This document shows positions 1 through 64,000 of a DNA stretch of 64,000 nt, piece after piece (positions within the stretch are counted from its first letter, which is position 1; each line of letters starts with the position of its first letter). The translations under genes and the position numbers were made by a program. The DNA lies in NCBI GenBank assembly GCA_004321915.1, contig SCQE01000019.1:1-64000 (forward strand), read 5' to 3'. Under the pieces are notes generated by a model. It made no database searches, had not been told where the DNA came from, and worked only from the letters and a program-made list of their open reading frames with translations. Source of the stretch: Nitrospirota bacterium. Lineage in GTDB: Bacteria > Nitrospirota > Thermodesulfovibrionia > Thermodesulfovibrionales > Dissulfurispiraceae.

Positions 1-118
1 TCGCTCCCCAGCCCAGCAGGTCCATGCCTGTAAACGATCCGAGAGAAAGAACAAATATGAAGAGTCCCAGCCACAAGGACAACCAGTCCTCGCTTATTCC
101 AGCCTTTTTTTCTTCCAT
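1..118 (-). CDS. YeiH-type putative sulfate exporter, N-terminal fragment
   Basis: The first 39 codons of a minus-strand gene that runs off the left edge. The translation begins MEEKKAGISEDWLSLWLGLF and continues into a hydrophobic helix ending near MDLLGWGA. An acidic SEDW-type leader followed at once by a membrane helix recalls the N-terminus of UPF0324/YeiH putative sulfate exporters. This is recognition from memory on a short fragment. The start is supported by a GGAGGTG ribosome-binding site 6 bases upstream of the ATG. It lies 52 bases downstream of the rhodanese gene on the same strand, so the two are probably one operon behind the sigma-54 promoter near 1270. Confidence 0.6.
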   Translation of the reverse strand, partial: MEEKKAGISEDWLSLWLGLFIFVLSLGSFTGMDLLGWGA

Positions 119-170
119 GCTTTGCACCTCCGCAGTGTTTTGCACTATTCCTGAGAATCTACGCTGCCGG

Positions 171-1190
171 TTATTTCTTTTCCGGAGCTTCCAGCTTCTC
201 TTTCAGTTTTTTCACGGTGTCTTCCAGTTCCTTGATCCTCGACAGGTCTATCCACTGTTCGTCCTCCACCGGATACCCCTTATGAAGGCTGTTGGCCCAT
301 ACGATCCATGAATCGTCCCAGTTGGCCGGCTCTTTGAACCCGAGCAGCCTCAGCTCAAGATAGGTGAGGGTAGAGCGCGACCCTGTCTGGCAGTAAGCGA
401 TAGTCCGGGTGTTCTTGTCGAGCTTCTCATAAAATTTTGCGACAGTTGCAGGGGAAAGATTGCCGGTGGTCGTATCCTTGCCGGTCTTGTGGTCTTTGAC
501 CTTGTCGTAAGTGTCCATATGAGAAACATTGAGGGTAACATGAGGTATTCGCCCGCCCCTTATCGCCCTTATATCGTCGCCCTCGAACTCTTTCTTGGTC
601 CTTGCGTCTATTACCTGAACGCCCTTTTTCTTCCCTTTTGCTATCTCCAGAACCTCGGCTGTCGAGGCGTATCTGCTCTTGACCACCTTTGACTTGAAGA
701 CCGCCGGGTTCTTTATCGTGGGCTGGGCGTCCAGCTTGTTGCCCGCCTTGGTCCATTCTTCGAGCCCGCCGTTCATCACATGGGTCTTGTTGTGCCCTAA
801 ATATTCGAGTATCCAGAAGGCCACACTAGAATCGTCCATGCTCTTGCTTTTGACCTCCCCGTAAAATACAACGTGGGTATTGCCGCCTATGCCCGCCTTG
901 CTCAAGATCTTGTCGTAGTGCGACACATCGCTGAAAACCCTCGAGGTCCCGTCGCGCAAAGCGCTCTTGCAGTTTTTGCCGAGGCTTATGGCGCCGGGAA
1001 TATGCCCCTTCACATACTCCTCCAGTTTCCTGCAATCCACGATCACCCAGTCTGCCTTGCTTACGTTCTTTTTTACATCTCCGACGCTCACAAGCAGGTC
1101 GGGGTTTGCCCAGTTGGCGGCCTGTACCGGTCCGACCAATGACAGAGCTAAAAGACCTGCCACCAACAATGAAAACACTCTTTTCCTCAT
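171..1190 (-). CDS. Periplasmic two-domain rhodanese (thiosulfate sulfurtransferase family)
   Basis: A 339-residue protein with a signal peptide (MRKRVFSLLVAGLLALSLVG, probable cleavage after VQA) and two rhodanese domains in tandem. The C-terminal domain has the active-site loop CQTGSRS, where the Cys carries the persulfide. The N-terminal domain has no Cys at the matching loop (YGEVKSKS) and is probably structural, as in classic two-domain sulfurtransferases. A charged helical tail (ELEDTVKKLKEKLEAPEKK) follows. I chose the ATG at 1190 because the signal peptide starts there and GGGGTAAGG precedes it; an ATG at 1226 would add 12 residues. It probably moves sulfane sulfur in the periplasm. 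A sigma-54 promoter and paired dyads lie upstream, and a putative sulfate exporter follows. Confidence 0.9.
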   Translation of the reverse strand: MRKRVFSLLVAGLLALSLVGPVQAANWANPDLLVSVGDVKKNVSKADWVIVDCRKLEEYVKGHIPGAISLGKNCKSALRDGTSRVFSDVSHYDKILSKAGIGGNTHVVFYGEVKSKSMDDSSVAFWILEYLGHNKTHVMNGGLEEWTKAGNKLDAQPTIKNPAVFKSKVVKSRYASTAEVLEIAKGKKKGVQVIDARTKKEFEGDDIRAIRGGRIPHVTLNVSHMDTYDKVKDHKTGKDTTTGNLSPATVAKFYEKLDKNTRTIAYCQTGSRSTLTYLELRLLGFKEPANWDDSWIVWANSLHKGYPVEDEQWIDLSRIKELEDTVKKLKEKLEAPEKK

Positions 1191-1217
1191 AACCTTACCC
1201 CCTGATAAATAAAATAT

Positions 1218-1237
1218 CCCCTCCATAAAAAGAGGGG
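1218..1237 (-). other. Small hairpin in the rhodanese 5' leader
   Basis: CCCCTC and GAGGGG are separated by 8 bases, inside the predicted untranslated leader of the rhodanese transcript about 30 bases before its ATG. The stem is only 6 bp. It could stabilise the transcript or tune translation; nothing more can be said. Confidence 0.3.
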
Positions 1238-1265
1238 TCCGGCGCAGATGATATGTTTAAAAAGA

Positions 1266-1280
1266 GCAAAAAGCATACCA
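1266..1280 (-). promoter_or_regulatory. Sigma-54 promoter for the rhodanese operon
   Basis: On the minus strand the sequence reads TGGTATG-CTTT-TTGCT. The -24 GG and -12 GC are separated by exactly 10 bases, the invariant sigma-54 spacing, and TTGCT matches the -12 consensus. The -24 half is TGGTAT instead of TGGCAC. It points at the rhodanese start about 75 bases downstream, and dyads of the TGTCC-N6-GGACA type lie 40-90 bp upstream, where an activator would bind. Confidence 0.7.
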
Positions 1281-1319
1281 TTGGGAATTGCGTTTAAATC
1301 GGCGCTTTCTCTCTTTTAT

Positions 1320-1367
1320 TGTCCCAAAAAGAACAATCCGCGGCCCACGGCTGTCCTAAACCGGACA
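1320..1367. promoter_or_regulatory. Paired activator dyads TGTCC-N6-GGACA (locus A)
   Basis: Two 16-bp sites lie on one face of the helix, 32 bp apart (three turns). They are TGTCC-CAAAAA-GAACA at 1320-1335 (one mismatch) and TGTCC-TAAACC-GGACA at 1352-1367 (perfect arms). They sit upstream of the sigma-54 promoter at 1266-1280. The same dyad recurs upstream of the promoters at 20041 and 22688. This is inferred to be the binding site of a bacterial enhancer-binding protein, probably the one encoded at 24571-25905. Confidence 0.6.
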
Positions 1368-1391
1368 AAAAAACAGCGCCCCGGTTTTTGC

Positions 1392-1397
1392 TATAAT
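1392..1397 (+). promoter_or_regulatory. Probable -10 element (TATAAT) of the restriction operon
   Basis: A perfect TATAAT stands 26 bases before the vestigial mod start codon at 1423. No good -35 is visible at 16-18 bp spacing; the upstream DNA is taken up by the locus A dyads. It is the only evident promoter for the type III restriction operon. Confidence 0.45.
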
Positions 1398-1422
1398 GCA
1401 TGAATGGTAAAGGTATTCTGAA

Positions 1423-1473
1423 ATGAGGCTTACTGATAATGAAAAGTTTATGCCTTTTAGAAGGGGAGCTTAA
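1423..1473 (+). pseudogene. Vestigial mod 5' end (16-codon leader ORF)
   Basis: ATG plus 15 codons encode MRLTDNEKFMPFRRGA and then TAA, which directly abuts the ATG of the next gene. The first eight codons match the start of the intact mod gene at 2897 (MKLTDNEK) at 7 of 8 residues, with silent changes in three of the matching codons (ctt/ctc, aat/aac, aag/aaa). The similarity ends after codon 8. AAAGG lies 9 bases before the ATG, so the leader may still be translated and couple to the next gene. I read it as the remaining 5' tip of an older, diverged mod allele. Confidence 0.65.
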
Positions 1474-2910
1474 ATGTCTTTAGATGGATTTCTCACATTC
1501 ATCGGTATTGTTATAGCAATTTATGCTATTCCAAGCTTGGCTCAGCGCCGGTCAATGTTTATGTTTGTATCATGGCATCTATTGCTTATTCCGGTTTTGC
1601 TGTCTGTAATTTTATTAATGTCACCCAAGGTTTTAAGCATTTTCGGATATGAGTTGTTGTCTTGGAGCGGTTCTCTTTTTGATCTCTTGGCATTTGTTTT
1701 GCCGGTCGCAGCTTTGTCGGTTGGAATGTTTCAATGGTACAGGGCGAGACTTGATGACGGGGATGATTCAAAATTCAGGAACTTTTTAATGTCATGTTTG
1801 CGTGAAAATGTTTATGATGAAGCTGAGCGCATATTGCGTGCAAACAAACACCGATTGCAGTCAGTTTTAACGCCCGACACTCTACAATTGATCTTTGATC
1901 GTAAAATTGTTAACAGACTATTTCAATCCAGATCATGGTTGCATCTTGATATTTTGGCTGACGAGCAACTATTAAGTCGTCTGCCTGATCCGCATGCGGC
2001 GGTAAATACGGTTATTCGTGAAATGCTTGTTTCCGATGAATCTCCCCTCAGGGCTGCTGTTGGCGGAGAGGAGCACCGCAATTATTCAAAAGAGCAAAAG
2101 ACCCTCATTGAAGCAACCCTGCAGAAGCCAAAATGGTATCATGTAAGTAATGCACACTATCCCCTCGTTATTTCCGCTATGGAACAATTAAATTCCGGGA
2201 AATTAGATAGCATCTATAATAGAAATGATCAGAATTATATGGCAGTTCAGGGTGTACGCTCTCGGACAAAATGTGTGATCTGGTTAGCCATAAAAACACA
2301 TGTGTCGGCAATACGCTCGGCTATCAAACAGAATTATGAGAAAGATTTTTATATAAGTGATCTGTTGCAGCTATTTCAGGTAATTAGGGATCATTCTGTG
2401 TATGACTCTACGATATGGGAAGGAGAAAAAAGTAATTTTACATGCCCAACGCCATATTCTTATTTGCTTTATCAGATTAGCCAAGATTTTCATGAGCTTT
2501 CGCATGATGCTGTAAAATCTGCCACAAATAACGGAAAAACAGATAGCCCAAACCAAATTGTCAGGCAGATTGCAAAATGCTGGGCATTTTGTACTTGTGA
2601 CATCGCTCGGTCAACAAAAAATGTCAGCGAATCGTTTAAATTAAACTTAATAAAAGAACATCTGCAGTTTATACTGCTGCTTAACTCTGGCCAAAGGTCG
2701 GAATTGGGATTGAGCGGTCAAGACAGAATAGGGGGATTGGATACATGGAGAGACCACTATGCCGATACGTTAAAAGAGCAATTTATTAATGCCGGAAATG
2801 ACGCAAAATGCGTTCTGCAGAAGGCGATAGGCAATCTTGATCTGTGTGAAGAAGGGATACCGTGGTTGAAAGCGACTTTTAACATGAGTGTTACACATGA
2901 AACTCACTGA
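1474..2910 (+). CDS. Membrane-anchored protein of unknown function in the defence island
   Basis: A 478-residue protein I do not recognise. About three hydrophobic segments fill the first 90 residues (starting [18 protein letters not shown], then near 30-55 and 65-85). A charged, mostly helical cytoplasmic part of about 390 residues with no evident catalytic motif follows. Several Cys are scattered (for example [12 protein letters not shown]) without a clear metal-binding pattern. GGGGAG precedes the ATG. The 3' end overlaps the mod gene by 14 bases, so the two are co-translated. Its place between a vestigial mod start and the intact mod suggests it travelled with that mod as a cassette. A membrane sensor or effector of the restriction locus is possible but unproven. 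Confidence 0.75.
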
Positions 2911-5044
2911 TAACGAAAAAAGAGAAATAGTAAAACTGATCGATGCGGGCAAGCCTCTGCCGGACAAATATCGCTTCCTTCTGTTTGACGACAAGCGTGA
3001 GGTGGAGCTTGTCTGGAACGGGAAGACCAATGAGGTCTGCAATATTGTCCTGCCCTTTCAGGTGATTGAGCAGGTGGATGAACCGCGCGCTGAGAAGCCG
3101 GAAGATTCCAATGCTCAGTTCGGGCTTTTCGATACAAGGGGACGGCAGAAATCCGGCTGGACAAACAAACTTATCTGGGGTGACAACAAGCTCATTCTTT
3201 CATCGCTCAAAAACGGCCCTCTACGGGATGAGATCGAAAAGCAGGGCGGCATCAAGCTCATCTACATAGACCCGCCGTTTGATGTGGGCGCGGACTTTTC
3301 AATGGATATAGAAATAGGTGATGAGACCTTCACCAAGAAGCCCAATGTGCTGGAAGAGCTTGCCTATCGCGATACATGGGGCAAAGGCGCGGACAGCTTT
3401 ATCGCAATGATTTACGAACGGCTTTCTCTTATGCGGGATTTATTAGCGGAGGATGGGAGTATTTATGTGCATTGCGATTGGAGGGTGAATGGATATATAA
3501 GGTTAGTACTTGATGAGGTTTTTGGTAAAGAGCAATTTAACAATTCTATTGCTTGGCATTATAGCGGATGGAATAAAAAATTAGCATCTTCATTTGAAAG
3601 AAGACATGATACGATTTTGTTTTTTTCAAAATTGAAACAGCCGGTTTTCAATTCTTTTTTTCAATCATGGGAATCTAAGGATGCTTATGTAAAAGCAAGG
3701 AAACAGAAAGTTCGATTTGATGATGACGGAAGAGAATATGTATTATCTGATGCTGGTAGCGGAGAGAGAATAAAGAGATATTTAGATGAAGTGATGGAGC
3801 AAGGAGTTGTTGTCGATGATGTTTGGGATCTGGATAAAATAAATAATTCCGCCAACGAAGCAATTGGGTATCCTACGCAGAAACCAATTCCACTTCTCGA
3901 ACGCATCATCAAGGCAAGCTCCAACGAAAACGACATCGTGGCCGACTTCTTCTGCGGCTCCGGCACTACGCTTGCCGTTGCTGAAAAGCTTGGGCGCAAA
4001 TGGATAGGCTCAGATCTCGGCAAGTTCGCCATTCATACAACACGCAAGCGCATGATCGGCGTTCAGCGTCAACTTAAAGAAGAGGGCAAGGACTTCCGCG
4101 CCTTTGAGATACTCAACCTCGGCAAATACGAGCGGGCGCATTATATCGGTGTGAATGTAAACCTCCGGGAAGAAGAGAAGCAGAAACAGCTTGAACAGAA
4201 AGAGAAAGACTTTATCAACCTCATCCTCCATGCCTACCGCGCTGAGACGATTGAGAACTTCAGATGCTTTCAGGGCAAGAAGGCAGGACGCATGGTTGCA
4301 GTCGGGCCGGTCAACCTGCCTGTAACAAGGCTCTTTGTAGAAGAGGTCATTCTTGAATGCCGCTCCAAGCGCATCTCCCGCGTTGACATCCTCGCCTTTG
4401 AGTTTGAGATGGGACTGTTCCCGAATATTCAGGAAGAGGCAAAGTCAAAGGGCATTGACCTTGCCATGAAATACATCCCCCGCGAGGTCTTTGACAAACG
4501 GGCGGTAGAGAAAAATCAGGTAGTCTTTCACGATGTGTCGTTCATAGAGGTAAAACCGCTTGTTGTAGGGGCGCATGGCCGCGCGCCCGGTAAAGTCGCG
4601 GTAGAGCTAACCGACTTCTCCGTCTACTACTCACAGGACAGCATAGACAATGCAGCCGCGAGCCTGAAGAACGGCGCAAACAAAATAGTTGTCGAGCAGG
4701 GCAAGATCGTAAAGGTCATGAAGGACAAAGACGGCATTGTCACCAAAGAAGTCCTTACCAAAAACTGGACAGACTGGATAGATTACTGGAGCGTGGATTT
4801 CAACTTTGAAAGCAAGCGGGAGATTGTCAGAGTTAAGAAAGAGGAGACCGGAGAGATCGAGGAAGTCTGGACAGGCGACTTTGTCTTTGAAAACGAGTGG
4901 CAGAGCTTCCGCACAAAGAAAGACCGGACGCTCGAAATGAAAACCCCGTTTCATGAATGCCCGAAGGGACGCTATAAAATCGCCGTCAAGGTCGTGGATA
5001 TATTCGGTAACGATACCATGAAGATTGTGGAGGTGGGGGTGTGA
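2897..5044 (+). CDS. mod: Type III restriction-modification methyltransferase (Mod)
   Basis: A 715-residue DNA amino-methyltransferase, adenine-N6 in the well-studied type III family. The catalytic motif IV is DPPF (in [13 protein letters not shown], near residue 125) and the AdoMet motif I is DFFCGSGTT followed by GSD (near 350). The order catalytic-then-AdoMet is the beta class used by type III Mod subunits. The C-terminal half would hold target-recognition and Res-binding parts. I start at the ATG at 2897; a GTG at 2888 would add MLH. It overlaps the upstream gene by 14 bases. Its partner res lies 4.5 kb downstream, with two other genes between. The C-terminal [12 protein letters not shown] reappears as an orphan piece at 7822-7860. 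Codons for VGAHGRAP come from a small palindromic repeat. Confidence 0.92.
4567..4590 (+). repeat. In-frame palindromic mini-repeat inside mod
   Basis: The DNA contains GGGCGC-atggccgc-GCGCCC and is much more GC-rich than the gene around it. It is translated as VGAHGRAP between EVKPLV and KVAVEL. GTAGGGGCGC-type hairpins of this kind occur as dispersed repeats in many bacterial genomes (from memory). It appears to be an in-frame insertion. Confidence 0.45.
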
Positions 5045-5051
5045 GGGAGTC

Positions 5052-7778
5052 ATGATCAATAGAGGCTCAGAATGGCGCAAATGGGATTTGCATGTGCATA
5101 CACCATTTACAAAATTTAGTAATAATTATGTCGCTGAAGATGGAGCAGATATTTGGAATGAGTTTTGTAACATAATAGAAAATTCAGATGTGGAAGCATT
5201 TGGTATCACAGATTATTTTTCAGTAGAAAACTATTTTATTTTTATAGATAAGTTTAGAACTCAGTATCCAAATTCCAAGAAAGTATTTTTCTTAAATATT
5301 GAATTGAGACTTGAAGTATCAGTTAATAAAAAGGCCGAAGAAGTTAATATTCATATAATTTTTACCTGCAAACCTGATAAATCAAAAGTTGAAAGTTTTT
5401 TATCCAAACTACAAACAAATATGACAAGGAATGGAGCACCTCTTTTTTGTAAAGATCTTACAGGTAAGGAGTATGAATCCGCAGGAGTTGACTATAAAAA
5501 AATCAAACCGATATTAAAAGAAGTATTTGGCAACGATGAGTGTTATTTGATTTTTGCTGCGGCAAATAATGCCGGATTAAGACCTGATACCTCATCTCCA
5601 AGAAAACTGAATATTACTGATGAAATTGATAAAGTATGTGATGGTTTTTTTGGGGGGCATCAAAATATAAATTATTTTCTTGATACAAATAGGTATGAAA
5701 CAGATGAAAAAGCTTTGTCAAAGCCTGTGATTTCTGGTTGTGACGCGCATTCTTTTGGTGATTTGTTGGATTGGTTAGGCAAGCGCATTATTGGAAATGA
5801 AAATGAAATACAGAGGGATATTACATGGATAAAAGCAGAGCCGACTTTTGAAGGGCTGAAACAAATAATATATGACCCGGGGACGCGTGTTATTATTGGA
5901 GAGAAAACGCCTGTTCAACCTACCAATGTCATTGATAGTATAACTTTCAACATTCCTCAAAATGCAAAAATAACAGTCGATCAGAATAACAGGAAAGCTA
6001 AAGAGGATATCTTTTGTTTCGCCAATATACAGACAACATTTTACTTCAGCCCGTTTTTTAACTGTTTTATAGGTGGCAGAGGATCGGGCAAAAGCACGGT
6101 TCTTAACTTTCTAGGTCAGTATTCAACCGACTCAAGCTCATCAAGATCATTTTGGGAAAAGATTCAACCTTCCTTCGATACAGCAGATACAAGCATATTT
6201 TCTTTTTCTGGAATAGAAACTTTTGAATTTATTGGCCAGAGTGAGGTTGAAAGTTTTGCGACAAACAAAGAAGCTTTTACTAATGCAATATATGAAAGAG
6301 CAAATATTTATGCATCACTTGAAGGAGCAAAAATCAAGCTGGACTTATGCTTGGAAAAGATTAAAAAGTTCGTGCCGTTATTAAAGACATTGAATGAAAT
6401 AAAAGAAGAGCAGCGTAATATAAAAAAAGACAAAAAAATATTGGAGAACAGCGTAAAAATAACAGAGAGCAAGGAATATTCAGACATTATTGATAAAATT
6501 ACAAAAAAGAGTAATCAGAAACAAGAATTGGAAAGATGGAAAAACAGAATTGATGAGTTAAGAAAGTCAGTAGCTAATTTACAAGAACAATACTTTCCGA
6601 CATTAGAAGAAGAATCTGACGAAGGGGAAACTGTCGCGGCTGACGAACAAAATACTGAAGAGAATATTGCTCGTCTGTACCAAGAAGCTTATGGAACTGC
6701 CCAATCTAGTATTAAATCTGCGGAAGATGCATTAGACGAGAAAAAGTTTACTGATCTGGTAAAACAAGAAGAAGAATTATTAAATGAAATAGAAGGACAT
6801 GAACAGGAACTATCACAACTACTTAAGAATGCCGGATTGTCTGAGGAGAATATTTTACAGGTTAAAAGCTCTCCCCAAAAACTTATAAAAATAGAAAATG
6901 ACTTAGCAAAAGTTAAGAAAAGAATTGATGATACAAACAAGAGCTTGAATAAATATGACGATATCATCAAAGAGTCGTTGATCGCAAAGAAAGAGTATGA
7001 AGAGAAGATAAAAGATTCTATCAAGCCCCTTGTAACAACGTTAGAAACTCAAGCCAAGGAAAACGACAAAGAAGATATAAAAAATATTGGTCTCAGTTAT
7101 TTTTTTGATGACCAACAAGCATGGAAAGATATCGCCAAAGAATTTTATAACTATTTTTCTGATCAATATAATGAAGTACAAAGATCAGATTTGCTCAAGG
7201 GGTTCATTTTTGATAATAAGGAGATATTTGAAAGTTCTCAGGACAATATTAATAAACTCCTTAAAAATCAAAATAATACAGAATATATATCGTTCCTTAA
7301 AAATGTTTTTTCAGTTGATTTAAATTACAAAATCTTCTTAGTAATCAGAGACACACATCTTAATGATGTTTCTAAATATAAACGAATACAGGTTCTGTAT
7401 GACAATAGAGATATTGAGCATGCTTCATTCGGGCAAAAGTGTACAGCAGTAATAGTCATCTTATTGTTGTTTGGCAACTACCCTCTTATCATTGATGAAC
7501 CTGAAGCGCATTTAGACAGCTCTCTCATTGCAAATTATCTGGTTCCTCTAATCAAAAAGAATAAGAATAATAGGCAGATCTTTTTTGCAACACATAACGC
7601 GAATTTCGTTGTGAATGGAGACGCTGAGAAAATATTTATTCTTAAGAACGAAACCGGGACAACAGAATTTGTGGAAACAACTATTGAAGACTTAAATAAT
7701 AGAATTGAACTGCTGAAGTTAGAAGGCGGGAAAGAGGCATTTCAAAAACGTGGAGAAAAACTTAGCATTAAATTATAA
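5052..7778 (+). CDS. TrlF-type PHP-domain / SMC-like ATPase
   Basis: A 908-residue protein. The N-terminus has a PHP-type metal-hydrolase signature (KWDLHVHTPF, residues 9-18; later GITDYFS and SGCDAHSFGD), suggesting a phosphodiesterase or nuclease. From about residue 340 an ABC/SMC-like ATPase begins: Walker A GGRGSGKST, a long charged coiled coil at about 430-680, Walker B LLFGNYPLIIDEPEAHLDSS and the H-loop FFATHNANF. It resembles the TrlF family of PHP-AAA proteins. The ATG at 5052 has GAGGGAG 3 bases upstream; upstream alternatives begin within mod. It is AT-richer than mod. Its position between mod and the vestigial mod tail marks it as an inserted member of the restriction operon. Nucleolytic antiviral action is plausible but inferred. 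Confidence 0.8.
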   Translation: MINRGSEWRKWDLHVHTPFTKFSNNYVAEDGADIWNEFCNIIENSDVEAFGITDYFSVENYFIFIDKFRTQYPNSKKVFFLNIELRLEVSVNKKAEEVNIHIIFTCKPDKSKVESFLSKLQTNMTRNGAPLFCKDLTGKEYESAGVDYKKIKPILKEVFGNDECYLIFAAANNAGLRPDTSSPRKLNITDEIDKVCDGFFGGHQNINYFLDTNRYETDEKALSKPVISGCDAHSFGDLLDWLGKRIIGNENEIQRDITWIKAEPTFEGLKQIIYDPGTRVIIGEKTPVQPTNVIDSITFNIPQNAKITVDQNNRKAKEDIFCFANIQTTFYFSPFFNCFIGGRGSGKSTVLNFLGQYSTDSSSSRSFWEKIQPSFDTADTSIFSFSGIETFEFIGQSEVESFATNKEAFTNAIYERANIYASLEGAKIKLDLCLEKIKKFVPLLKTLNEIKEEQRNIKKDKKILENSVKITESKEYSDIIDKITKKSNQKQELERWKNRIDELRKSVANLQEQYFPTLEEESDEGETVAADEQNTEENIARLYQEAYGTAQSSIKSAEDALDEKKFTDLVKQEEELLNEIEGHEQELSQLLKNAGLSEENILQVKSSPQKLIKIENDLAKVKKRIDDTNKSLNKYDDIIKESLIAKKEYEEKIKDSIKPLVTTLETQAKENDKEDIKNIGLSYFFDDQQAWKDIAKEFYNYFSDQYNEVQRSDLLKGFIFDNKEIFESSQDNINKLLKNQNNTEYISFLKNVFSVDLNYKIFLVIRDTHLNDVSKYKRIQVLYDNRDIEHASFGQKCTAVIVILLLFGNYPLIIDEPEAHLDSSLIANYLVPLIKKNKNNRQIFFATHNANFVVNGDAEKIFILKNETGTTEFVETTIEDLNNRIELLKLEGGKEAFQKRGEKLSIKL

Positions 7779-7806
7779 GGGAATATTGTGTGTTTAATGA
7801 ATATAA

Positions 7807-7860
7807 GAATTTGTTTCTATCGGAAATGATACGATGAAGATTGTGGAGGTGGGGGTGTAA
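7807..7860 (+). pseudogene. Vestigial mod 3' end
   Basis: After an in-frame stop the DNA reads [17 protein letters not shown] and TAA. The last 12 codons give the same 12 residues that end the intact mod ([12 protein letters not shown]), with silent differences at gga/ggt, aat/aac and acg/acc and a different stop codon. The 25 bases from atgaag to gtgt are identical at 5018-5042 and 7834-7858. Similarity fades upstream of GND. Together with the 5' remnant at 1423 this looks like the remaining tail of a replaced mod allele. Confidence 0.65.
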
Positions 7861-7866
7861 AGCGAT

Positions 7867-9480
7867 ATGACAACAGTAGATGATCTCAATAGATTGCTTA
7901 AACAGCCGGAAAAGGAAAATCTGGAATTTAAAACAGCTAAAAATAGTTTTAGCCGTGATAAAGATCTTCCCGATTATTGCGCTGCGCTTGCCAATGAAGG
8001 GGGCGGGAAACTTATACTTGGCGTAAATAATAATCGGGAGATTGTCGGCTCAAAGGCATTTGAAGGCACACATAACACACTGTCTAATGATTTGCTTTCT
8101 AAAATAAATATACGAGTTGATATTGAAGAATTAATACTCCCCCAAGGGCGCATCCTGATATTCCATGTGCCTTCCCGTCCGATCGGTCAGGCGATCCGTT
8201 CAACAGGCAATTATCACTATCCCATGCGCGCAGGGGAGTCGTTGGTTGAAATGGATCAGATAACTTTAAAAAGAATTCTCAACGAAGCTGATACCGATTT
8301 TTCCGCCCAAATAGTTGAAGGATTAAGATTGGAAGACCTTGATGAAAAAGCAGTTGTGAATTTCAAAAGGCGATGGGCCGAAAAGTCAAAACGCCAAGAC
8401 TACTTGGCTTTTACAAGCGAGAAGGCTCTGCAGTCCATCGGGTTGTTGACGGATAAAGGGCTGAACTATGCAAGCCTGATTCTTTTCGGAAAGAAAGAAA
8501 AGCTTGCTGAACTCCTGCCGGGATGTGAACTGATATTTGAATGGCGGCAGGATGCTAAAAAGACAGCTCATGATTTTCGAAAAGTATGGCGTGAACCGTT
8601 TTTTAATATATGTGACGAGATATGGGAAACCATCAATGCCCGAAATATCAGAATACCGTTTCAGGAAGCTCTCTTTCAGCGTGAAATCTTTGCGTTTAGC
8701 GAAAAGCCTGTTCGCGAAGCTATCCTTAATGCAGTAGCGCACAGGGATTATACAATAAGAAACCAGTCCATTTTTATTAATGCGTCCCCTGAGTCATTCG
8801 TCATCGAGAGCCCCGGCAGCCTTCCTCCCGGCATTACAATCGAAAATATCTGTCACAAGAGGTATTGGAGAAATCGCTGTATTGCCGAAACATTTGAAAA
8901 AGCCGCACTGGTTGAACGCTCGGGGCAGGGAATGGATGATATTTTTGAGTTTACTATTAAAGAGGGCAAGGGATTGCCGGATCTGTCAAAGAGCGATGCG
9001 TTTTCTGTTTGCCTCAAAATTCCGGCTCAGGTAAAGGATAAAAATTTTATTTTATTCCTTGAGAAAATTATTAATGAAAAACAATTTGCTCTCTCTTTTG
9101 ATGAGATTTATGAATTAGAGAAAATACGCGAAAATCAGCCGGTCGCAAATGTAGAAAGCAGGGACAAATTTTTAGCTGGCGGAATAATAGAACAAGTAGG
9201 TAAGACTAAAGGGGCAAAGTATATTCTCTTGCATAAGTATTATGCACATGAAGGGAAGGTTGGTCTCCATACCAAGTTAACAGGCATCTCCCGAGAGAAG
9301 TACAAAGAATTAATTATTAAGCATTTGGGAAAAAATAAAGGCTATCGCCATGATTTGCAAGATGCATTCCCAGAGTTGAACCCCCAGGACATTTCAAATA
9401 TCTTGCAAGAGCTGAAACGAGGAAAGAAAATAGTTTTTTCAGGTACTCGAAGAGATGGATATTGGGCACTTGTTAATTAA
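7867..9480 (+). CDS. AlbA_2/Schlafen-type ATP-binding protein
   Basis: A 537-residue protein. Residues 1-130 form an AlbA_2 (Schlafen-fold, formerly COG2865) domain: KENLEFKTAKNSF, then ALANEGGGKLILGVNN and a basic CAGE-type tail. Residues 270-370 resemble a GHKL-like ATP-binding module (PVREAILNAVAHRDY, SPGSLPPGITIENI, ERSGQGMDDIFE). The C-terminal 150 residues look like winged-helix DNA-binding segments. Such proteins are often annotated as putative transcriptional regulators or RecG-like helicases, and many sit beside restriction systems. It starts 6 bases after the vestigial mod tail and is followed by res after a 110-base AT-rich gap in which I see no other gene. It was probably the original neighbour of the replaced mod. 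Confidence 0.82.
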   Translation: MTTVDDLNRLLKQPEKENLEFKTAKNSFSRDKDLPDYCAALANEGGGKLILGVNNNREIVGSKAFEGTHNTLSNDLLSKINIRVDIEELILPQGRILIFHVPSRPIGQAIRSTGNYHYPMRAGESLVEMDQITLKRILNEADTDFSAQIVEGLRLEDLDEKAVVNFKRRWAEKSKRQDYLAFTSEKALQSIGLLTDKGLNYASLILFGKKEKLAELLPGCELIFEWRQDAKKTAHDFRKVWREPFFNICDEIWETINARNIRIPFQEALFQREIFAFSEKPVREAILNAVAHRDYTIRNQSIFINASPESFVIESPGSLPPGITIENICHKRYWRNRCIAETFEKAALVERSGQGMDDIFEFTIKEGKGLPDLSKSDAFSVCLKIPAQVKDKNFILFLEKIINEKQFALSFDEIYELEKIRENQPVANVESRDKFLAGGIIEQVGKTKGAKYILLHKYYAHEGKVGLHTKLTGISREKYKELIIKHLGKNKGYRHDLQDAFPELNPQDISNILQELKRGKKIVFSGTRRDGYWALVN

Positions 9481-9590
9481 ATATAAAATTGATTTAGAAT
9501 GGCCTTTTGAAGTTAAAAAAACCTTAATAATTATAAGATTATGTTGTCTAAAATTAAATATAAACTAAATGTAAAATTCATTTAAAAACT

Positions 9591-12278
9591 ATGGCAATTC
9601 ACCCTTCATTTCCAAATTCACCCTATGAAATCCTTCATCCGGATATCCGCTGGTTTCCGGCAGACGAGGCATTGCGTGAATCGAGCTATGACAAACTTCT
9701 GCCTCCGCTTGTAAACAAGATACGCAGGGAGGTCAGGCTATGGCGTGATTCAGGGTATGACGGCGCGACAGAAACGACTAAGGCGTTGCTTAACTGGTGG
9801 TTTAATACTGAATATATATCCCGGCAGACAGAAGACTTACCGGTTGAGTTTCGCTATTATTTTGCCCAGCGTGAAGCCGTTGAAACCGTCATCTATCTTT
9901 ATGAAGTCGTTAAAGTTAAAGATAAATATGACCTTATCCGTTATGACTCATCAGGAGCGGTATCCACAGGGATGTTCGATGAAGACTGGCTCCGTTTTGT
10001 AATAAAGATGGCTACCGGAAGCGGCAAGACAAAGGTAATGAGCTTAATCGTTACTTGGTGTTATTTTCACAAGCTCTATGAGCCGGATTCAAAGCTGTCA
10101 ACAAACTTCCTCATTATTGCGCCGAATATTATAGTCCTTGACCGCTTGCGGGCAGATTTTGACGGGTTGAGAATCTTTTTTAACGACCCTTTACTTCCGG
10201 ACAACGGCCATGAAGGCAGGAATTGGCAGGACGACTTTCAATTGACTCTGCATATTCAGGACGATGTTTCCGTTATCAGGAAAACCGGCAATATCTTCCT
10301 GACCAATATACATCGCGTGTATGCAGGCAACGAGATTGAGCCGAGTTTTGACGATGAAAATCTTGAGGATTACTTCTTAGGCAGGCGGCCAACAGGTAAA
10401 ACAACAGACTCAAAGGTTGACCTTGGCGTCATTGTCCGAGAGATTGACGAGCTTGTAGTAATCAACGATGAGGCGCATCATATTCATGACAACCGTCTGG
10501 CGTGGTTTAAATCCCTTGAAGATATACACAACCGTCTGAAGCAGAAAGACCATTTTCTCTCTCTACAGATTGATGTAACTGCAACGCCTAAACACAATAA
10601 TGGCGCTATTTTCGTGCAGACGATTTCGGATTATCCGCTTGTTGAGGCGATTACTCAGAATGTAGTCAAACATCCGGTAGTGCCTGACGAGGCGAGCCGT
10701 ACAAAACTTCAGGAGCGTCAAAGCGCACGCTATACGGAAAAATATGCTGACTACATTGCCCTCGGCGTGGAGGAATGGCGTAAAGCTTCTGCCGAACATG
10801 AAAAGATGGGCAAAAAGGCTGTGCTTTTCATAATGACCGATGACACAAAAAACTGCGATGATGTGGCCGAATATATTGAAAGTACATACCCTGATTTTAA
10901 AGACGCTGTGCTTGTTATTCACACAAACAACAACGGAGAAATCTCCGAGGCTGATTCCAAAAAGTCCAAAGAAGAGCTTGAAAAGCTTAGGAAGGCATCC
11001 AATCAGATTGATGGATTGGAAAGCAGGTATAAGGCGATTATATCGGTTCTCATGCTAAAGGAAGGATGGGATGTGAGGAATGTAACGACAATAGTCGGTT
11101 TAAGGGCATATAGCGCAAAGAGCAATATCCTGCCGGAGCAGACCCTTGGAAGGGGATTAAGAAGGATGTATCCGGGGACCGACACAACAGAGTATGTCAG
11201 TGTTGTCGGGACAAATGCCTTTATGGATTTTGTTGAATCCATCCAGAGCGAGGGCGTTGAGCTTGAGCGTAAGCCGATGGGAGAAGGCACTGCCGCAAAA
11301 GTGCCTATCATCATTGAGATAGACAATGAAAACAAGAAAAAGGACATTGAGGGGCTTGATATAGAAATCCCTGTGCTTTCTCCGAGAATTTACAGGGAAT
11401 ACAAAAATCTTGAGGAATTAGAGCCTTCGCAATTCGGCACAAAAAAAGTGCTATACAGGCAATTTTCTGAAGAAGAAAAGAGAGAGATCGTTTTTAAAGA
11501 TATAACCACCGGAGAGATTACGCATACCACATATCTGGACTCGGCAATGGCTGCCGATTATAGGAGCGTGATAGGTTATTTTGCGCAGGTAATTATGAAA
11601 GACCTCCGCCTGATAAGCGGTTATGATGTGCTTTATGGAAAGGTGAAGTCTTTCATAGCCGAACATCTCTTTGACAGGATTGTAGATATCGACGACTTAA
11701 ACACTATCCGCAATCTTTCCGAACTGGAAGCAAGCAAGACTATAATTGAGACCTTCAAGAAAAAGATAAATGAGCTTACCGTCGTTGATAAAGGAAGCGC
11801 CGAGATACGGGACTATATCAAATTACGGCAGACAAGGCCGTTTGTTGTAAAAGAGCAAGGTTTCCTTGTGCCTCAAAAAAGCATATTCAATAAAATCATC
11901 GGAGATAGTCATTTAGAGCTGTTATTTGCATCTTTCTTAGAGAAATGTCCTGATATAGGTGCATATGCAAAAAATTATCTTGCCGTGCACTTCAAGCTTG
12001 ACTATGTAAATGCTGACGGCAACATTTCAAATTACTATCCGGACTTTATAGTCAAGGCAAATGAAAAGGAAATATATGTTGTAGAAACTAAGGGCGTTGA
12101 AGACCTTGATGTGCCGCTTAAGATGGAAAGGCTGAAAAACTGGTGCGACGACATCAATAGATCACAGAAAAAATATAGGTTTGATTTTGTCTTTGTGGAT
12201 GAAGATGATTTTGAGAGATATAAGCCCGACGATTTTGAAAGTCTGGTAAAGAGTTTCAGAAAATATAAGGCTGAATGA
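9591..12278 (+). CDS. res: Type III restriction enzyme Res subunit (SF2 translocase/nuclease)
   Basis: An 895-residue protein with an SF2 motor. Walker A is KMATGSGKTKVM (about residue 140), the DEAD-box motif II is INDEAHH (about 290), motif III TATP, and motif VI LGRGLRRMYPG (about 520). The C-terminal nuclease has the PD-(D/E)XK layout YYPDFIVK...YVVETKG. This is the normal architecture of type III Res, which needs Mod for site recognition and translocates before cutting. The length is in the normal range. No ribosome-binding site is obvious before the ATG; an AT-rich gap of 110 bases separates it from the previous gene. It ends the defence island; the DNA composition becomes GC-richer right after. 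Confidence 0.93.
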   Translation: MAIHPSFPNSPYEILHPDIRWFPADEALRESSYDKLLPPLVNKIRREVRLWRDSGYDGATETTKALLNWWFNTEYISRQTEDLPVEFRYYFAQREAVETVIYLYEVVKVKDKYDLIRYDSSGAVSTGMFDEDWLRFVIKMATGSGKTKVMSLIVTWCYFHKLYEPDSKLSTNFLIIAPNIIVLDRLRADFDGLRIFFNDPLLPDNGHEGRNWQDDFQLTLHIQDDVSVIRKTGNIFLTNIHRVYAGNEIEPSFDDENLEDYFLGRRPTGKTTDSKVDLGVIVREIDELVVINDEAHHIHDNRLAWFKSLEDIHNRLKQKDHFLSLQIDVTATPKHNNGAIFVQTISDYPLVEAITQNVVKHPVVPDEASRTKLQERQSARYTEKYADYIALGVEEWRKASAEHEKMGKKAVLFIMTDDTKNCDDVAEYIESTYPDFKDAVLVIHTNNNGEISEADSKKSKEELEKLRKASNQIDGLESRYKAIISVLMLKEGWDVRNVTTIVGLRAYSAKSNILPEQTLGRGLRRMYPGTDTTEYVSVVGTNAFMDFVESIQSEGVELERKPMGEGTAAKVPIIIEIDNENKKKDIEGLDIEIPVLSPRIYREYKNLEELEPSQFGTKKVLYRQFSEEEKREIVFKDITTGEITHTTYLDSAMAADYRSVIGYFAQVIMKDLRLISGYDVLYGKVKSFIAEHLFDRIVDIDDLNTIRNLSELEASKTIIETFKKKINELTVVDKGSAEIRDYIKLRQTRPFVVKEQGFLVPQKSIFNKIIGDSHLELLFASFLEKCPDIGAYAKNYLAVHFKLDYVNADGNISNYYPDFIVKANEKEIYVVETKGVEDLDVPLKMERLKNWCDDINRSQKKYRFDFVFVDEDDFERYKPDDFESLVKSFRKYKAE

Positions 12279-12330
12279 TATGTGTAAAAGAGTAACGGAA
12301 ATAAATTTATGTATGAATGGCGATGCATGA

Positions 12331-13323
12331 ATGAAGCCCCTCCTCTCGGTGGTCATCCCCAATTACAACGGAAGCGAAACCATAGGCCGGTGTCTCGAAG
12401 CGGTATACGCTTCAGACTTCACAGGCTTTGAAGTTGTCGTGGTGGACGACTGTTCAGGGGACGCTTCGGTCGAAATAATAAGACGCTTCCCCTGCAAACT
12501 GTTCAGACTGGAGAAGCACAGCGGCGCGGCAAGGGCGAGAAATACAGGCGCGGCGAACAGCGGCGGCGGGATCCTCTTCTTTACGGACGCCGACTGCGTC
12601 CCGAAAAAAGACACGCTCAAGATCGCCTTCGAAACAGCGCAAGAAAAAGGGCCGGATGTGGTAGTAGGGGGGACCTATACACGGAACCCCTGCGACGACT
12701 CTTTTTTCAGCGCATTTCAGTCCGTTTTCATAAACCATTTCGAAACGAAGAACGCCGGGAACCCCGATTATATAGCTACGCACGCCATGGCGATACATGC
12801 AGGCACTTTTAATGAAAGCGGAGGCTTCCGGGAAGATTTTCTGCCCATCATCGAAGACGTGGAATTCTCCCACCGCCTGAAAAGAAAGGGGCTCAGGCTT
12901 GTCATAAACCCCGGCCTGCTCGTAGGGCATGTATTTAACTACTCCTTGACCGCGTCCCTGAGAAACGCATACAGAAAGGCGCACTACTGGACCGTTTATT
13001 CCGTTAAGAACAAGGACCTCTTCGCGGATTCAGGCACTGCGTCCCTCGAACTCAAGGCGAATACGGTCTCCTACTTTGCGTCCATTTTCAGCGTGATCCT
13101 TGGGCTGTTCTTCAAAACCCCCGCCTTCCTTTACTTGCCTCTGCTGCTGTTTTTCTGCAATCTGTTCGTGAACAGGAAACTGCTTCTGGCCTTTCTAAAA
13201 ACGGGGGGCATCTTTTTTGCATTGTCTTGCACGGCATACTACACCCTGCTTTATCCTGCGGCAGTAGGCGCCGGGGGCATGGCGGGGTTCATAAAGGCAT
13301 TGCTGAAAAAAGGCGGTGTATGA
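12331..13323 (+). CDS. Family 2 glycosyltransferase with C-terminal membrane helices
   Basis: A 330-residue GT-A fold enzyme. The N-terminus is SVVIPNYNGSETIGRCL, the nucleotide/metal site is VVVDDCSGD and then FFTDADCVP (DxD-like). An acceptor-side ED occurs in LPIIEDVEFSHRLKRKG. The last 90 residues are hydrophobic, with about two or three membrane segments, so it acts at the inner face of the membrane and probably adds a sugar to a lipid-linked or surface acceptor. It is the first GC-rich gene after the defence island. Its stop is followed within a few bases by the radical SAM gene, indicating an operon. The substrate cannot be told. Confidence 0.85.
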   Translation: MKPLLSVVIPNYNGSETIGRCLEAVYASDFTGFEVVVVDDCSGDASVEIIRRFPCKLFRLEKHSGAARARNTGAANSGGGILFFTDADCVPKKDTLKIAFETAQEKGPDVVVGGTYTRNPCDDSFFSAFQSVFINHFETKNAGNPDYIATHAMAIHAGTFNESGGFREDFLPIIEDVEFSHRLKRKGLRLVINPGLLVGHVFNYSLTASLRNAYRKAHYWTVYSVKNKDLFADSGTASLELKANTVSYFASIFSVILGLFFKTPAFLYLPLLLFFCNLFVNRKLLLAFLKTGGIFFALSCTAYYTLLYPAAVGAGGMAGFIKALLKKGGV

Positions 13324-13324
13324 T

Positions 13325-14431
13325 ATGGCTTATTCTCCGTTCAGACACATCGGTTCCATAGCATGGAAGAGGAGGCCGATACAGCTCACCTTTTTTCTGA
13401 CCAAAAGCTGTAATGCCCGCTGTCCCTTCTGCTTTTACCTCTCACGCGGCAGCAATTCAGGGCATGGGCCGGAACTCTCTCCCGATGAGATTGAACGGAT
13501 ATCCGCCTCTATGGGCAGGCTCCTCTGGCTCGCCTTTTCAGGCGGAGAGATCTTTCTGAGAGACGACCTTGCGGACATAGTAAAAACTTTTTACGACCGG
13601 AATAAGCCTTCCATAATACTGCTCACCACAAACGGCTTGCTTACCAATGTTGTGCAGGCAAAAACAGAGGCCATATTAGAATATTGCAAAGAAAGCTCCG
13701 TGGTCTTAAAGCTCTCGCTGGACGGGCCCGAAGAGGTCCATGATTCTTTGAGAGGGACTGCCGGGGCTTTCAGAAAAGCGCTCGAAACATACGCTATGCT
13801 TCGCGGGTTTATCGGCGCATACCCGAATTTCGAACTGGGGATAAATTCGGTTTTCTGCGCTGCGAATCAGGACCGCATGGGCGGGTTCATGGAATTTGTC
13901 AGAGGACTGGATAAGACCATGACCCATACTGTTTCGCTCATACGGGGCAAGGTGCAAAACCCGTTACTGAAGAATGTGGACATGGAGAAATATCTGGAGA
14001 TAGGCAAAAAGCTGGAGGCGGACCTCCATGACGGGTTGACAGGCGTCTATCGTTTCAGGGGAGCGCGTTTAAAAGCCGCGCAGGATATCCTGCAGCGCAG
14101 GCTTATCCATGACACGGCTGTTCAGGCCAAAAGACTGATCCCGTGTTATGCAGGCAGGCTGAACCTCGTGCTGACAGAAACAGGCGATGTTTACCCCTGC
14201 GAAGCCTTCGACCGGAAGCTGGGCAATGTAAGGGAAGCGGGATATGATATAAAAACCATACTAAAGGCAGATAAAACGCTGGCGGCGATTAAGGCAATTG
14301 CAGACAGCGGATGCCACTGCACGCATGAATGCTATTTCATGACGAATATCCTGTTCAACCCCGGGCAATATCCCTCGCTGCTCAAGGAATACCTGCGGCT
14401 GCGCTTCAGCAGCGCCGCTCTTTCCGGCTGA
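13325..14431 (+). CDS. Radical SAM protein with SPASM/twitch-like C-terminus
   Basis: A 368-residue radical SAM enzyme. The cluster motif is CNARCPFC (CX3CX2C), followed by SGGEIFLRDDL for AdoMet binding. The C-terminus has further Cys (PCYAGRLN, VYPCEAFD, GCHCTHECYF) typical of an auxiliary [4Fe-4S] cluster in SPASM/twitch proteins. These often modify peptides or build cofactors or lipids. The ATG at 13325 lies two bases past the stop of the glycosyltransferase; GTG at 13316 is an alternative. The 3' end overlaps by 26 bases with the convergent B12 radical SAM gene. The substrate is unknown. Confidence 0.85.
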   Translation: MAYSPFRHIGSIAWKRRPIQLTFFLTKSCNARCPFCFYLSRGSNSGHGPELSPDEIERISASMGRLLWLAFSGGEIFLRDDLADIVKTFYDRNKPSIILLTTNGLLTNVVQAKTEAILEYCKESSVVLKLSLDGPEEVHDSLRGTAGAFRKALETYAMLRGFIGAYPNFELGINSVFCAANQDRMGGFMEFVRGLDKTMTHTVSLIRGKVQNPLLKNVDMEKYLEIGKKLEADLHDGLTGVYRFRGARLKAAQDILQRRLIHDTAVQAKRLIPCYAGRLNLVLTETGDVYPCEAFDRKLGNVREAGYDIKTILKADKTLAAIKAIADSGCHCTHECYFMTNILFNPGQYPSLLKEYLRLRFSSAALSG

Positions 14432-15848
14432 AAAGGCCTTTTTGGGTCCAGACCCAAAAGAGACTCCTGAGACCGTTGAAGGCCGCAGCTAAGTCATCCG
14501 TTGTCCTGAGCCCGAGCGCCCTCTTTATAAGAAACTCCGGCCTCGAATAAAACCTTTTGAAGGCCGTCCGCCTCAACTCGACTATCTCTTCCCTGTTCAT
14601 CGTGTAGGGCACAAAGGCCGCCCCCTGATAAGTGTAATCGTTGAGGTCTTCGGACAGGGTCCCGTATTTTTCGACGTTATCGTAAAGCTCGCTCCCGGGA
14701 AACGGCGTGAGGCAGTGGAAATTGGCGATGTCCGGGTTTATCTCACACGCGAACTCTATAGTCTCCAAAGCCTCGGCATAGGTCTCGCCGGGGATGCCGA
14801 AGATAAAGGGGGTCAAAACCTTTAACCCGGCTTCCTTGGCATCTCTGACGGCCCTGCGGATTTGCTCGACGGTCGTGCCTTTTTTCAGGGCGTTCAAATT
14901 CTTCTGCACACCGCTCTCGGCCCCGAAGAGGATCGCCCAGCACCCCGCGTCTTTAAAGGCCTTTAAAAGCGGCTTATCCACCTGATTGACGCAGGCCGAG
15001 GCAAACCACGTAAAATCGAACCTCCGCGATTTTATCTCCCTCGCCAGTTGCATCGCCCTGTCATAGTCCGCCGCAAGCGTATCGTCAATAAATTTTATCT
15101 CCCTGTATCCCTGACGCAGGCACAATTCGATCTCCTCCAGCACATTGCCGATGCCCCTGTATCTGATGCCGGACGCCCTGTCTTTATCCATCTGAAAACA
15201 AAAAATACACCTTCTATTGCATCCCCTCGAAGTCATGACTACCGCGACCGGCTTGCGGCGATAGGTTGCCGGGGGGGGGACATACAGGCCGGTCTCGCCG
15301 AGGAGCCCGCGCTCAGGGAAGGGAAGGGAATCAAGGTCTGATACCAAAGACCTAGGGGAGGGGGTCACGATTCCCTTCCCTTCCCTGAATGCCGTTCCTT
15401 CTATGCCGTCGAGCCCAAAATCTCCGGAGAGCCTCGACAATATCTCTACAACCGTTATTTCTCCTTCACCCAAAACAACCGCGTCCATGTCTTCGGCCTC
15501 TCTAAGACACTGCGCCCCCACAGCCGTAGGATAAGGACCGCCCGCGCAGACAAAGACATCTTTCAAAAGGCGTTTTATGTCCGAGGCCGTGCGCACCGCC
15601 TTCCCCCATCCGAAGGCCGTAGAATAAAGACCGGCGAAATCAGGACGGTATTCCTCTATCGCCTTAAGGATTTCCTCGTGCGGCATGAAAGCCCCGTTCA
15701 GGAACCTGACTTCATGCCCGGCCTTCAAGAGCGCCGACGCCACATAAAGCGTGCCGAGCGGCTGCCAGTAATTTATTTGCGAGCCCGCCGTCTTTGCCGG
15801 AAAGATCTCTTCAGGCGACCATGCGGGTATGATAAGGGCGCACTTCAT
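14406..15848 (-). CDS. B12-binding radical SAM protein
   Basis: A 480-residue enzyme. Residues 1-150 form a cobalamin-binding Rossmann-like domain (YWQPLGTLYVASALLKAGHEV, GLYSTAFGWG, CAGGPYPTA, VVLGEGE). The radical SAM core follows with TSRGCNRRCIFC (CX3CX2C) near 210-220 and GAESGVQKNLNALKKGTT. This is the BchE/P-methylase-like class that methylates or cyclises unreactive carbons, often in lipid or polyketide pathways. It overlaps the upstream FAD oxidoreductase gene by 38 bases, so the two are co-translated. A perfect 20-bp inverted repeat interrupts the linker between the two domains. The product is unknown. Confidence 0.88.
   Translation of the reverse strand: MKCALIIPAWSPEEIFPAKTAGSQINYWQPLGTLYVASALLKAGHEVRFLNGAFMPHEEILKAIEEYRPDFAGLYSTAFGWGKAVRTASDIKRLLKDVFVCAGGPYPTAVGAQCLREAEDMDAVVLGEGEITVVEILSRLSGDFGLDGIEGTAFREGKGIVTPSPRSLVSDLDSLPFPERGLLGETGLYVPPPATYRRKPVAVVMTSRGCNRRCIFCFQMDKDRASGIRYRGIGNVLEEIELCLRQGYREIKFIDDTLAADYDRAMQLAREIKSRRFDFTWFASACVNQVDKPLLKAFKDAGCWAILFGAESGVQKNLNALKKGTTVEQIRRAVRDAKEAGLKVLTPFIFGIPGETYAEALETIEFACEINPDIANFHCLTPFPGSELYDNVEKYGTLSEDLNDYTYQGAAFVPYTMNREEIVELRRTAFKRFYSRPEFLIKRALGLRTTDDLAAAFNGLRSLFWVWTQKGLFSRKERRC
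15313..15388. repeat. Perfect 20-bp inverted repeat inside the B12 radical SAM gene
   Basis: The arm TCAGGGAAGGGAAGGGAATC at 15313-15332 is matched exactly by its reverse complement at 15369-15388, with a 36-base spacer. It lies in coding sequence (minus strand) in the linker, encoding AFREGKGIV on one side and DSLPFPER on the other. The LPFP motif is common in this family, so that arm is probably the original. Confidence 0.8.
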
Positions 15849-17244
15849 CTGGCTCGCTCCGGAGTTTTATTTTTTCGGCGGGCTTCCCTAAAATCGCTTC
15901 GGCCGCCTCGATCCCGGATTCCATCGCCCGGTCCATATTGAGGTAACTGAACCTCCCGTTCCTCCCGGCCGTGTGAAGGTTTCCGAACCTGTCGAGATAA
16001 TCCATAATGATCTTCAGTCTGTCCTTGAAATACACGTCAAAGACCGGATACGCGTTAGGGACCCTGAGCACGCAGGCATCAAAAACCTCGCAGGCCTTTA
16101 TAAACCCGAGCTTCTCCATATGCCGGACAGTGAGGTTTATGAGGGCTTCGTCCCCCGCCCCGCTGATGCCGTCGCCGCGGGAACAAAAGTATTCGGCCAC
16201 CACGTGGGTCTTGTCCTCCGGCGACATGAACGGACTCCAGTTCTTGGGTTCGTGTATCCTGCCGAAGGGTATGTCTTTCTCCGGAAGATACATCCATGTC
16301 AGATCGGTCAGAGATTTTCTGTCGAGCATGAGCGCGACTATCACGAGGTCTCTGAACCTGAGCTGGGAGGCGGCCTCTAAAACTTCATACGGCGGTCTTG
16401 GATAGAGCCGCTTTACAAGGCTTGTAACAGGAATGCTGGAGATATACTCCCTGCCCTGCAAATCCATTTCAACGCCTTGTCTGCAAACAGCAATATGTTT
16501 TATGTTGAAATTTTCATGCCGGATCCTCACAACTTCAGAGCCGGTCAATATTGTATTATCTTTCTCTATTTCATCCTTCAGTCGTTCGGAGAGACGGCCT
16601 ATACCCTGCGCAGGATAATAAAACCTGTCCGTCAACGTCCTTATCTTCCCGTTTTTTAATTTAAACAGGGAATTCTTCACCGCCTTCCAGAGAGAGAGCC
16701 CGTCTATCCTGCTTGCCGCCCACTCGCCGCTTATCTCCTTGCAGCCCATCCCCCACACCTTCTCGCTGTACTGCTTGAAATAAAGCTCGAACATCTCCCT
16801 ACCGAACCGGTTTACCGTCCAGTCCTCCAGAGAAACAATATCCGGACTGCCGAACAAACCGGCGGCCTGCTCCCGGCAGTAATCGAAGATTATTTTCGCG
16901 GTCTTAGAGGGTCCGAGACCGAAGACCGCGTTCGCAGGGTTCGGCGGATAGTCGAAAAATTTCCCCAGCATATATATCCTGCTCTTTCTCGGCACTATGA
17001 GCAGTTCGTCCCGCAGCAGATCCTTTACCAGCGACTCGATTGCCGGGTTGTCGGTCATGAAACGGTGGCCGCCGAGATCGAACCTGAAGCCGCGATGGGT
17101 CGCGGTCTTTGCAAGACCACCTACTTCGCAATCCCTCTCGATCAGGACAACCCGCCTGTCCGCCTTCGAGAGCGTATAAGCTGCCGAAAGCCCGGAAAGC
17201 CCTCCCCCCAAAACAACTGCGTCCGCACCCCTGCTGCGTATCAT
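15811..17244 (-). CDS. FAD-dependent oxidoreductase of the amine oxidase / UDP-galactopyranose mutase-like group
   Basis: A 477-residue flavoprotein. The FAD dinucleotide motif is AVVLGGGLSGLSAAYTLSKA (GxGxxG, residues 9-28), then LIERDCEVGG. A typical segment is NRFGREMFELYFKQYSEKVWG. The C-terminal FAD loop is NLHTAGRNGRFSYLNMDRAM. This combination occurs in protoporphyrinogen-oxidase-like and UDP-galactopyranose-mutase-like proteins of sugar and lipid clusters. Beside a glycosyltransferase and two radical SAM enzymes, a role in a glycan or lipid pathway is likely, but the reaction is unknown. Its 3' end overlaps the B12 radical SAM gene; the Usp gene ends 32 bases upstream of its start. 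Confidence 0.82.
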   Translation of the reverse strand: MIRSRGADAVVLGGGLSGLSAAYTLSKADRRVVLIERDCEVGGLAKTATHRGFRFDLGGHRFMTDNPAIESLVKDLLRDELLIVPRKSRIYMLGKFFDYPPNPANAVFGLGPSKTAKIIFDYCREQAAGLFGSPDIVSLEDWTVNRFGREMFELYFKQYSEKVWGMGCKEISGEWAASRIDGLSLWKAVKNSLFKLKNGKIRTLTDRFYYPAQGIGRLSERLKDEIEKDNTILTGSEVVRIRHENFNIKHIAVCRQGVEMDLQGREYISSIPVTSLVKRLYPRPPYEVLEAASQLRFRDLVIVALMLDRKSLTDLTWMYLPEKDIPFGRIHEPKNWSPFMSPEDKTHVVAEYFCSRGDGISGAGDEALINLTVRHMEKLGFIKACEVFDACVLRVPNAYPVFDVYFKDRLKIIMDYLDRFGNLHTAGRNGRFSYLNMDRAMESGIEAAEAILGKPAEKIKLRSEPDEVRPYHTRMVA

Positions 17245-17276
17245 CCGTCACGTGAGATATGAAACGGCGCTTTGGA

Positions 17277-17738
17277 TCATCGCGCAATCAGCACCGGTAT
17301 TCGGGCGCATTGGGACACCTCCCTGCTCACGCTGCCTATCAGCAGGGAATGCACTCTCTTGCCGCGGGACCCGATAATAATCATGTCGGCGGCCTGCTCC
17401 ACCGTCTCTTTGAGTATCTCGTCCGCCGGGTGACCCTCCCGGACCGCAGTTTGTATTCCAAGCACGCCCAATTCTTCCAGCTTCTTCGAGTAATGCGCCA
17501 GTATCGCCTTCGCCTTCCTGTCGAGCTGTTCCTGATATTCCGTATCGCGGAGCTCTTCTTTCAAGGTGGAGAGTTCGGCGTCCCCCAGCATTTCGGTCAT
17601 CACGGACTTGCCTTCTATCTTTTCGACGTAAAGCAAAATCACCGTCTCCGGACGGGCGCAAAAAAACAGATCGGCGAACGTCTTGATAACGGCCTCGGTG
17701 CCTTTGCCTTCGTCAACCGCGAGTATAACTTTTTTCAT
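17277..17738 (-). CDS. Universal stress protein (UspA family)
   Basis: A 153-residue single Usp domain. It starts KKVILAVDEGKGTEAVIK and ends with the ATP-binding signature IIGSRGKRVHSLLIGSVSREV (G-2x-G-9x-G-S), so it probably binds ATP. The ATG at 17738 has GGGAG 6 bases upstream; the ATG two codons earlier has no room for a site. It is the last gene of the sulfur transporter operon (YeeE, TusA, two small membrane proteins, Usp). The target is unknown. Confidence 0.9.
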   Translation of the reverse strand: MKKVILAVDEGKGTEAVIKTFADLFFCARPETVILLYVEKIEGKSVMTEMLGDAELSTLKEELRDTEYQEQLDRKAKAILAHYSKKLEELGVLGIQTAVREGHPADEILKETVEQAADMIIIGSRGKRVHSLLIGSVSREVSQCARIPVLIAR

Positions 17739-17805
17739 TTCCATCTCCCGTCTTGAACCCGCAAAACAATCCCGGCTTCATATTTCATTCAGGGACAAGC
17801 CCTGT

Positions 17806-18012
17806 TTACTCGTCCTTATACAGCTCTTTGTAATAGTCCTGCGTCTTCTTGTCTATTCCTTCCACGGTATCGCCCCCGCTGCCGTATCCGCCCGCTTCGG
17901 CCGCTTCGAAATATCCGGGCTGCACGCCGGTCGAATACGAAAGCTTGTACCCCCCGATGAAACCGAGACCCCACACAATAACGCAAATCAAAAGCCATAT
18001 CCCCGTTTTCAT
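17806..18012 (-). CDS. Small single-helix membrane protein, DYYKEL tail (paralogue 2)
   Basis: A 68-residue protein with one N-terminal membrane helix (IWLLICVIVWGLGFIGGY), a Gly-rich middle and the charged tail KKTQDYYKELYKDE. It is related to the product of the adjacent gene, which ends KGTKDYYKDLLKEE. Its ATG overlaps the stop of that gene by one base (TAATG) and has AAGGAGGAG upstream, so translation is coupled. I do not know the family. In an operon with a thiosulfate-type transporter and TusA, it could be an accessory subunit on the membrane. Confidence 0.8.
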   Translation of the reverse strand: MKTGIWLLICVIVWGLGFIGGYKLSYSTGVQPGYFEAAEAGGYGSGGDTVEGIDKKTQDYYKELYKDE

Positions 18013-18197
18013 TACTCCTCCTTCAGCAGGTCCTTGTAATAATCCTTCGTCCCCTTGTCCAATTCCGCGCCGGCCTTCACTTTATTGGGTCCGCCGCCGA
18101 TCATGCCCGCCTCTATGAAAGAGGGCGTGCTGTAGCCCATGAGGAAACCCAAGAAACAGACCACCACCGCTATGATAATCCAGAGATTCTTCTTCAT
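18012..18197 (-). CDS. Small single-helix membrane protein, DYYKDL tail (paralogue 1)
   Basis: A 61-residue protein starting MKKNLWIIIAVVVCFLGFLM: one membrane helix with a Cys, a short Ser/Gly-rich part and the tail KGTKDYYKDLLKEE. GGGGGAAG lies 3-4 bases before the ATG at 18197. It sits between tusA and its paralogue in the same operon. The shared pattern G-Y-S in the helix and D-Y-Y-K-[DE]-L near the C-terminus suggests a tandem duplication. Function unknown. Confidence 0.8.
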   Translation of the reverse strand: MKKNLWIIIAVVVCFLGFLMGYSTPSFIEAGMIGGGPNKVKAGAELDKGTKDYYKDLLKEE

Positions 18198-18232
18198 ATC
18201 TTCCCCCTTTTTATGTTGAAAAGCGTCATCCG

Positions 18233-18484
18233 CTATCCTTTCTTGATCCTCCAGATATATTTCCCGCTCTCGTTCTTCTTCTCGATTATCTCGTCGCCTG
18301 TCGTGTCGCACATCGCGGCGACCGATTCCGACGAAGACGGATTGTCGAATATCAATTCGAGCACGTCCCCGTTCTTCATTTTTTCGAGCGCCTTCTTCGT
18401 GTAGATCTGCGGGTGCGGACATACGTACCCCTGAACGTCCAGCATGAATGTCCCCTCTTCCTTTTTTTCGAATTTCATCGCCAT
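18233..18484 (-). CDS. TusA-family sulfur carrier
   Basis: An 83-residue TusA/SirA-like protein. The sulfur-carrying Cys lies in VQGYVCPHPQIYTKKAL (CPxP motif). The family carries persulfide sulfur between donors and acceptors. The ATG at 18484 has GGGAGGTG four bases upstream. It follows the YeeE-type transporter by 47 bases, the same pairing as TsuA-TsuB (YeeE-YeeD), where the TusA-like partner accepts sulfur from imported thiosulfate. Cytoplasmic sulfur hand-over from the transporter is the likely role. Confidence 0.9.
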   Translation of the reverse strand: MAMKFEKKEEGTFMLDVQGYVCPHPQIYTKKALEKMKNGDVLELIFDNPSSSESVAAMCDTTGDEIIEKKNESGKYIWRIKKG

Positions 18485-18531
18485 TTCACACCTCCCGAAT
18501 TTATGTAAAATAAATTTAACGCCCGATGCCT

Positions 18532-19962
18532 CTAAAAATTGAACGAGGCCATTTCTTTTGCCATTTTCCGCTCGGTCCACCAGTTAAAGAACCTGACCCC
18601 TATAAAAGCGCCCCCTATCATGCCGATGCCGAACAGCCACCCGGAGGTGTCGCCCATGGCCACCCTTACAAAGAAGGCACCGACATTGCAGCCCAGCCCG
18701 AGTCTCGAACCGATGCCCATCAAGGCCCCACCGATAAGCGCCCATGTGGCCAGTTCCAAAGTCGGCTTCTTGAACTTGAATTCGTTATGCAAAAGCGCCA
18801 TTACGGCTGCGCCTCCGATAAGCGCAAGGGACATCCAGTCCGCAGGGTTAAGCGCCGGGTTCGGTATGCCGTTATTGAGCCCGAAATATATGTTGTCCAT
18901 ATTGTCCCAGCCGAGCTTGTTGAATACCCAGCCCACCCATTGGGCTTCCTGTGTCGTGACATACCAGTATCCGGGGTCGAAGACCGTCCCCTTGACCGAC
19001 AGTCCGAAATCCGAGCCCATTTTCGACAGGAGCGCGCCGGCGTTCTTGATTCCGAATTTTATCCGCAGGCCTTCTATAACGAACATCTGCAGGCCGCAGG
19101 CAATGCCTAAGAACAGGCCTGCAAGCGCGGTCCTTTTGGACGCGGTTATCATGCCCCAGTAGCCTGACAGTTCCTCTTTGAAACTCGCCGTTCCAACCCC
19201 TTGCTTTTTCAGTTTGTTCAGATAGCTTTTTCTCGCCCAGATCAGATACACGAGAAGGAGCAGCACCGTGGCGGGCAAAACTACGCCGACCAGAAAGTCG
19301 CCGACAAAGGCGCCGGGGACGGAAGTATCAGACCACCCCATCATCTTCGAGAATTTTACTACAGGCCTGTCCCAGACATAACCTGCAAGATACTGGTCCA
19401 CCCAGCCGTCGCCCGCGTTTATGCTCTCGGGGAGTTTTTTTGCGAGTGCGGATTGGTGCCATGATTCGGGCACCAGCTTGTTGAACCAGCCGCCGATGTC
19501 CACGAATATCGCCTGAGTCACGCTGATGGAGAGTATGACCGTCAAGGCGACTCCGTTTCCCTCTCCGGTTTTATAGAGAGAGCCCGATGCGCAGCCTCCC
19601 GCGAAGACCATCCCTATGCCGAAAATAAGCCCTGCCACGGTTGCGTGGAGGCCGGTCGGCGCGGCATGAAAGGTGCTCATGCCCGTCACCGATACGAAGG
19701 CCGAGACAAAGCTGAAGAGGATAGTGGCTATCATTATTCCCACCACCATGCGCGGCACGCCTACGGCGAAAAGGTCCCTGAACGCGGACGCGAAACAGAA
19801 GCGTCCATACTGCAGGCACATGCCGTAGATAAAGCCGAACCAGAGATACGCCGAAAGATAGATGTAAAACTCGTTATAGGCGTACGTCGCTACGCTTACC
19901 AGCACGAAGAAACCGGTAATAATAAAGGCCCAGAGCTGATTTTTTCTCGATTCGTTTTCCAC
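18532..19962 (-). CDS. YeeE/YedE (TsuA)-type sulfur-compound transporter
   Basis: A 476-residue multi-helix membrane protein. The three conserved Cys of the thiosulfate transporter family are present in YGRFCFASAF, FAGGCASGSLYKTGEG and LGLGCNVGAFF. It is longer than bacterial TsuA because of a roughly 100-residue insertion between the two halves (about 150-260). The GTG start at 19962 has GGGGGTAAT in front. It is the first gene of a five-gene operon with TusA. A strong sigma-54 promoter (20041-20055) and dyads lie upstream. Import of thiosulfate or a similar compound is the family-based expectation. Confidence 0.88.
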   Translation of the reverse strand: MENESRKNQLWAFIITGFFVLVSVATYAYNEFYIYLSAYLWFGFIYGMCLQYGRFCFASAFRDLFAVGVPRMVVGIMIATILFSFVSAFVSVTGMSTFHAAPTGLHATVAGLIFGIGMVFAGGCASGSLYKTGEGNGVALTVILSISVTQAIFVDIGGWFNKLVPESWHQSALAKKLPESINAGDGWVDQYLAGYVWDRPVVKFSKMMGWSDTSVPGAFVGDFLVGVVLPATVLLLLVYLIWARKSYLNKLKKQGVGTASFKEELSGYWGMITASKRTALAGLFLGIACGLQMFVIEGLRIKFGIKNAGALLSKMGSDFGLSVKGTVFDPGYWYVTTQEAQWVGWVFNKLGWDNMDNIYFGLNNGIPNPALNPADWMSLALIGGAAVMALLHNEFKFKKPTLELATWALIGGALMGIGSRLGLGCNVGAFFVRVAMGDTSGWLFGIGMIGGAFIGVRFFNWWTERKMAKEMASFNF

Positions 19963-20040
19963 CTGATTACCCCCGGATTTTTTTATTAAATAAAACGTCT
20001 TTCAAGCCTTTTCTCCCTGCTTGAGTGCCATATCAAAAAA

Positions 20041-20055
20041 GCAAGAACTGTGCCA
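20041..20055 (-). promoter_or_regulatory. Sigma-54 promoter for the YeeE-TusA operon
   Basis: The minus strand reads TGGCAC-AGTTC-TTGC followed by T, an exact match to the -24 and -12 consensus with the right spacing. It lies about 80 bases before the GTG of the transporter gene. The dyads at 20086-20125 are 40-65 bp upstream, the usual place for an enhancer-binding protein. Confidence 0.88.
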
Positions 20056-20085
20056 TTAAAAACCGCCTTGAATGGAGCGTTCGGG

Positions 20086-20125
20086 TATGGTTTTTGGGAC
20101 ATAAGCTGTCCCAAAAGGGACAGCT
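20086..20125. promoter_or_regulatory. Activator dyad(s) TGTCC-N6-GGACA (locus B)
   Basis: A perfect palindrome AGCTGTCCC-AAAA-GGGACAGCT spans 20104-20125 and contains TGTCC-CAAAAG-GGACA. A second site with one good arm (TATGG-TTTTTG-GGACA) starts 21 bp away, two helical turns. The same dyad type occurs at 1352 and 22767, each time upstream of a sigma-54 promoter. Confidence 0.7.
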
Positions 20126-20134
20126 ACAAGAAAA

Positions 20135-21844
20135 TTACTGGACTTTTCCGGACAGACAGCCTTCGCTGAAGATGGTCACAAAGGTCTTGTATCGAAAAAC
20201 CCCGGAAGACTTTAAAAACACTGCCGCAGGTCCGGTCTTCAGGCCGCGAGACGCTGCGTAATCCCGCATTTCCGGCGAAGCGGCCGCGGCGGCCGCTTCG
20301 CCGGAAATGACAACGAGCGGCAGGCCTGCGTCCTTGTCCGTCCCCGAATAAAAGTCCGGCATTTTCAGCTCCCATGTGAATCGCAAGGAAGACTTCTCTA
20401 TCCCGTCTTTTGCGGGAAGCCCCGGCTTTGCGCCGCGGTACACGAGCCTTTTGGAGGTAAACAAATCGAGGACCGGGACTGCGGCCTCTGTGTTTCCATC
20501 GGACACGGGCTGGGGCAAGGCGTAAACCTCGACCGATTCACAGGGAAGGCTGTCGAGATATACCCCGGCATCTTTAAGGTTTGCGGCGCTCATCCCGTCC
20601 AAAAAAGGCAGATATGCACAAAACAGGATTACAAGCGAAGAGGCCGCCGCGCTGTAAGCTATAAAGCGCGCCAACCTCCCGTCCTTGACCACGCAAAGCC
20701 CGTAGGAGGCCATAAGCGTAAACAACGGCAGCATGGGAAGGACATAGCGGACCCTGTTCATACGGAATACAACGACGAGCAGCACGAACCAAGCCGCGAC
20801 GAGAAAACGCCTGTCTTTATTTTTAAACGCCGCAAACGCGCCGAACAATGAAAGGGCTGTGACAAAAGGATGCGTCTGGAAGAGAAAAGTAGAAATATAG
20901 CCTTCCTGCCAGCGCAGCAATCCCGGCCACTGGTAAGCCTTGAGCATGTCGAGCTGTTCGAAAAGGACGTCCAGTTTCGCTAAAAAAAACATACCGCACA
21001 AGACCGCCGTCAGTCCTGCGATAACAGCGGTGCGGCCGGCGACCTCTCTTGTCCTCCCCCGCAGGGAGACACAAGATATCACGGCCAGAACAGAGAGCAT
21101 CGGCCATGTGGAATACTTACTAAAGGTTGTAAGAAACACGGCTGCTGAAGCGGTCCCCGGCCACACGAGCCCGCCCTTTTCGATCGCCTTTGTAAAAGTG
21201 TATATCGAGAGCGTGAGGAAAAACATCGCGGGAATGTCCACAAGCATCAAGGGGACCTGTGTCGGGAGATAGGGTATAGCCGTAAGCAGCAGTCCCGCAT
21301 AAAATCCCTGCCTTTCTCCATAGAGCGCTTTGCCCGTAAGATAGGTCAACACTATGGTCGCAGAAAAAAGAAGGGCATTGAAGAGCTGGATATACGTCCT
21401 CGTTTCTCCGAAAAATTTAAAGATAAGCCCGTAGAGAAACGGCACAACCGGCATGTCGGTCCATGCGCCTATCGTTTTGCCCCACTCCCTGACGAAATAT
21501 TCCACCCCGTATAATTCGAGGTATTTTGCCTGCACAAAATATCTCGAAGCGTCGGGGATGACCTCCGGCTCCGCGCGGAGGGGAAGGGCAACGAGAAACG
21601 ACAGGCCTAAAAGGAAAATCAGGGGACGCCTTTCCGGCAAAGAGGCCTTCGAGAAAAAATAAGAAAGCAGAACGCCGAGCGCTGTCAGCGCGTAAATTTT
21701 CCCGACGCCCGCGCCCGCGAACACCCATCTCCAGCTCGTGAGCGCATTGCCGTCGAGGGCGCGCAGGATATAAAGAAGGGGCGCCGCCAGCAAGGCGGGA
21801 AACGCGACCGCAAAATACTGCCCGGCGCCGTCCCGGTTGATCAC
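20135..21844 (-). CDS. GT39-like membrane glycosyltransferase (ArnT/PMT superfamily)
   Basis: A 569-residue protein with about 11 membrane helices and a C-terminal soluble part. An acidic loop between the first helices (EPEVIPDASRYFVQAKYL) and the YFVREWG segment fit GT-C enzymes that use polyprenyl-phosphate sugars outside the membrane. The GTG start at 21844 has TAAGGG upstream. The gene follows the DsrE-like trio by 12 bases, so it may belong to that transcript though its function looks unrelated. The C-terminus contains a run of six Ala encoded by a perfect 43-bp palindrome. Confidence 0.8.
   Translation of the reverse strand: MINRDGAGQYFAVAFPALLAAPLLYILRALDGNALTSWRWVFAGAGVGKIYALTALGVLLSYFFSKASLPERRPLIFLLGLSFLVALPLRAEPEVIPDASRYFVQAKYLELYGVEYFVREWGKTIGAWTDMPVVPFLYGLIFKFFGETRTYIQLFNALLFSATIVLTYLTGKALYGERQGFYAGLLLTAIPYLPTQVPLMLVDIPAMFFLTLSIYTFTKAIEKGGLVWPGTASAAVFLTTFSKYSTWPMLSVLAVISCVSLRGRTREVAGRTAVIAGLTAVLCGMFFLAKLDVLFEQLDMLKAYQWPGLLRWQEGYISTFLFQTHPFVTALSLFGAFAAFKNKDRRFLVAAWFVLLVVVFRMNRVRYVLPMLPLFTLMASYGLCVVKDGRLARFIAYSAAASSLVILFCAYLPFLDGMSAANLKDAGVYLDSLPCESVEVYALPQPVSDGNTEAAVPVLDLFTSKRLVYRGAKPGLPAKDGIEKSSLRFTWELKMPDFYSGTDKDAGLPLVVISGEAAAAAASPEMRDYAASRGLKTGPAAVFLKSSGVFRYKTFVTIFSEGCLSGKVQ
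20267..20309. repeat. Perfect 43-bp palindrome (21-bp arms, 1-base centre)
   Basis: The arms run 20267-20287 and 20289-20309 around a single central G at 20288. They begin CATTTCCGGCG and end CGCCGGAAATG, and the middle holds two GCGGCCGC octamers. In the minus-strand gene it encodes ISGEAAAAAASPEM. Such a long perfect palindrome in coding DNA can extrude as a hairpin and is usually unstable. Confidence 0.9.
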
Positions 21845-21856
21845 GCCGGATTACCC

Positions 21857-22159
21857 TTAGAGCACGAGCACCCTGTCCGAATCGTGGACCATCGCGGCAT
21901 TGTTGAACTGGCTGCCGCAAACTATCGCAGCCGGGATGTCTTCTTTTTTCACCTTATGCTCGCCGGCGCTGTGGTCGCAATAGCTCATGCGGACGCCTTT
22001 GAGCATCGACAAACCTGTGAACTGTCTGAGTTCCAGCAGCCTTGTCCCGCTGTCCATAGCAAAGATATCCACCTCATGCCCTTTTGCGAGGGCGATCACC
22101 GTGAGTTTTTCAATATCCTCCGGATGCCTGTCTGTATTGACCAAAATACCGAGTTTCAT
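21857..22159 (-). CDS. DsrE/F-like small protein (locus C, third gene)
   Basis: A 100-residue protein starting MKLGILVNTDRHPEDIEKLT, with the alpha/beta pattern of DsrE-like sulfur-relay proteins (VIALAKGHEVDIFAMDSGTRLL, SYCDHSAGEH, AIVCGSQFNNAAM). Cys occur in SYCDHS and VCGSQ, and the first lies where DsrE-type proteins often carry sulfur. GGAGGGG lies upstream of the ATG at 22159. It is the third of three small genes behind one sigma-54 promoter. Binding or transfer of sulfane sulfur is inferred. Confidence 0.75.
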   Translation of the reverse strand: MKLGILVNTDRHPEDIEKLTVIALAKGHEVDIFAMDSGTRLLELRQFTGLSMLKGVRMSYCDHSAGEHKVKKEDIPAAIVCGSQFNNAAMVHDSDRVLVL

Positions 22160-22176
22160 CTTCTTCCCCTCCTCCC

Positions 22177-22344
22177 CTACCAGCAGATCACCCTGTCGCC
22201 GGTCATTACAAGGTCTATGATGCGGTCGTACTCTTTGCACTCCCTTAAGTCTATCACGCTGACCTCGTTGTTCTCCCTGTGGCCGTCCATAAGCTCCTTA
22301 AGCGTCCCTTCGACGTCCTGCTTTAAAATATACACGATCTTCAC
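22177..22344 (-). CDS. Short DsrH/TusB-like protein (55 residues)
   Basis: A 55-residue reading frame with GTG start at 22344 and GGAGGAG five bases upstream. It starts MKIVYILKQDVEGTLKELMD and ends RIIDLVMTGDRVICW. DsrH/TusB proteins end in a hydrophobic Asp-containing strand and a terminal Trp, and this one does too, with a Cys just before it. It is only about 60 percent of the usual length. Its position between two DsrE-like genes copies the DsrE-F-H / TusD-C-B arrangement. The assignment is tentative; the coding call is supported by the ribosome-binding site and tight spacing (17 and 27 bases to the neighbours). Confidence 0.65.
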   Translation of the reverse strand: MKIVYILKQDVEGTLKELMDGHRENNEVSVIDLRECKEYDRIIDLVMTGDRVICW

Positions 22345-22371
22345 GCCGACTCCTCCTTCCGGTGTAAACTT

Positions 22372-22644
22372 TCAGTACGCCAGTATGTGACTGTAACCGA
22401 GCAGCCTCGCGGCTATCTCTTTATTGTCGAGATACTCCATGTCATGGTTCTCCCTCTTGTTTGTGTAAACCTTCATCTCCATGTCGCAGGCGGTCTCGAG
22501 ATTCAGGACGTTTTTTTCGTTTTTCTCGATCTTGCGGTCCAAAACATAGATATCGATGACATCGTCCATAAGGGTTATGCCCACGGCCATCCTGAGCGCC
22601 TCCTCCTGCCGCTCCCTCACGAGAACCGCTATTTTTTTCGTCAT
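22372..22644 (-). CDS. DsrE-like small protein (locus C, first gene)
   Basis: A 90-residue protein starting MTKKIAVLVRERQEEALRMA and ending AARLLGYSHILAY. The alternating strands and helices (GITLMDDVIDIYVLD, LETACDMEMKVYTN) fit the DsrE fold of sulfur-relay and peroxiredoxin-like proteins. The one Cys (ETACDME) lies in the central region where the persulfide Cys is found in several DsrE proteins. AAGGAGGAACGG precedes the ATG. It is the first gene behind the sigma-54 promoter at 22688-22702. Confidence 0.75.
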   Translation of the reverse strand: MTKKIAVLVRERQEEALRMAVGITLMDDVIDIYVLDRKIEKNEKNVLNLETACDMEMKVYTNKRENHDMEYLDNKEIAARLLGYSHILAY

Positions 22645-22687
22645 CCGTTCCTCCTTGCAAAGAAATCACTGCCTGCCCTGTTCTTAT

Positions 22688-22702
22688 GCAAGGGCAATGC
22701 CA
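22688..22702 (-). promoter_or_regulatory. Sigma-54 promoter for the DsrE-DsrH-DsrE operon
   Basis: The minus strand reads TTGGCATTGCCCTTGCAT. GG and GC are separated by 10 bases, -24 is TGGCAT and -12 is TTGCA. It lies 44 bases before the first gene of locus C. The dyad at 22767-22782 is about 75 bp upstream. Confidence 0.78.
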
Positions 22703-22766
22703 ACCAACAGTTTTCCTGCGATTCCGGCATATCACGGCCTGCAACCGCAGACAAAGCGCCTCCTTT

Positions 22767-22782
22767 TGTGCCGTTAGGGACA
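22767..22782. promoter_or_regulatory. Activator dyad TGTGC-N6-GGACA (locus C)
   Basis: A 16-bp site with one mismatch to TGTCC-N6-GGACA, between the DsrE-like operon and the divergent histidine kinase gene. It could serve both promoters. Confidence 0.5.
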
Positions 22783-22840
22783 ATGCGCCGTTGATTTGAA
22801 ATCTCAAATTTGGAGGAGGGGCCGTCCCCACGGCAATAAT

Positions 22841-22869
22841 TTCATTAACGGCGGGGTTTGGTATATAAT
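22841..22869 (+). promoter_or_regulatory. Sigma-70-type promoter of the kinase gene
   Basis: TTCATT, 17 bases, TATAAT. The -10 is perfect and the -35 weak. The -10 overlaps an ATG at 22868 that would otherwise be the start of the kinase, so a transcript from here would begin near 22876 and the ATG at 22916 would be used. Confidence 0.5.
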
Positions 22870-22915
22870 GAAAATCGGGGGGTCAGTCTTAGATCATACG
22901 GACTGCCCGGAGACA

Positions 22916-24574
22916 ATGGACTGGATAACATATCATATCGGGGAAGACTTCCTGATCGCCCTTATCTGTTTCGGCATAACCGCAAGGGTATTGCGGAAAG
23001 CCAAAACAGACCTTTCACTCGACCGCGAAAAAAGGAGCAGGCTTTTTATCTTCGGCTCCGGTTTTGCGATCTTAGGTCTGAGCAGTTTCATACATGCCTC
23101 GATCCACACCTTCGACCTGAATACGAACATCCTGTACCAAACGCTTCTCGGCTATTGCTTCGGCCTCCTGATGCTGATAGCGGCCGTCACCTTGGAAAAG
23201 CCGTGGAACAAAAAGACGCTGCCGCTCCTTTACCTCCCGCTTGTATTGATGCTTTCCCCGTACGTATATGAGCAATTCCCTATCTTCAACCAGTTCAGGC
23301 CGCTCGTATGGCTCATAGTCTCATACCTGTCCGGGCTTATCTGCATGCTGTATCTGGCGACTTTCTATTACACCAAAAATGCGCGGTTCGTCCTTTCTTC
23401 GATCGGCCATCTCTTTATATGCATCGCGTCCATAATACTTTTTTTCCCCGCCTCCATAGGCGCGGACCCATGGACCTTCGGACACCTCATTAGGCCTTTG
23501 GGCTTTGTCATTTTGTTCTTCAGCGTCACGAGCAGGGAGCTCGGCGAGCTCAGGAGCAGCGTCCTTTACAGGGCGCTTACCGCTTTCAGCCTGCTCGCCT
23601 CGATACCGCTTCTCGTCTCGGGCGTAGTAATGCTGTATGAAAACCTCAACCCGGGCTACGTTATAAAAAAAGAGCCTATGGTCTTCGCGCTCCTGTTGAT
23701 CACCTTGGCCTCGGCCCTCATCTTCGGACTCGGCATGACCATACGGCTGATACGCCCGCTCCTCCGGCTCAAAGACTCCGTGATAAAACTTGCGGACGAA
23801 GGTTTCAACAAAAAGATAGCAGTGGACAGCACCGATGAGATAGGGGAGCTTTCCAATGCCTTCAACGACATGACCGTCAAATTGCGCAGCGCCCTCGATG
23901 AACAGGACCGGTTGAGCAGGCTGGCGGCCACAGGGGAACTCGCCGCGACCCTTGCCCACGAGATCAAAAACCCGCTGAATGCGATAAGCGGAGCGGCGGT
24001 CTATCTCGAAGAGAACTTCAAGGGCGGCCTCATACAGGAATTCGTAAAGATAATCAATAGTGAGGCGCAGCGGATAAACAAACTTACGATGAGCCTTCTG
24101 AATTTTGCCGCACCCGTAAAACCTGCTCTTGCGCCGTCTGACATCAACAGTCTGGTCCGCGAAACCCGCCTGCTTCTCGAACAGGAGTCTAAGGACCGCG
24201 GCGTAATTATTGAAGCTGAGCTTGACGCGAAAGCTCCTCTAATAGACTTCGATTACGATCAGATAAAGCAGGTGCTGATCAACTTCATAGTAAATGCAAT
24301 GGATGCGGCGGCCGCAAACGGTCTTGTTAAAATCAAGACGCGCATATCGAACGGGGGCCTGCTGCTGTCGGTCGAAGACAACGGCCGGGGCATTAAGGAG
24401 GAGGACCTGAAAAACATATTCAATCCCTTTTTCACGACCAAGACGCGGGGTGTCGGGCTGGGGCTTGCCGTGTCGAGGAAAATAGCAAAGGAGCACAGCG
24501 GCGATATACTTGCGGAGAGCATTCCGGGAAAGGGCTGCCGTTTCACGCTTATGCTGCCGGTGAAGAGAAAATGA
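22916..24574 (+). CDS. Membrane histidine kinase (HAMP-HisKA-HATPase)
   Basis: A 552-residue sensor. About seven hydrophobic segments fill residues 5-225, followed by a short extracytoplasmic loop (LYENLNPGYVIKKEP) and another helix. A HAMP domain follows (PLLRLKDSVIKLADEGFNKKI, about 275-325). The phospho-acceptor His is at about 348 in TLAHEIKNPLNA. The HATPase has the N box NFIVNAMDAA, G1 VEDNGRGI and G2 GVGLGLAVSRKIAKEH. I start at ATG 22916 (GGAG close upstream) because the -10 element covers the ATG at 22868. It overlaps the response-regulator gene by 4 bases. The many-helix sensor suggests a membrane-borne or small-molecule signal; a sulfur signal is inferred from neighbouring target genes. 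Confidence 0.9.
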   Translation: MDWITYHIGEDFLIALICFGITARVLRKAKTDLSLDREKRSRLFIFGSGFAILGLSSFIHASIHTFDLNTNILYQTLLGYCFGLLMLIAAVTLEKPWNKKTLPLLYLPLVLMLSPYVYEQFPIFNQFRPLVWLIVSYLSGLICMLYLATFYYTKNARFVLSSIGHLFICIASIILFFPASIGADPWTFGHLIRPLGFVILFFSVTSRELGELRSSVLYRALTAFSLLASIPLLVSGVVMLYENLNPGYVIKKEPMVFALLLITLASALIFGLGMTIRLIRPLLRLKDSVIKLADEGFNKKIAVDSTDEIGELSNAFNDMTVKLRSALDEQDRLSRLAATGELAATLAHEIKNPLNAISGAAVYLEENFKGGLIQEFVKIINSEAQRINKLTMSLLNFAAPVKPALAPSDINSLVRETRLLLEQESKDRGVIIEAELDAKAPLIDFDYDQIKQVLINFIVNAMDAAAANGLVKIKTRISNGGLLLSVEDNGRGIKEEDLKNIFNPFFTTKTRGVGLGLAVSRKIAKEHSGDILAESIPGKGCRFTLMLPVKRK

Positions 24575-25905
24575 AGTCCTCGATACTTATAATAGACGAC
24601 GAACTCAATTCCCTGAAGGTGCTGTCCCTCGCGCTCAAGAAAGAGGGGTTCAGCGTAGAGGCGTGCAGCACCGGCGAGGAAGCGCTGGCAAAGCTCGACA
24701 AAGATGTTTTCGACCTTGTTATATCGGACTACAAGCTCCCGGGCATCAACGGCGAAGTCATCCTCGAAAGGGTCAAAGAAAAGACCCCTTCAGTGCCATT
24801 TATCCTGCTTACCGCATACGGCAGCATCGAACGCGCGGTGAACGCGATGAAAAAAGGGGCATATACTTATCTGACCAAACCGGTGCATCTAAGCCTGCTG
24901 TCTTCTGTAGCAAGGGAGGCTTTAGGCGAAAGGATAAAAGACTATGTCGGCGATCCCTGCAGATACCAGTTCCTGAATATTGTCGGCAAGTCCAAGCCCA
25001 TGCAGGACGTATTCTCCATGATACAGCGCGTCAGCAAAACCGACGCGGGCGTGCTCATCTTAGGAGAGACCGGCACAGGCAAGGAACTCGCTGCGAGGGC
25101 GATCCACTACAGCTCCATGCGGGCCAACAGCGCCTTCATCCCCATCGACTGCACCACCATCCCCAAAGACCTCATGGAAAGCGAACTCTTCGGCCATGAA
25201 AAGGGTGCCTTCACCTGCGCCTATGCAAGCAAGACCGGCCTTCTCGAAATGGCGAATGAAGGCACGGTCTTCTTCGATGAGATCGGGGACCTCGATTTCA
25301 CCCTGCAGAAAAAACTCCTCAGGTTTCTTCAGGAAAAAGAGTTCTATAAAATAGGCGGCAAACAGAAGATCAAGGTGGACGTGCGCGTGATCGCCGCAAC
25401 GAACAGGAACATAGAGAAGGCCGTAGAACAAGGGGAATTCAGGGCCGACCTTTATTACAGGTTCAATGTCATAACCATCAATATGCCGCCGCTCAGGGAG
25501 AGAAGCGACGACATCCCTTTGATAGCAGCGCACTTCCTCGAGTTCTTCACGAAGAAGTACAAGAAAGATATAACAGGTTTTGAGCCTGCCGCCATGGACG
25601 CCCTGAAGCATTACGACTGGCCGGGCAATGTCCGCGAGCTCGAAAATGTCATCGAGAGGGCGACGATATTGTGCCCGTCGGGACAGATCAATATTTCATG
25701 CCTGCCGTATAAGCTGAAACCGCTGCTGCCGGAAGAAAATTATTCGCTCGAAGACGGACTGAATCTCGCGGAGATGGAAAAACGGGTTGTACTGAAAGCC
25801 CTCGAAGCATCCTCGTGGAACCAGTCGAAATCAGCTCTGCTGCTCGGGATCACCCGCAAACAGCTGAGGACAAAGATGAAGAACTTAGGTCTGCTTCCGG
25901 GTTAG
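24571..25905 (+). CDS. NtrC-type sigma-54 activator with GAFTCA loop
   Basis: A 444-residue response regulator. The receiver domain (1-120) has phospho-acceptor Asp53 in VISDYKLPG and Lys103. The AAA+ domain has Walker A GETGTGKE (166-173), a sigma-54 contact loop GAFTCA (212-217) in place of GAFTGA, Walker B TVFFDEIGDL and ESELFGHEKG. The C-terminus is a Fis-type helix-turn-helix (NQSKSALLLGITRKQLRTKMKNLG). It overlaps the kinase by 4 bases (ATGA), so the pair is a two-component system. It is the only enhancer-binding protein in the window and lies beside one of three sigma-54 promoters with shared dyads, which makes it the best candidate for their activator. The Gly-to-Cys change at residue 216 is unusual. 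Confidence 0.93.
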   Translation: MKSSILIIDDELNSLKVLSLALKKEGFSVEACSTGEEALAKLDKDVFDLVISDYKLPGINGEVILERVKEKTPSVPFILLTAYGSIERAVNAMKKGAYTYLTKPVHLSLLSSVAREALGERIKDYVGDPCRYQFLNIVGKSKPMQDVFSMIQRVSKTDAGVLILGETGTGKELAARAIHYSSMRANSAFIPIDCTTIPKDLMESELFGHEKGAFTCAYASKTGLLEMANEGTVFFDEIGDLDFTLQKKLLRFLQEKEFYKIGGKQKIKVDVRVIAATNRNIEKAVEQGEFRADLYYRFNVITINMPPLRERSDDIPLIAAHFLEFFTKKYKKDITGFEPAAMDALKHYDWPGNVRELENVIERATILCPSGQINISCLPYKLKPLLPEENYSLEDGLNLAEMEKRVVLKALEASSWNQSKSALLLGITRKQLRTKMKNLGLLPG

Positions 25906-28145
25906 CCTGTTGAGCGGCAATCCTGTTTTGTCGTCTGTTTTGACCGGCCGTCTTTTTCAAAGATATGCGACAAACGCCGGACAATGCTTACGCTCTTAAG
26001 CTCATCTACGGTCAATAATGTCTTGCGCATCCAACTCGGGTAAGCGGTGGTCACTCCGGGCATGTTCTGCTGGTCGCGCGCGCCGGTTATGTCGTCGAGA
26101 CTCACTGACAATAGTTTGCTCGGGGACTTTGAAAGGTATTCATAGACCGCAAGACAGAGCTCTTCGGTCATCTCGTCCGTCTCTTCCATGCGGATGTCCT
26201 TTGAGTTCAACGCCTCTATCAAAAGCTTCCTGATCTTTTCTCTATCGAGCAAATCCGCTTTCATCGCGTCTTCGTCTCTATAAAGTCCGAGCTTGTTTCT
26301 CAGCATAATGTCCCTGCCCTGCCAATAGCCGGACAGCGTTGGGAGATCGTGGGTGGTGACCGCGCATAGGGCCATCGAAGGGTAAGCTTCGGGCTGCCTG
26401 AAGGACGGATCCGGATAGTTCCGTTCGAAATAGAGCAGACGATACGAGAGCATTTTGAAACTCATAAGCCTTTCTTTGATGTCATCGCCCACGGTGCCTA
26501 AGTCTTCGGCTATGACTATCGTCTTATTTCGCATGCTTTCTAACGCGATGATTCTCAGAATGTCTTCCGAAGGGTAACGGACATAAGCTCCGGCAGAAGC
26601 CTCGGTCCCCCCCGGAATCCAGAAGAGCCTGAAGATGCCGAGCGCGTGGTCTATGCGAATCGCGCCGCCGTGCTTCATGTTCCTGCGCAGGGTCTGCACC
26701 AAAAACTCATATCCAGTTTCGATCAGGGATTCGGGTTTGATGGGAGGGAAGCCCCAGTTCTGTCCTTTAGGATTGAAACCGTCCGGCGGCGCCCCTACGT
26801 CGACATCAAACGCAATGACATCCTGATGCGCCCAGTCATCGCTGCCTCCGCCGGATGAGCCTATGGCAAGGTCGTGATAAAGGCCGACACTCATTCCCGA
26901 AGCCTGAGCAAGCTTCGCAATTTCGGCCTGCTGCAGTTCGATGACCCATTGGATATATTTATAAAAAATAATCTTCTTCTTGTTTTTTGCCTTGAAAGCC
27001 TCTGTTGTTTTGCTGCGGTTAGTTTTGTATTTTTCGGGCCAAGCCTGCCAATTAAAGGCGCACCCTATCTTTTCCGCAAGCGCCATATAGGCGGCAAAGG
27101 CATCTAGTTCTCCGTCTAGGTTTTCGGTAAAATCCCTGAAATTCCTGCCCGAGCTTGTCCCGGCAAGGTAATCGTGTTTGTAAAAGTATTCGAAGGCATG
27201 ACCGAGCGCTTCGAATTTCAGCGATGCGACACGCTCATAGTTTATGAATTCCTGCGCCCTCAGCCTGTTTAACGCCGATGAGAATTTTTTGGAAGTTATA
27301 AGATTTTTAAGTTTCTTGCATTTTTCTGCGCCAGGCAAAGCAGTCATGTCGATATAAATAAAATTCTTAAACAGCCTGCTGACAGGAGAATAAGGGCTGA
27401 CGCCTAGGGGACACCTGTTAGGTATCGCATGCAGAGGGTTAATCCCTACAAAGCCTGCGCCCTCTTTTGATAAGAGCCGGACAAGGTCTCTTAAGTCTCC
27501 GAAGTCTCCGACACCCCAATTCCGGGCCGACTTTACTGAATATAGATTCACGGACAGACCCCAAGTCTTGCCTTCTGCCAGCGTCGGAGGCAGGTAACAT
27601 TCATCAGGCGCAACTATAAGGCGGCATGTTTTTTTGATTGCGGTTTTGGCGTTATGGCCCTTCGCAGCATGTTCTGCCTTGACGGAGAGCGTGTAATATC
27701 CGGGCTCGCATGCAGATTCGCAGGGGACAAGGATTCTTACAAAACGCTTTTCATCTTCCAAAATACGCTCTTCGGTTATGACTGCGGCGTTGCCTAAAAG
27801 AGCGCCTTCATATTTGTTGCCGTTTTCATCCGTGAGCGTCCAAGAAAGAGAAATGCCTTCTTCTTCGCCGGGATTCAAAGGCAGATACACAGGCACGCCT
27901 AAGGGGCGCGCGCTGCATGAAAGCACCGTAACAGGCGCTAAAAAAGATTCCCACGGATGCCGCCGCCGTTTTTTAATCTCTTCAGCCAAAACTTCTTCGG
28001 ACCCGGCATTTATTCCCAGCGCACACAGGATGGCCTTCTGCGTTTCGACTGAAGCCTCATGCCTCGTACCGCCCATGTCCCAGTATTCAGGCAGTATGCC
28101 GCAGAGTCCGGAAAGTTCTTTGATCAAATCTTCGGTTGTTTGCAT
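25902..28145 (-). CDS. malQ: 4-alpha-glucanotransferase (MalQ, GH77)
   Basis: A 747-residue enzyme of glycogen and maltodextrin metabolism. Family GH77 motifs are visible: VGINPLHAIP, the nucleophile region GGAIRIDHALGIFRLFWIP (catalytic Asp in RIDHA), IVIAEDLGTVGDDIKERL (acid/base Glu) and CAVTTHDLPTLSGYW. An N-terminal extension with beta-sandwich-like segments (residues 40-170) is as in the longer bacterial MalQ. I chose the ATG at 28145. The upstream frame opens only from rare starts. The gene converges on the activator gene with a 4-base overlap. Cytoplasmic; disproportionates alpha-1,4-glucans. A second glucan-active enzyme lies at 41821. Confidence 0.93.
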   Translation of the reverse strand: MQTTEDLIKELSGLCGILPEYWDMGGTRHEASVETQKAILCALGINAGSEEVLAEEIKKRRRHPWESFLAPVTVLSCSARPLGVPVYLPLNPGEEEGISLSWTLTDENGNKYEGALLGNAAVITEERILEDEKRFVRILVPCESACEPGYYTLSVKAEHAAKGHNAKTAIKKTCRLIVAPDECYLPPTLAEGKTWGLSVNLYSVKSARNWGVGDFGDLRDLVRLLSKEGAGFVGINPLHAIPNRCPLGVSPYSPVSRLFKNFIYIDMTALPGAEKCKKLKNLITSKKFSSALNRLRAQEFINYERVASLKFEALGHAFEYFYKHDYLAGTSSGRNFRDFTENLDGELDAFAAYMALAEKIGCAFNWQAWPEKYKTNRSKTTEAFKAKNKKKIIFYKYIQWVIELQQAEIAKLAQASGMSVGLYHDLAIGSSGGGSDDWAHQDVIAFDVDVGAPPDGFNPKGQNWGFPPIKPESLIETGYEFLVQTLRRNMKHGGAIRIDHALGIFRLFWIPGGTEASAGAYVRYPSEDILRIIALESMRNKTIVIAEDLGTVGDDIKERLMSFKMLSYRLLYFERNYPDPSFRQPEAYPSMALCAVTTHDLPTLSGYWQGRDIMLRNKLGLYRDEDAMKADLLDREKIRKLLIEALNSKDIRMEETDEMTEELCLAVYEYLSKSPSKLLSVSLDDITGARDQQNMPGVTTAYPSWMRKTLLTVDELKSVSIVRRLSHIFEKDGRSKQTTKQDCRSTG

Positions 28146-28243
28146 TGTTGTCCAGTTATCATAATCTATGGCGTCCCGATTTGGACAGATAGTTGATATA
28201 AGTCGCCCAAATTTATTGGGCCCATTGTTCGCAGTCCGTTCTT

Positions 28244-28275
28244 TTGACAAAGTGCATCATAAGTGTTACACTTAT
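28244..28275 (+). promoter_or_regulatory. Promoter and palindromic operator of the toxin-antitoxin pair
   Basis: TTGACA at 28244-28249, 17 bases, TACACT at 28267-28272. A 17-bp palindrome ATAAGTG-TTA-CACTTAT (28259-28275) covers the -10. Ribbon-helix-helix antitoxins usually repress their own promoter through such operators. Confidence 0.7.
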
Positions 28276-28296
28276 AGCAAAAAGGGGAGGGCGGCT

Positions 28297-28524
28297 ATGC
28301 CGACTAAAAATCCACGGGTCAATATCGCAATGGAAAAACCTCTGTACGTCACTATTCAAGGCATTTCGAAGCGGGACGGTGTTTCTATGTCTATGGTTGT
28401 AAGGGATTTGATAAAGGAGTCGCTGGAGTTGAGAGAAGATGTCAGCCTTGCAGGATTTGCGGAGGAAAGGGAGAAGACCTTTACCCGTTCAAAAGCTCTG
28501 AGTCATAAAGAACTATGGGGATAG
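28297..28524 (+). CDS. Ribbon-helix-helix antitoxin
   Basis: A 75-residue protein starting MPTKNPRVNIAMEKPLYVTI. The N-terminal beta strand and two helices (QGISKRDGVSMSMVVRDLIKESLEL) fit a CopG/RelB-like ribbon-helix-helix DNA-binding domain. The charged C-terminus would wrap the toxin. GGGGAGGG precedes the ATG. It ends one base before the toxin start, the usual antitoxin-first order, and its promoter carries a palindromic operator. Confidence 0.85.
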   Translation: MPTKNPRVNIAMEKPLYVTIQGISKRDGVSMSMVVRDLIKESLELREDVSLAGFAEEREKTFTRSKALSHKELWG

Positions 28525-28525
28525 C

Positions 28526-28804
28526 GTGGAATACACCCTGCTTTATCACCACGATGTCAAAAACAAAGACCTTCCGAAACTTAATGATACATTAAAAAAA
28601 CGTATTCGGAAAGCCATCGAAACCAGATTGACGGTTGCGCCGCACGAATACGGCATTCCTTTGCGAAAAACCCTGAAAGGATACTGGAAACTGAGGGTGG
28701 GCGATTATAGGGTGGTTTTCAAGGTAAAAGGCGTTGAAGTCGTTGTTTTGGGAATAAGGCATAGAAAAGATGTTTATGCGATTATCGATGAACGTACAAA
28801 GTGA
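28526..28804 (+). CDS. RelE/ParE-superfamily toxin
   Basis: A 92-residue protein with GTG start. It has the RelE pattern: YHHDVKNKDLPKLNDTLKKRIRKAIETRL, then PLRKTLKGYWKLRVGDYRVVFKV and the C-terminal GIRHRKDVY. The basic residues K, R and Y in these strands match those used for ribosome-bound mRNA cleavage in RelE proteins. It forms an operon with the antitoxin just upstream and converges on the XRE gene. Confidence 0.88.
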   Translation: MEYTLLYHHDVKNKDLPKLNDTLKKRIRKAIETRLTVAPHEYGIPLRKTLKGYWKLRVGDYRVVFKVKGVEVVVLGIRHRKDVYAIIDERTK

Positions 28805-28818
28805 CAAACAAGGGTGTT

Positions 28819-29163
28819 TTATTTTGTCTTAGCAGGTAAGGTTGAAACTGCACGGCCGGAGCTTTTTAAATTCAGCTTGCTGTTTAAAAGCCGCGCGGCT
28901 TTTTTTATGGCCTGAAGATCGTCGTGCGTGAACTGCGATATAAAATCGGTTTCGTCCGGAAACAGCTCTCTAATTTCAACATTTAACGCTGAGGCTATGC
29001 TTGCAAGGGAATCGAGGCTGGGGTTTACTTCCCCACGTTCGATTTCGCCAATGAATTTGTAACTAATGCCCGATTTTTCGTCGAGCTTTTCCTGAGTATA
29101 TCCTCGCAGCTTCCGTAGCTGCCTAATCCGACCACCCAACTTTATTTTTATAGCATCGTTCAA
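28819..29163 (-). CDS. XRE-family transcriptional regulator
   Basis: A 114-residue protein with a Cro/C1-type helix-turn-helix in its first 65 residues (IRQLRKLRGYTQEKLDEKSG, then SYKFIGEIERGEVNPSLDSL). The start is TTG at 29163 with GAGGT four to five bases upstream. It is divergent from the lipoprotein gene at 29318 and convergent with the toxin gene. The half-site ACACTTATA occurs both in the toxin-antitoxin operator and in the divergent region at 29240, so some cross-regulation is possible. Confidence 0.85.
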   Translation of the reverse strand: MNDAIKIKLGGRIRQLRKLRGYTQEKLDEKSGISYKFIGEIERGEVNPSLDSLASIASALNVEIRELFPDETDFISQFTHDDLQAIKKAARLLNSKLNLKSSGRAVSTLPAKTK

Positions 29164-29229
29164 GTGTACCTCAGAAGAATTATATGTGCTTTTTATCAGA
29201 GGATAAACCGTATGTTAGTATTTTTTTGC

Positions 29230-29258
29230 TTGACAAATAACACTTATATGTATAAAAT
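29230..29258 (+). promoter_or_regulatory. Sigma-70-type promoter of the lipoprotein pair
   Basis: TTGACA, 17 bases, TAAAAT: a perfect -35 and a -10 with one mismatch, about 60 bases before the lipoprotein ATG. The spacer contains ACACTTATA, also present in the toxin-antitoxin operator. Confidence 0.7.
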
Positions 29259-29317
29259 TTCCATAATTTTAGAATTATAAGGCCATATCGGTTGCTAAAA
29301 AATTGGGGAGGGTCATC

Positions 29318-29995
29318 ATGAAATTCAAACTGCTATACAAAACAAGCGTCCTGATTTTTGCAGCGGTGATAATTTCGGGATGTGTCTCTGCCCCGCAGCC
29401 TGTGGGTGATTTCAGTTTTCAGAAAAAACTTCAATCAGCGCGCCATTGGCATATTTTAGCGCAGGATGCTGCCGAGCAGATACAATCCATTCTGAATGCA
29501 AGCAATATGCAAAAACAGGCGATGTATGTAACTCCGAGCAGCGATACCTCATTCGGTCAAGGATTTCATAATATGCTGGTTACTTCTTTAGTGGACAGAG
29601 GGGTAAAAAGCCTGACTCAGCCGGACAAATCCGCGCTTAAAATTACATACGAAGCTCAGGTTGTCCATCATCTCGCAAACAGAAACAGATTACCGAAAAC
29701 AGGGCTATTGGCGTTATTGGCGGGTGAAATAGCGGTGTTCAGAAATATCAAGATCCATAACACCACGCATCCCGTTGCCCAAACGGCAATAGGGGCGGGA
29801 GCTCTTGCCGGCGGCGCCATGGTTTACGACTTTCTGAATGAGGATATCCCCCATACGGAAATAGTCCTTACTATTTCGATAAGCAAAGGCAACGAATACT
29901 TCATCAGGAAAACTGACTGTTATTATATCAATGATTCGGACCACTGGCACTACAAGCCGCCAACGCCTCCTAAACCGATGAAGGTGATGGGGTAA
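29318..29995 (+). CDS. Lipoprotein of unknown function
   Basis: A 225-residue protein with a lipoprotein signal (FAAVIISGCVSAP, lipobox ISGC). The mature part contains MYVTPSSDTSFGQGFHNMLV, a Gly/Ala-rich hydrophobic stretch (QTAIGAGALAGGAMVYDFL) and a C-terminal Pro-rich tail. It probably sits at the outer membrane. GGGGAGG lies before the ATG at 29318. It is followed after 6 bases by another lipoprotein gene with a FlgO-like domain, so the two are a pair. I do not recognise the family. Confidence 0.78.
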   Translation: MKFKLLYKTSVLIFAAVIISGCVSAPQPVGDFSFQKKLQSARHWHILAQDAAEQIQSILNASNMQKQAMYVTPSSDTSFGQGFHNMLVTSLVDRGVKSLTQPDKSALKITYEAQVVHHLANRNRLPKTGLLALLAGEIAVFRNIKIHNTTHPVAQTAIGAGALAGGAMVYDFLNEDIPHTEIVLTISISKGNEYFIRKTDCYYINDSDHWHYKPPTPPKPMKVMG

Positions 29996-30001
29996 GCACA
30001 G

Positions 30002-30541
30002 ATGAGATCGAAAAATATTTTTATCATTCTTCTCCTTTTAGCGCTGACAAACGCTTGTGTGCCTGCTGTAAGATTGGATGACGACTTGATCACGACAAGC
30101 TACTTGGCCGCCGATATACTTAGGGGTCAGGCGGTGACGCCTATACCTCCCGGAGACACGGTGCTCGTCGGAAGTTTTGTTAATATCGATAATCTGGAAC
30201 CTTCGACGCTCGGCAGGACAGTCTCTGAAATGATCGCCTCGCGTTTTACCCAAACCGGGTATAAAGTTATAGAAATGAAGCTGCGGAAATCGGTCTTTAT
30301 AAGAAATAAAGCAGGCGGCGAGTTTATGCTGTCGAGAGAGGTTAAGGATTTAACCACCGAACACAATGCGCATGCAGTCATTGCCGGAACTTATGCCGTC
30401 GGCACTGATCTAATTTACGTTAAGGCAAGCATAGTTGATCCTGCAACCAACATTGTGATGTCTTCTTACGATTATAAGTTGCCGATTACTCCCAATATCA
30501 GAAAAATGCTCGGCAGCGGCGTCAAAGAGTTTCTGCATTAA
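30002..30541 (+). CDS. FlgO-domain lipoprotein
   Basis: A 179-residue lipoprotein (lipobox TNAC at residues 16-19). The body fits the FlgO fold found in outer-membrane proteins: VLVGSFVNIDNLEPSTLGRTVSEMIASRFTQTGY, then AHAVIAGTYAVGTDLIYVKASIVDPATN. FlgO stabilises flagella in Vibrio, but many FlgO-domain proteins occur outside flagellar loci, and no flagellar gene cluster is here. Operon with the lipoprotein upstream. Confidence 0.8.
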   Translation: MRSKNIFIILLLLALTNACVPAVRLDDDLITTSYLAADILRGQAVTPIPPGDTVLVGSFVNIDNLEPSTLGRTVSEMIASRFTQTGYKVIEMKLRKSVFIRNKAGGEFMLSREVKDLTTEHNAHAVIAGTYAVGTDLIYVKASIVDPATNIVMSSYDYKLPITPNIRKMLGSGVKEFLH

Positions 30542-30667
30542 AGCGTAATCTCCGTTCTTTTTTCTCAATCTGGATTTAAATTAAGAAATCCGGCTGTGAT
30601 GCCGTGCGTTTTTGCGTTCCATTAATTTTCCCGGTACTGAATTCCACCATGCAGCCCCGTTATGGTA

Positions 30668-30673
30668 TATAAT
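30668..30673 (+). promoter_or_regulatory. Possible -10 (TATAAT) for the octaheme cytochrome gene
   Basis: A perfect TATAAT inside GGTATATAATACC, itself nearly palindromic, 70 bases before the ATG. No clear -35. The rest of the 200-base gap after the FlgO-like gene shows no gene. Confidence 0.4.
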
Positions 30674-30742
30674 ACCTAAAAAACCCGGAGGGGCTTTTTG
30701 TCGCCGGGCGGTAAAAATACGAGCAAGGAGAGGACGCACGAT

Positions 30743-32050
30743 ATGTCAAAGTTTAGGCTTGCAGCCGGAATTCTTTTTCTTACGATGTTTTTCTCTGCGC
30801 AAATCGCATTGTCTCTCAATACCGACGCAATAGCAAAGGCCCAATACGTCGGGTCCAAGGCCTGTGAGAAATGCCACGTGAGGATTTATACCGGCTGGAC
30901 GGAAACCCTGCACACAAAAAAGATCCAGCAGGCCAATGAATATACGGTTGTCGGCGATTTCACAAATAACAATAAACTTACTATAGAGAAAGACGGCAAG
31001 AAGTTCGTCACCTCGATGACAAAGAAAGACGGGAAGTTCTATATCAATACTTACGGCCCGGACGGCAAGGCGCAGGAATATCTTATCGGTTATACCATCG
31101 GCGGCACATGGCAGCAGCGTTATATGACGATATTCCCCAACGGGGCATATAAGGTGCTGCCGGTGCAATGGAATGTCAAGACAGGCGAATGGGTTGATTA
31201 CAGAGGACTTAAAACGGCCGCGCCCGGAAGCGGCAAATACTGGAGCGACAAAGCCAACACATGGCAGACGCAATGCGGTTCGTGCCATGTGACCAATCTT
31301 GAATTTGCGTATGACGAAAAGAACGACACATACAAGGACACTAAATGGAACGACAACGGTGCGGGCTGTGAGGCCTGCCATGGCCCCGGAAGCAGGCATA
31401 TAGAGGCGGCAACAGACACAGAAAAGCGCGAAGCTATAATAAATCCACGGAAGCTGCCTACTTTTGTGGGCGCGATGATCTGCGGGCAGTGTCATGCAAG
31501 AGGCGTTTCGACCGACGGCAAATACGAATACCCGAAAGGCTTCAGACCCGGCAAAATGCTGACCGAATACTTTGTGGAAAAGCCGGTGGTGTGGCCTAAC
31601 GGAAGTTCGAAATGCAATGCCCAGCAATACTCCGACTGGAAAAAGAGCGGCCATGCAAACTACGGGGTAAACTGCTGGACCTGCCATGAGGTGCATAGGA
31701 AAGGGGTCACCGAAAGGTATTCTCTTAAGTCTTCCGGCTGGTCCGTCTGCCTATCGTGCCATTCTGGAGAGACCGATAAAAGCGAGCGGAGCATCCATTC
31801 TCTTCACGGCGTGATCGGTTGCGCCACGTGCCATATGCCGAGGACCGCGCAGAGCGCGCTTCCGAACGACATATCCGACCATTCTTTCAGGGTGATACTG
31901 CCGCAGGAGAGCATTAATAAAGGGGGCACGGACAAGCAGCCGAACTCATGCAATCTTTGTCATTATCATAAAAACGACTCTCCCGAAGCGTTGGTGAAGT
32001 TTTTGAAGCGGATCAAAAAGGATTCCTACGGACCGGCAAAGAAAAGATAA
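30743..32050 (+). CDS. Secreted octaheme c-type cytochrome
   Basis: A 435-residue protein with a signal peptide (FRLAAGILFLTMFFSAQIAL) and eight CXXCH motifs: CEKCH, CGSCH, CEACH, CGQCH, CWTCH, CLSCH, CATCH and CNLCH. Spacing and the GAGCEACHGPGSRH segment resemble cytochrome c554-type multihemes. No CXXCK is present, so it is not an octaheme tetrathionate or nitrite reductase of the known kind. AAGGAGAGG lies before the ATG at 30743. It is periplasmic, probably an electron carrier or unknown reductase. A lipoprotein gene follows 19 bases downstream and a terminator after that, so the two form one unit. Confidence 0.88.
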   Translation: MSKFRLAAGILFLTMFFSAQIALSLNTDAIAKAQYVGSKACEKCHVRIYTGWTETLHTKKIQQANEYTVVGDFTNNNKLTIEKDGKKFVTSMTKKDGKFYINTYGPDGKAQEYLIGYTIGGTWQQRYMTIFPNGAYKVLPVQWNVKTGEWVDYRGLKTAAPGSGKYWSDKANTWQTQCGSCHVTNLEFAYDEKNDTYKDTKWNDNGAGCEACHGPGSRHIEAATDTEKREAIINPRKLPTFVGAMICGQCHARGVSTDGKYEYPKGFRPGKMLTEYFVEKPVVWPNGSSKCNAQQYSDWKKSGHANYGVNCWTCHEVHRKGVTERYSLKSSGWSVCLSCHSGETDKSERSIHSLHGVIGCATCHMPRTAQSALPNDISDHSFRVILPQESINKGGTDKQPNSCNLCHYHKNDSPEALVKFLKRIKKDSYGPAKKR

Positions 32051-32069
32051 TTTATCAGGAGGTGTCTTT

Positions 32070-32573
32070 ATGTTTCGAAAAATTTTGATAATCGCGTGCC
32101 TTGCTGTTCTTGTCGGGTGCGCGCCCCGGGCTTATACGGCTGACACGGAAAAGAAAGAGGCAAAACCGGACCCGCACAGCGTGGAGTATCTCGGTTTCTT
32201 CTTTAAATTTTCCGAGTGTCGTTCGGTAAAAGATAAAATCAGCTGCGATGTGATGATTACCAATAGGGGAGAAGAAAGGACCCTTATGGCTACCGCCGAA
32301 GAAAAGGGCCTTTTTGCAGAGCGCGACACATATACATCGAGGATTTTTGATGATCTCGGTAACGAGTATTACGCAAAGAGGATACGCTTCGGGGCCAAGG
32401 AGTCGATCAAGCCGCAGACGCTTCTTTTGAAAAACGTGCCTACAAAAGCTACGCTCAACTTTTCGGGCATTAACCCTGTACCCAAAACGATAAACATCCT
32501 CGAGGTCGGTTTTTTCAGCAAAGAACACGGCGTTTTCAAGGTCTGGTTCAGGGACATTAAATTGGTCAAATAG
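32070..32573 (+). CDS. Lipoprotein, telokinin-like beta-sandwich guess, unknown function
   Basis: A 167-residue lipoprotein (FRKILIIACLAVLVGCAP, lipobox LVGC). The mature part is rich in beta strands: SVEYLGFFFKFSECRSVKDKI, then CDVMITNRGEERTL, TLLLKNVPTKATLNF. Such a layout occurs in small extracellular beta-sandwich proteins that hold no catalytic residues. AGGAGGTG precedes the ATG. It shares a transcript with the octaheme cytochrome and may hold it at the membrane. A strong terminator follows. Confidence 0.78.
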   Translation: MFRKILIIACLAVLVGCAPRAYTADTEKKEAKPDPHSVEYLGFFFKFSECRSVKDKISCDVMITNRGEERTLMATAEEKGLFAERDTYTSRIFDDLGNEYYAKRIRFGAKESIKPQTLLLKNVPTKATLNFSGINPVPKTINILEVGFFSKEHGVFKVWFRDIKLVK

Positions 32574-32577
32574 CCGT

Positions 32578-32617
32578 AAGCGGATGGGATTTGAAATTTT
32601 AAATCCCATCCGCTTTT
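32578..32617 (+). terminator. Rho-independent terminator after the cytochrome-lipoprotein unit
   Basis: A perfect 15-bp stem AAGCGGATGGGATTT with its complement, an 8-base loop and a run of T at the end. It starts 4 bases after the lipoprotein stop. Confidence 0.92.
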
Positions 32618-32692
32618 TGCAGTCCATTAGCCGGAGCGGTCCCAACCGCCTACCTGCTTCCAAATTCAATATTATCAGGCCTTCGCAGCTTA

Positions 32693-32722
32693 TTGACCGG
32701 AATTATTTATCTCCGATAAACT
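32693..32722 (+). promoter_or_regulatory. Possible promoter of the FliL-like gene
   Basis: TTGACC, 18 bases, TAAACT, about 40 bases before the GTG start. The -10 is weak. Confidence 0.4.
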
Positions 32723-32760
32723 GTAAGTATATAGTTTAATCAAGTCAGGAGTTTAGCTTT

Positions 32761-33192
32761 GTGAATATCTTTTTAACGGCAATAAAAAAGTTCGCGATTA
32801 TAGTTCAGGCGCTGTTTATTGTGCTGCTGTTTTCTTCGTGCAGTTCCACGAGCGACGGCAAAGAGCCTGATAAGCAGGCCTTAAAGCCCGAGCCTGTAAT
32901 GCTTACACTCGATCCGTTCATAATGAACGCAGGCGCATACACCGCAAAGAAATTTATAAAGCTTGCGGTGAGCTTTGAATTTTCCGACCCTGTTCTGGCA
33001 GAGAAGGCTAAGGTCAAATCCGCGGTTTTGAGAGATGTTGTTATAACGCTTGTAACCCAGAAGACGTATGATGTGCTTTTGTCCCCCGAAGGAAAGGTCC
33101 AGTTAAAGGACGAAATTAATGCGCTGTCCGGCCAGCTGATCGGCGATCAGGCCGTGAAGAATGTTTATTTCACCGAATTTCTGATGAAATAA
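32761..33192 (+). CDS. FliL-like lipoprotein
   Basis: A 143-residue protein with GTG start and AGGAG 9 bases upstream. It has a lipoprotein-like signal (LFIVLLFSSCSS) in place of the usual FliL membrane anchor. The body matches FliL: MLTLDPFIMNAG, FIKLAVSFEFSDPVLAEKAK, LRDVVITLVTQKTYDVLLSPEGKVQLKDEI. FliL binds the flagellar stator in the periplasm. No other flagellar gene is near, so it may be a FliL-fold protein with another job or part of a scattered flagellar set. Confidence 0.8.
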   Translation: MNIFLTAIKKFAIIVQALFIVLLFSSCSSTSDGKEPDKQALKPEPVMLTLDPFIMNAGAYTAKKFIKLAVSFEFSDPVLAEKAKVKSAVLRDVVITLVTQKTYDVLLSPEGKVQLKDEINALSGQLIGDQAVKNVYFTEFLMK

Positions 33193-33242
33193 TTGCGTCA
33201 GGGGCAAAAGCAAGTATGCTGCTGCGCCGTCTTATCTCTAGT

Positions 33243-34055
33243 TCAGTCTTTGTCTTTACCGCTGTCTTTACCATCGTTATTTTGTCCGGCATCCGGCACG
33301 GATGAATTGTCCTTATCGGGACCGCCGTTGCCTGTCATTATTTCCGAATATTCCGGTATCACTATCCCGCGCTTCAGCATTATGTTGTAGATGATCTGCG
33401 AACGGTTTTGGACATATCCGGATGCGGACAGGGGATTGTATTTTAGCGGGTTGGGCAGCACGGAAGCCAGACGCGCCGACTCTTCAGGAGACAATGCCGA
33501 AGCGGGTTTGGCATAGTAATGCCGGGCCGCCGCCTCTATTCCGAAAAGCCCGTCGCCCCATTCAGCCATGTTCAGGTAGAGTTCAAGTATTCGCTTCTTG
33601 GTCAGCTTGTTTTCTATGCGCCAAGTTAGAATCGCCTCTCTTAATTTTCTGGCTGGGTTTTTGGACGGCGATAGATAAAGATTTTTTGCAAGCTGCTGAC
33701 TTATGGTGCTCGCGCCGAACTTGAGTTTTTTCTCTTTGAGGTCTTTTTCGACAGCCTTCTGCATTGCTTCGAAATCAAAGCCTTCGTGCGCCCAGAACTT
33801 GTCATCCTCGGCAATAAGCACAGCCTTTATAAGGTAAGGGGAAACGGTCGAGAGCGGGGCCCATATCTTGCGGATTCTGATCTTCCGCCCCTTTGCCGCC
33901 CACTGTTTTTCGCGGTATTCCATGAAGGCTGATTTTTGCGGGGTCTCTTTTGCCAAGCGCGAAACATCGGGATATGCGAGGGCTGACAAGATATAGAGTA
34001 CAAATCCGCATACAACAACCGCCGCAATAACAAGGAATATTTTCTTCAGTCGCAT
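33243..34055 (-). CDS. mtgA: Monofunctional peptidoglycan glycosyltransferase
   Basis: A 270-residue GT51 enzyme anchored by one N-terminal helix (IFLVIAAVVVCGFVLYILSAL). Family motifs are present in order: AEDDKFWAHEGFD (catalytic Glu), GASTISQQLAKNLYL, RKLREAILTWRIE, KKRILELYLNMAEWG. It polymerises lipid II glycan strands in the periplasm. The acidic Asp/Gly/Asn-rich tail of about 30 residues after the fold is unusual. The ATG at 34055 starts the membrane helix; no ribosome-binding site is evident. Divergent from the EndoQ-like gene. Confidence 0.92.
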   Translation of the reverse strand: MRLKKIFLVIAAVVVCGFVLYILSALAYPDVSRLAKETPQKSAFMEYREKQWAAKGRKIRIRKIWAPLSTVSPYLIKAVLIAEDDKFWAHEGFDFEAMQKAVEKDLKEKKLKFGASTISQQLAKNLYLSPSKNPARKLREAILTWRIENKLTKKRILELYLNMAEWGDGLFGIEAAARHYYAKPASALSPEESARLASVLPNPLKYNPLSASGYVQNRSQIIYNIMLKRGIVIPEYSEIMTGNGGPDKDNSSVPDAGQNNDGKDSGKDKD

Positions 34056-34125
34056 TGATCTAATATAACTTTCCGAAACAAAAAAAAGCAGGCAATAAAA
34101 CAAGACCGAATCGTTTTTATTCGTG

Positions 34126-34131
34126 TATAAT
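34126..34131 (+). promoter_or_regulatory. -10 element placing the start of transcription on the EndoQ ATG
   Basis: A perfect TATAAT ends 5 bases before the ATG at 34137. With normal -10 to start distance the mRNA would begin at or next to the A of the ATG, so the message would be leaderless. No clear -35 is seen. Confidence 0.5.
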
Positions 34132-34136
34132 CCTGA

Positions 34137-35408
34137 ATGCGTTTTATAGCGGATATGCACATACACTCCAAATACTCCCGTGCAACGAGCAAGGATATGT
34201 CGCCCGAAAGCATCTGGAAATGGGCGCAGCTCAAGGGGATTACGGTCATAGGTACAGGGGACTTTACCCACCACCTGTGGTTTAAAGAACTGAACGAAAA
34301 ACTGGAATCTACAGGCAACGGTCTCTTCCGGTTAAAAAAAGGTTTTTATTCAGCCGATGTTCCGGCCAGTTGCAGCGCGGATGTTTTTTTTATGCTCTCG
34401 GCCGAGATAAGCTGCATTTACAAAAAAAACGGCAAGACAAGAAAAGTTCATATACTGATTTATTGTCCCGATTTCAAAGAGGCGGCAAAGATAAATATCG
34501 CCCTTTCCCAAATAGGCAACCTTAATTCTGACGGCAGGCCGATATTGGGGCTGGACGCAAAGGAATTGTTGAAAATAGCCCTTGATTCCTCACCTAATGC
34601 TCTTGTGGTTCCGGCGCATGCTTGGACCCCGCATTTTTCCGTGCTCGGCTCCGAGTCGGGCTTCGACTCTCTCGAAGAATGCTTTGATGAGCTGACAAGT
34701 CACATATACGCTGTCGAAACAGGCCTGTCCTCGGACCCGTTGATGAACCGGCGTTTGTCCGCGCTCGACAGGGTGACTCTTATATCAAATTCGGATTGTC
34801 ATTCTCCGCAAAAGATAGGGAGAGAGGCCAATATATTCGATACCGACATTTCATACGAAGCTATGATCAACGCAATAAAATTCCGTAAAGGCTTTGAAGG
34901 GACAATCGAATTTTTCCCTGAAGAGGGCAAGTACCATTATGACGGCCATCGCAACTGCGGTGTAAGCCTTACCCCTAAAGAGACTATGGCGCATTTTTAT
35001 CTGTGCCCTGTCTGCGGCAAAAAGGTTACGGTGGGTGTTATGCACCGGGTCGAAAAACTGGCTGACAGGGATGAGGGGTTTATGCCCCCGAACGCTCCGG
35101 CCTTCAGCTCTATAATACCCCTGCCCGAGATAATAGCCGAGACCATAAAGGTCGGGCCGGGCAGTAAAGCTGTCGGAAAGATCTATTCGGAGCTCTTGGA
35201 GAAATTAGGCAGCGAATTCAAAATATTGATAAACACCCCGCTTGATGATATTGAACGCGCATCCACCCCGTTTCTCAGAGAGGCCATATCGAGGGTCCGC
35301 TCCGGGAATGTGCATATTGCGCCCGGATATGACGGCGAATACGGCAAGGTCAAGATATTCGAAGATGTTCAACGCAAAGAGGTAAAAGGCCAGAAGATGC
35401 TTTTTTGA
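34137..35408 (+). CDS. EndoQ-type PHP endonuclease for deaminated bases
   Basis: A 423-residue protein. An N-terminal PHP metal-binding domain has HxH in ADMHIHSKYS, then GTGDFTHH, LSAEISCIY, VVPAHAWTPHFS and SNSDCHSPQKIG. A Cys2-His2-like zinc site occurs in YLCPVCGKK (near 292), with a C-terminal domain PLPEIIAETIKVGPGSKAV. This layout and length match endonuclease Q of Thermococcales, which nicks 5' of uracil, hypoxanthine and other damaged bases; homologues in some bacteria are known. Sometimes annotated as a UvrD-related helicase. A DNA-repair role is expected. It converges on smc with a 4-base gap. Confidence 0.85.
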   Translation: MRFIADMHIHSKYSRATSKDMSPESIWKWAQLKGITVIGTGDFTHHLWFKELNEKLESTGNGLFRLKKGFYSADVPASCSADVFFMLSAEISCIYKKNGKTRKVHILIYCPDFKEAAKINIALSQIGNLNSDGRPILGLDAKELLKIALDSSPNALVVPAHAWTPHFSVLGSESGFDSLEECFDELTSHIYAVETGLSSDPLMNRRLSALDRVTLISNSDCHSPQKIGREANIFDTDISYEAMINAIKFRKGFEGTIEFFPEEGKYHYDGHRNCGVSLTPKETMAHFYLCPVCGKKVTVGVMHRVEKLADRDEGFMPPNAPAFSSIIPLPEIIAETIKVGPGSKAVGKIYSELLEKLGSEFKILINTPLDDIERASTPFLREAISRVRSGNVHIAPGYDGEYGKVKIFEDVQRKEVKGQKMLF

Positions 35409-35412
35409 TTGG

Positions 35413-38400
35413 TTAATTTTGGACTACGTTTTCTATTTCAGAGAACTGCAGCGATAAAGTCTTTGATACTCCCTTTTCTTCCATAGTCACGCCGTAAAGG
35501 TAATCGGCCTTTTCCATAGTCATCCTGTTATGTGTAATTACAATAAACTGTGTTTCGTTCGAAAGGTCCTTTATCATCTGCGCGAACCTCACGGTGTTGG
35601 ACTCGTCGAGCGGGGCGTCCGCTTCGTCTAGGATACAAAGAGGACTCGGTTTTATCAGGAACCCTGCAAAAAGGAGGGAGAGAGAGGTCAGTGCCTTTTC
35701 TCCGCCCGAAAGCAGGTTTAGATTTTGGAGCTTTTTGCCCGGAGGCTGGGCGATTATTTCGATCCCTGCTTCAAGGATATTTTCTTCGTCGGTAAGAATT
35801 ATGTCCGCTCTGCCGCCCGAGAAAAGATTCGTAAAGACCTCGGCGAATTTTGTTCTGAGAGTGTCGTAAGCCTCGCGTAGTTTTTTCTTGGTGGTGGCGT
35901 TTATCCTGCTTATCGCCTCTTCGAGTTCGGCGATAGACATGGTGAGGTCCTGCTGCTGCTTGCTGAGGAAGTCGTAACGGGTCTTCAGCTCCTCGTATTC
36001 TTCTATGGTCCCGAGATTTTGAGGGCCCAAATCGCGGATCTTTTCGTTAAGCTGGTCTATTTTTTCTTCATCTTCCGCAGGCTCGAAGCCTTCTGTCAGG
36101 ATCTGCTCTCCCTCGATATTCAACCCGTATTTCTGCGATACCGCATTTTCTATGTTCTCGATTTTTAACTTATGTGTGACCGCGTTGGTGTTGGCTTCGT
36201 TAAGCTCCTGAGTTACTGCGTCGATGTCCATACGCAGCGCCTTCAGCACCGCCCCTTCATCCGCCAATGCCTGTTTTTCGGCATTGATTCCTTCACGCCT
36301 TGACGAAAGCTCATTCGCCATGGCAGCCGTTTCAGAGGCTATGACCTTCATTGCGTTTTCTATATTGCCCAACTCCTCAAGCGATGCCTTAATGTGCGAC
36401 TCGGCGCGCAGTACGTCCTGCGCCGCGGTTTCCTTTATCTTTTCGAGGTCCGATATGGTGTTTTTTATTCCGCCGATCTCATTCTTAAGCGCATTCAGCC
36501 TCTCGCGTATGGTTGCAACCGACACGTTGAGTTCGTTGAGTTCGGCCTGAATAGCCTCATATTCTTTACGCGTCTCTGCGAGCTGCTGCTGCAGGAATTC
36601 GACAGTTTCGCTTATTTCTTTCACCTCTGATTCAAGGGTCGAAATCTCCGAGGCCTTCGATGCCAAAAGAACATTAAGGGACTCTTTTTCCCCTGCGATC
36701 CGGGTCAAGTCCGTTTGGAGCAGGGACAGTTTTCTCTCCCTGCGTTCGTACTCTTCGCGCTGTCCTGTGAAAGAGTGTTTGGCCAAGGAAAGGTCTTTCT
36801 CTATTTCGACTATCCGGTTTTCCATGCCGGACAGGTTTTCTTTTTTATCGTTAAGGTTTGCGGCAAGAGATACCAGCTCATTTTCCGTATCCGATATCTG
36901 CCCCTGTTGTTCGGCAATAAGCTGCTGAAGCTCTTTGATCTCCCGCTTCTTTTTAAGGATTTCCCTGCCTTGGCCGGCAAAAATTATTCCGTCGACATCG
37001 ATGACTTCCCCATCGAGCGTGACAAGAATTTTGTTGCGGAATTTATCGCCGGCCCTGAGCGCTACGGCCGAGCGCAGGTCTTTTATTATGTATGTGTTCT
37101 CAAGTAGCCCCGCGGCCTTTTTTCGGGACTCTTCCTTTTCGAATGAAATGAAATCGCTCGTCCGGCCCAGCACCCCGTCTCCGAGTGCGACTTCGCTTGG
37201 AGGGTTTTCACTGTTCAGGCAGCCTGTGAACAACAGAGAGGTTTTGCCGAGCTTTTTTTCCTTTATTATGCTTACGGCCTTTAACAGCTCGTCTATATTT
37301 TCTATGATCAGAGAGTTGACCTTTTCCGAGAGGACCGCCTCTATGGCCTTTTCATACTCTTTATTGGCGCTCAGAATGTCCGAGAGCACCTCGTACCCGT
37401 GCCCTTCGGAGCTTTGGGATTCGGCAAGAAAATCGGACAGGGTCCTGTCAACGATAAGTTCTTTTAGCGAATTCATGCGGGCGGTCGCTGAGGCAAGCTC
37501 TTCTCTCATAAGGGAAAGGCGCGTTTTTTTGTCCTCTATTCCTGCGGCAGTCCTGTCTATATCGACCCGCAATGCATCACGCTGTTCCTGCAACTGTCTG
37601 TGTTCTAATGTTTTGGCCTGTATAAAGGTTTCAGCATCCGCGATAGATGCCTTCATCTCCGCAAGCTCGGCGCTTATGGTGTCGATATCGCGCAGAGACA
37701 CCCCCTCCTGATATGTGAGGTTGTCGTTTGCTGCGTGAAGCCTCTGAAGCTCGGTTTTGCGTCCGCTTACGGCTTCGGACGCTTTAAACAGTTCTTTTCG
37801 CTTGTTATCTAAAGATTGTTCTCTGTTCTTTATATTTTCTTCTTTTTCCGTAGAGTAATTTTTTCTCGCCTCGATGTTGCCTGAAAGTTCTGCGGCGTTT
37901 GCCGTCATGGATGCTTCCAACTCGCCAAGTTCAGAGGCCTTTTTTTCCAAACCCTCACGTCTGGCAACGGCTTCTTCTTTCTGGCGCGTAAGTCTTTCTA
38001 TGTCGGCCCTGTAATTTTCGAGACCTTTTTTCAGAACAGCGCTGCGTGTTTCCGAATCCGAAAGCTCCCGCTCCTTTTCGTGAAAGCGCTTTTCGATCTC
38101 CTCAAGCGCTTTTTCTCTTTCGACTAGGGCGATTCTTCTTGCTTCAAGCCGGTTTTCCATGTCCGAAAGCCCGCTTCTTTTTGAGGAATCGAGCTCCTTA
38201 AGCCGCTCTATATCGGACACAAGCTCTTTCAGTATCGCGCTGAGAGAAAGAAATTCGCGCTTGAAAACCCTAAGCTCAAGGTCCTTGAGCTCTTCGATAA
38301 GCCGTTTGTAACGCTCGGCCTTTTTTACCTGCCTGTCGAGACTGTTTATCTGCCGCTTGACCTCATAGACTATGTCGTTTATGCGCTGCAGGTTCTGCTT

Positions 38401-38982
38401 TGACGATTCGAGCTTTGAGAGGGCTTCGGCCTTCCTGACCTTGTACTTCATAACACCGGCCACTTCTTCGATAAGAAAGCGCCTGTCAATAGGCTTTGCG
38501 TTTACAATGTCCGCGATTTTGCCCTGATCGAGTATCGAATAGCTCTTTACATCGAGCCCCGTATCCAAGAAAATATCGCGTATATCTTTTAGTCTGCACT
38601 GCCGCTTATTAAGCATGTATTCGCTCTCGCCGGAACGGTAAAGCCTTCTCGATACGATGATTTCATCGGCTTCGGGGTCCTCTTTTGAGCCCCCGTTGCC
38701 GTTTTCGGGTTTTCCACCTACAGCCCGGGAGAATGTCAGGGTCACATCGGCCATGCCCTTGGATTTTTTTGAATCGGTCCCGTGAAAGATCACATCTTCC
38801 ATCCTATCGCCTCGCAGGCTCTTTGCGCTCTGCTCTCCGAGCACCCACCTGAAGGCGTCCGAAACATTGCTTTTCCCGCAGCCGTTGGGCCCCACAAAGC
38901 AGGTTATTCCGTCATGCAGGTATAAAAGCGTTCTTTCGGCAAAGGACTTAAAGCCTGTAAGCTCGATCTGTTTTATCTTCAT
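35413..38982 (-). CDS. smc: Chromosome segregation ATPase Smc
   Basis: A 1189-residue protein of normal length. The Walker A is GPNGCGKSNV followed by LGEQSAKSLRG (residues 32-60). Two long coiled coils surround a hinge (about 520-640, with ENTYIIKDLRSAVALRAGDKF and LDGEVIDVDG). The ABC signature LLSGGEKALTSLSLLFA and Walker B LCILDEADAPLDESN lie near the C-terminus. It compacts and resolves the chromosome together with ScpA and ScpB. Its start is divergent from dsrA across 163 bases. Confidence 0.97.
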   Translation of the reverse strand: MKIKQIELTGFKSFAERTLLYLHDGITCFVGPNGCGKSNVSDAFRWVLGEQSAKSLRGDRMEDVIFHGTDSKKSKGMADVTLTFSRAVGGKPENGNGGSKEDPEADEIIVSRRLYRSGESEYMLNKRQCRLKDIRDIFLDTGLDVKSYSILDQGKIADIVNAKPIDRRFLIEEVAGVMKYKVRKAEALSKLESSKQNLQRINDIVYEVKRQINSLDRQVKKAERYKRLIEELKDLELRVFKREFLSLSAILKELVSDIERLKELDSSKRSGLSDMENRLEARRIALVEREKALEEIEKRFHEKERELSDSETRSAVLKKGLENYRADIERLTRQKEEAVARREGLEKKASELGELEASMTANAAELSGNIEARKNYSTEKEENIKNREQSLDNKRKELFKASEAVSGRKTELQRLHAANDNLTYQEGVSLRDIDTISAELAEMKASIADAETFIQAKTLEHRQLQEQRDALRVDIDRTAAGIEDKKTRLSLMREELASATARMNSLKELIVDRTLSDFLAESQSSEGHGYEVLSDILSANKEYEKAIEAVLSEKVNSLIIENIDELLKAVSIIKEKKLGKTSLLFTGCLNSENPPSEVALGDGVLGRTSDFISFEKEESRKKAAGLLENTYIIKDLRSAVALRAGDKFRNKILVTLDGEVIDVDGIIFAGQGREILKKKREIKELQQLIAEQQGQISDTENELVSLAANLNDKKENLSGMENRIVEIEKDLSLAKHSFTGQREEYERRERKLSLLQTDLTRIAGEKESLNVLLASKASEISTLESEVKEISETVEFLQQQLAETRKEYEAIQAELNELNVSVATIRERLNALKNEIGGIKNTISDLEKIKETAAQDVLRAESHIKASLEELGNIENAMKVIASETAAMANELSSRREGINAEKQALADEGAVLKALRMDIDAVTQELNEANTNAVTHKLKIENIENAVSQKYGLNIEGEQILTEGFEPAEDEEKIDQLNEKIRDLGPQNLGTIEEYEELKTRYDFLSKQQQDLTMSIAELEEAISRINATTKKKLREAYDTLRTKFAEVFTNLFSGGRADIILTDEENILEAGIEIIAQPPGKKLQNLNLLSGGEKALTSLSLLFAGFLIKPSPLCILDEADAPLDESNTVRFAQMIKDLSNETQFIVITHNRMTMEKADYLYGVTMEEKGVSKTLSLQFSEIENVVQN

Positions 38983-39006
38983 AAGTCGTACATTTTATTC
39001 TTTAGC

Positions 39007-39124
39007 GGTCAAAAGGGTCAAGCTTTAAAAATGATAATAATTGGATAAGTTTTTTTTATTTGACCCTGATTCGTATGTTATATTAGCCTTGATAGCTTGC
39101 AAAAGCGACCAATGTCTGTAAAAT
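39007..39124. promoter_or_regulatory. Control region between smc and dsrA
   Basis: Direct repeats GGTCAA-AAG-GGTCAA (39006-39020) and the inverted TTGACCC (39060-39066) lie in an AT-rich stretch. A possible dsrA promoter is TTGCAA at 39097-39102, 16 bases, TAAAAT at 39119-39124, just before AGGAGGA and the ATG. GGTCAA-type repeats could be a regulator site or part of the smc promoter. The reading is tentative. Confidence 0.35.
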
Positions 39125-39145
39125 CATATAAAAGAGGAGGATTTT

Positions 39146-40330
39146 ATGCCGAAGAAGTACGACACACCGTTGTTAGACGAGCTGGAAAAAGGCCCGTTCC
39201 CGAGCTTCGTCACAGAGATTAAAAAGGCGGCTGCAAGAAGCGATATGGCTGCCGACGAGCTTGGACAGCTTGAAAAGTCCTATAGGGACAAGCGCGGCTA
39301 TTGGAAACACGGAGGAATAGTCGGTGTTCGCGGATATGGTTCCGGGGTCATCGGAAGATACTCATCTCTTCCCGATCAGTTCCCGAATGTTGCCAATTTC
39401 CACACAGTCAGAATTAACTCCACCTCCGGATTTTTCTACACATCCCAGTTCCTGAATGAGATGTGCGATATTTGGGACAAATATGGGAGCGGTCTGACCA
39501 ACTTGCACGGCTCGACCGGAGACCTCGTTCTGCTTGGAACGGACACCGCAAATCTCGAAGCGATTTTCGCCGAATTCTCCTCGCGCGGATGGGACCTTGG
39601 CGGTTCAGGCTCCGCAATGAGGACCCCGAGCTGCTGCGTAGGACCGGCCCGCTGTGAATGGTCTTGCATCGATACGCTCGACATTAACTATGCGATAACA
39701 CAGGAGTGGCAGGATGAGATGCACCGTCCGGCATTCCCGTACAAATTCAAGTTTAAGACGGCAGGCTGTGCCGTTGACTGTATCGCCTCTATCGCCCGCG
39801 CCGACTGTTCCATAATCGGGACATGGAAGGGCAATATTGCGGTTGATCAGGCTGAAGTTGCAAATTATGCGAAGAAGGGCATGAATATAACGGAAGAAAT
39901 CGTCAATATGTGCCCGAGCAAATGCATGAGCTATGACGGCAAGGAGCTTAAAATAACCGATGCCGATTGCATACGCTGCATGCATTGCATTGCCAAGATG
40001 ACAAAGGCCCTTAAGCCGACCGGCGAAAAGGGAGCCTCCATACTTGTCGGCAGCAAGGCGCCGTTCGTTATCGGAGCGACACTGTCATGGGTAATCGTTC
40101 CTTTTATAAAGATGGAGCCGCCGTATGACGAGTTCAAGGACTTGATCAGGAAGATGTGGGAGTTCTGGGATGAGTACGGAAAGAACAGGGAGAGGATCGG
40201 CGAACTCATAATCAGGAAAGGCATGAGAGAGTTCCTCGAATTTATCGGCGTAGAGCCCCAGCCGCAGCAGGTAAAAGAGCCGAGAAGAGACCCATTCTTC
40301 TTCTGGACAGAAGCAGACTTGCAGAAATAA
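39146..40330 (+). CDS. dsrA: Dissimilatory sulfite reductase alpha subunit
   Basis: A 394-residue DsrA. The siroheme-[4Fe-4S] ligands lie in [17 protein letters not shown] and [10 protein letters not shown] ferredoxin insertion domain follows with [20 protein letters not shown] and IRCMHC (residues about 252-280). The C-terminus [15 protein letters not shown] is typical. DsrAB reduces sulfite to sulfide in the cytoplasm via a DsrC trisulfide. AGGAGGA precedes the ATG. First gene of dsrA-dsrB-dsrD. Presence of DsrD points to the reductive pathway; length is slightly below that of Desulfovibrio DsrA. Confidence 0.98.
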
Positions 40331-40355
40331 AAAATATAAATTAAGGAGGGAATAT

Positions 40356-41426
40356 ATGTCAGCACCACAGAGAAAAACGGATATCGGACCACCCCACTAT
40401 AAGCAGTTCCTGCCGCCTGTAATGCAGAAGAACTATGGGGATTGGAAACATCATGAAATCATCAACCCCGGCGTTATGGTCCATGTGGGAAACAGCGGAG
40501 ATAAAATATGGACCGTAAGGATGCAGTCCCCCAGACTTCTCAGCACGGACACTATCAGGGACATTGCCGCTCTTGCAGAGAAATACTGCGGAGGACATGT
40601 CAGATTTACAACGAGAAATAATGTTGAGTTTCTCGTTTCCGACGAGAAAAACATAGAGCCGCTTCAGAAGGAATTGAAAGACAAGAAACAGATGGTCGGC
40701 GGCATCGGCCCGATGATCAGCAACGTTGTTCACACGCAGGGCTGGGTGCACTGCCACTCTGCGGCTTCGGACGCTTCCGGTCTCGTAAAGGTCATTATGG
40801 ACGAGTTTGCGGACTATTGCACCACGAAGACGCTTCCCAACAAGGTCAGGATGGCCGTTGCATGCTGCGTTAATATGTGCGGCGCGGTCCACTGCTCGGA
40901 CATCGCGGTTGTTGCGATCCACAGAAAAGTTCCGACAATCGATCACGATAAGGTAAAAAACATGTGCGAGGTGCCTTCCACCATCGCTGCATGCCCCACA
41001 GGCGCAATAAGCCCTGAGCCTTCGAAGAAGAGCGTTAAGATCAATGCCGACAAATGTATGTATTGCGGAAACTGCTTTACGGTATGTCCTCCTATCGAGA
41101 TCCATGATCCTGAAATGGACGGCGTTGCAATAGTTGTCGGCGGTAAGGTCGGCAACCTCAGGTCCAATCCGAAGTTCTCCAAATTGGCGATCCCGTTCAT
41201 AAAGAACAATCCGCCGAGATGGCCTGAAGTTACAGCCGCCATGAAAAATATTCTCGACGCTTATATCGCAGGCGCTAAGAAACACGAGCGCGTCGGCGAG
41301 TGGATCGAGAGAATCGGCTGGGAGAAGTTCTTTAAGATCACAAACCTGCCGTTCACTTTCCAGCACATCGATGACTTTACGATTGCTAGGGAAACGTTTA
41401 GGACAGCAGCAACCTTTAAATGGTAA
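40356..41426 (+). CDS. dsrB: Dissimilatory sulfite reductase beta subunit
   Basis: A 356-residue DsrB. The catalytic siroheme cluster ligands are in [15 protein letters not shown], the ferredoxin domain in [13 protein letters not shown] plus AACPTGAIS, and the sulfite-binding Arg-rich region in [13 protein letters not shown]. The C-terminus [20 protein letters not shown] is typical. AAGGAGGG lies before the ATG, 25 bases after dsrA. It pairs with DsrA as an alpha2beta2 enzyme. A hairpin separates it from dsrD. Confidence 0.98.
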
Positions 41427-41442
41427 TATAGCAATCAGTAAT

Positions 41443-41485
41443 CAGCGATCAGCCTTCAGTAAAAAAAGCTGAGGGCTGATCGCTG
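41443..41485 (+). repeat. Hairpin repeat between dsrB and dsrD
   Basis: A 17-bp stem (CAGCGATCAGCC-TTCAG with its complement, one G-U pair) and a 9-base loop, followed 6 bases later by a run of A, not T. So it is not a usual terminator on this strand, though on the other strand a T run precedes it. The CAGTAATCAGCGATCAGCC wording is like short palindromic dispersed repeats. It may stabilise dsrAB mRNA or reduce dsrD expression. Confidence 0.6.
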
Positions 41486-41511
41486 ACGGTTAAAAAAAAA
41501 AGGGGTGCGAG

Positions 41512-41730
41512 ATGGAAAAAGAAGAAGTCAAGAAAAAGATCTACGAATTGGTAGAAAAGTCTACGGGAAAGAAAAAGCTGAAATCCAGCGATATCCAGAA
41601 GACCGTTTCTGCAGATGCCGGCATATCGAGGGACGAGGTAAAGGACGCGTTGAGAGATCTTGTTGACGAGGGAAAACTTATCTACACATATTTCGGCGGT
41701 AGCTTCGTAGAGATACCACCTCAGCAGTAA
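41512..41730 (+). CDS. dsrD: DsrD, allosteric activator of sulfite reduction
   Basis: A 72-residue winged-helix protein: EEVKKKIYELVEKSTGKKKL, SSDIQKTVSADAGISRDEVK, then LRDLVDEGKLIYTYFGGS. DsrD binds DsrAB and raises sulfite reduction; it is nearly confined to organisms that reduce sulfate or sulfite. It follows dsrB by 85 bases containing a hairpin. A terminator follows. Confidence 0.95.
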   Translation: MEKEEVKKKIYELVEKSTGKKKLKSSDIQKTVSADAGISRDEVKDALRDLVDEGKLIYTYFGGSFVEIPPQQ

Positions 41731-41747
41731 ATATTTAGCGCACATAG

Positions 41748-41781
41748 AAAGGCAGCTCTTCTGGAACGGGCTGCCTTTTTT
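41748..41781 (+). terminator. Terminator of the dsr operon
   Basis: AAAGGCAGC and GCTGCCTTT are separated by a 13-base loop and followed by T. Placed right after dsrD. Confidence 0.85.
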
Positions 41782-41820
41782 ATGCGCCGGCAAGGGACAC
41801 ATAAGGAGAGCGGCTCAAAT

Positions 41821-43329
41821 ATGCTTACTCAAGGCGACATCATCTATTTTGTCATTACCGACAGGTTCTGTGACGGAGACCCTTCGAATAACTTCGATAT
41901 CGACAAATCAAACCCCAACGCCTATCACGGCGGCGATTTTGCGGGCATCGTTAAGAAAATTCCCTATTTTAAAAAGCTTGGGATTACCGCCCTTTGGATC
42001 ACCCCTGTATATGTCAATATTCATCTTCAGGAGAAGGGGATGTGGGGTTATCACGGATACTGGCCGCTCGATTTTGAAAGAACAGATCCTCACCTGTTTT
42101 CAAAGCAGGACGGCGTTCCTGACGGAAGCAAGCAGCACTTGAAGCAACTGGTCGATGCCATGCATGAAAATGACATAAAGGTGATACTGGACATGGTCGT
42201 AAATCATACGGGCTATAATCACCCGGGGCTTAAAAGCGGGCCCGACACTCCGGTCAGGCCTTACTGGTACAATCAAGCGTGTCTTGAATCTGTCGAGGAG
42301 GGCCGGCTCATGGGCTTGCCCGATCTGGATCAGGACAATATAGATGTTGTGGATTACTTCATCAATGTAATAATCGATTGGATCGAAGAGACCGGAATAG
42401 ATTGTATACGCATGGACACCGCAAAACATGTGGAAAGGGCGTTCTGGTACCACTTTAAGACTTATGTCAAAGGAAAGCATTCGAACATATCGCTTCTGGG
42501 AGAAGTGCTGGAATGGGACATAGACAGGATTTCGGAATTTCAGAAGTATTATGCCTTCGATTTCCTTTTTGATTTCCCGCTGCAGCAAGCCATGACCGAC
42601 GTTTTTATTAACGATAAAAGCCTTGTAACATTCGCATACCCGCATCTGAGCAGCAGCGCGACCCTCGGGGTGCTGGACAAGGACACCCACTACACCAACC
42701 ATAACCGCCTTGTGACCCTGCTCGACAATCATGATTTGCCTAAACGGTTCATTTCGACCGCTATGGACAGGTTTAACGGAGACAGGGCGTATGCCGCAAA
42801 AATATATAAGCTTTCGCTGTCTTTTATGATGACCACGAGGGGCGTGCCTCAGATATTTTACGGAAACGAAATAGCCCTCGAAGGGCACGGCGATCCGGAC
42901 AACAGGCGAGACATGCCGTGGGATATCTTTGACGAGAACTTCGAGCCTAAAAAGGAATATTCTATAGAACTCGACATATTCAACCACACGAAAAAACTTA
43001 TAGAAATAAGGCGCTGCAACGACTGCCTCTCGTACGGCTCGCTTATCACTCTTTATGTCGACAGTTTTATTTATGCCTATCTTCGTGAGTTCAGAGGCAA
43101 TGTTGTAATAACCGTTATAAACAACGGACACCAGCCCATGAATGTGCCGCTTACAATTGCTATCGATACGCATAGTGAGATAGCGCCTAGGATAAAGGGG
43201 TTGATGAAGGACAAAACCTTGGTAGACCTGTTCGATCCGTCCGGACCTAAAATACAGATTGCGGGCGGCGCATTCTCGATAAAACTCGCCGGGAAGACCG
43301 CAGGTATTTACGGACTTGCTGACAGGTAG
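41821..43329 (+). CDS. GH13 alpha-amylase family enzyme
   Basis: A 502-residue cytoplasmic-looking GH13 protein (no signal peptide). The four conserved regions are DMVVNHTG, GIDCIRMDTAKHV (nucleophile Asp), LLGEVLEWD (acid/base Glu) and LLDNHDLPK. A C-terminal beta domain follows. It probably acts on maltodextrin or glycogen, as a neopullulanase-, cyclomaltodextrinase- or trehalose-like enzyme; the exact activity cannot be told. AAGGAGAG lies before the ATG at 41821. With malQ at 25902 it indicates storage-glucan metabolism. Confidence 0.9.
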   Translation: MLTQGDIIYFVITDRFCDGDPSNNFDIDKSNPNAYHGGDFAGIVKKIPYFKKLGITALWITPVYVNIHLQEKGMWGYHGYWPLDFERTDPHLFSKQDGVPDGSKQHLKQLVDAMHENDIKVILDMVVNHTGYNHPGLKSGPDTPVRPYWYNQACLESVEEGRLMGLPDLDQDNIDVVDYFINVIIDWIEETGIDCIRMDTAKHVERAFWYHFKTYVKGKHSNISLLGEVLEWDIDRISEFQKYYAFDFLFDFPLQQAMTDVFINDKSLVTFAYPHLSSSATLGVLDKDTHYTNHNRLVTLLDNHDLPKRFISTAMDRFNGDRAYAAKIYKLSLSFMMTTRGVPQIFYGNEIALEGHGDPDNRRDMPWDIFDENFEPKKEYSIELDIFNHTKKLIEIRRCNDCLSYGSLITLYVDSFIYAYLREFRGNVVITVINNGHQPMNVPLTIAIDTHSEIAPRIKGLMKDKTLVDLFDPSGPKIQIAGGAFSIKLAGKTAGIYGLADR

Positions 43330-43357
43330 ACCAAGTTTTTGTTATATTTCCTGATAT

Positions 43358-44365
43358 ATGAATTATCCTAACGGTTATATTTCTGTAATGGGAGCAGGCA
43401 GCTGGGGCACAACCTTGGCCAAACTGCTTGCCGAAAAAGGCTACGACGTTACTATATGGGCTTATGAGCAGGAAATCGCCGACTCTATAAACGAGGAGAG
43501 GGTCAACAGCGTTTTTTTTCCGGACGTAGTTCTTCCTTATAATATCAAAGCGGTCACGGACCCGCTGAAGGCGGTTGCAAAGGCCCGCTATATTGTAAAT
43601 GTCGTGCCTACGCAATATATAGGAAGCGTTTTTAACACAGCGGTTTCAGGGATGCGCGACGAGGCGATTATCATAAGCGCGTCCAAGGGCATCGAGATTT
43701 CGAGCCATATGACGCCGTCGATGATCCTGAAAAAACTTTTAGGCAAAAATATTTCGGTACTTTCAGGCCCGAGCTTTGCGGATGAGGTCATTCGCAAAAG
43801 GCCTACGGCCGTAACTTTAGGGACCGAAGATTCGAAGTCAGGCCTTCTTTTGCAGGAGATGTTCAATACCGACTATTTCCGGGTCTATACCCATGACGAC
43901 ACCATCGGGGTCGAGATCGGCGGTGCATTGAAAAATGTCATTGCCATTGCCTCGGGGATATGCGACGGCTTAAGCTTGGGCCACAACGCCCGGGCCGCCC
44001 TGATAACGCGCGGATTGTCCGAACTCGCCCGTCTCGGTACTAGTATGGGGGCCAAGGAAAAGACCTTTGCCGGGCTTAGCGGGCTTGGCGACCTTGTCCT
44101 GACCTGCACCGGTTCTCTTTCGAGGAATTATACGGTAGGGGTCAAGCTCGGGCAGGGGATGAAGCTTTCGGACATTACAGGGCAGGTCAAGACCATAGCC
44201 GAAGGCGTATCCACGACACGTTCGGCGTTTGAACTTTCCAAGACCCTTTCCATAGAGATGCCTATCACAGAACAGGTTTATTATGTGTTGTATGAAAACA
44301 AGCCGCCTGCCGAAGCGGTCAAAGAACTTATGAACCGCTCTCCCAAATCCGAATTCGATGGATAA
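43358..44365 (+). CDS. gpsA: Glycerol-3-phosphate dehydrogenase [NAD(P)+]
   Basis: A 335-residue enzyme making sn-glycerol 3-phosphate for phospholipids. The Rossmann motif is SVMGAGSWGTTLAKLLAEKG (residues 10-29). The catalytic Lys lies in GGALKNVIAIASGICDGLSLG, and the signature GLGDLVLTCTGSLSRNYTVG follows. A TATATT -10-like element lies 10 bases before the ATG, so the leader would be very short. It overlaps larB by 8 bases. Confidence 0.97.
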   Translation: MNYPNGYISVMGAGSWGTTLAKLLAEKGYDVTIWAYEQEIADSINEERVNSVFFPDVVLPYNIKAVTDPLKAVAKARYIVNVVPTQYIGSVFNTAVSGMRDEAIIISASKGIEISSHMTPSMILKKLLGKNISVLSGPSFADEVIRKRPTAVTLGTEDSKSGLLLQEMFNTDYFRVYTHDDTIGVEIGGALKNVIAIASGICDGLSLGHNARAALITRGLSELARLGTSMGAKEKTFAGLSGLGDLVLTCTGSLSRNYTVGVKLGQGMKLSDITGQVKTIAEGVSTTRSAFELSKTLSIEMPITEQVYYVLYENKPPAEAVKELMNRSPKSEFDG

Positions 44366-45095
44366 AAAAAAACTCCGGCAGCTTCTTGCTAAAGTAAGCT
44401 CCGGAAAACTCCAAGTCGATGCAGCGCTCGAAAGCCTCAAGGACCTTCCCTTTGAAGACTTGGGCTTTGCAAAGGTCGACCATCACAGGGGTGTAAGAGA
44501 CAGCATTCCGGAAGTGGTTTACGCAAGAGGCAAAAAGCCTAGGGATGTTATAGCAATCGCCCGCGCAATGTACAAAAAGTCAGGCAGGTTCTTGGTCACC
44601 AAGGCTTCGCGGTCAATATACGACGGTTTGAAAATCAAGGGGGCGCAATTTTATCCTGACTCCTGCCTTATAGAATGCGGAGAAAGCGACAGCAAAAAAG
44701 GGCTTGTGCTGGTTGTTTCGGCGGGCACGTCGGACATTCCCGTGGCTGAAGAGGCGGCTGTAACCGCATCTTTTCTGGGAAGCAGGACAGAATTCATTTA
44801 CGACATCGGGGTCGCCGGAATACATCGGTTGTTCGACAACAGGGACAAGCTGGCAAAGGCCCGCGTAATTATAGTTGTTGCAGGCATGGAAGGCGCTCTT
44901 CCCTCCGTTGTCGGAGGGGTCACGGAGAACCCTGTAATTGCGGTGCCGACCTCGGTGGGATACGGGACGAGTTTCGGCGGACTCACCGCCTTATTTGCGA
45001 TGCTCAATTCATGTGTGCCCGGAATTGCCGTTATGAATATCGACAACGGTTTCGGGGCCGGATGCCTTGCCCACAAGATAAATCTGTTGAAATAA
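44358..45095 (+). CDS. larB: LarB, nickel-pincer cofactor carboxylase/hydrolase
   Basis: A 245-residue member of the AIR-carboxylase fold. N-terminal KLRQLLAKVSSGKLQVDAAL, then the PurE-like core VLVVSAGTSDIPVAEEAAVT, ARVIIVVAGMEGALPSVVGG and PTSVGYGTSFGGLTALFAML. LarB carboxylates and hydrolyses nicotinic acid adenine dinucleotide on the way to the nickel-pincer cofactor of lactate racemase and relatives. LarC, LarE and LarA are not in the window. Co-translated with gpsA. Confidence 0.93.
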   Translation: MDKKKLRQLLAKVSSGKLQVDAALESLKDLPFEDLGFAKVDHHRGVRDSIPEVVYARGKKPRDVIAIARAMYKKSGRFLVTKASRSIYDGLKIKGAQFYPDSCLIECGESDSKKGLVLVVSAGTSDIPVAEEAAVTASFLGSRTEFIYDIGVAGIHRLFDNRDKLAKARVIIVVAGMEGALPSVVGGVTENPVIAVPTSVGYGTSFGGLTALFAMLNSCVPGIAVMNIDNGFGAGCLAHKINLLK

Positions 45096-45127
45096 TTTTC
45101 TGAACCGACGGTTCAGCAGGCTGAAGC

Positions 45128-45337
45128 TCAGCCGCCGCCAAAGCCCGGCATGCCTCCTGAGGGGCTGAAAGCCGGTCCGCCGCTTCCAACAGAACAGCAG
45201 CTGAATGTCGAAAGCATCTTTTTTACCTTTGCGTTCCCGCATTTAGGGCACTTGGTTTCGCCCTCTTTTGTGTTTATGCTCTGCAAAACCGAAAAGGTCT
45301 CGCGGCATTTTTCGCAGTTGTATTCGTATATAGGCAT
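45128..45337 (-). CDS. FmdB-family zinc-ribbon protein
   Basis: A 69-residue protein: MPIYEYNCEKCRETFSVLQS, then KCPKCGNAKVKKMLS, giving two CXXC pairs for one zinc, and a Gly-rich tail. The FmdB family is implicated in gene regulation but has no settled function. GGAGG lies before the ATG at 45337. The next 189 bases, up to purC, show no gene. Confidence 0.9.
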   Translation of the reverse strand: MPIYEYNCEKCRETFSVLQSINTKEGETKCPKCGNAKVKKMLSTFSCCSVGSGGPAFSPSGGMPGFGGG

Positions 45338-45526
45338 TCTCAATTCCTCCTTTGGATATGCTGAAACAGTCTATATTTTTATAATCGTACACCCGGAAAT
45401 TCTTAGAGCGTCTAACAAAACTCGATGCAGTTTGTCTCATACTCCAGCCTCCTGCCATTCGTGCAAACGCCTCCGGCACGACATTCCAGAGCCACATCCC
45501 ATTTCCGGCTTTTTAACCTTAATATT

Positions 45527-46405
45527 TTACGCGGTCAATATCCCCAAAATCTCTCTGTATCTTGCGGCGGTCTTTTGCACGATGTCGTCCGGAAGTTCCG
45601 GCCCCGGATATGTCTGGTTCCAATCCAGTGTCAGAAGGTAGTCTCTCACGATCTGCTTGTCGAAGCTGTCCTGCCCCTTGCCCGGCTGGTAATCCTTTGC
45701 GGACCAGAAGCGTGAAGAGTCGGGGGTCAGCACCTCGTCGATAAGTATCAACCTATCTTGATGCAGGCCGAACTCCATCTTTGTATCCGCAATGATGATG
45801 CCTTTCTTTTCGGCCATCTCTCGGGCTTTTTTGTATACGGCTATTGTCGTGTCGCGCAAGAAAGCGGCTTTGTCCTCTCCTACTATCTTTGCCATTTCAT
45901 CAAAAGAGATGTTTATGTCATGCCCCTCGTCGGCTTTGGTGCTAGGCGTGAATATCGGTTCATCAAGACGGGATGATTCGACAAGCCCGGCAGGAAGCTT
46001 AATGCCGCAGACCGTGCCGTCTTTCTTGTATTCTTTCCAGCCTGATCCCGAAAGGTATCCTCTTACAATGCACTCAACAGGCATCGGCGCAGCTTTTTTT
46101 ACGAGCATGCTCCTGCCCTCAAGGATAGCTGCGTATTTGTGAAGGGTCTGCGGATAGTCTTTGACTTCAGTAGCAACAATATGGTTTTCGATTATGTCTT
46201 TCATCCGGTCGAACCAGAAGACCGATATCTGCGTCAGCATTCTGCCTTTGTCCGGAATGCCGTTCGGCAGCACAACATCAAAGGCCGAAACCCTGTCTGT
46301 CGCTATTATTAGAAAGCAGTCTTCAACTTCATATACATCGCGCACCTTCCCTCGGCGCAGGAACTTTACGTCAGAAAGTTTTGTTTCAAGCACTATGCCC
46401 GGCAT
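45527..46405 (-). CDS. purC: SAICAR synthetase
   Basis: A 292-residue enzyme of purine synthesis: [51 protein letters not shown], and the conserved ADTKMEFG and [14 protein letters not shown]. It ligates aspartate to CAIR with ATP. The ATG at 46405 has GGAGGAG before it and overlaps the end of the P-type ATPase gene by 20 bases, so purC is the last gene of the htpX-purE transcript. Confidence 0.97.
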
Positions 46406-49121
46406 ATCTTCTCCTCCATAACTTTTCGATTTCCACTGCAAAGAATACCACAGACGATGCGACGAGTGTAAACAGCAATTCATTGAAAGTCAGTGGTACT
46501 GTCTTGAATATTGGATTTAAAGCCGGTACATATACCACGCATATCTGAAGAACAAAGGTAAAAATTACAGCCACTAACATTGTTTTTATCTTCTTAGGCG
46601 GTATGCTGAAAAAAGACTGCTTTTCAGATGTGAGGGCAAGAGCAGCGCCAAGCTCTGCCAAACACATAAAGGTAAAAAGCATGGTTTGCCACTTTGTATT
46701 CATGCCTATGTTCAGTGCGCCTGCCTGAAGCACTATCCCAACACCGGCAAGCAGGAACCCTATCCACAATATTCCCCTTACCATTCCGGCAGTAAGAATG
46801 CCCTCCCGCGGATCTTTAGGAGGTCTGCTCATAATGTCATGTTCGGCAGGCCCTACTGCAAAAGCAAGGCTCGGAAGTCCGTCAGTGACGAGATTGAGCC
46901 AAAGCATATGGATCGGCAACAGCGGTATGGGCAAATGAAAAAGCGGGGCAAAAAACAGGAGCATAATCTCTCCCGAGTTTGTAGAAAGGATATACCGGAT
47001 CATTTTGGTTATTCCGTCAAATATTCTTCTGCCTTCCTTTACTGCTTTTACAATGGTAGCGAAGTTGTCATCAAGAAGCACCATATGGGAAGCTTGTTTG
47101 GAGACATCCGTGCCGGTAATCCCCATGGCTATGCCGATGTCAGACCGTTTAAGGGCCGGAGCGTCATTTACGCCGTCGCCTGTCATAGCAGTAAACTGTT
47201 CTCTGTCCTGAAGGGCCTTTATTATTTTTAGTTTCTGTTCAGGCGCGACCCTTGCGTAAACTTTTATTTTTTCGACGCGGGTTTCGAATTCGCTCAGCGG
47301 AAGTTGTTCGAGTTCTCTGCCTGTGATAACCGAATCCGCGCCGTCCGATTCTTCGAGAATTCCGAGCCGTTTAGCTATTGCGGCGGCTGTAAGCGGATGG
47401 TCGCCTGTGATCATTACAGGCTTGATCCCTGCGCTCTTGCAGAGCCTCACAGCCTCTTTTGCCTCTTCTCTCGGAGGATCCATAATTCCTGCAAGCCCGA
47501 TTATTGTAAGGTTCTTCTCGCAATCCTCCGGAGAAAGTTTTGCAGGCATTTCATCCCAATGTCTCATGGCGACGCAGATGACTCTCAAGCCGTCCGCAGC
47601 CATTCTGTCGCTCTCTTCGGTCAGTGCTTTTTTATCTATCGGTTCTGTTCCGTTTTCGGACAGCAGATAATCCGCTTTTTCTATAAGGTTCTCGAACGCG
47701 CCTTTGGTGAAAGACAGGTAAGAAGTATTAAGTGGGAAGAGAGAGGGAGGAAAAATTTTATTCCCCGTAGCTTCTGGCCTTTCATTTTTTACTTCCCACC
47801 TCGCACTTGTTACTTCTAACTTATGAAACGTCGTCATGCATTTTCTGTCAGAATCGAACGGTATTTCGGCTGTGCGCGGCATCTCTTTTTCTAAAGCACG
47901 TCTATCGAATCCGCTGTTTTTTGCTAACTCGTACAGGGCGATTTCTGTTGGGTCTCCAAGCGTTTCGCCCGAGGGGTTAATTTGCACATCGTTGTTCAAA
48001 GCGAAGGCTGTATAAAAACAGGCGATAGGCGACAGGCCGGAGGCATCGGTTTTTTCCGTTGACTGTTTACTGTCGACTGCCGACTGCCGACCGGCTATCC
48101 ATGTTTCTTCGACAGCCATTTTGTTCATAGTAAGAGTGCCTGTTTTATCCGAGCATATAAAAGTTACAGACCCCAGCGTTTCTATCGCCGGAAGTTTTCT
48201 TATAAGGGCGTTTTGCTTGACCATCTTTTTTGCCCCGAGGGCAAGGGAAATAGTTACAACTGCCGGCAATGCCTCCGGTATGGCAGCAACTATAAGGGTT
48301 AATGCCGTCATAAACATAACCAGAGGCTGTTCGCCCCGAAGAGTGCCAACGGCAAAAAGAAGTCCACATATGGCGATTACTGCTACCGAGAGCTTCTGGC
48401 CGAAGATTGTAAGCCTTTTCTGTAAAGGAGTTTTTGTCTCTTCTTCATCTTGAAGCATGCCCGCTATTTTGCCGAGTTCGGTCTGCATTCCGGTTGCGGT
48501 TACAATGCCCGCGCCTCTGCCGTAAACGACGCTTGTGCCTTTGTATGCGGTGTTCTTCCTGTCTCCGAGAGGTATATCAGCATCTTTCAGATGATGTGTG
48601 TGCTTTTCAACCGCTTCCGATTCTCCTGTGAGAGCGGCTTCCTGAATCTTTAACTGTGCGGTTTCAATAATACGCAGGTCCGCAGGCACAATCCTCCCTG
48701 CTTCCAGAATAACTATGTCTCCCGGAACCAGATCCGAAGCAGGCAACGGTGTCGGGTGGCTGTTTCTTAGAACAACAGCGGAAGCTGCCGACATTTTTTT
48801 AAGAGCGGCAACAGCCTTTTCTGCCCGGTATTCCTGAACGGAACCTATAACCGCGTTGAGGACTACGATAATAATTATCGCAATGGTGTCCGAAGGTTCG
48901 CCTATAATTCCCGAGATTATCGCTGCGGCGATAAGCACAAGTATCATAAAGTCCTTGAACTGATCAAAGAACATCGAGAGAGCTGTTTTCCGTGCCTTTT
49001 CTTTAAGTTCGTTGGCGCCGTATCGTTCAAGTCTTTTCTGAGCTTCGTCCGATGAAAGGCCGCGTAAGGAACTGTTCAGCGACGAAAGAGTGTCAGCAAT
49101 ATTTTTTTGATGCCATAGCAT
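46386..49121 (-). CDS. P2-type cation-transporting ATPase (Ca2+/Mn2+)
   Basis: A 911-residue pump. It has an N-terminal cation-ATPase domain, the actuator loop [10 protein letters not shown], the M4 motif IPEALPA, the phosphorylated Asp in [13 protein letters not shown], and [21 protein letters not shown]. The family exports Ca2+, and some members export Mn2+. Two repeat-derived stretches are inserted in frame in the nucleotide-binding domain region. It is downstream of a Mn2+-type riboswitch in an apparent operon, so Mn2+ export is plausible; the cation cannot be told from sequence. It is about 30 residues longer than typical bacterial members. Confidence 0.92.
47719..47820. repeat. In-frame imperfect inverted repeat inside the P-type ATPase gene
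   Basis: The left end reads AAGAAGTATTAAGTGGGAAG and the right end is a diverged complement (AGAAGTAACAAGTGCGAGGT). It is translated as [20 protein letters not shown] and more, between TTFHK and SFTKGA, which are nearly adjacent in relatives. It looks like a mini-element insertion of about 100 bp. Confidence 0.6.
48015..48092. repeat. In-frame short-unit repeat inside the P-type ATPase gene
   Basis: The DNA holds tandem GACTG-type units (gactg, actg, gactgcc, gactgcc) and AGGCGATAGGCGACAGGC. It is translated as [14 protein letters not shown] and neighbouring residues just after DKTGTLT-NKM. The wording is like dispersed short repeats and is unlike the coding sequence around it. Confidence 0.5.
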
Positions 49122-49200
49122 TATAGGTCCTTAATAGATGGGAATAAAGTAAGGGGCAGACAATCTGCCCCTTTTAAATTGAATACAAAACTTATAACGG

Positions 49201-49500
49201 TTATTTTTTGAAAACGCTGAAAAGTTTGTCCATGCCCGATTTTTCGAGCTTTGCAACGGCCTCGAGTTCGCCCGCATCCAGCCAGACACCGTCGCAGGAG
49301 GAGCATTTGTCAATCTGGATTTTTTTGTAGTCTATCTCTATAAGTTCCATGCCGCATTTAGGGCATCTCATGTGATGGAGTTCTTTCAGTTTTTTCTTTT
49401 CTTCTTTTGCAAGGTGCTTATGTTTTTCGTCCTCGATTTTTTTTAGCCTCGCAAATTCCTGTCGGGCAATGAATTCTTCTTCTTTTTCTGTAGGTCTCAT
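49201..49500 (-). CDS. TFIIB-type zinc-ribbon protein
   Basis: A 99-residue protein. A charged helix (residues 1-42) precedes [20 protein letters not shown] and [15 protein letters not shown], the zf-TFIIB motif with two CXXC pairs. It has no known function; it could bind nucleic acid or protein. GGAGGG lies before the ATG. Between purE (upstream) and the ATPase gene in one operon. Confidence 0.88.
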
Positions 49501-49514
49501 TTTGAACCCTCCGT

Positions 49515-50006
49515 TTATGATTTTTTCAGTTTTTCGGATTTATTTACTAAGCTTTGTCTTGTCTTTTCCCTGAATTTCTCAAGCTTCTCCTCTATCCGGG
49601 GATGTTTAATCGAAAGGATCGAACATGCAAGATACGCGGCGTTTTTCGCTCCGTCAATCGCTACGGTTGCAACCGGTATTCCCGGAGGCATCTGCACGGT
49701 TGAATACAAAGCATCGACACCGCTTAGAGGGCCCGATTTCAGGGGTACTCCGATTACGGGCAGTGTTGTGTGCGAAGCTACAACGCCGGCAAGATGAGCG
49801 GCCATGCCGGCGCCTGCGATTATTACTTCTATTCCGCGTTCTCTTGCGGTCTTTGCGTATTGTGCCGTTTTGTCGGGCAGCCTGTGGGCCGAACAGATAT
49901 CGATTTCGAAGCCAACACCCATTTCTTTCAAAACCTCCGCGGCCTTTTCCATAACAGGCAGATCGCTGTCGCTTCCCATGAGTATTCCGACAAGAGGTTT
50001 GGCCAT
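49515..50006 (-). CDS. purE: N5-CAIR mutase (class I PurE)
   Basis: A 163-residue enzyme of purine synthesis: [32 protein letters not shown] (catalytic His), [51 protein letters not shown]. It moves the carboxylate of N5-CAIR. It lies 2 bases after htpX, an odd partner, and upstream of the zinc-ribbon gene. Confidence 0.97.
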
Positions 50007-50008
50007 CG

Positions 50009-50860
50009 TTATGCCCCCATCCTCATCGCTTCAAGCCTTGCGACCCTTTCTTCGATAGGCGGATGCGTGCTGAAGAGCTTGAGTATGCCGCCGCCTGTCA
50101 AAGGGTTTACTATGAACATATGAGAAGTTGCAGGATTTGCGTCCAGCGGTATTCTCTGCGATGCCATTTCAAGTTTTTTCAGGGCATTTGCAAGGTGCCT
50201 CGGATTGCCGCAGATCTTTGCTCCGCCCGCATCCGCGCCGTATTCCCTCGCCCTCGATATCGCCATCTGTACGAGCATTGCGGCTATCGGGCCTACTATC
50301 ATCATTACGATTGCGGCTATCGGATTGCTGCTCCCTTCATCGTCGTCGCTTCTGCCGCCGCCGAATATCGCCGCCCACTGCGCCATCTGCGCTATGTAAC
50401 TTATCGCTCCTGCGATAGTCGCGGCTATCGTGCTGACAAGGATGTCCCTGTTTTTGATATGCGCTAACTCGTGGGCGATGACGCCTTCAAGCTCTTCACG
50501 GCTTAACAGCCTCATAATGCCCGTGGTCACGGCAACTGTTCCGTGCTCGGGATTCCTGCCGGTCGCAAAGGCGTTGGGCTGGTCCTCCTCCATTATACAG
50601 ACGCGAGGCATAGGCAGCTGCGCCCTGTGGCTGAGGCTTCTTACCATCGAATAAAGCTCCGGAGCTTCAGACTCGCTCACCTCTCTTGCCCCGTACATCT
50701 TCAGCACGATTTTATCGCTGAACCAGTACGAGATAAAATTCATGCCGAAGGCCATTATTAAAGCGAAAGTCATACCGGTTTTCCCGCCGAGCGCCGCGCC
50801 TACAAGCACGAGCATTAACGTAAGCGTTACCATTAAGGCCATTGTTTTGATCCCGTTCAT
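50009..50860 (-). CDS. htpX: Membrane zinc protease HtpX
   Basis: A 283-residue M48 peptidase. The first two membrane helices are at 5-50, the zinc site HELAH lies in [15 protein letters not shown] with the third ligand Glu in [11 protein letters not shown], and two more helices lie between. It degrades misfolded membrane proteins. The ATG at 50860 has AGGAGG 8 bases upstream; the GTG at 50866 is too close to it. A yybP-ykoY-type riboswitch lies directly upstream, so expression probably responds to Mn2+. Confidence 0.95.
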
Positions 50861-50886
50861 TTTCACTACCTCCTTTTTCCTAAATC

Positions 50887-51014
50887 AAAAAGACCTTTAC
50901 CGCAATTATCTTGGTGCGGTAAAGGTCTCGCTTGTTAGTTTTCAACTAACCGATGGTACCGGCCGGTTTTCCAGCGTGCTGACGATATCCATCGATTCAG
51001 CTACTCCCCTCTAC
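50887..51014 (-). promoter_or_regulatory. yybP-ykoY-type manganese riboswitch with terminator
   Basis: On the minus strand the leader has the 5' core GGGGAGTAGC and the 3' core AGCGAGACCTTTACC, the two conserved parts of yybP-ykoY (Rfam RF00080 family) elements. GTAGAGG at the 5' end can pair with CCTTTAC (P1). The same CCTTTACCGCA pairs with TGCGGTAAAGG to form a terminator hairpin ending in T (50887-50928). Pairing is exclusive, the textbook ON-switch layout. In the known family Mn2+ favours P1 and allows read-through. The htpX ribosome-binding site follows within 15 bases. Confidence 0.85.
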
Positions 51015-51023
51015 TTATTATTT

Positions 51024-51053
51024 AATTTATCCGAAAGTCGCAAGGCAAGTCAA
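51024..51053 (-). promoter_or_regulatory. Promoter of the riboswitch-htpX operon
   Basis: The minus strand reads TTGACT, 18 bases, TAAATT. The start of transcription would fall just before the riboswitch core. Divergent from the hemL promoter about 20 bp away. Confidence 0.55.
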
Positions 51054-51071
51054 GGCCGACGTTTCTAAGTT

Positions 51072-51101
51072 TTGACAGGTTTTGGCCTTTTGTGCTAAAT
51101 T
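51072..51101 (+). promoter_or_regulatory. Promoter of hemL
   Basis: TTGACA, 18 bases, TAAATT, about 45 bases before the ATG at 51145. Confidence 0.6.
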
Positions 51102-51144
51102 GTCCTGCTTAAGGCTAAAAACCTTTATTTTTCTGCGGGGGAAA

Positions 51145-52431
51145 ATGAAGAACACAAAATCTAAAAACCTTTTCAAAAAAGCATGTCGGCTTATGCCCGG
51201 CGGCGTAAACAGCCCTGTCAGGGCCTTTAAGGCTGTCGGGGGACAACCTGTATTTATAGAAAGAGCCGAAGGTTCTAAAATTTATGATGTTGACGGTAAC
51301 GAGTATATAGATTATGTGCTTTCTTGGGGACCGATGATCCTAGGACATTCCCATCCTGCCATAGTAAGCGCCCTGAAAAATAAAATTTCCGACGGAACAA
51401 GTTACGGCGCGCCGACCCCTCTTGAGATCGAGCTTGCAGAAATGGTCATGAAGGCATACCCGTCGATAGAAAAAATCAGAATGGTCAATTCAGGCACCGA
51501 AGCCACCATGAGCGCCATAAGGGCCGCTAGGGGTTTTACAAAGCGCGACAAGGTTATAAAGTTTGAGGGTTGCTATCACGGCCATGCGGACGGACTGCTA
51601 GTAAAGGCCGGTTCAGGCGCAACAACCTTCGGGGTGCCTGACAGTCCCGGCGTCCCTAAATCCTATGCAAAAAACACCCTGACGCTCCCGTTCAACGACA
51701 TCTCCGCATTTAAGGCGCTGGTCGCAAAGGAATGGAAAGACATCGCATGTGTTATTGTCGAGCCGGTTGTCGGTAATATCGGCTGTGTGCTGCCCAAGCC
51801 CGGATTCTTAGAGGCATTAAGAAAAGAGACGAAAAAATACGGTATCGTTTTGATATTCGACGAAGTGATGACAGGTTTTAGGGTGGCCTATGGCGGAGCT
51901 CAGGCATACTACAAGATCAAACCGGACATGACCTGCTTAGGCAAGGTCATCGGAGGCGGTCTTCCCGTAGGCGCATACGGGGGTAAAAAGGAGATAATGA
52001 GCATGGTCGCGCCGGAAGGGCCGGTTTATCAGGCCGGGACCCTGTCGGGCAATCCGCTTGCCATGACTGCCGGGATCGAGACATTAAAAATACTTGCACG
52101 GAAGGGCACGTACGAAAAGCTCGAAAACACAATGCAGGAGCTTGAAGCGGGAGTAAGAAAGGCAGCAGGCAAGTCCGGCATAAAGACCAAATTCTACAGG
52201 GCGGGAACGATGTTCTGCTCCTATTTTACCGATACTGAGGTTGTCGATTATAAGACGGCAAAGACTTCGAATACGGAGATGTTCGGAAAATTTTTCATGG
52301 CGATGCTCGAAAGCGGTGTAAACCTTGCCCCTTCGCAGTTTGAAGCAGGCTTTATTTCGCTCGCCCATTCAGGGCAGGATATAGATAAAACGGTCAAGGC
52401 TGTTTATAGAAGCCTGACAAGCACTAAGTAA
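51145..52431 (+). CDS. hemL: Glutamate-1-semialdehyde 2,1-aminomutase
   Basis: A 428-residue class III PLP aminotransferase making 5-aminolevulinate for heme and siroheme. N-terminal [20 protein letters not shown], motif [18 protein letters not shown], catalytic Lys in [18 protein letters not shown]. The start at 51145 begins the conserved region. It precedes a cytochrome operon and serves the high heme and siroheme demand of these pathways. Confidence 0.97.
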
Positions 52432-52455
52432 AAGGGAGTCCGGGAGGAAAAAATA

Positions 52456-53463
52456 ATGACACTGAATCCTTTAAAGCTGTTGATCAGAATCCTAAGGTGG
52501 TACGCTGAAGAAATAAGTCCGAAGGCGAGGGTGCTTTACGCTGTCGGCACAATCACGGTGCTCGGCGTAATGGCGATAGTGGGTTATAAGGTGAATGAAT
52601 TCGGCGAGCAGAACCCTAAGGCGTGCCTTATGTGCCATGTGCATGACGCAGCGCAGGATGCATGGTCCAAGAGCAAGCATTCCAAGGTGAATTGCCACGA
52701 TTGTCATCATGCTTCCAAGGCCCAGCAGCTCACGCAGATGTTCAAGTTCGCCTTCATGGGGCAGAAGAGCGTTCCGGCGAGACACGGCGAAGTTATCGTT
52801 CCGTGGAAACTCTGCATGAACTGCCACTGGGAGAGAGACCCCAGATATCCGGAGGCGATGGCGGTCAACCGTTCGCCATATCATGCCAAGCATGTTTTCA
52901 TAGAAAAGATCGAGTGTTCAAAGTGCCACGGGTATAAGGTCCATCAGTTCCCGCCCGAAGAAAGGTTCTGTCTCACCTGCCATAAGAACAAGGAGGTCCA
53001 CGGAGTGGGAATGGAAAGCCTCGCCTGTCTGAACTGCCACACCGACAGGACCAAGGACCTGAGGCCCGGAAGAAACAAGTGTCTGTATTGTCACGGCAGC
53101 GACAGCATAAGGAAAGAGCTGGATAACGATCCGACCATTGACGTCAAATATTTCAAACCTAAGCCCGAGACGATAAGAAAGGCCGATAAAATAAATGTTC
53201 CTGCGAACGCGCCGATGCAGTTCCCGTGCTACACATGCCACAAGCCGCACGGCAAGGTGAAGCTCGACTGGGGCGATTGTCTGACCAAGTGCCATAACGA
53301 CCAGCTGAATGTCGGCAAACACATGCTCCATGTAAAAGGCATGAACATGAAATGCATAGACTGCCACAAGCCTCACGGCTGGCGCGTTACGCCAGAGCAG
53401 GCAAAGAAGGACTGCGCAAAGTGCCATGAGTACAAAGATCCGGTGAAGTTTATCGGCGGATAA
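52456..53463 (+). CDS. Membrane-anchored undecaheme cytochrome c (NapC/NirT-type start)
   Basis: A 335-residue protein with one N-terminal helix (ARVLYAVGTITVLGVMAIVGY) and eleven heme motifs. Ten are CXXCH (CLMCH, CHDCH, CMNCH, CSKCH, CLTCH, CLNCH, CLYCH, CYTCH, CIDCH, CAKCH) and one is CLTKCH (CX3CH). The N-terminus resembles quinol-oxidising NapC/NrfH proteins. AGGAGG-like sequence lies before the ATG. Its partners downstream are a tetraheme cytochrome, an Fe-S protein and NrfD. It probably carries electrons between menaquinol and a periplasmic partner. Confidence 0.88.
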   Translation: MTLNPLKLLIRILRWYAEEISPKARVLYAVGTITVLGVMAIVGYKVNEFGEQNPKACLMCHVHDAAQDAWSKSKHSKVNCHDCHHASKAQQLTQMFKFAFMGQKSVPARHGEVIVPWKLCMNCHWERDPRYPEAMAVNRSPYHAKHVFIEKIECSKCHGYKVHQFPPEERFCLTCHKNKEVHGVGMESLACLNCHTDRTKDLRPGRNKCLYCHGSDSIRKELDNDPTIDVKYFKPKPETIRKADKINVPANAPMQFPCYTCHKPHGKVKLDWGDCLTKCHNDQLNVGKHMLHVKGMNMKCIDCHKPHGWRVTPEQAKKDCAKCHEYKDPVKFIGG

Positions 53464-53506
53464 TAGAGGGCTGAGAGGTGCAATTTTATAGAGGGAGGTA
53501 TAAGGG

Positions 53507-53977
53507 ATGAAAAGCCATGTTTGGAGGCCGCTTTATTTAGCAGCCGGTCTTTTGGCGCTGTTTCTCATTGCGAGATACATCTATGTGCCGAAAGACTTTG
53601 GGACGGGTGAGAGGGGATACAGATATTCCTTTCACCGCATAGGGAACGAGGATGAGTGGAAAGCCTTTAAGGTGAAGTACAAAGGTACGGAATACTGCAA
53701 AGACTGTCATTCCGACAAATACCAGCAGATTATGAAGTCTCGCCATGCGATCATAGCCTGCGAAAACTGTCATGGGCCGGCCATCGACCACCCTGAGAAC
53801 CCCGCAAAGCTCGCAAAAGAGACCAACAGGGAGCATTGTCTGAGATGTCATTTGCGCCTGCCGTATCCTACGAGCGGAAGGTCGGCTATACGGGGCATAT
53901 ACCCCGGAGAGCACAATCCCGGGGCTCCGTGCTCTGCGTGTCATAATCCGCACAAACCGCAGGAGGGTCTGAGATGA
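53507..53977 (+). CDS. Membrane-anchored tetraheme cytochrome c
   Basis: A 156-residue protein with one N-terminal helix (PLYLAAGLLALFLIARYIYV) and four CXXCH motifs (CKDCH, CENCH, CLRCH, CSACH). GGGAGGT lies before the ATG. Its stop overlaps the next gene by 4 bases (ATGA). It probably passes electrons between the undecaheme cytochrome and the Fe-S/NrfD pair. Confidence 0.88.
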   Translation: MKSHVWRPLYLAAGLLALFLIARYIYVPKDFGTGERGYRYSFHRIGNEDEWKAFKVKYKGTEYCKDCHSDKYQQIMKSRHAIIACENCHGPAIDHPENPAKLAKETNREHCLRCHLRLPYPTSGRSAIRGIYPGEHNPGAPCSACHNPHKPQEGLR

Positions 53978-54780
53978 TAACGAGAAGAAAGTTAATTGCC
54001 AATACCTTGAAAGGCATGGCCGCTCTTTCGCTGCCTGCCGCTGCGTTCGAAATACTCACGCCCGATAGGCTGAACGCTATAATCTACAACGATCCTGCGA
54101 AGGTCAGATATGTGTTTCTTGTGGATACCAATAAATGCGTAGGCTGCGGACTCTGCGTTAAGGCCTGCAAGAACGAGAATGAGATCCCATACGATGCTAA
54201 TGTTACAAGGACATGGGTCGAGCGTTACATAATCACGAGGGACGAAAGGCATGAGGTCTTGGAAAAAGTATTTGCCGACTCGCCTAAAGGCGCCCGTGAC
54301 GGCTTTATCACAGGGCAGATTGACTTGGGGCACGGCAATATATATATGCCGAAAAAGGAGGACATAGACAAAGCCTTCTTTGTTCCCAAGCTCTGCAACC
54401 AGTGCGACAACCCTGCCTGTGTTCAGGTCTGCCCTGTCGGCGCAACATATCAGGCCGACGATGGAGTGGTGCTTATAGACAGAAAATGGTGCATAGGCTG
54501 CGGCTATTGCGTGATGGGATGCCCTTACGGCGTCAGGTTCTTCCATCCTGTTCATCGTGTTGCGGACAAATGCAATTTCTGCTACCACAGGATCAAGAAG
54601 GGCATGAAAACCGCCTGCGTGGATGCCTGCCCGTTCGGAGCAAGACTGATAGGCAACTACAAGGACCCGGACGACGCCGTTACAAGAATAATAAATACAA
54701 AAAGAGTAGGCGTGCTTAAAGAAGAGTTTGGAACGAGGCCGCAGGTATTCTATCTTGGTCTCAGCATGGAGGTGAGGTAA
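53974..54780 (+). CDS. Tat-exported four-cluster Fe-S protein (HybA/PsrB type)
   Basis: A 268-residue protein. A twin-arginine-like signal (TRRKLIANTLKGMAALSL) comes first. Sixteen cluster-binding Cys follow in four groups: CVGCGLCVKACKN, CNQCDNPACVQVCPV, CIGCGYCVMGCPY and CNFCYHR...CVDACPF. It is the electron-transfer subunit of NrfD-type complexes, on the periplasmic side. It ends one base before nrfD. Confidence 0.92.
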   Translation: MITRRKLIANTLKGMAALSLPAAAFEILTPDRLNAIIYNDPAKVRYVFLVDTNKCVGCGLCVKACKNENEIPYDANVTRTWVERYIITRDERHEVLEKVFADSPKGARDGFITGQIDLGHGNIYMPKKEDIDKAFFVPKLCNQCDNPACVQVCPVGATYQADDGVVLIDRKWCIGCGYCVMGCPYGVRFFHPVHRVADKCNFCYHRIKKGMKTACVDACPFGARLIGNYKDPDDAVTRIINTKRVGVLKEEFGTRPQVFYLGLSMEVR

Positions 54781-54781
54781 T

Positions 54782-56035
54782 ATGATGGTACACGGTGAAG
54801 CTTGGACAATAAAAGAGCTGTTCACATATCCTAACGAATACATCTACTGGAGCATACAGATCGTCATGTACCCGTTCATGACCGGTCTTGTGGCCGGGGC
54901 CTTCGTGCTCTCGTCGCTCTACCATGTTTTTGGAATCAAGCAATTGAAAGATATTGCGAGATTTTCGCTCGTCTTCTCTTTTGCACTGCTGCCGTGCGCC
55001 CCTTTGCCGCTTCTGCTCCATCTGCAGCAGCCGTTAAGGAACATGCATGTTATGATGACCCCTCATTTTACGTCGGCCATAGCCGCTTTCGGCATAGTGT
55101 TCGTAACTTATGGGGCGATAGTTGCGGCGGAATTGTGGTTTCTGTACAGAAAGCATTTTGTAGAAACAGCCCTTGCGCTCAAGAACAAGGCCGACAAATC
55201 AGCGTACGAAACGGTCATGTACCACGTTAACAACCTGCTTACGCTCGGCGCTCACGACATAAGCGAATTGGCCTTGCACAGGGACGAAAGGGCGATAAAG
55301 ATAATGGCGGGAATAGGTATTCCGGTCGCATGCTTTCTGCACGGATACGCGGGCTTCATATTCGGTTCGGTCAAGGCCAATGCGCTCTGGATGACACCGC
55401 TTATGCCGGTCATTTTCATAATGTCTGCGGTTGTTTCCGGGATAGCGCTCTGTATGATCACATATATCGTTACTATGGAGGGAAGAAAGTTCCTCGCTAA
55501 AAGAAAGGCCGCAGCCTGTCCCGGAGAGTCCTGCGCGGAGATCGAGAGCGTTGAGGTCAATGTAATACGGATGACCGCAAAATACCTGCTCGGTTTTCTT
55601 GTGGCCGCCATCAGCCTTGAACTGCTCGACCTTATCTTCAGGGGTTACACTGCGGTAAAGTCGTGGGACATGCTTAGAAGGGTCATATACGGCAAAGACT
55701 TTTACAATATCTTCGTATTTCAGTACGGCTTGGGCAATCTCGTGCCGTTCATACTCCTTCTGATCCCGGGGCTGACCATAAGACGGGCCGTTGTCGGGAC
55801 CCTGCTCGTACTGTTAGGTGTTTTTATGATGCGTTGGAATGTAGTCATCGGAGGTCAGGCATTCTCGCTTACGTTTGCGGGCTTTATGCACTACCACCTG
55901 CCTATTATTCCCCACGATATGGAAACCTTCAGGGAAGGGCTCTTCGGAGCGCTATTTATCATAGGTTCTCCGTATGTGCTTTTCTTTATCTTGAACAAGA
56001 TAATGCCTGTATTCGGAATGAAAGAGTCTCATTAG
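54782..56035 (+). CDS. NrfD/PsrC-type quinone-binding membrane subunit
   Basis: A 417-residue membrane protein with about 10 helices. N-terminal IYWSIQIVMYPFMTGLVAGA is typical of NrfD, and the region RFSLVFSFALLPCAPLPLLLHL matches the quinone-site neighbourhood. A soluble loop has CPGESC. It exchanges electrons with menaquinone and perhaps takes part in energy conservation, as in Qrc- and ACIII-like complexes. GGAGGTGAGG lies before the ATG. Last gene of the operon, followed by a strong terminator. Confidence 0.9.
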   Translation: MMVHGEAWTIKELFTYPNEYIYWSIQIVMYPFMTGLVAGAFVLSSLYHVFGIKQLKDIARFSLVFSFALLPCAPLPLLLHLQQPLRNMHVMMTPHFTSAIAAFGIVFVTYGAIVAAELWFLYRKHFVETALALKNKADKSAYETVMYHVNNLLTLGAHDISELALHRDERAIKIMAGIGIPVACFLHGYAGFIFGSVKANALWMTPLMPVIFIMSAVVSGIALCMITYIVTMEGRKFLAKRKAAACPGESCAEIESVEVNVIRMTAKYLLGFLVAAISLELLDLIFRGYTAVKSWDMLRRVIYGKDFYNIFVFQYGLGNLVPFILLLIPGLTIRRAVVGTLLVLLGVFMMRWNVVIGGQAFSLTFAGFMHYHLPIIPHDMETFREGLFGALFIIGSPYVLFFILNKIMPVFGMKESH

Positions 56036-56044
56036 AAAACCGTT

Positions 56045-56088
56045 AAAAAGGCCTTCACGCGGCATTTGCCGCGTGAAGGCCTTTTTTT
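56045..56088. terminator. Bidirectional terminator
   Basis: A perfect 19-bp stem starting AAAAAGGCCTTCACGCGGC, a 4-base loop, and runs of A and T on the two sides. It stands between the convergent nrfD-like and aminotransferase genes, so it can end both. Confidence 0.95.
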
Positions 56089-56091
56089 TAG

Positions 56092-56934
56092 CTATCCGGA
56101 TACTGCTTGTTTGTAAAGAGAGCGAAGCTTCGAGGTTATTGCTCCGGGATTAAGCGGCGTATTATTTATTCTGCTTACAGGCATGACCTCCATTGTGCTG
56201 TTCGTAAGAAAAACCTCGGATGAGGCGGTCAGCTCCTCTAAGCGGTAAAACCCTTCCCGCACTTTTATGCCTGTTTTGGTTGCCAGATCGAGCACAAGCG
56301 CCCGTGTTATTCCATCCAGAATTCCGCACTCTACGGCCGGTGTGCAGAGAGCCCCGTCTTTCAAGAAGAAGATATTGCTGATGGTGCCTTCAGCCAAAAA
56401 GCCGTCGGTGTTCAGCATTACAGCCTCGTATGCCCCGGCGGCCTTGGCCTCTATTTTTGCGAGTATGTTGTTCAAGAAATTCTGGGACTTTATCTGCGGA
56501 TTCAGCGCGGCCCTGTGGTTTCTCCGTACTTCCGGGACCATAATCGCTATGCCGTCGCGGTAATATTCTTCGGGATAATTTTTGAATTCATTAGCTATGA
56601 CCACAAACGTAGGCGCCTTGCAGAGCGCTGGATCGAGCCCGATAGGCCCCTCTCCCCTAGATATCGTAATCCTGACATAGGCTTCTCTCAGTCCGTTTGC
56701 ATCAAGCGTCAAAGCCACAATTTTCTTGATGTCCTCATCCGTTTTAGGGACGGTCAACCCTATAAGCGAAGCGGAACGCTTAAGCCTCCGGATATGTTCG
56801 TCAATTAAAAAAACCTTTTTGTTGTAAACCCTGAGCGTTTCGTATATGCCGTCGCCGTAAAGAAACCCGTGGTCGAAAACAGAAATCTTTGCGTCGGCTT
56901 CAGGCAAAAGGCCATTGTTCAGATAAACTAACAT
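56092..56934 (-). CDS. Class IV aminotransferase (IlvE/PabC/Dat fold)
   Basis: A 280-residue PLP enzyme: VYLNNGLLPEADAKISVFDHG, FLYGDGIYETLRVYNKKVFL, catalytic Lys in ALNPQIKSQNFLNN, and EGTISNIFFLKDGAL. It could be a branched-chain or D-amino-acid aminotransferase or aminodeoxychorismate lyase; the residues visible do not decide. It is followed upstream by yraN and toprim genes with close spacing. Confidence 0.9.
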   Translation of the reverse strand: MLVYLNNGLLPEADAKISVFDHGFLYGDGIYETLRVYNKKVFLIDEHIRRLKRSASLIGLTVPKTDEDIKKIVALTLDANGLREAYVRITISRGEGPIGLDPALCKAPTFVVIANEFKNYPEEYYRDGIAIMVPEVRRNHRAALNPQIKSQNFLNNILAKIEAKAAGAYEAVMLNTDGFLAEGTISNIFFLKDGALCTPAVECGILDGITRALVLDLATKTGIKVREGFYRLEELTASSEVFLTNSTMEVMPVSRINNTPLNPGAITSKLRSLYKQAVSG

Positions 56935-56940
56935 TTCGTG

Positions 56941-57282
56941 CTAAAACGCTCCTTCCAGATGCTCTATGTCGGGCCTGCCGTCCGCAATAATGATACTTAT
57001 GACGTCAAACCTGACAGGCAGTTCCTGCTTTTTTTGTTTTAGAAAATAAAGCGCAACTTTTTTAAGTTTTTCCTGTTTTTTATGGTTCACAGCTTCGAAC
57101 GGTCGCCCGAAGGCCTCGCTTTTTCTAGTCTTAACCTCGACAAATACGACCGTCTCCCTGTCCATAGCGACAATGTCGGCCTCTCCCGCAGGGGTTGTGT
57201 AATTGCGGTCAATTATTGTATACCCGAGTTTCTTGAGGTGTTCCACGGCGATGGCTTCACCTTCATTGCCGAGAGACTTCAA
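56941..57282 (-). CDS. YraN-family (UPF0102) nuclease-like protein
   Basis: A 113-residue protein: GNEGEAIAVEHLKKLGYTII, RNYTTPAGEADIVAMDRETV, VFVEVKTRKSEAFGRPFEAV. The E-x-D-x...E-x-K layout is the PD-(D/E)XK fold. A TTG start at 57282 overlaps the stop of the toprim gene (TTGA). Role unknown, perhaps DNA processing. Confidence 0.92.
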   Translation of the reverse strand: MKSLGNEGEAIAVEHLKKLGYTIIDRNYTTPAGEADIVAMDRETVVFVEVKTRKSEAFGRPFEAVNHKKQEKLKKVALYFLKQKKQELPVRFDVISIIIADGRPDIEHLEGAF

Positions 57283-57731
57283 AGATCTATCCCGAGACGA
57301 AAGCTTTCCTCTTCCTGTTCGCCGACCCTAAGCTGTTCGCCCGCAAGCCTTTCAAGCAGCGCCGGTATCCCTTCGATGTCTCTTATGTCCTTTTGGCATA
57401 GGATTTTTATGATCTCCCTGAACGGAACAAATTCTTCCCACATGCCCGGGATATGTCCGGAGAGTTGCTTCATTATGCTTTCACCCTTTGCATCCCAATC
57501 CATAAGCAGGACGACCCTCTCAAAGCGTTCGGACAGGTCTTCGCAGAAATCATAGATCCCCTTGCCGGAATGCACGGTAAGTATCTCGCCTATGAGACCT
57601 ATTTTCCTCAGGGCAAGCAGGTCTCTTTTTCCCTCAACGATAACAGGGATGCGCTTGTTTATTTCGTAAAGCGCTTGCAGCGCCTCTTTCAGCCTTTCGG
57701 CGCGCTCGATATCTGTTCCGGCAGGCTGCAC
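57279..57731 (-). CDS. Small toprim-domain protein
   Basis: A 150-residue protein with GTG start. The toprim fold is shown by VIVEGKRDLLALRKIG (catalytic Glu) and VVLLMDWDAKGESI (DxD). It resembles small primase or RNase M5-type toprim proteins found mainly in archaea. Function unknown, possibly nucleic acid metabolism. Close to yraN (4-base overlap) and to the secreted-protein gene (1-base gap). Confidence 0.82.
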   Translation of the reverse strand: MQPAGTDIERAERLKEALQALYEINKRIPVIVEGKRDLLALRKIGLIGEILTVHSGKGIYDFCEDLSERFERVVLLMDWDAKGESIMKQLSGHIPGMWEEFVPFREIIKILCQKDIRDIEGIPALLERLAGEQLRVGEQEEESFRLGIDL

Positions 57732-57732
57732 C

Positions 57733-58701
57733 TTATTTTGTCAGATGCCCAACCAGCCCGTGCTGTATATCGAACACCTCGCCGTTGTCGCTGAACTTAA
57801 AAATTCTGCCCCAGATGTCCAACTCATGGTTTTCGGGAATGCCCGGCTGATAGGTCCAGCTTCCGGGGCCGCCGGTCCCTTTATTGTAACCGGTGGCTGT
57901 CCAGCCGTTATAACCGTTATATACAACCGAATAGGTTTCGCCGCCTTTGATGGTGCCCATAGGATCTGTCCCACCCATTCTGTCCGTGTCCTGAAACTTC
58001 TTTGGCGCAACATCGAAGACCACCCTGAATTGTCTGCCTGACTTGATGTGTTCAACCCAGTTGCAGCAGCCGCCCATGAGCTGATTGGGATCGGTTAAAG
58101 TGAAGTTTCCGATCGTATGCCTCCCAAGCTTCTGATGCTGATATGACACGGTGTAATTCCCGGGGCCTGCGGCATCAACAGGGATGCATAAGTAGCGGTC
58201 ATCATCGGCGCATGCCTTGTTGTACTGGCCGAAGACAGACTGCATGCCCGAATTCACAACGCCGAGGTTGCCCGGAATTGTTCGTATATCCATACCGTCT
58301 TTCGAGACGATGAAACGGAAATCTTTCAGATACACGTTGCCTTCTCCGTTGTACTTGTATCCCTTCGCATTAGACACATCCGCAAGAGGCAGAACGCTGT
58401 CTATGAAATCGTAGTAGTTGACCCTGCCGTCCCCGTTGATGTCCCGCGATTTTCCGTGATCTCCGTCAAAGGCAAAAAGCATATGCGGTCCCTTGCGGTA
58501 GAAGTTATCATTGTAAAAAACGCGGGTTTGATAGACCATCCTCTGGATTGCGGGGTAAAAATATATTGATCCGTCAACCAGCTTGCCTGTCGGGTCTGAG
58601 GTAGAAAGTTTGTACCTGTCGTCGGCAAAAGCGTCCTGCATTGTTATAAGCAACCCTATGCAGAGAAATGCTGCAGCTAAAATATTGCGGTTCATCTTCA
58701 T
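57733..58701 (-). CDS. Secreted protein with an EF-hand/dockerin-like calcium site
   Basis: A 322-residue protein with a signal peptide (ILAAAFLCIGLLITMQDAFA). An EF-hand-like loop DINGDGRVNYYDF lies near residue 90, typical of dockerin-type or calcium-binding repeats, here single. Many aromatic and Gly residues follow (YNGYNGWTATGYNKGTGGPG). It looks like an extracellular or periplasmic beta-rich protein with no recognised domain. The ATG at 58701 has GGGGG 8 bases upstream. It precedes toprim and yraN on the same strand. Confidence 0.75.
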   Translation of the reverse strand: MKMNRNILAAAFLCIGLLITMQDAFADDRYKLSTSDPTGKLVDGSIYFYPAIQRMVYQTRVFYNDNFYRKGPHMLFAFDGDHGKSRDINGDGRVNYYDFIDSVLPLADVSNAKGYKYNGEGNVYLKDFRFIVSKDGMDIRTIPGNLGVVNSGMQSVFGQYNKACADDDRYLCIPVDAAGPGNYTVSYQHQKLGRHTIGNFTLTDPNQLMGGCCNWVEHIKSGRQFRVVFDVAPKKFQDTDRMGGTDPMGTIKGGETYSVVYNGYNGWTATGYNKGTGGPGSWTYQPGIPENHELDIWGRIFKFSDNGEVFDIQHGLVGHLTK

Positions 58702-58835
58702 AGACATGTCCCCCTATGTTTGAACGTTCCCATAATTTTACGCCCCCCAATTGTTACATGTAAAGGGAAAATTACCGAATGCCAAAGGGCCCTGCATCTG
58801 TTAAAATAGTTAAATAACCGGCTAAAGGAGAATTA

Positions 58836-59771
58836 ATGACCGAAACACAAGGACAGCGGCTTAATGAAATAATAAAATTCCTTTCGGTTTACCTGCACGG
58901 AAAGGACAAGGCGTTAAGATTGTCGCTGATAACCTTTTTCTCGAAGGGCCATCTTTTGATCGAAGACCTTCCGGGCCTCGGCAAGACAACGCTCGCAATT
59001 GCCATATCAAAGGCGCTCGGTCTCAGCTTCGGCAGGATCCAGTGTACGAGCGACCTTTTGCCGACGGACATTACAGGTCTTTCGATCTACAAAAAAGACA
59101 GCGGCGAGTTTGAATTTCATCCGGGGCCTATTTTCAGCAATATCGTACTCGTTGACGAAATAAACAGGGCGACGCCGAAGACGCAGAGCGCGCTGCTCGA
59201 AGCTATGGGCGAGAAGCAGACGACCATCGAGGGCAAAACGTACAAACTTCCCAAACCGTTTTTTGTGATAGCCACCCAAAACCCCGTCGAGCAGTTCGGC
59301 ACATTCCCGCTGCCGGAATCACAGATGGACCGGTTTATGATGAAGATAAGCATAGGCTATGTCTCAAGGGAGGCCGAAAAGGAGATAATATCCGGAGGGA
59401 GCAGGCGGGAGGAACTATACGCTATCGAGCCTATGATGAATTCGGACGAGGTGATGCAGATACAGCGGGACGTAAAGGGAAAGGTATACTCTTCGTCAAA
59501 GATCATGGATTACATAATGGATATCGTTGAGGCGACGCGCAACACGAAATACATACTTGCAGGCATATCCACAAGGGGGGCATTGGCCCTGAACGCCACC
59601 GCAAAAACAAACGCCTATTTTCACGGAAGGGATTTTGTGATACCGGAAGATATAAAGGAGCTTGCCGAGCATACCATCCCGCACCGCGTGATTTTCAGAG
59701 AGGAGTATGATTCTCTCGACAAAAAGGAGATTGTGCGATCGATAATAGATCGGATCCCGGTCCCGGCGTAA
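58836..59771 (+). CDS. MoxR-family AAA+ ATPase
   Basis: A 311-residue AAA+ protein. Walker A is PGLGKTT (about residues 47-53), Walker B LVDEINRATPKTQSALLEAM, then GEKQTTIEGKTYKLPKPFFV, sensor ATQNP and the lid at the C-terminus. MoxR proteins act as chaperones for assembling partner proteins and are nearly always next to a DUF58 gene, as here. AAAGGAG lies before the ATG. Its TAA overlaps the inferred start of the DUF58 gene. Confidence 0.95.
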   Translation: MTETQGQRLNEIIKFLSVYLHGKDKALRLSLITFFSKGHLLIEDLPGLGKTTLAIAISKALGLSFGRIQCTSDLLPTDITGLSIYKKDSGEFEFHPGPIFSNIVLVDEINRATPKTQSALLEAMGEKQTTIEGKTYKLPKPFFVIATQNPVEQFGTFPLPESQMDRFMMKISIGYVSREAEKEIISGGSRREELYAIEPMMNSDEVMQIQRDVKGKVYSSSKIMDYIMDIVEATRNTKYILAGISTRGALALNATAKTNAYFHGRDFVIPEDIKELAEHTIPHRVIFREEYDSLDKKEIVRSIIDRIPVPA

Positions 59772-60637
59772 TAAAGATACTCAAGGCAGGGACGATTTAT
59801 ATCGGCCTCACGCTGCTTCTGGGTTTTGCCGCAGTCAACACGGCAAACAACCTGCTGTACCTCATCGTTTCCGCCCTGCTCAGCCTGATGGGGGTTTCCG
59901 GCGTATTCGGAAAGCGTAATATTTCGGGCGTCGAGGTTGCGTTGGAGTTTCCCGAAGAAATTTATGCAAACAGCAATATCCCGGTAAAAATAAAGGTTTT
60001 GAACGGCCGTCGTTTTATGCCCGCGTTTCTCATAAGGATCAAGGTCGGCAACGAAGATGTGCTTTTCCCTTTTATCGATCGAAAATCTTCGGACATCAGG
60101 TATATGGACCTTGCCTTCCCCGGGCGCGGTCCTCAAAGCATCAAAGATGTCCGTATCAGCTCTGTTTTTCCGTTCAACTTTTTTGTGCGCTTCAGGCGGA
60201 CGCAAGAAATTTATGACGTCATCGTATTTCCCGAACCCAAAGCCTGTCAATGGCATTCAACGCTTCGGCGCAGCAGAAAACCCCGGGGCGAAAAAAACTC
60301 GGACAAATCCGGATATGATTCCGATATTCTTTCTCTCAGGGCTTACAGCCATGGAGACCCTTTAAAGTATATCCACTGGAAGGCGAGCGCAAAGTCAGGC
60401 ACGCTGATCACGAAAGAGCTCTCGGCCCTCCTGCTTCAGCCGGAGGTCATAGATTTCGAAAAAGTTCCTGTCAAAGACATCGAGGCGAGGCTTTCATGCG
60501 TGACCTACGCTATAATTAAGCACTACAGACAAGGCATACCGGTCGGCCTGAAGATCGGCGGCGAAACATACAGCCCGGACATTTCACAGCGCCACAAAAC
60601 AGCTATGCTGAAAGCGCTGGCATTGTATGAAAAGTAA
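59771..60637 (+). CDS. DUF58 protein, with a probable AUA start
   Basis: A 288-residue protein if started at 59771. The first canonical start in frame is ATG 59888, but the frame upstream is open to 59711 and encodes ILKAGTIYIGLTLLLGFAAVNTANNLLYLI, the membrane N-terminus expected of DUF58 proteins. The codon at 59771 is ATA, directly overlapping the MoxR stop as TAATA, where TAATG would be normal. The body has the DUF58 motif LRAYSHGDPLKYIHWKASAKSG. It probably acts with MoxR in protein assembly at the membrane. AUA initiation or a sequence error at one base is likely. Confidence 0.75.
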   Translation: MKILKAGTIYIGLTLLLGFAAVNTANNLLYLIVSALLSLMGVSGVFGKRNISGVEVALEFPEEIYANSNIPVKIKVLNGRRFMPAFLIRIKVGNEDVLFPFIDRKSSDIRYMDLAFPGRGPQSIKDVRISSVFPFNFFVRFRRTQEIYDVIVFPEPKACQWHSTLRRSRKPRGEKNSDKSGYDSDILSLRAYSHGDPLKYIHWKASAKSGTLITKELSALLLQPEVIDFEKVPVKDIEARLSCVTYAIIKHYRQGIPVGLKIGGETYSPDISQRHKTAMLKALALYEK

Positions 60638-62612
60638 GAACATGCTGAACTATGGCGCCCGCCTCAAGATCGAAACACTCGTTAAAGGTTTCAGTTATGC
60701 CATAGGACTTGTCGGCTTTCTTTCCGTGGCGCGCGAAACCGGTTTTATTTATAACCTGCTGTTTGCCGGGCTTTGCGCCTTTGCTACTTACAGGGAATAC
60801 AAGCTTAATTTTACGGTCCCCAGATGGGGAATCAATATTGTTTCGGTTTTATTGATAGCCCTCGCCCTGATAAGGATCACTCAGGACAACATGGTGGTCC
60901 CGGCCCTCGAATCGCTTATAGCCCTTTTGGGGGTCAAGTTTCTCGAGGAAAAGCGGTTCAGGGATTACATGCAGATTTACGCGATATCCATATTTCTGCT
61001 TGCGGGCTCGGCGCTGCTCTCTCTCGACATGCTTTTTCTAGCCTTTTTCTTCACGCTGATTTTCCTTATAACAATGACAGTTGTACTGCTAGCCTGCTAT
61101 TCCGAGGACAGCGCCATGGAGCTTCAATTCTCGACCGCAGTTAAGATACTCTCGAGGGCCTTTCTTATAACCCTGATATCTATCCCCATCACGGTAATGT
61201 TTTTCATCATACTCCCTCGCACCAACTATCCGCTGCTTAACTTCCTGAACAGGGCATCTTCGGGGCTGAGCGGTTTTACGGATTCGATAACACTCGGAGA
61301 GATATCCGATATCTTTGAGGACAACACTGTGCTGTTCAGGGCAAAGATGAACAGGGTCGACGATAAATACCTTTATTGGCGCGGCATTGTGCTTGAACAT
61401 TTTGACGGACGCACATGGCGGAACATCGGGGCCCCCGAGAACATTAAACTCTGGAGGACTGACCTCCGCGGCGAGCGGATTTCCCAGAGCATATTTCTTG
61501 AGCCTTACAATAACCGGTATTTTTTCGGTCTCGACAAGCCCATATATGTGCGTTATCCCCGCTCCAAGGGATTTGACGACCTCACTTTCAGTTTGTCCGA
61601 GAACATTATGAGAAAGATAAAATACGATGTAATATCTTCGCTTTCAGACACCATGCCCGCGCGGAAAGAAGAGGCCAACAGATATCTCCAGCTGCCTATG
61701 GACAAACACGGGACCCTGTCCAAGATCAAAGAACTCGCCGATTCGATCACCGGAAACAAAAAAGGCGAGGCTGCGGTCAATGCCTTGCTGGGCCATTTGA
61801 CCGGCGGGATGTTCCGGTATTCGATAAAGGGAATGCCGGTTACAAAAAAACCGCTCGAAGAATTTCTGTTCGCAAGGAAAGAAGGCAGCTGCGAATACTA
61901 CGCTTCGGCCATGGCGGTAATGCTGAGACTCTCGGGCATTCCGGCCCGGATTGTAGGTGGCTTCCGGGGCGGAGACTACAACGACCTTGGCGGCTATTAT
62001 ATGATACCCCAGAAATATGCCCATGTATGGGTCGAGGCTTATATCGAGGACAAGGGCTGGAAAAGAATCGACCCCACGCCTGCCGGAAGCGGCGGCCCAA
62101 CGGTCAAAATACGGAAGGGCTTTATGCTCAAGCTGAAATTATTTATCGACAGCATAAATTATTATTGGAGCGTTGCGGTCATAAACTACAATCTCGAAAA
62201 GCAGATAAATATTTTAGGGGGCGTTATGCACGCCTTCAAACAGCCCTCATTGAAATTCGAGATGGACAAGAAAACGCTGGCAGAGCTCGGTCTTTTTATT
62301 ATCGCGGTGCCTGCTGTTTTAGGGCTGCTTTTGGCGCTGCTGAGAAGAAAGAGGCAGACGATCGAAGAAGGGCTCCTCAGCCGTTTTCTGTCTGTCATGG
62401 AAAGACACGGGTATAAAAAAGGCAGGGCTGAAGGCTTGGAGGAGTTTATCTCAAAAATCGCGGACAACGGCATCAGAGAGAGCGCCGCAATGTTTGTTTC
62501 GAAATTTCAGCGGTTTTATTATCGTGATATGAAAATCGGGAAAGATGAACTGAAGAAGTTGGACGATATAATAGTGGAAGCGAAAAGGCGACGAGCGGAT
62601 TCGAACCGCTGA
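60627..62612 (+). CDS. Membrane transglutaminase-like protein (TgpA type, DUF3488)
   Basis: A 661-residue protein. About seven membrane helices occupy residues 15-205. A periplasmic part holds the transglutaminase fold with catalytic Cys in KEGSCEYYASAM, His in YAHVWVEAY and Asp in RIDPTP. Another helix (TLAELGLFIIAVPAVLGLLL) and a cytoplasmic tail end the protein. MoxR-DUF58-TgpA is a standard trio. It overlaps the DUF58 gene by 11 bases. Its last 26 bases overlap the tRNA-Cys gene on the other strand, so the tail KRRRADSNR is read from tRNA DNA. Confidence 0.92.
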   Translation: MKSKNMLNYGARLKIETLVKGFSYAIGLVGFLSVARETGFIYNLLFAGLCAFATYREYKLNFTVPRWGINIVSVLLIALALIRITQDNMVVPALESLIALLGVKFLEEKRFRDYMQIYAISIFLLAGSALLSLDMLFLAFFFTLIFLITMTVVLLACYSEDSAMELQFSTAVKILSRAFLITLISIPITVMFFIILPRTNYPLLNFLNRASSGLSGFTDSITLGEISDIFEDNTVLFRAKMNRVDDKYLYWRGIVLEHFDGRTWRNIGAPENIKLWRTDLRGERISQSIFLEPYNNRYFFGLDKPIYVRYPRSKGFDDLTFSLSENIMRKIKYDVISSLSDTMPARKEEANRYLQLPMDKHGTLSKIKELADSITGNKKGEAAVNALLGHLTGGMFRYSIKGMPVTKKPLEEFLFARKEGSCEYYASAMAVMLRLSGIPARIVGGFRGGDYNDLGGYYMIPQKYAHVWVEAYIEDKGWKRIDPTPAGSGGPTVKIRKGFMLKLKLFIDSINYYWSVAVINYNLEKQINILGGVMHAFKQPSLKFEMDKKTLAELGLFIIAVPAVLGLLLALLRRKRQTIEEGLLSRFLSVMERHGYKKGRAEGLEEFISKIADNGIRESAAMFVSKFQRFYYRDMKIGKDELKKLDDIIVEAKRRRADSNR

Positions 62613-62657
62613 ATCGAGGTTTTGCAGACCTCTCCCTTGCCACTTGGGTACGTCGCC
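62587..62657 (-). tRNA. tRNA-Cys (GCA)
   Basis: A 71-base cloverleaf: acceptor GGCGACG with CGTCGCC, anticodon loop CTGCAAA giving GCA, T arm with GGTTCGAATCC. CCA is not encoded. The 3' part overlaps the end of the transglutaminase gene. Confidence 0.95.
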
Positions 62658-62666
62658 GTTTTAAAA

Positions 62667-62742
62667 TGGAGCGGGTGGCGGGATTCGAACCCGTGACCCC
62701 AACCTTGGCAAGGTTGTGCTCTACCAACTGAGCTACACCCGC
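62667..62742 (-). tRNA. tRNA-Gly (GCC)
   Basis: A cloverleaf with acceptor GCGGGTG and CACCCGC, anticodon loop TTGCCAA giving GCC, T arm GGGTTCGAATCCC, discriminator T and encoded CCA (62667-62669). It lies 9 bases upstream of tRNA-Cys and is probably co-transcribed with it. Confidence 0.95.
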
Positions 62743-62974
62743 AATTAATTGACCCTTTTATAAGAATTTATCGAGGCCTTGGCCTGACTAAATATCCAGA
62801 GCCGTTTTCCTGTAAGTCCGGTGAACTGTGCCAACAGGAAAAGAGTTTATAAAATTATCATAACGGTAGCATATATGTCAATTCCTGCCGGCAGCGGTTT
62901 GCGGGAGGGTTTAAAAAAAATGACCGCATAGGGTAGTATAAAAATCCGTTCGCTTTAAAAACGGCAAAGAAACG

Positions 62975-64000
62975 ATGATAGACACCCATTGCCATCTTGA
63001 AATGAGCCAGTTCGAAGCCGACAGGGCGGCCGTAATAAAAAACGCCTTTGATTCGGGGCTTGAAGCCGTCATCACCATCGGTTCCGATTTTAAAGGCTGC
63101 GAAGGCGCATTCAGCCTTGCCGGGGACCATGCGGACATTTACGCTGCGGTGGGCCTGCACCCCCACGACGCAAAGGATTTTAACGACAGCGTTCTTTCAA
63201 AGTTCAAATCGTGGGTGCAAAGCAAAAAGGTCGTTGCGATAGGCGAAATCGGTCTCGACTACCACTATGACCACTCGCCCCGCCAAATTCAGCAGGAAGT
63301 TTTTGCAAAACAGTTGGCGTATGCTAACGAATGCGGGCTTCCGGTGATAATACACAGCAGGGAAGCCAAAGCGGACACAATGAAATTACTTGAGGAGTCA
63401 GGGGTCCGGAACGGTGTGCTGCACTGTTTTTCAGGAGACATGGACATGGCCGAAAAAGCCATGGCCCTCGGCTTCCATATCTCGATCGCAGGTCCGGTCA
63501 CTTTTAAAAAGGCCCAGACGTTGAGGGAGGTTGCCGCTGCCGTGCCTGACGATTATCTTTTAATAGAGACCGACGCCCCGTACCTTGCTCCGGAACCGTT
63601 GAGGGGCAAACGCAACGAGCCTGCGTTTATAGTCCACACTGCAAGGTTTATCGCGCAACTCAGGGGCGTTACCTTCGAAGACATCGACCGTATTACGACA
63701 ATAAACACCAAACGGTTGTTCGGGATCGGCGTTGTCCCGTCACAAGGGGAAATTGCATATAAAATAAGGAACAGCCTCTATCTTAATGTGACGAACAGGT
63801 GTACGAGCAGATGTACATTTTGCGTAAAGTTTCAGGGCGATTTTGTAAAAGGCCACAATCTCAGGCTTCAGGCGGAGCCTTCCGAAGAAGAGCTTAAAAG
63901 CGCGATCGGAGACCCCTTGGTTTACGACGAAGTGGTTTTTTGCGGATATGGAGAGCCGCTGCTCCGGCCCGATACCGTAAAAGCGGTCGCCGCTTGGGTA
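62975..64000 (+). CDS. TatD nuclease fused to a radical SAM domain, partial
   Basis: 342 codons with no stop before the window end. Residues 1-255 are a TatD-family metal-dependent DNase: IDTHCHLEMSQFEADR, AVGLHPHDAK, AIGEIGLDYHYD, VIIHSREAK, CFSGD, LIETDAPYLAPEPLRGKRNEP. After a linker (GEIAYKIRNSLYLNVTNR) a radical SAM core begins with CTSRCTFC (CX3CX2C) and FCGYGEPLL. TatD-associated radical SAM proteins are known, as separate genes or as fusions. The ATG at 62975 has only a weak upstream site. The function of the pair is unknown. The 230 bases before it hold no gene. Confidence 0.9.
   Translation, partial: MIDTHCHLEMSQFEADRAAVIKNAFDSGLEAVITIGSDFKGCEGAFSLAGDHADIYAAVGLHPHDAKDFNDSVLSKFKSWVQSKKVVAIGEIGLDYHYDHSPRQIQQEVFAKQLAYANECGLPVIIHSREAKADTMKLLEESGVRNGVLHCFSGDMDMAEKAMALGFHISIAGPVTFKKAQTLREVAAAVPDDYLLIETDAPYLAPEPLRGKRNEPAFIVHTARFIAQLRGVTFEDIDRITTINTKRLFGIGVVPSQGEIAYKIRNSLYLNVTNRCTSRCTFCVKFQGDFVKGHNLRLQAEPSEEELKSAIGDPLVYDEVVFCGYGEPLLRPDTVKAVAAWV

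Follow-up and report, generated by a model that had tools for sequence, protein, structure and literature searches.

Single-helix proteins encoded behind a YeeE-type sulfur transporter of Nitrospirota: possible membrane anchors for a periplasmic sulfur donor

Introduction

Thiosulfate transporters of the YeeE/TsuA type, together with their partner YeeD/TsuB, have been described in S. thermophila and E. coli (6leo, 8j4c and 8k1r). These transporters belong to PF04143, contain three conserved cysteines and have an adjacent TusA-family partner with a CPxP motif. The three conserved cysteines are presented as a feature of the YeeE/TsuA family in section 6 of PMC11582611, and in PMC11073785 the three-cysteine relay of the thiosulfate transporter ends at the TusA-family partner. 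The same paper gives the YeeE-YeeD complex as 1:1, and the words 'subunit' and 'accessory' are absent from its main text.

A second described system is the YTD cluster, or yeeE-tusA-dsrEFH type II, of dissimilatory sulfur metabolism. According to three papers, the published set consists of five genes, yedE, tusA, dsrE, chp2 and chp1, of which the last three are predicted to be DsrEFH-like (PMC9751629, PMC13293266, PMC13047784), and up to three chp genes are counted in a fourth (PMC12998232). YeeE-TusA clusters are among the leading candidates for bringing sulfane sulfur across the inner membrane, a step that is still debated for sulfate reducers, sulfur disproportionators and sulfur oxidisers (PMC12998232, PMC13293266). 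Two-domain periplasmic rhodaneses (PF00581) are also relevant here; these are normally free proteins with an export signal. In addition, some membrane complexes contain single-helix subunits of fewer than 70 residues, such as KdpF and CydX, which are encoded in the operon of the complex.

In this work, two small genes, sm1 and sm2, located behind a YeeE-type transporter gene and tusA in a Nitrospirota bacterium (contig SCQE01000019.1, assembly GCA_004321915.1) are compared with these systems. The whole stretch of 64,000 nucleotides that was analyzed is referred to as the window. A preliminary description of the window had presented the two genes as tandem paralogs encoding membrane proteins without a named family, which may be subunits or regulators of the transporter.

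The transporter and its gene cluster

The transporter gene of the window (18,532 to 19,962, minus strand; protein P0004) has a GTG start and encodes a YeeE/YedE-type sulfur transporter of 476 residues, matching PF04143 (Sulf_transp) with 123.5 bits against a cut-off of 27. Cys56, Cys124 and Cys425 are invariant in alignments of 14 and of 23 sequences. All five Foldseek hits of the transporter model (pLDDT 73) with E < 0.001 are YeeE entries, and 6leo, 6lep, 8k1r and 8j4c are the closest solved structures, by sequence as well as by fold. Unlike the described YeeE/TsuA proteins, for which 330 to 350 residues are given in section 6 of PMC11582611, the transporter of the window is longer and has small anchors encoded behind it, and it also misses the NCBIfam TsuA/YeeE cut-offs (95 bits against 400, and 65.8 against 645). 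It is regarded as related to, and not identical with, the named thiosulfate transporter. A TusA-family sulfurtransferase with a CPHP motif is encoded next (18,233 to 18,484, minus strand; PF01206, E 7.5e-20).

Of the 395 genomes of the phylum, 82 had a match to the transporter (E 1e-60 or better), and dsrA is present in 75 of these 82 genomes compared to 100 of the 313 others (odds ratio 22.8, uncorrected for kinship). In the window, dsrA is located at 39,173 to 40,324. Another YeeE-type gene of the same genome (L001, G000:C39:91612-92583) has two in-frame TGA codons, in GRYU and GGUTVG, both at positions where conserved cysteines are expected as judged by eye. It is possible that this gene encodes a selenoprotein with two Sec residues; YeeE/YedE selenoproteins are listed in PMC13188914. 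In L046, L050, L056 and L059, the flagged inner TGA is the second-to-last match position and most likely an ordinary stop.

Positions 12,331 to 25,905 of the window form a cluster that is conserved across phyla, in which DsrE, YeeE and TusA occur with PMT, GT2, FAD/UGM-like, HpnJ-like B12-radical SAM and radical SAM/SPASM proteins. The numbers of loci given here for each neighbor cover those in which enough flank was read, with near relatives retained. Upstream of yeeE, on the minus strand, lie genes for a PMT_2-type membrane glycosyltransferase (20,135 to 21,844; PF13231; 100 of 120 loci), a DsrE-family protein (21,857 to 22,159; PF02635, E 9.6e-6; 47 of 63 loci) and, beside DsrE, two conserved proteins of 55 residues (22,177 to 22,344; 49 of 63 loci) and 90 residues (22,372 to 22,644; 46 of 63 loci), which have no Pfam hit and are candidate DsrF/H-like proteins. 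On the other side of the small genes, a universal stress protein (17,277 to 17,744; PF00582; 88 of 123 loci), a FAD amine-oxidase/UGM-like protein (15,811 to 17,244; NF005548; 50 of 71 loci) and a B12-binding radical SAM protein of the HpnJ/BchE-like type (14,406 to 15,848; 52 of 61 loci) are encoded on the minus strand, and a radical SAM/SPASM protein (13,316 to 14,431; 35 of 80 named loci, these being the best 80 of 305) and a neighboring GT2 glycosyltransferase (12,331 to 13,323) on the plus strand.

With the YTD cluster, the window shares dissimilatory sulfur metabolism and the joint presence of a YedE-type transporter, TusA and DsrE (PF04143, PF01206, PF02635) with two further small conserved genes. 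The order yedE-tusA-dsrE-chp2-chp1 was not found in the window; unlike in the YTD cluster, PMT and yeeE are preceded by the dsrE group, and tusA is followed by genes for membrane anchors. The possibility that sm1 and sm2 are chp1 and chp2 was rejected, since the latter are predicted to be DsrEFH-like in the papers cited above. The comparison covers chp1 and chp2, and sm1 and sm2 may be related to chp3.

Two tandem small membrane proteins

The genes sm1 (18,012 to 18,197) and sm2 (17,806 to 18,012) are located on the minus strand and encode proteins of 61 and 68 residues, in agreement with the preliminary description, and the position right after tusA and the coupling in TAATG given there can likewise be read in the window. 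Sm1 starts 35 nt past the tusA stop, and the two genes overlap by one base (TAA of sm1, ATG of sm2). Both have plausible ribosome-binding sites, that of sm2, GAAGGAGGAG, lying within sm1. Sm1 consists of one membrane helix, a G-Y-S exit and the C-terminal tail DYYKDLLKEE. In Sm2, a predicted membrane helix (residues 3 to 27) is followed by a disordered Gly/Tyr linker with PGYFEAAEAGGYG and by a predicted C-terminal helix (residues 55 to 66), with the tail DYYKELYKDE. The AlphaFold2 model of Sm2 (mean pLDDT 69) places the YY motif on this second helix, for which the confidence is only modest. The signature that had been proposed as common to both proteins is retained for the D-Y-Y-K tail; G-Y-S after the helix is confined to Sm1, with G-Y-K-L-S in Sm2.

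The two proteins are homologous (BLASTP, 38% identity, E 9e-14), and their family profiles align with E 4.5e-19 over 61 columns (hhalign, probability 99.1), which bears out the proposed paralogy. Eleven gene pairs were compared for each gene, and those not saturated in dS gave dN/dS values of 0.05-0.14 for sm1 (seven pairs, one of which, with few changes, gave 0.62) and 0-0.36 for sm2 (eight pairs). Because related sequences occupy the same place across phyla and because of these dN/dS values, sm1 and sm2 are considered to be real genes; spurious open reading frames and chance similarity are excluded on the same grounds. Also the statement that no named family exists holds, as Pfam and NCBIfam contained no matching family for 20 Sm2 and 21 Sm1 members. 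At E 0.1, the Sm2 profile had no match among PDB chains, and no description of the family was recognised in a literature search of open-licence PMC papers.

In being shorter than 70 residues, having one helix and being encoded in an operon, Sm1 and Sm2 are similar to KdpF and CydX. Unlike these, the Sm family has a conserved tail and a natural fusion to an enzyme, and we know of no sequence relation to either protein.

A wider family of anchors

Judged by sequence, the sm1-sm2 pair represents one version within a larger family, whose members have one helix and a Gly/Tyr linker and which includes single proteins with GGYG repeats. Downstream of the transporter of relatives, either the pair is found or a single protein in which the same helix is followed by GGYG repeats. 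A scan of named genomes gave 305 transporter relatives; the best 80 of these, which were retained, are from Nitrospirota, Alpha-, Beta- and Gammaproteobacteria, Desulfobulbaceae and relatives, and Rokubacteria, with taxa as labelled in the records. An oddity of one phylum was rejected on this basis, as at least four phyla are represented as labelled, in records that are all draft or metagenome-derived as far as the labels show.

After removal of duplicates, 129 loci comprised 71 with the pair, 50 with a single protein, three with rhodanese fusions, two with two-helix variants and three cut by a contig end, the fused and two-helix loci being labelled manually on inspection. The 13 further loci of the phylum comprised nine with a single protein, two without a small gene (L211 and L212) and two that were not assessable. 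Before counting, 18 wide-flank repeats (L078-L095) and 23 duplicates were excluded, as were L019, L036, L126, L214 and L215 as not assessable; L213 is partly masked, with the anchor helix still visible.

The GGYG profile aligns with those of Sm2 (1.2e-15 over 33 columns) and Sm1 (8.1e-15 over 30 columns), both matches resting on the helix region, where composition can help. The anchor region is common to all three forms, and the tails differ. Among 13 GGYG members, two unrelated Pfam models were matched by one member each and NCBIfam by none. In the pair form, PG[YF]F is present in 70 of 71 Sm2 proteins, and a YYxxL-like end in 70 of 71 Sm2 and 66 of 70 Sm1 proteins. At locus L216, the GGYG protein is followed, about 0.8 kb past the transporter, by another protein with one helix, which contains a long GDYGDS repeat. 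On the transporter tree, rooted at the midpoint only, the pair form requires two changes and fits one gain and one loss. Under this root, single forms are found on both sides of the deepest split, and the single form may therefore be older.

Linkage to the transporter

A small gene is present just downstream of the transporter in all 126 assessable unique loci, including that of the window, and in 135 of 137 after the remaining loci of the phylum were added. The two loci without a small gene have the most divergent transporters (about 47% identity). In the two genomes concerned, G174 and G319, this transporter and tusA are present without any small gene, and the GGYG profile found nothing in either genome.

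Copies at other places were searched for with the Sm2 profile, which had matches in 36 of the 395 genomes of the phylum. Twenty-five of the 26 strong matches (E 2.2e-20 or better) adjoin the transporter, and the remaining one (G096:C179) is located at a contig edge in a genome whose transporter runs off another contig. Among the 28 weaker matches, G317:C25 and G399:C114 have no operon, and all others fall on transporter loci or on the G096 edge; in G297:C25, tusA and the last residues of the transporter are located at a contig edge. In the 20 named genomes, all 33 matches fall within known loci. In the proteobacterial class of G404, 10 of 321 genomes had matches. Nine of these, three of them in genomes known beforehand, are strong and without exception located next to tusA and the transporter; the weak tenth, G591, has no operon. 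With the contig-edge case of G096 aside, no confident unlinked copy was found with the Sm2 profile in these 395, 20 and 321 genomes, with at most 15 to 18 initial candidates scored in some genomes, so that weakly similar copies could escape. The proposed link to the transporter is thereby extended beyond what could be seen in the window, and homologs unlinked to sulfur transport, which had been named as the observation that would speak against it, did not appear in these searches.

Small genes directly follow YeeE, with no intervening tusA, in L135 and, at the second YeeE copy, in L155, L160 and L049. Each YeeE copy has a small gene in the last three loci. In L155 and L160, which contain tandem YeeE genes, the first YeeE gene is accompanied by its own tusA, a gene of the GGYG type and a rhodanese gene and the second by the sm1-sm2 pair, so that the single and pair forms are found side by side. 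In L049, the tandem YeeE genes have between them tusA, a GGYG gene (apparently frameshifted in the repeats), a stress protein gene and a gene for a lipoprotein-like rhodanese. Because small genes follow YeeE without tusA in these four loci, YeeE and not TusA is taken to be the partner. Small genes are also kept in 18 of 20 loci without a detected PMT. In L081 and L082, neither PMT, FAD, GT2 nor the two radical SAM genes were found within about 7.5-8 kb on either side. As the small genes persist locally without PMT, FAD or tusA, YeeE is the constant local partner, and the partnership of the small proteins with YeeE may be considered well supported.

Rhodanese fusions and the location of the tail

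Three loci had at first seemed to lack a small gene. In these loci (G013, G291 and G305), an anchor, a short GYGG linker and a rhodanese are combined in one protein. Two rhodanese stretches (PF00581) are detected by Pfam in the fusions of G013 and G291, and that of G305 is cut at a contig end after 128 residues. The anchors of the fusions are recognised by the GGYG profile (E 3.5e-7 to 4.8e-7), and on the transporter tree the three loci fall into a single clade (99*), indicating one origin. The fused domain is homologous to the two-domain periplasmic rhodaneses, which differ in being free rather than attached via an anchor.

Free rhodaneses of the kind found in the fusions are encoded in 21 of the 80 named loci; for the group-B loci the number is 22 of 40, and for the wider loci 12 of 18. 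Among the 51 loci in which 4.5 kb or more was read to each side, 15 have a rhodanese. In the genome of the window, rhodanese matches occur at about seven places in 3.6 Mb, and the frequency of free rhodaneses near the transporter looks well above chance. Most of 18 free-rhodanese N-termini are Sec-signal-like as judged by eye, and a C-Q-T-G-[ST]-R site is present in 15 of the 18. The window itself encodes a two-domain rhodanese (171 to 1,226, minus strand; two PF00581 stretches on 291-1,199) about 17 kb from sm2, which has an apparent export signal by eye and is a candidate periplasmic donor.

Since the rhodanese joined to anchor and linker in the three fusions has free relatives with, in most cases, an export signal, these data point strongly to a tail that is probably located in the periplasm. 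In addition, the N-termini of the small proteins have a net charge of +0.5 to +0.7 and the tails of Sm1 and Sm2 of about -6; this charge-based topology argument applies to the pair form only, as GGYG tails are neutral on average (of 48, 17 are negative and 20 positive). In line with this topology, the natural two-helix variant of L053 returns to an end rich in lysines and arginines. No cysteine is present in the tails of 71 of 71 Sm1, 70 of 71 Sm2 and 48 of 48 GGYG proteins; the tails are therefore unlikely to carry sulfur and appear tether-like. Sulfur carriers were thus disfavoured as a function of the small proteins.

Promoter and regulators

A sigma-54-type (-24/-12) promoter match, TGGCACAGTTCTTGCT, is located at 20,040 to 20,055 on the minus strand, 77 nt before the start codon of yeeE, and is the only site without mismatches in the window. 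In a pattern search of the window, a second site with one mismatch was found before the dsrE group (22,687 to 22,702, minus strand). In the window as a whole, such sites with up to two mismatches are not enriched (20 found against 28 expected). Among relatives, a site with zero or one mismatch is present in the 250 nt before yeeE in 32 of 124 loci. The opposite strand gave such a site in 0 of 124 loci, and shuffling of single bases gave one in 4 of 2480 cases. All 32 loci are of the pair type; at this threshold, no site is present in the remaining 92, among which are all single-type loci tested. Where the site is present, this supports yeeE-tusA-sm1-sm2 as a putative transcription unit separate from PMT. 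Beside the cluster, a divergent histidine kinase with an uncertain start (22,796 to 24,574) and a divergent NtrC-type sigma-54 response regulator (24,571 to 25,905; PF00158, E 1.1e-68) are encoded on the plus strand.

Proposed role and alternative explanations

Sm1 and Sm2 could be dedicated YeeE-bound anchors that help to dock a periplasmic sulfur donor for transfer via the YeeE cysteines to TusA, a reading that we favour but put forward tentatively, as a serious possibility that falls somewhat short of probable. Each anchor would insert against YeeE such that the N-terminus lies inside and the tail in the periplasm, and the flexible Gly/Tyr linker would reach outward. The linker would end in a short helix in the pair form, in a run of GGYG repeats in the single form or in a covalently attached rhodanese in the fused form. 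In this way, the anchors would keep the sulfur donor, which is probably a rhodanese, at the outer opening of YeeE, and sulfane sulfur or thiosulfate would pass down the three cysteines of YeeE to TusA and into cytoplasmic sulfur metabolism. The data show co-location, kinship within the family, conservation and fused proteins, and we infer that the anchors would bind YeeE and, with moderate strength, that they would dock a donor. The case for docking comes from a single small fusion clade and from the gene neighborhood; with a rhodanese in 15 of 51 loci, and about 17 kb from the pair in the window, docking may not be general. A more far-reaching proposal, which is possible but doubtful, is that YeeE, TusA and the anchors form a transmembrane handover machine. 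Protein-bound sulfane sulfur, and not free thiosulfate, would then be passed cysteine-to-cysteine across the membrane, from the docked, sulfur-loaded rhodanese to TusA and DsrE-type proteins, with the fused, docked-helix and GGYG tails as three tethering solutions.

The size, the single helix and the near-perfect operon linkage of the small proteins would also suit plain structural micro-subunits, which pack on YeeE and stabilise or gate it, as KdpF and CydX do in their complexes, with passive tails and without docking of a donor. The common anchor region with differing tails is in line with this; however, each form of the tail is conserved (PG[YF]F, the YYxxL-like end, the GGYG repeats) and a sulfurtransferase is fused to it in three loci, and this explanation seems rather unlikely. 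In a further explanation, the small proteins would be substrates of the neighboring enzymes (B12-radical SAM, radical SAM/SPASM, FAD and GT2/PMT), as an anchored Gly/Tyr peptide that is cross-linked or glycosylated before working. Repeated Gly/Tyr motifs resemble those of some modified peptides, and the synteny of the enzyme genes extends across phyla. With 60% identity or more to the protein of the window, a B12-radical SAM protein is encoded in 10 of 10 tested genomes with a small gene: six of six with a locus lacking the enzyme module, where the gene is on another contig (several cases) or at a second locus (61-71% identity), and four more (61-69%). Of the genomes without a small gene, G174 has no match and G319 only a relative of 30% identity. 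The anchors may therefore be modified by this enzyme, although the test, with 12 genomes, is small and follows lineage, and the two genomes without a small gene are also the most divergent. An argument against modification is that the radical SAM/SPASM protein, which is present in four of the six genomes with a module-less locus, had no match at E 1e-40 in the other two, G183 and G385, both of which carry the pair. Also, of the 71 loci with 3.5 kb or more of downstream sequence, 21 lack a detected FAD gene and all 21 keep the small gene, and no leader/core layout was seen. Such a substrate role is considered improbable.

A function in signaling, in which the small proteins would detect sulfur in the periplasm or relay the activity of YeeE to the histidine kinase and the NtrC-type regulator, is suggested by the position of these two genes next to the cluster of the window and by the sigma-54-type site before yeeE. 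However, among loci with at least 4.9 kb upstream, the kinase is present in 10 of 39 and the regulator in 9 of 39, against near-universal small genes, and the small proteins have no conserved cysteine; a signaling role is considered very improbable. Between the two functions offered in the preliminary description, that of a subunit is favoured over that of a regulator.

Conclusions

The anchors mark this branch of the YeeE transporters. A near-invariant component that is present in none of the searched family libraries would be a missing part of the sulfane-sulfur route, and the rhodanese fusions suggest the identity of the donor.
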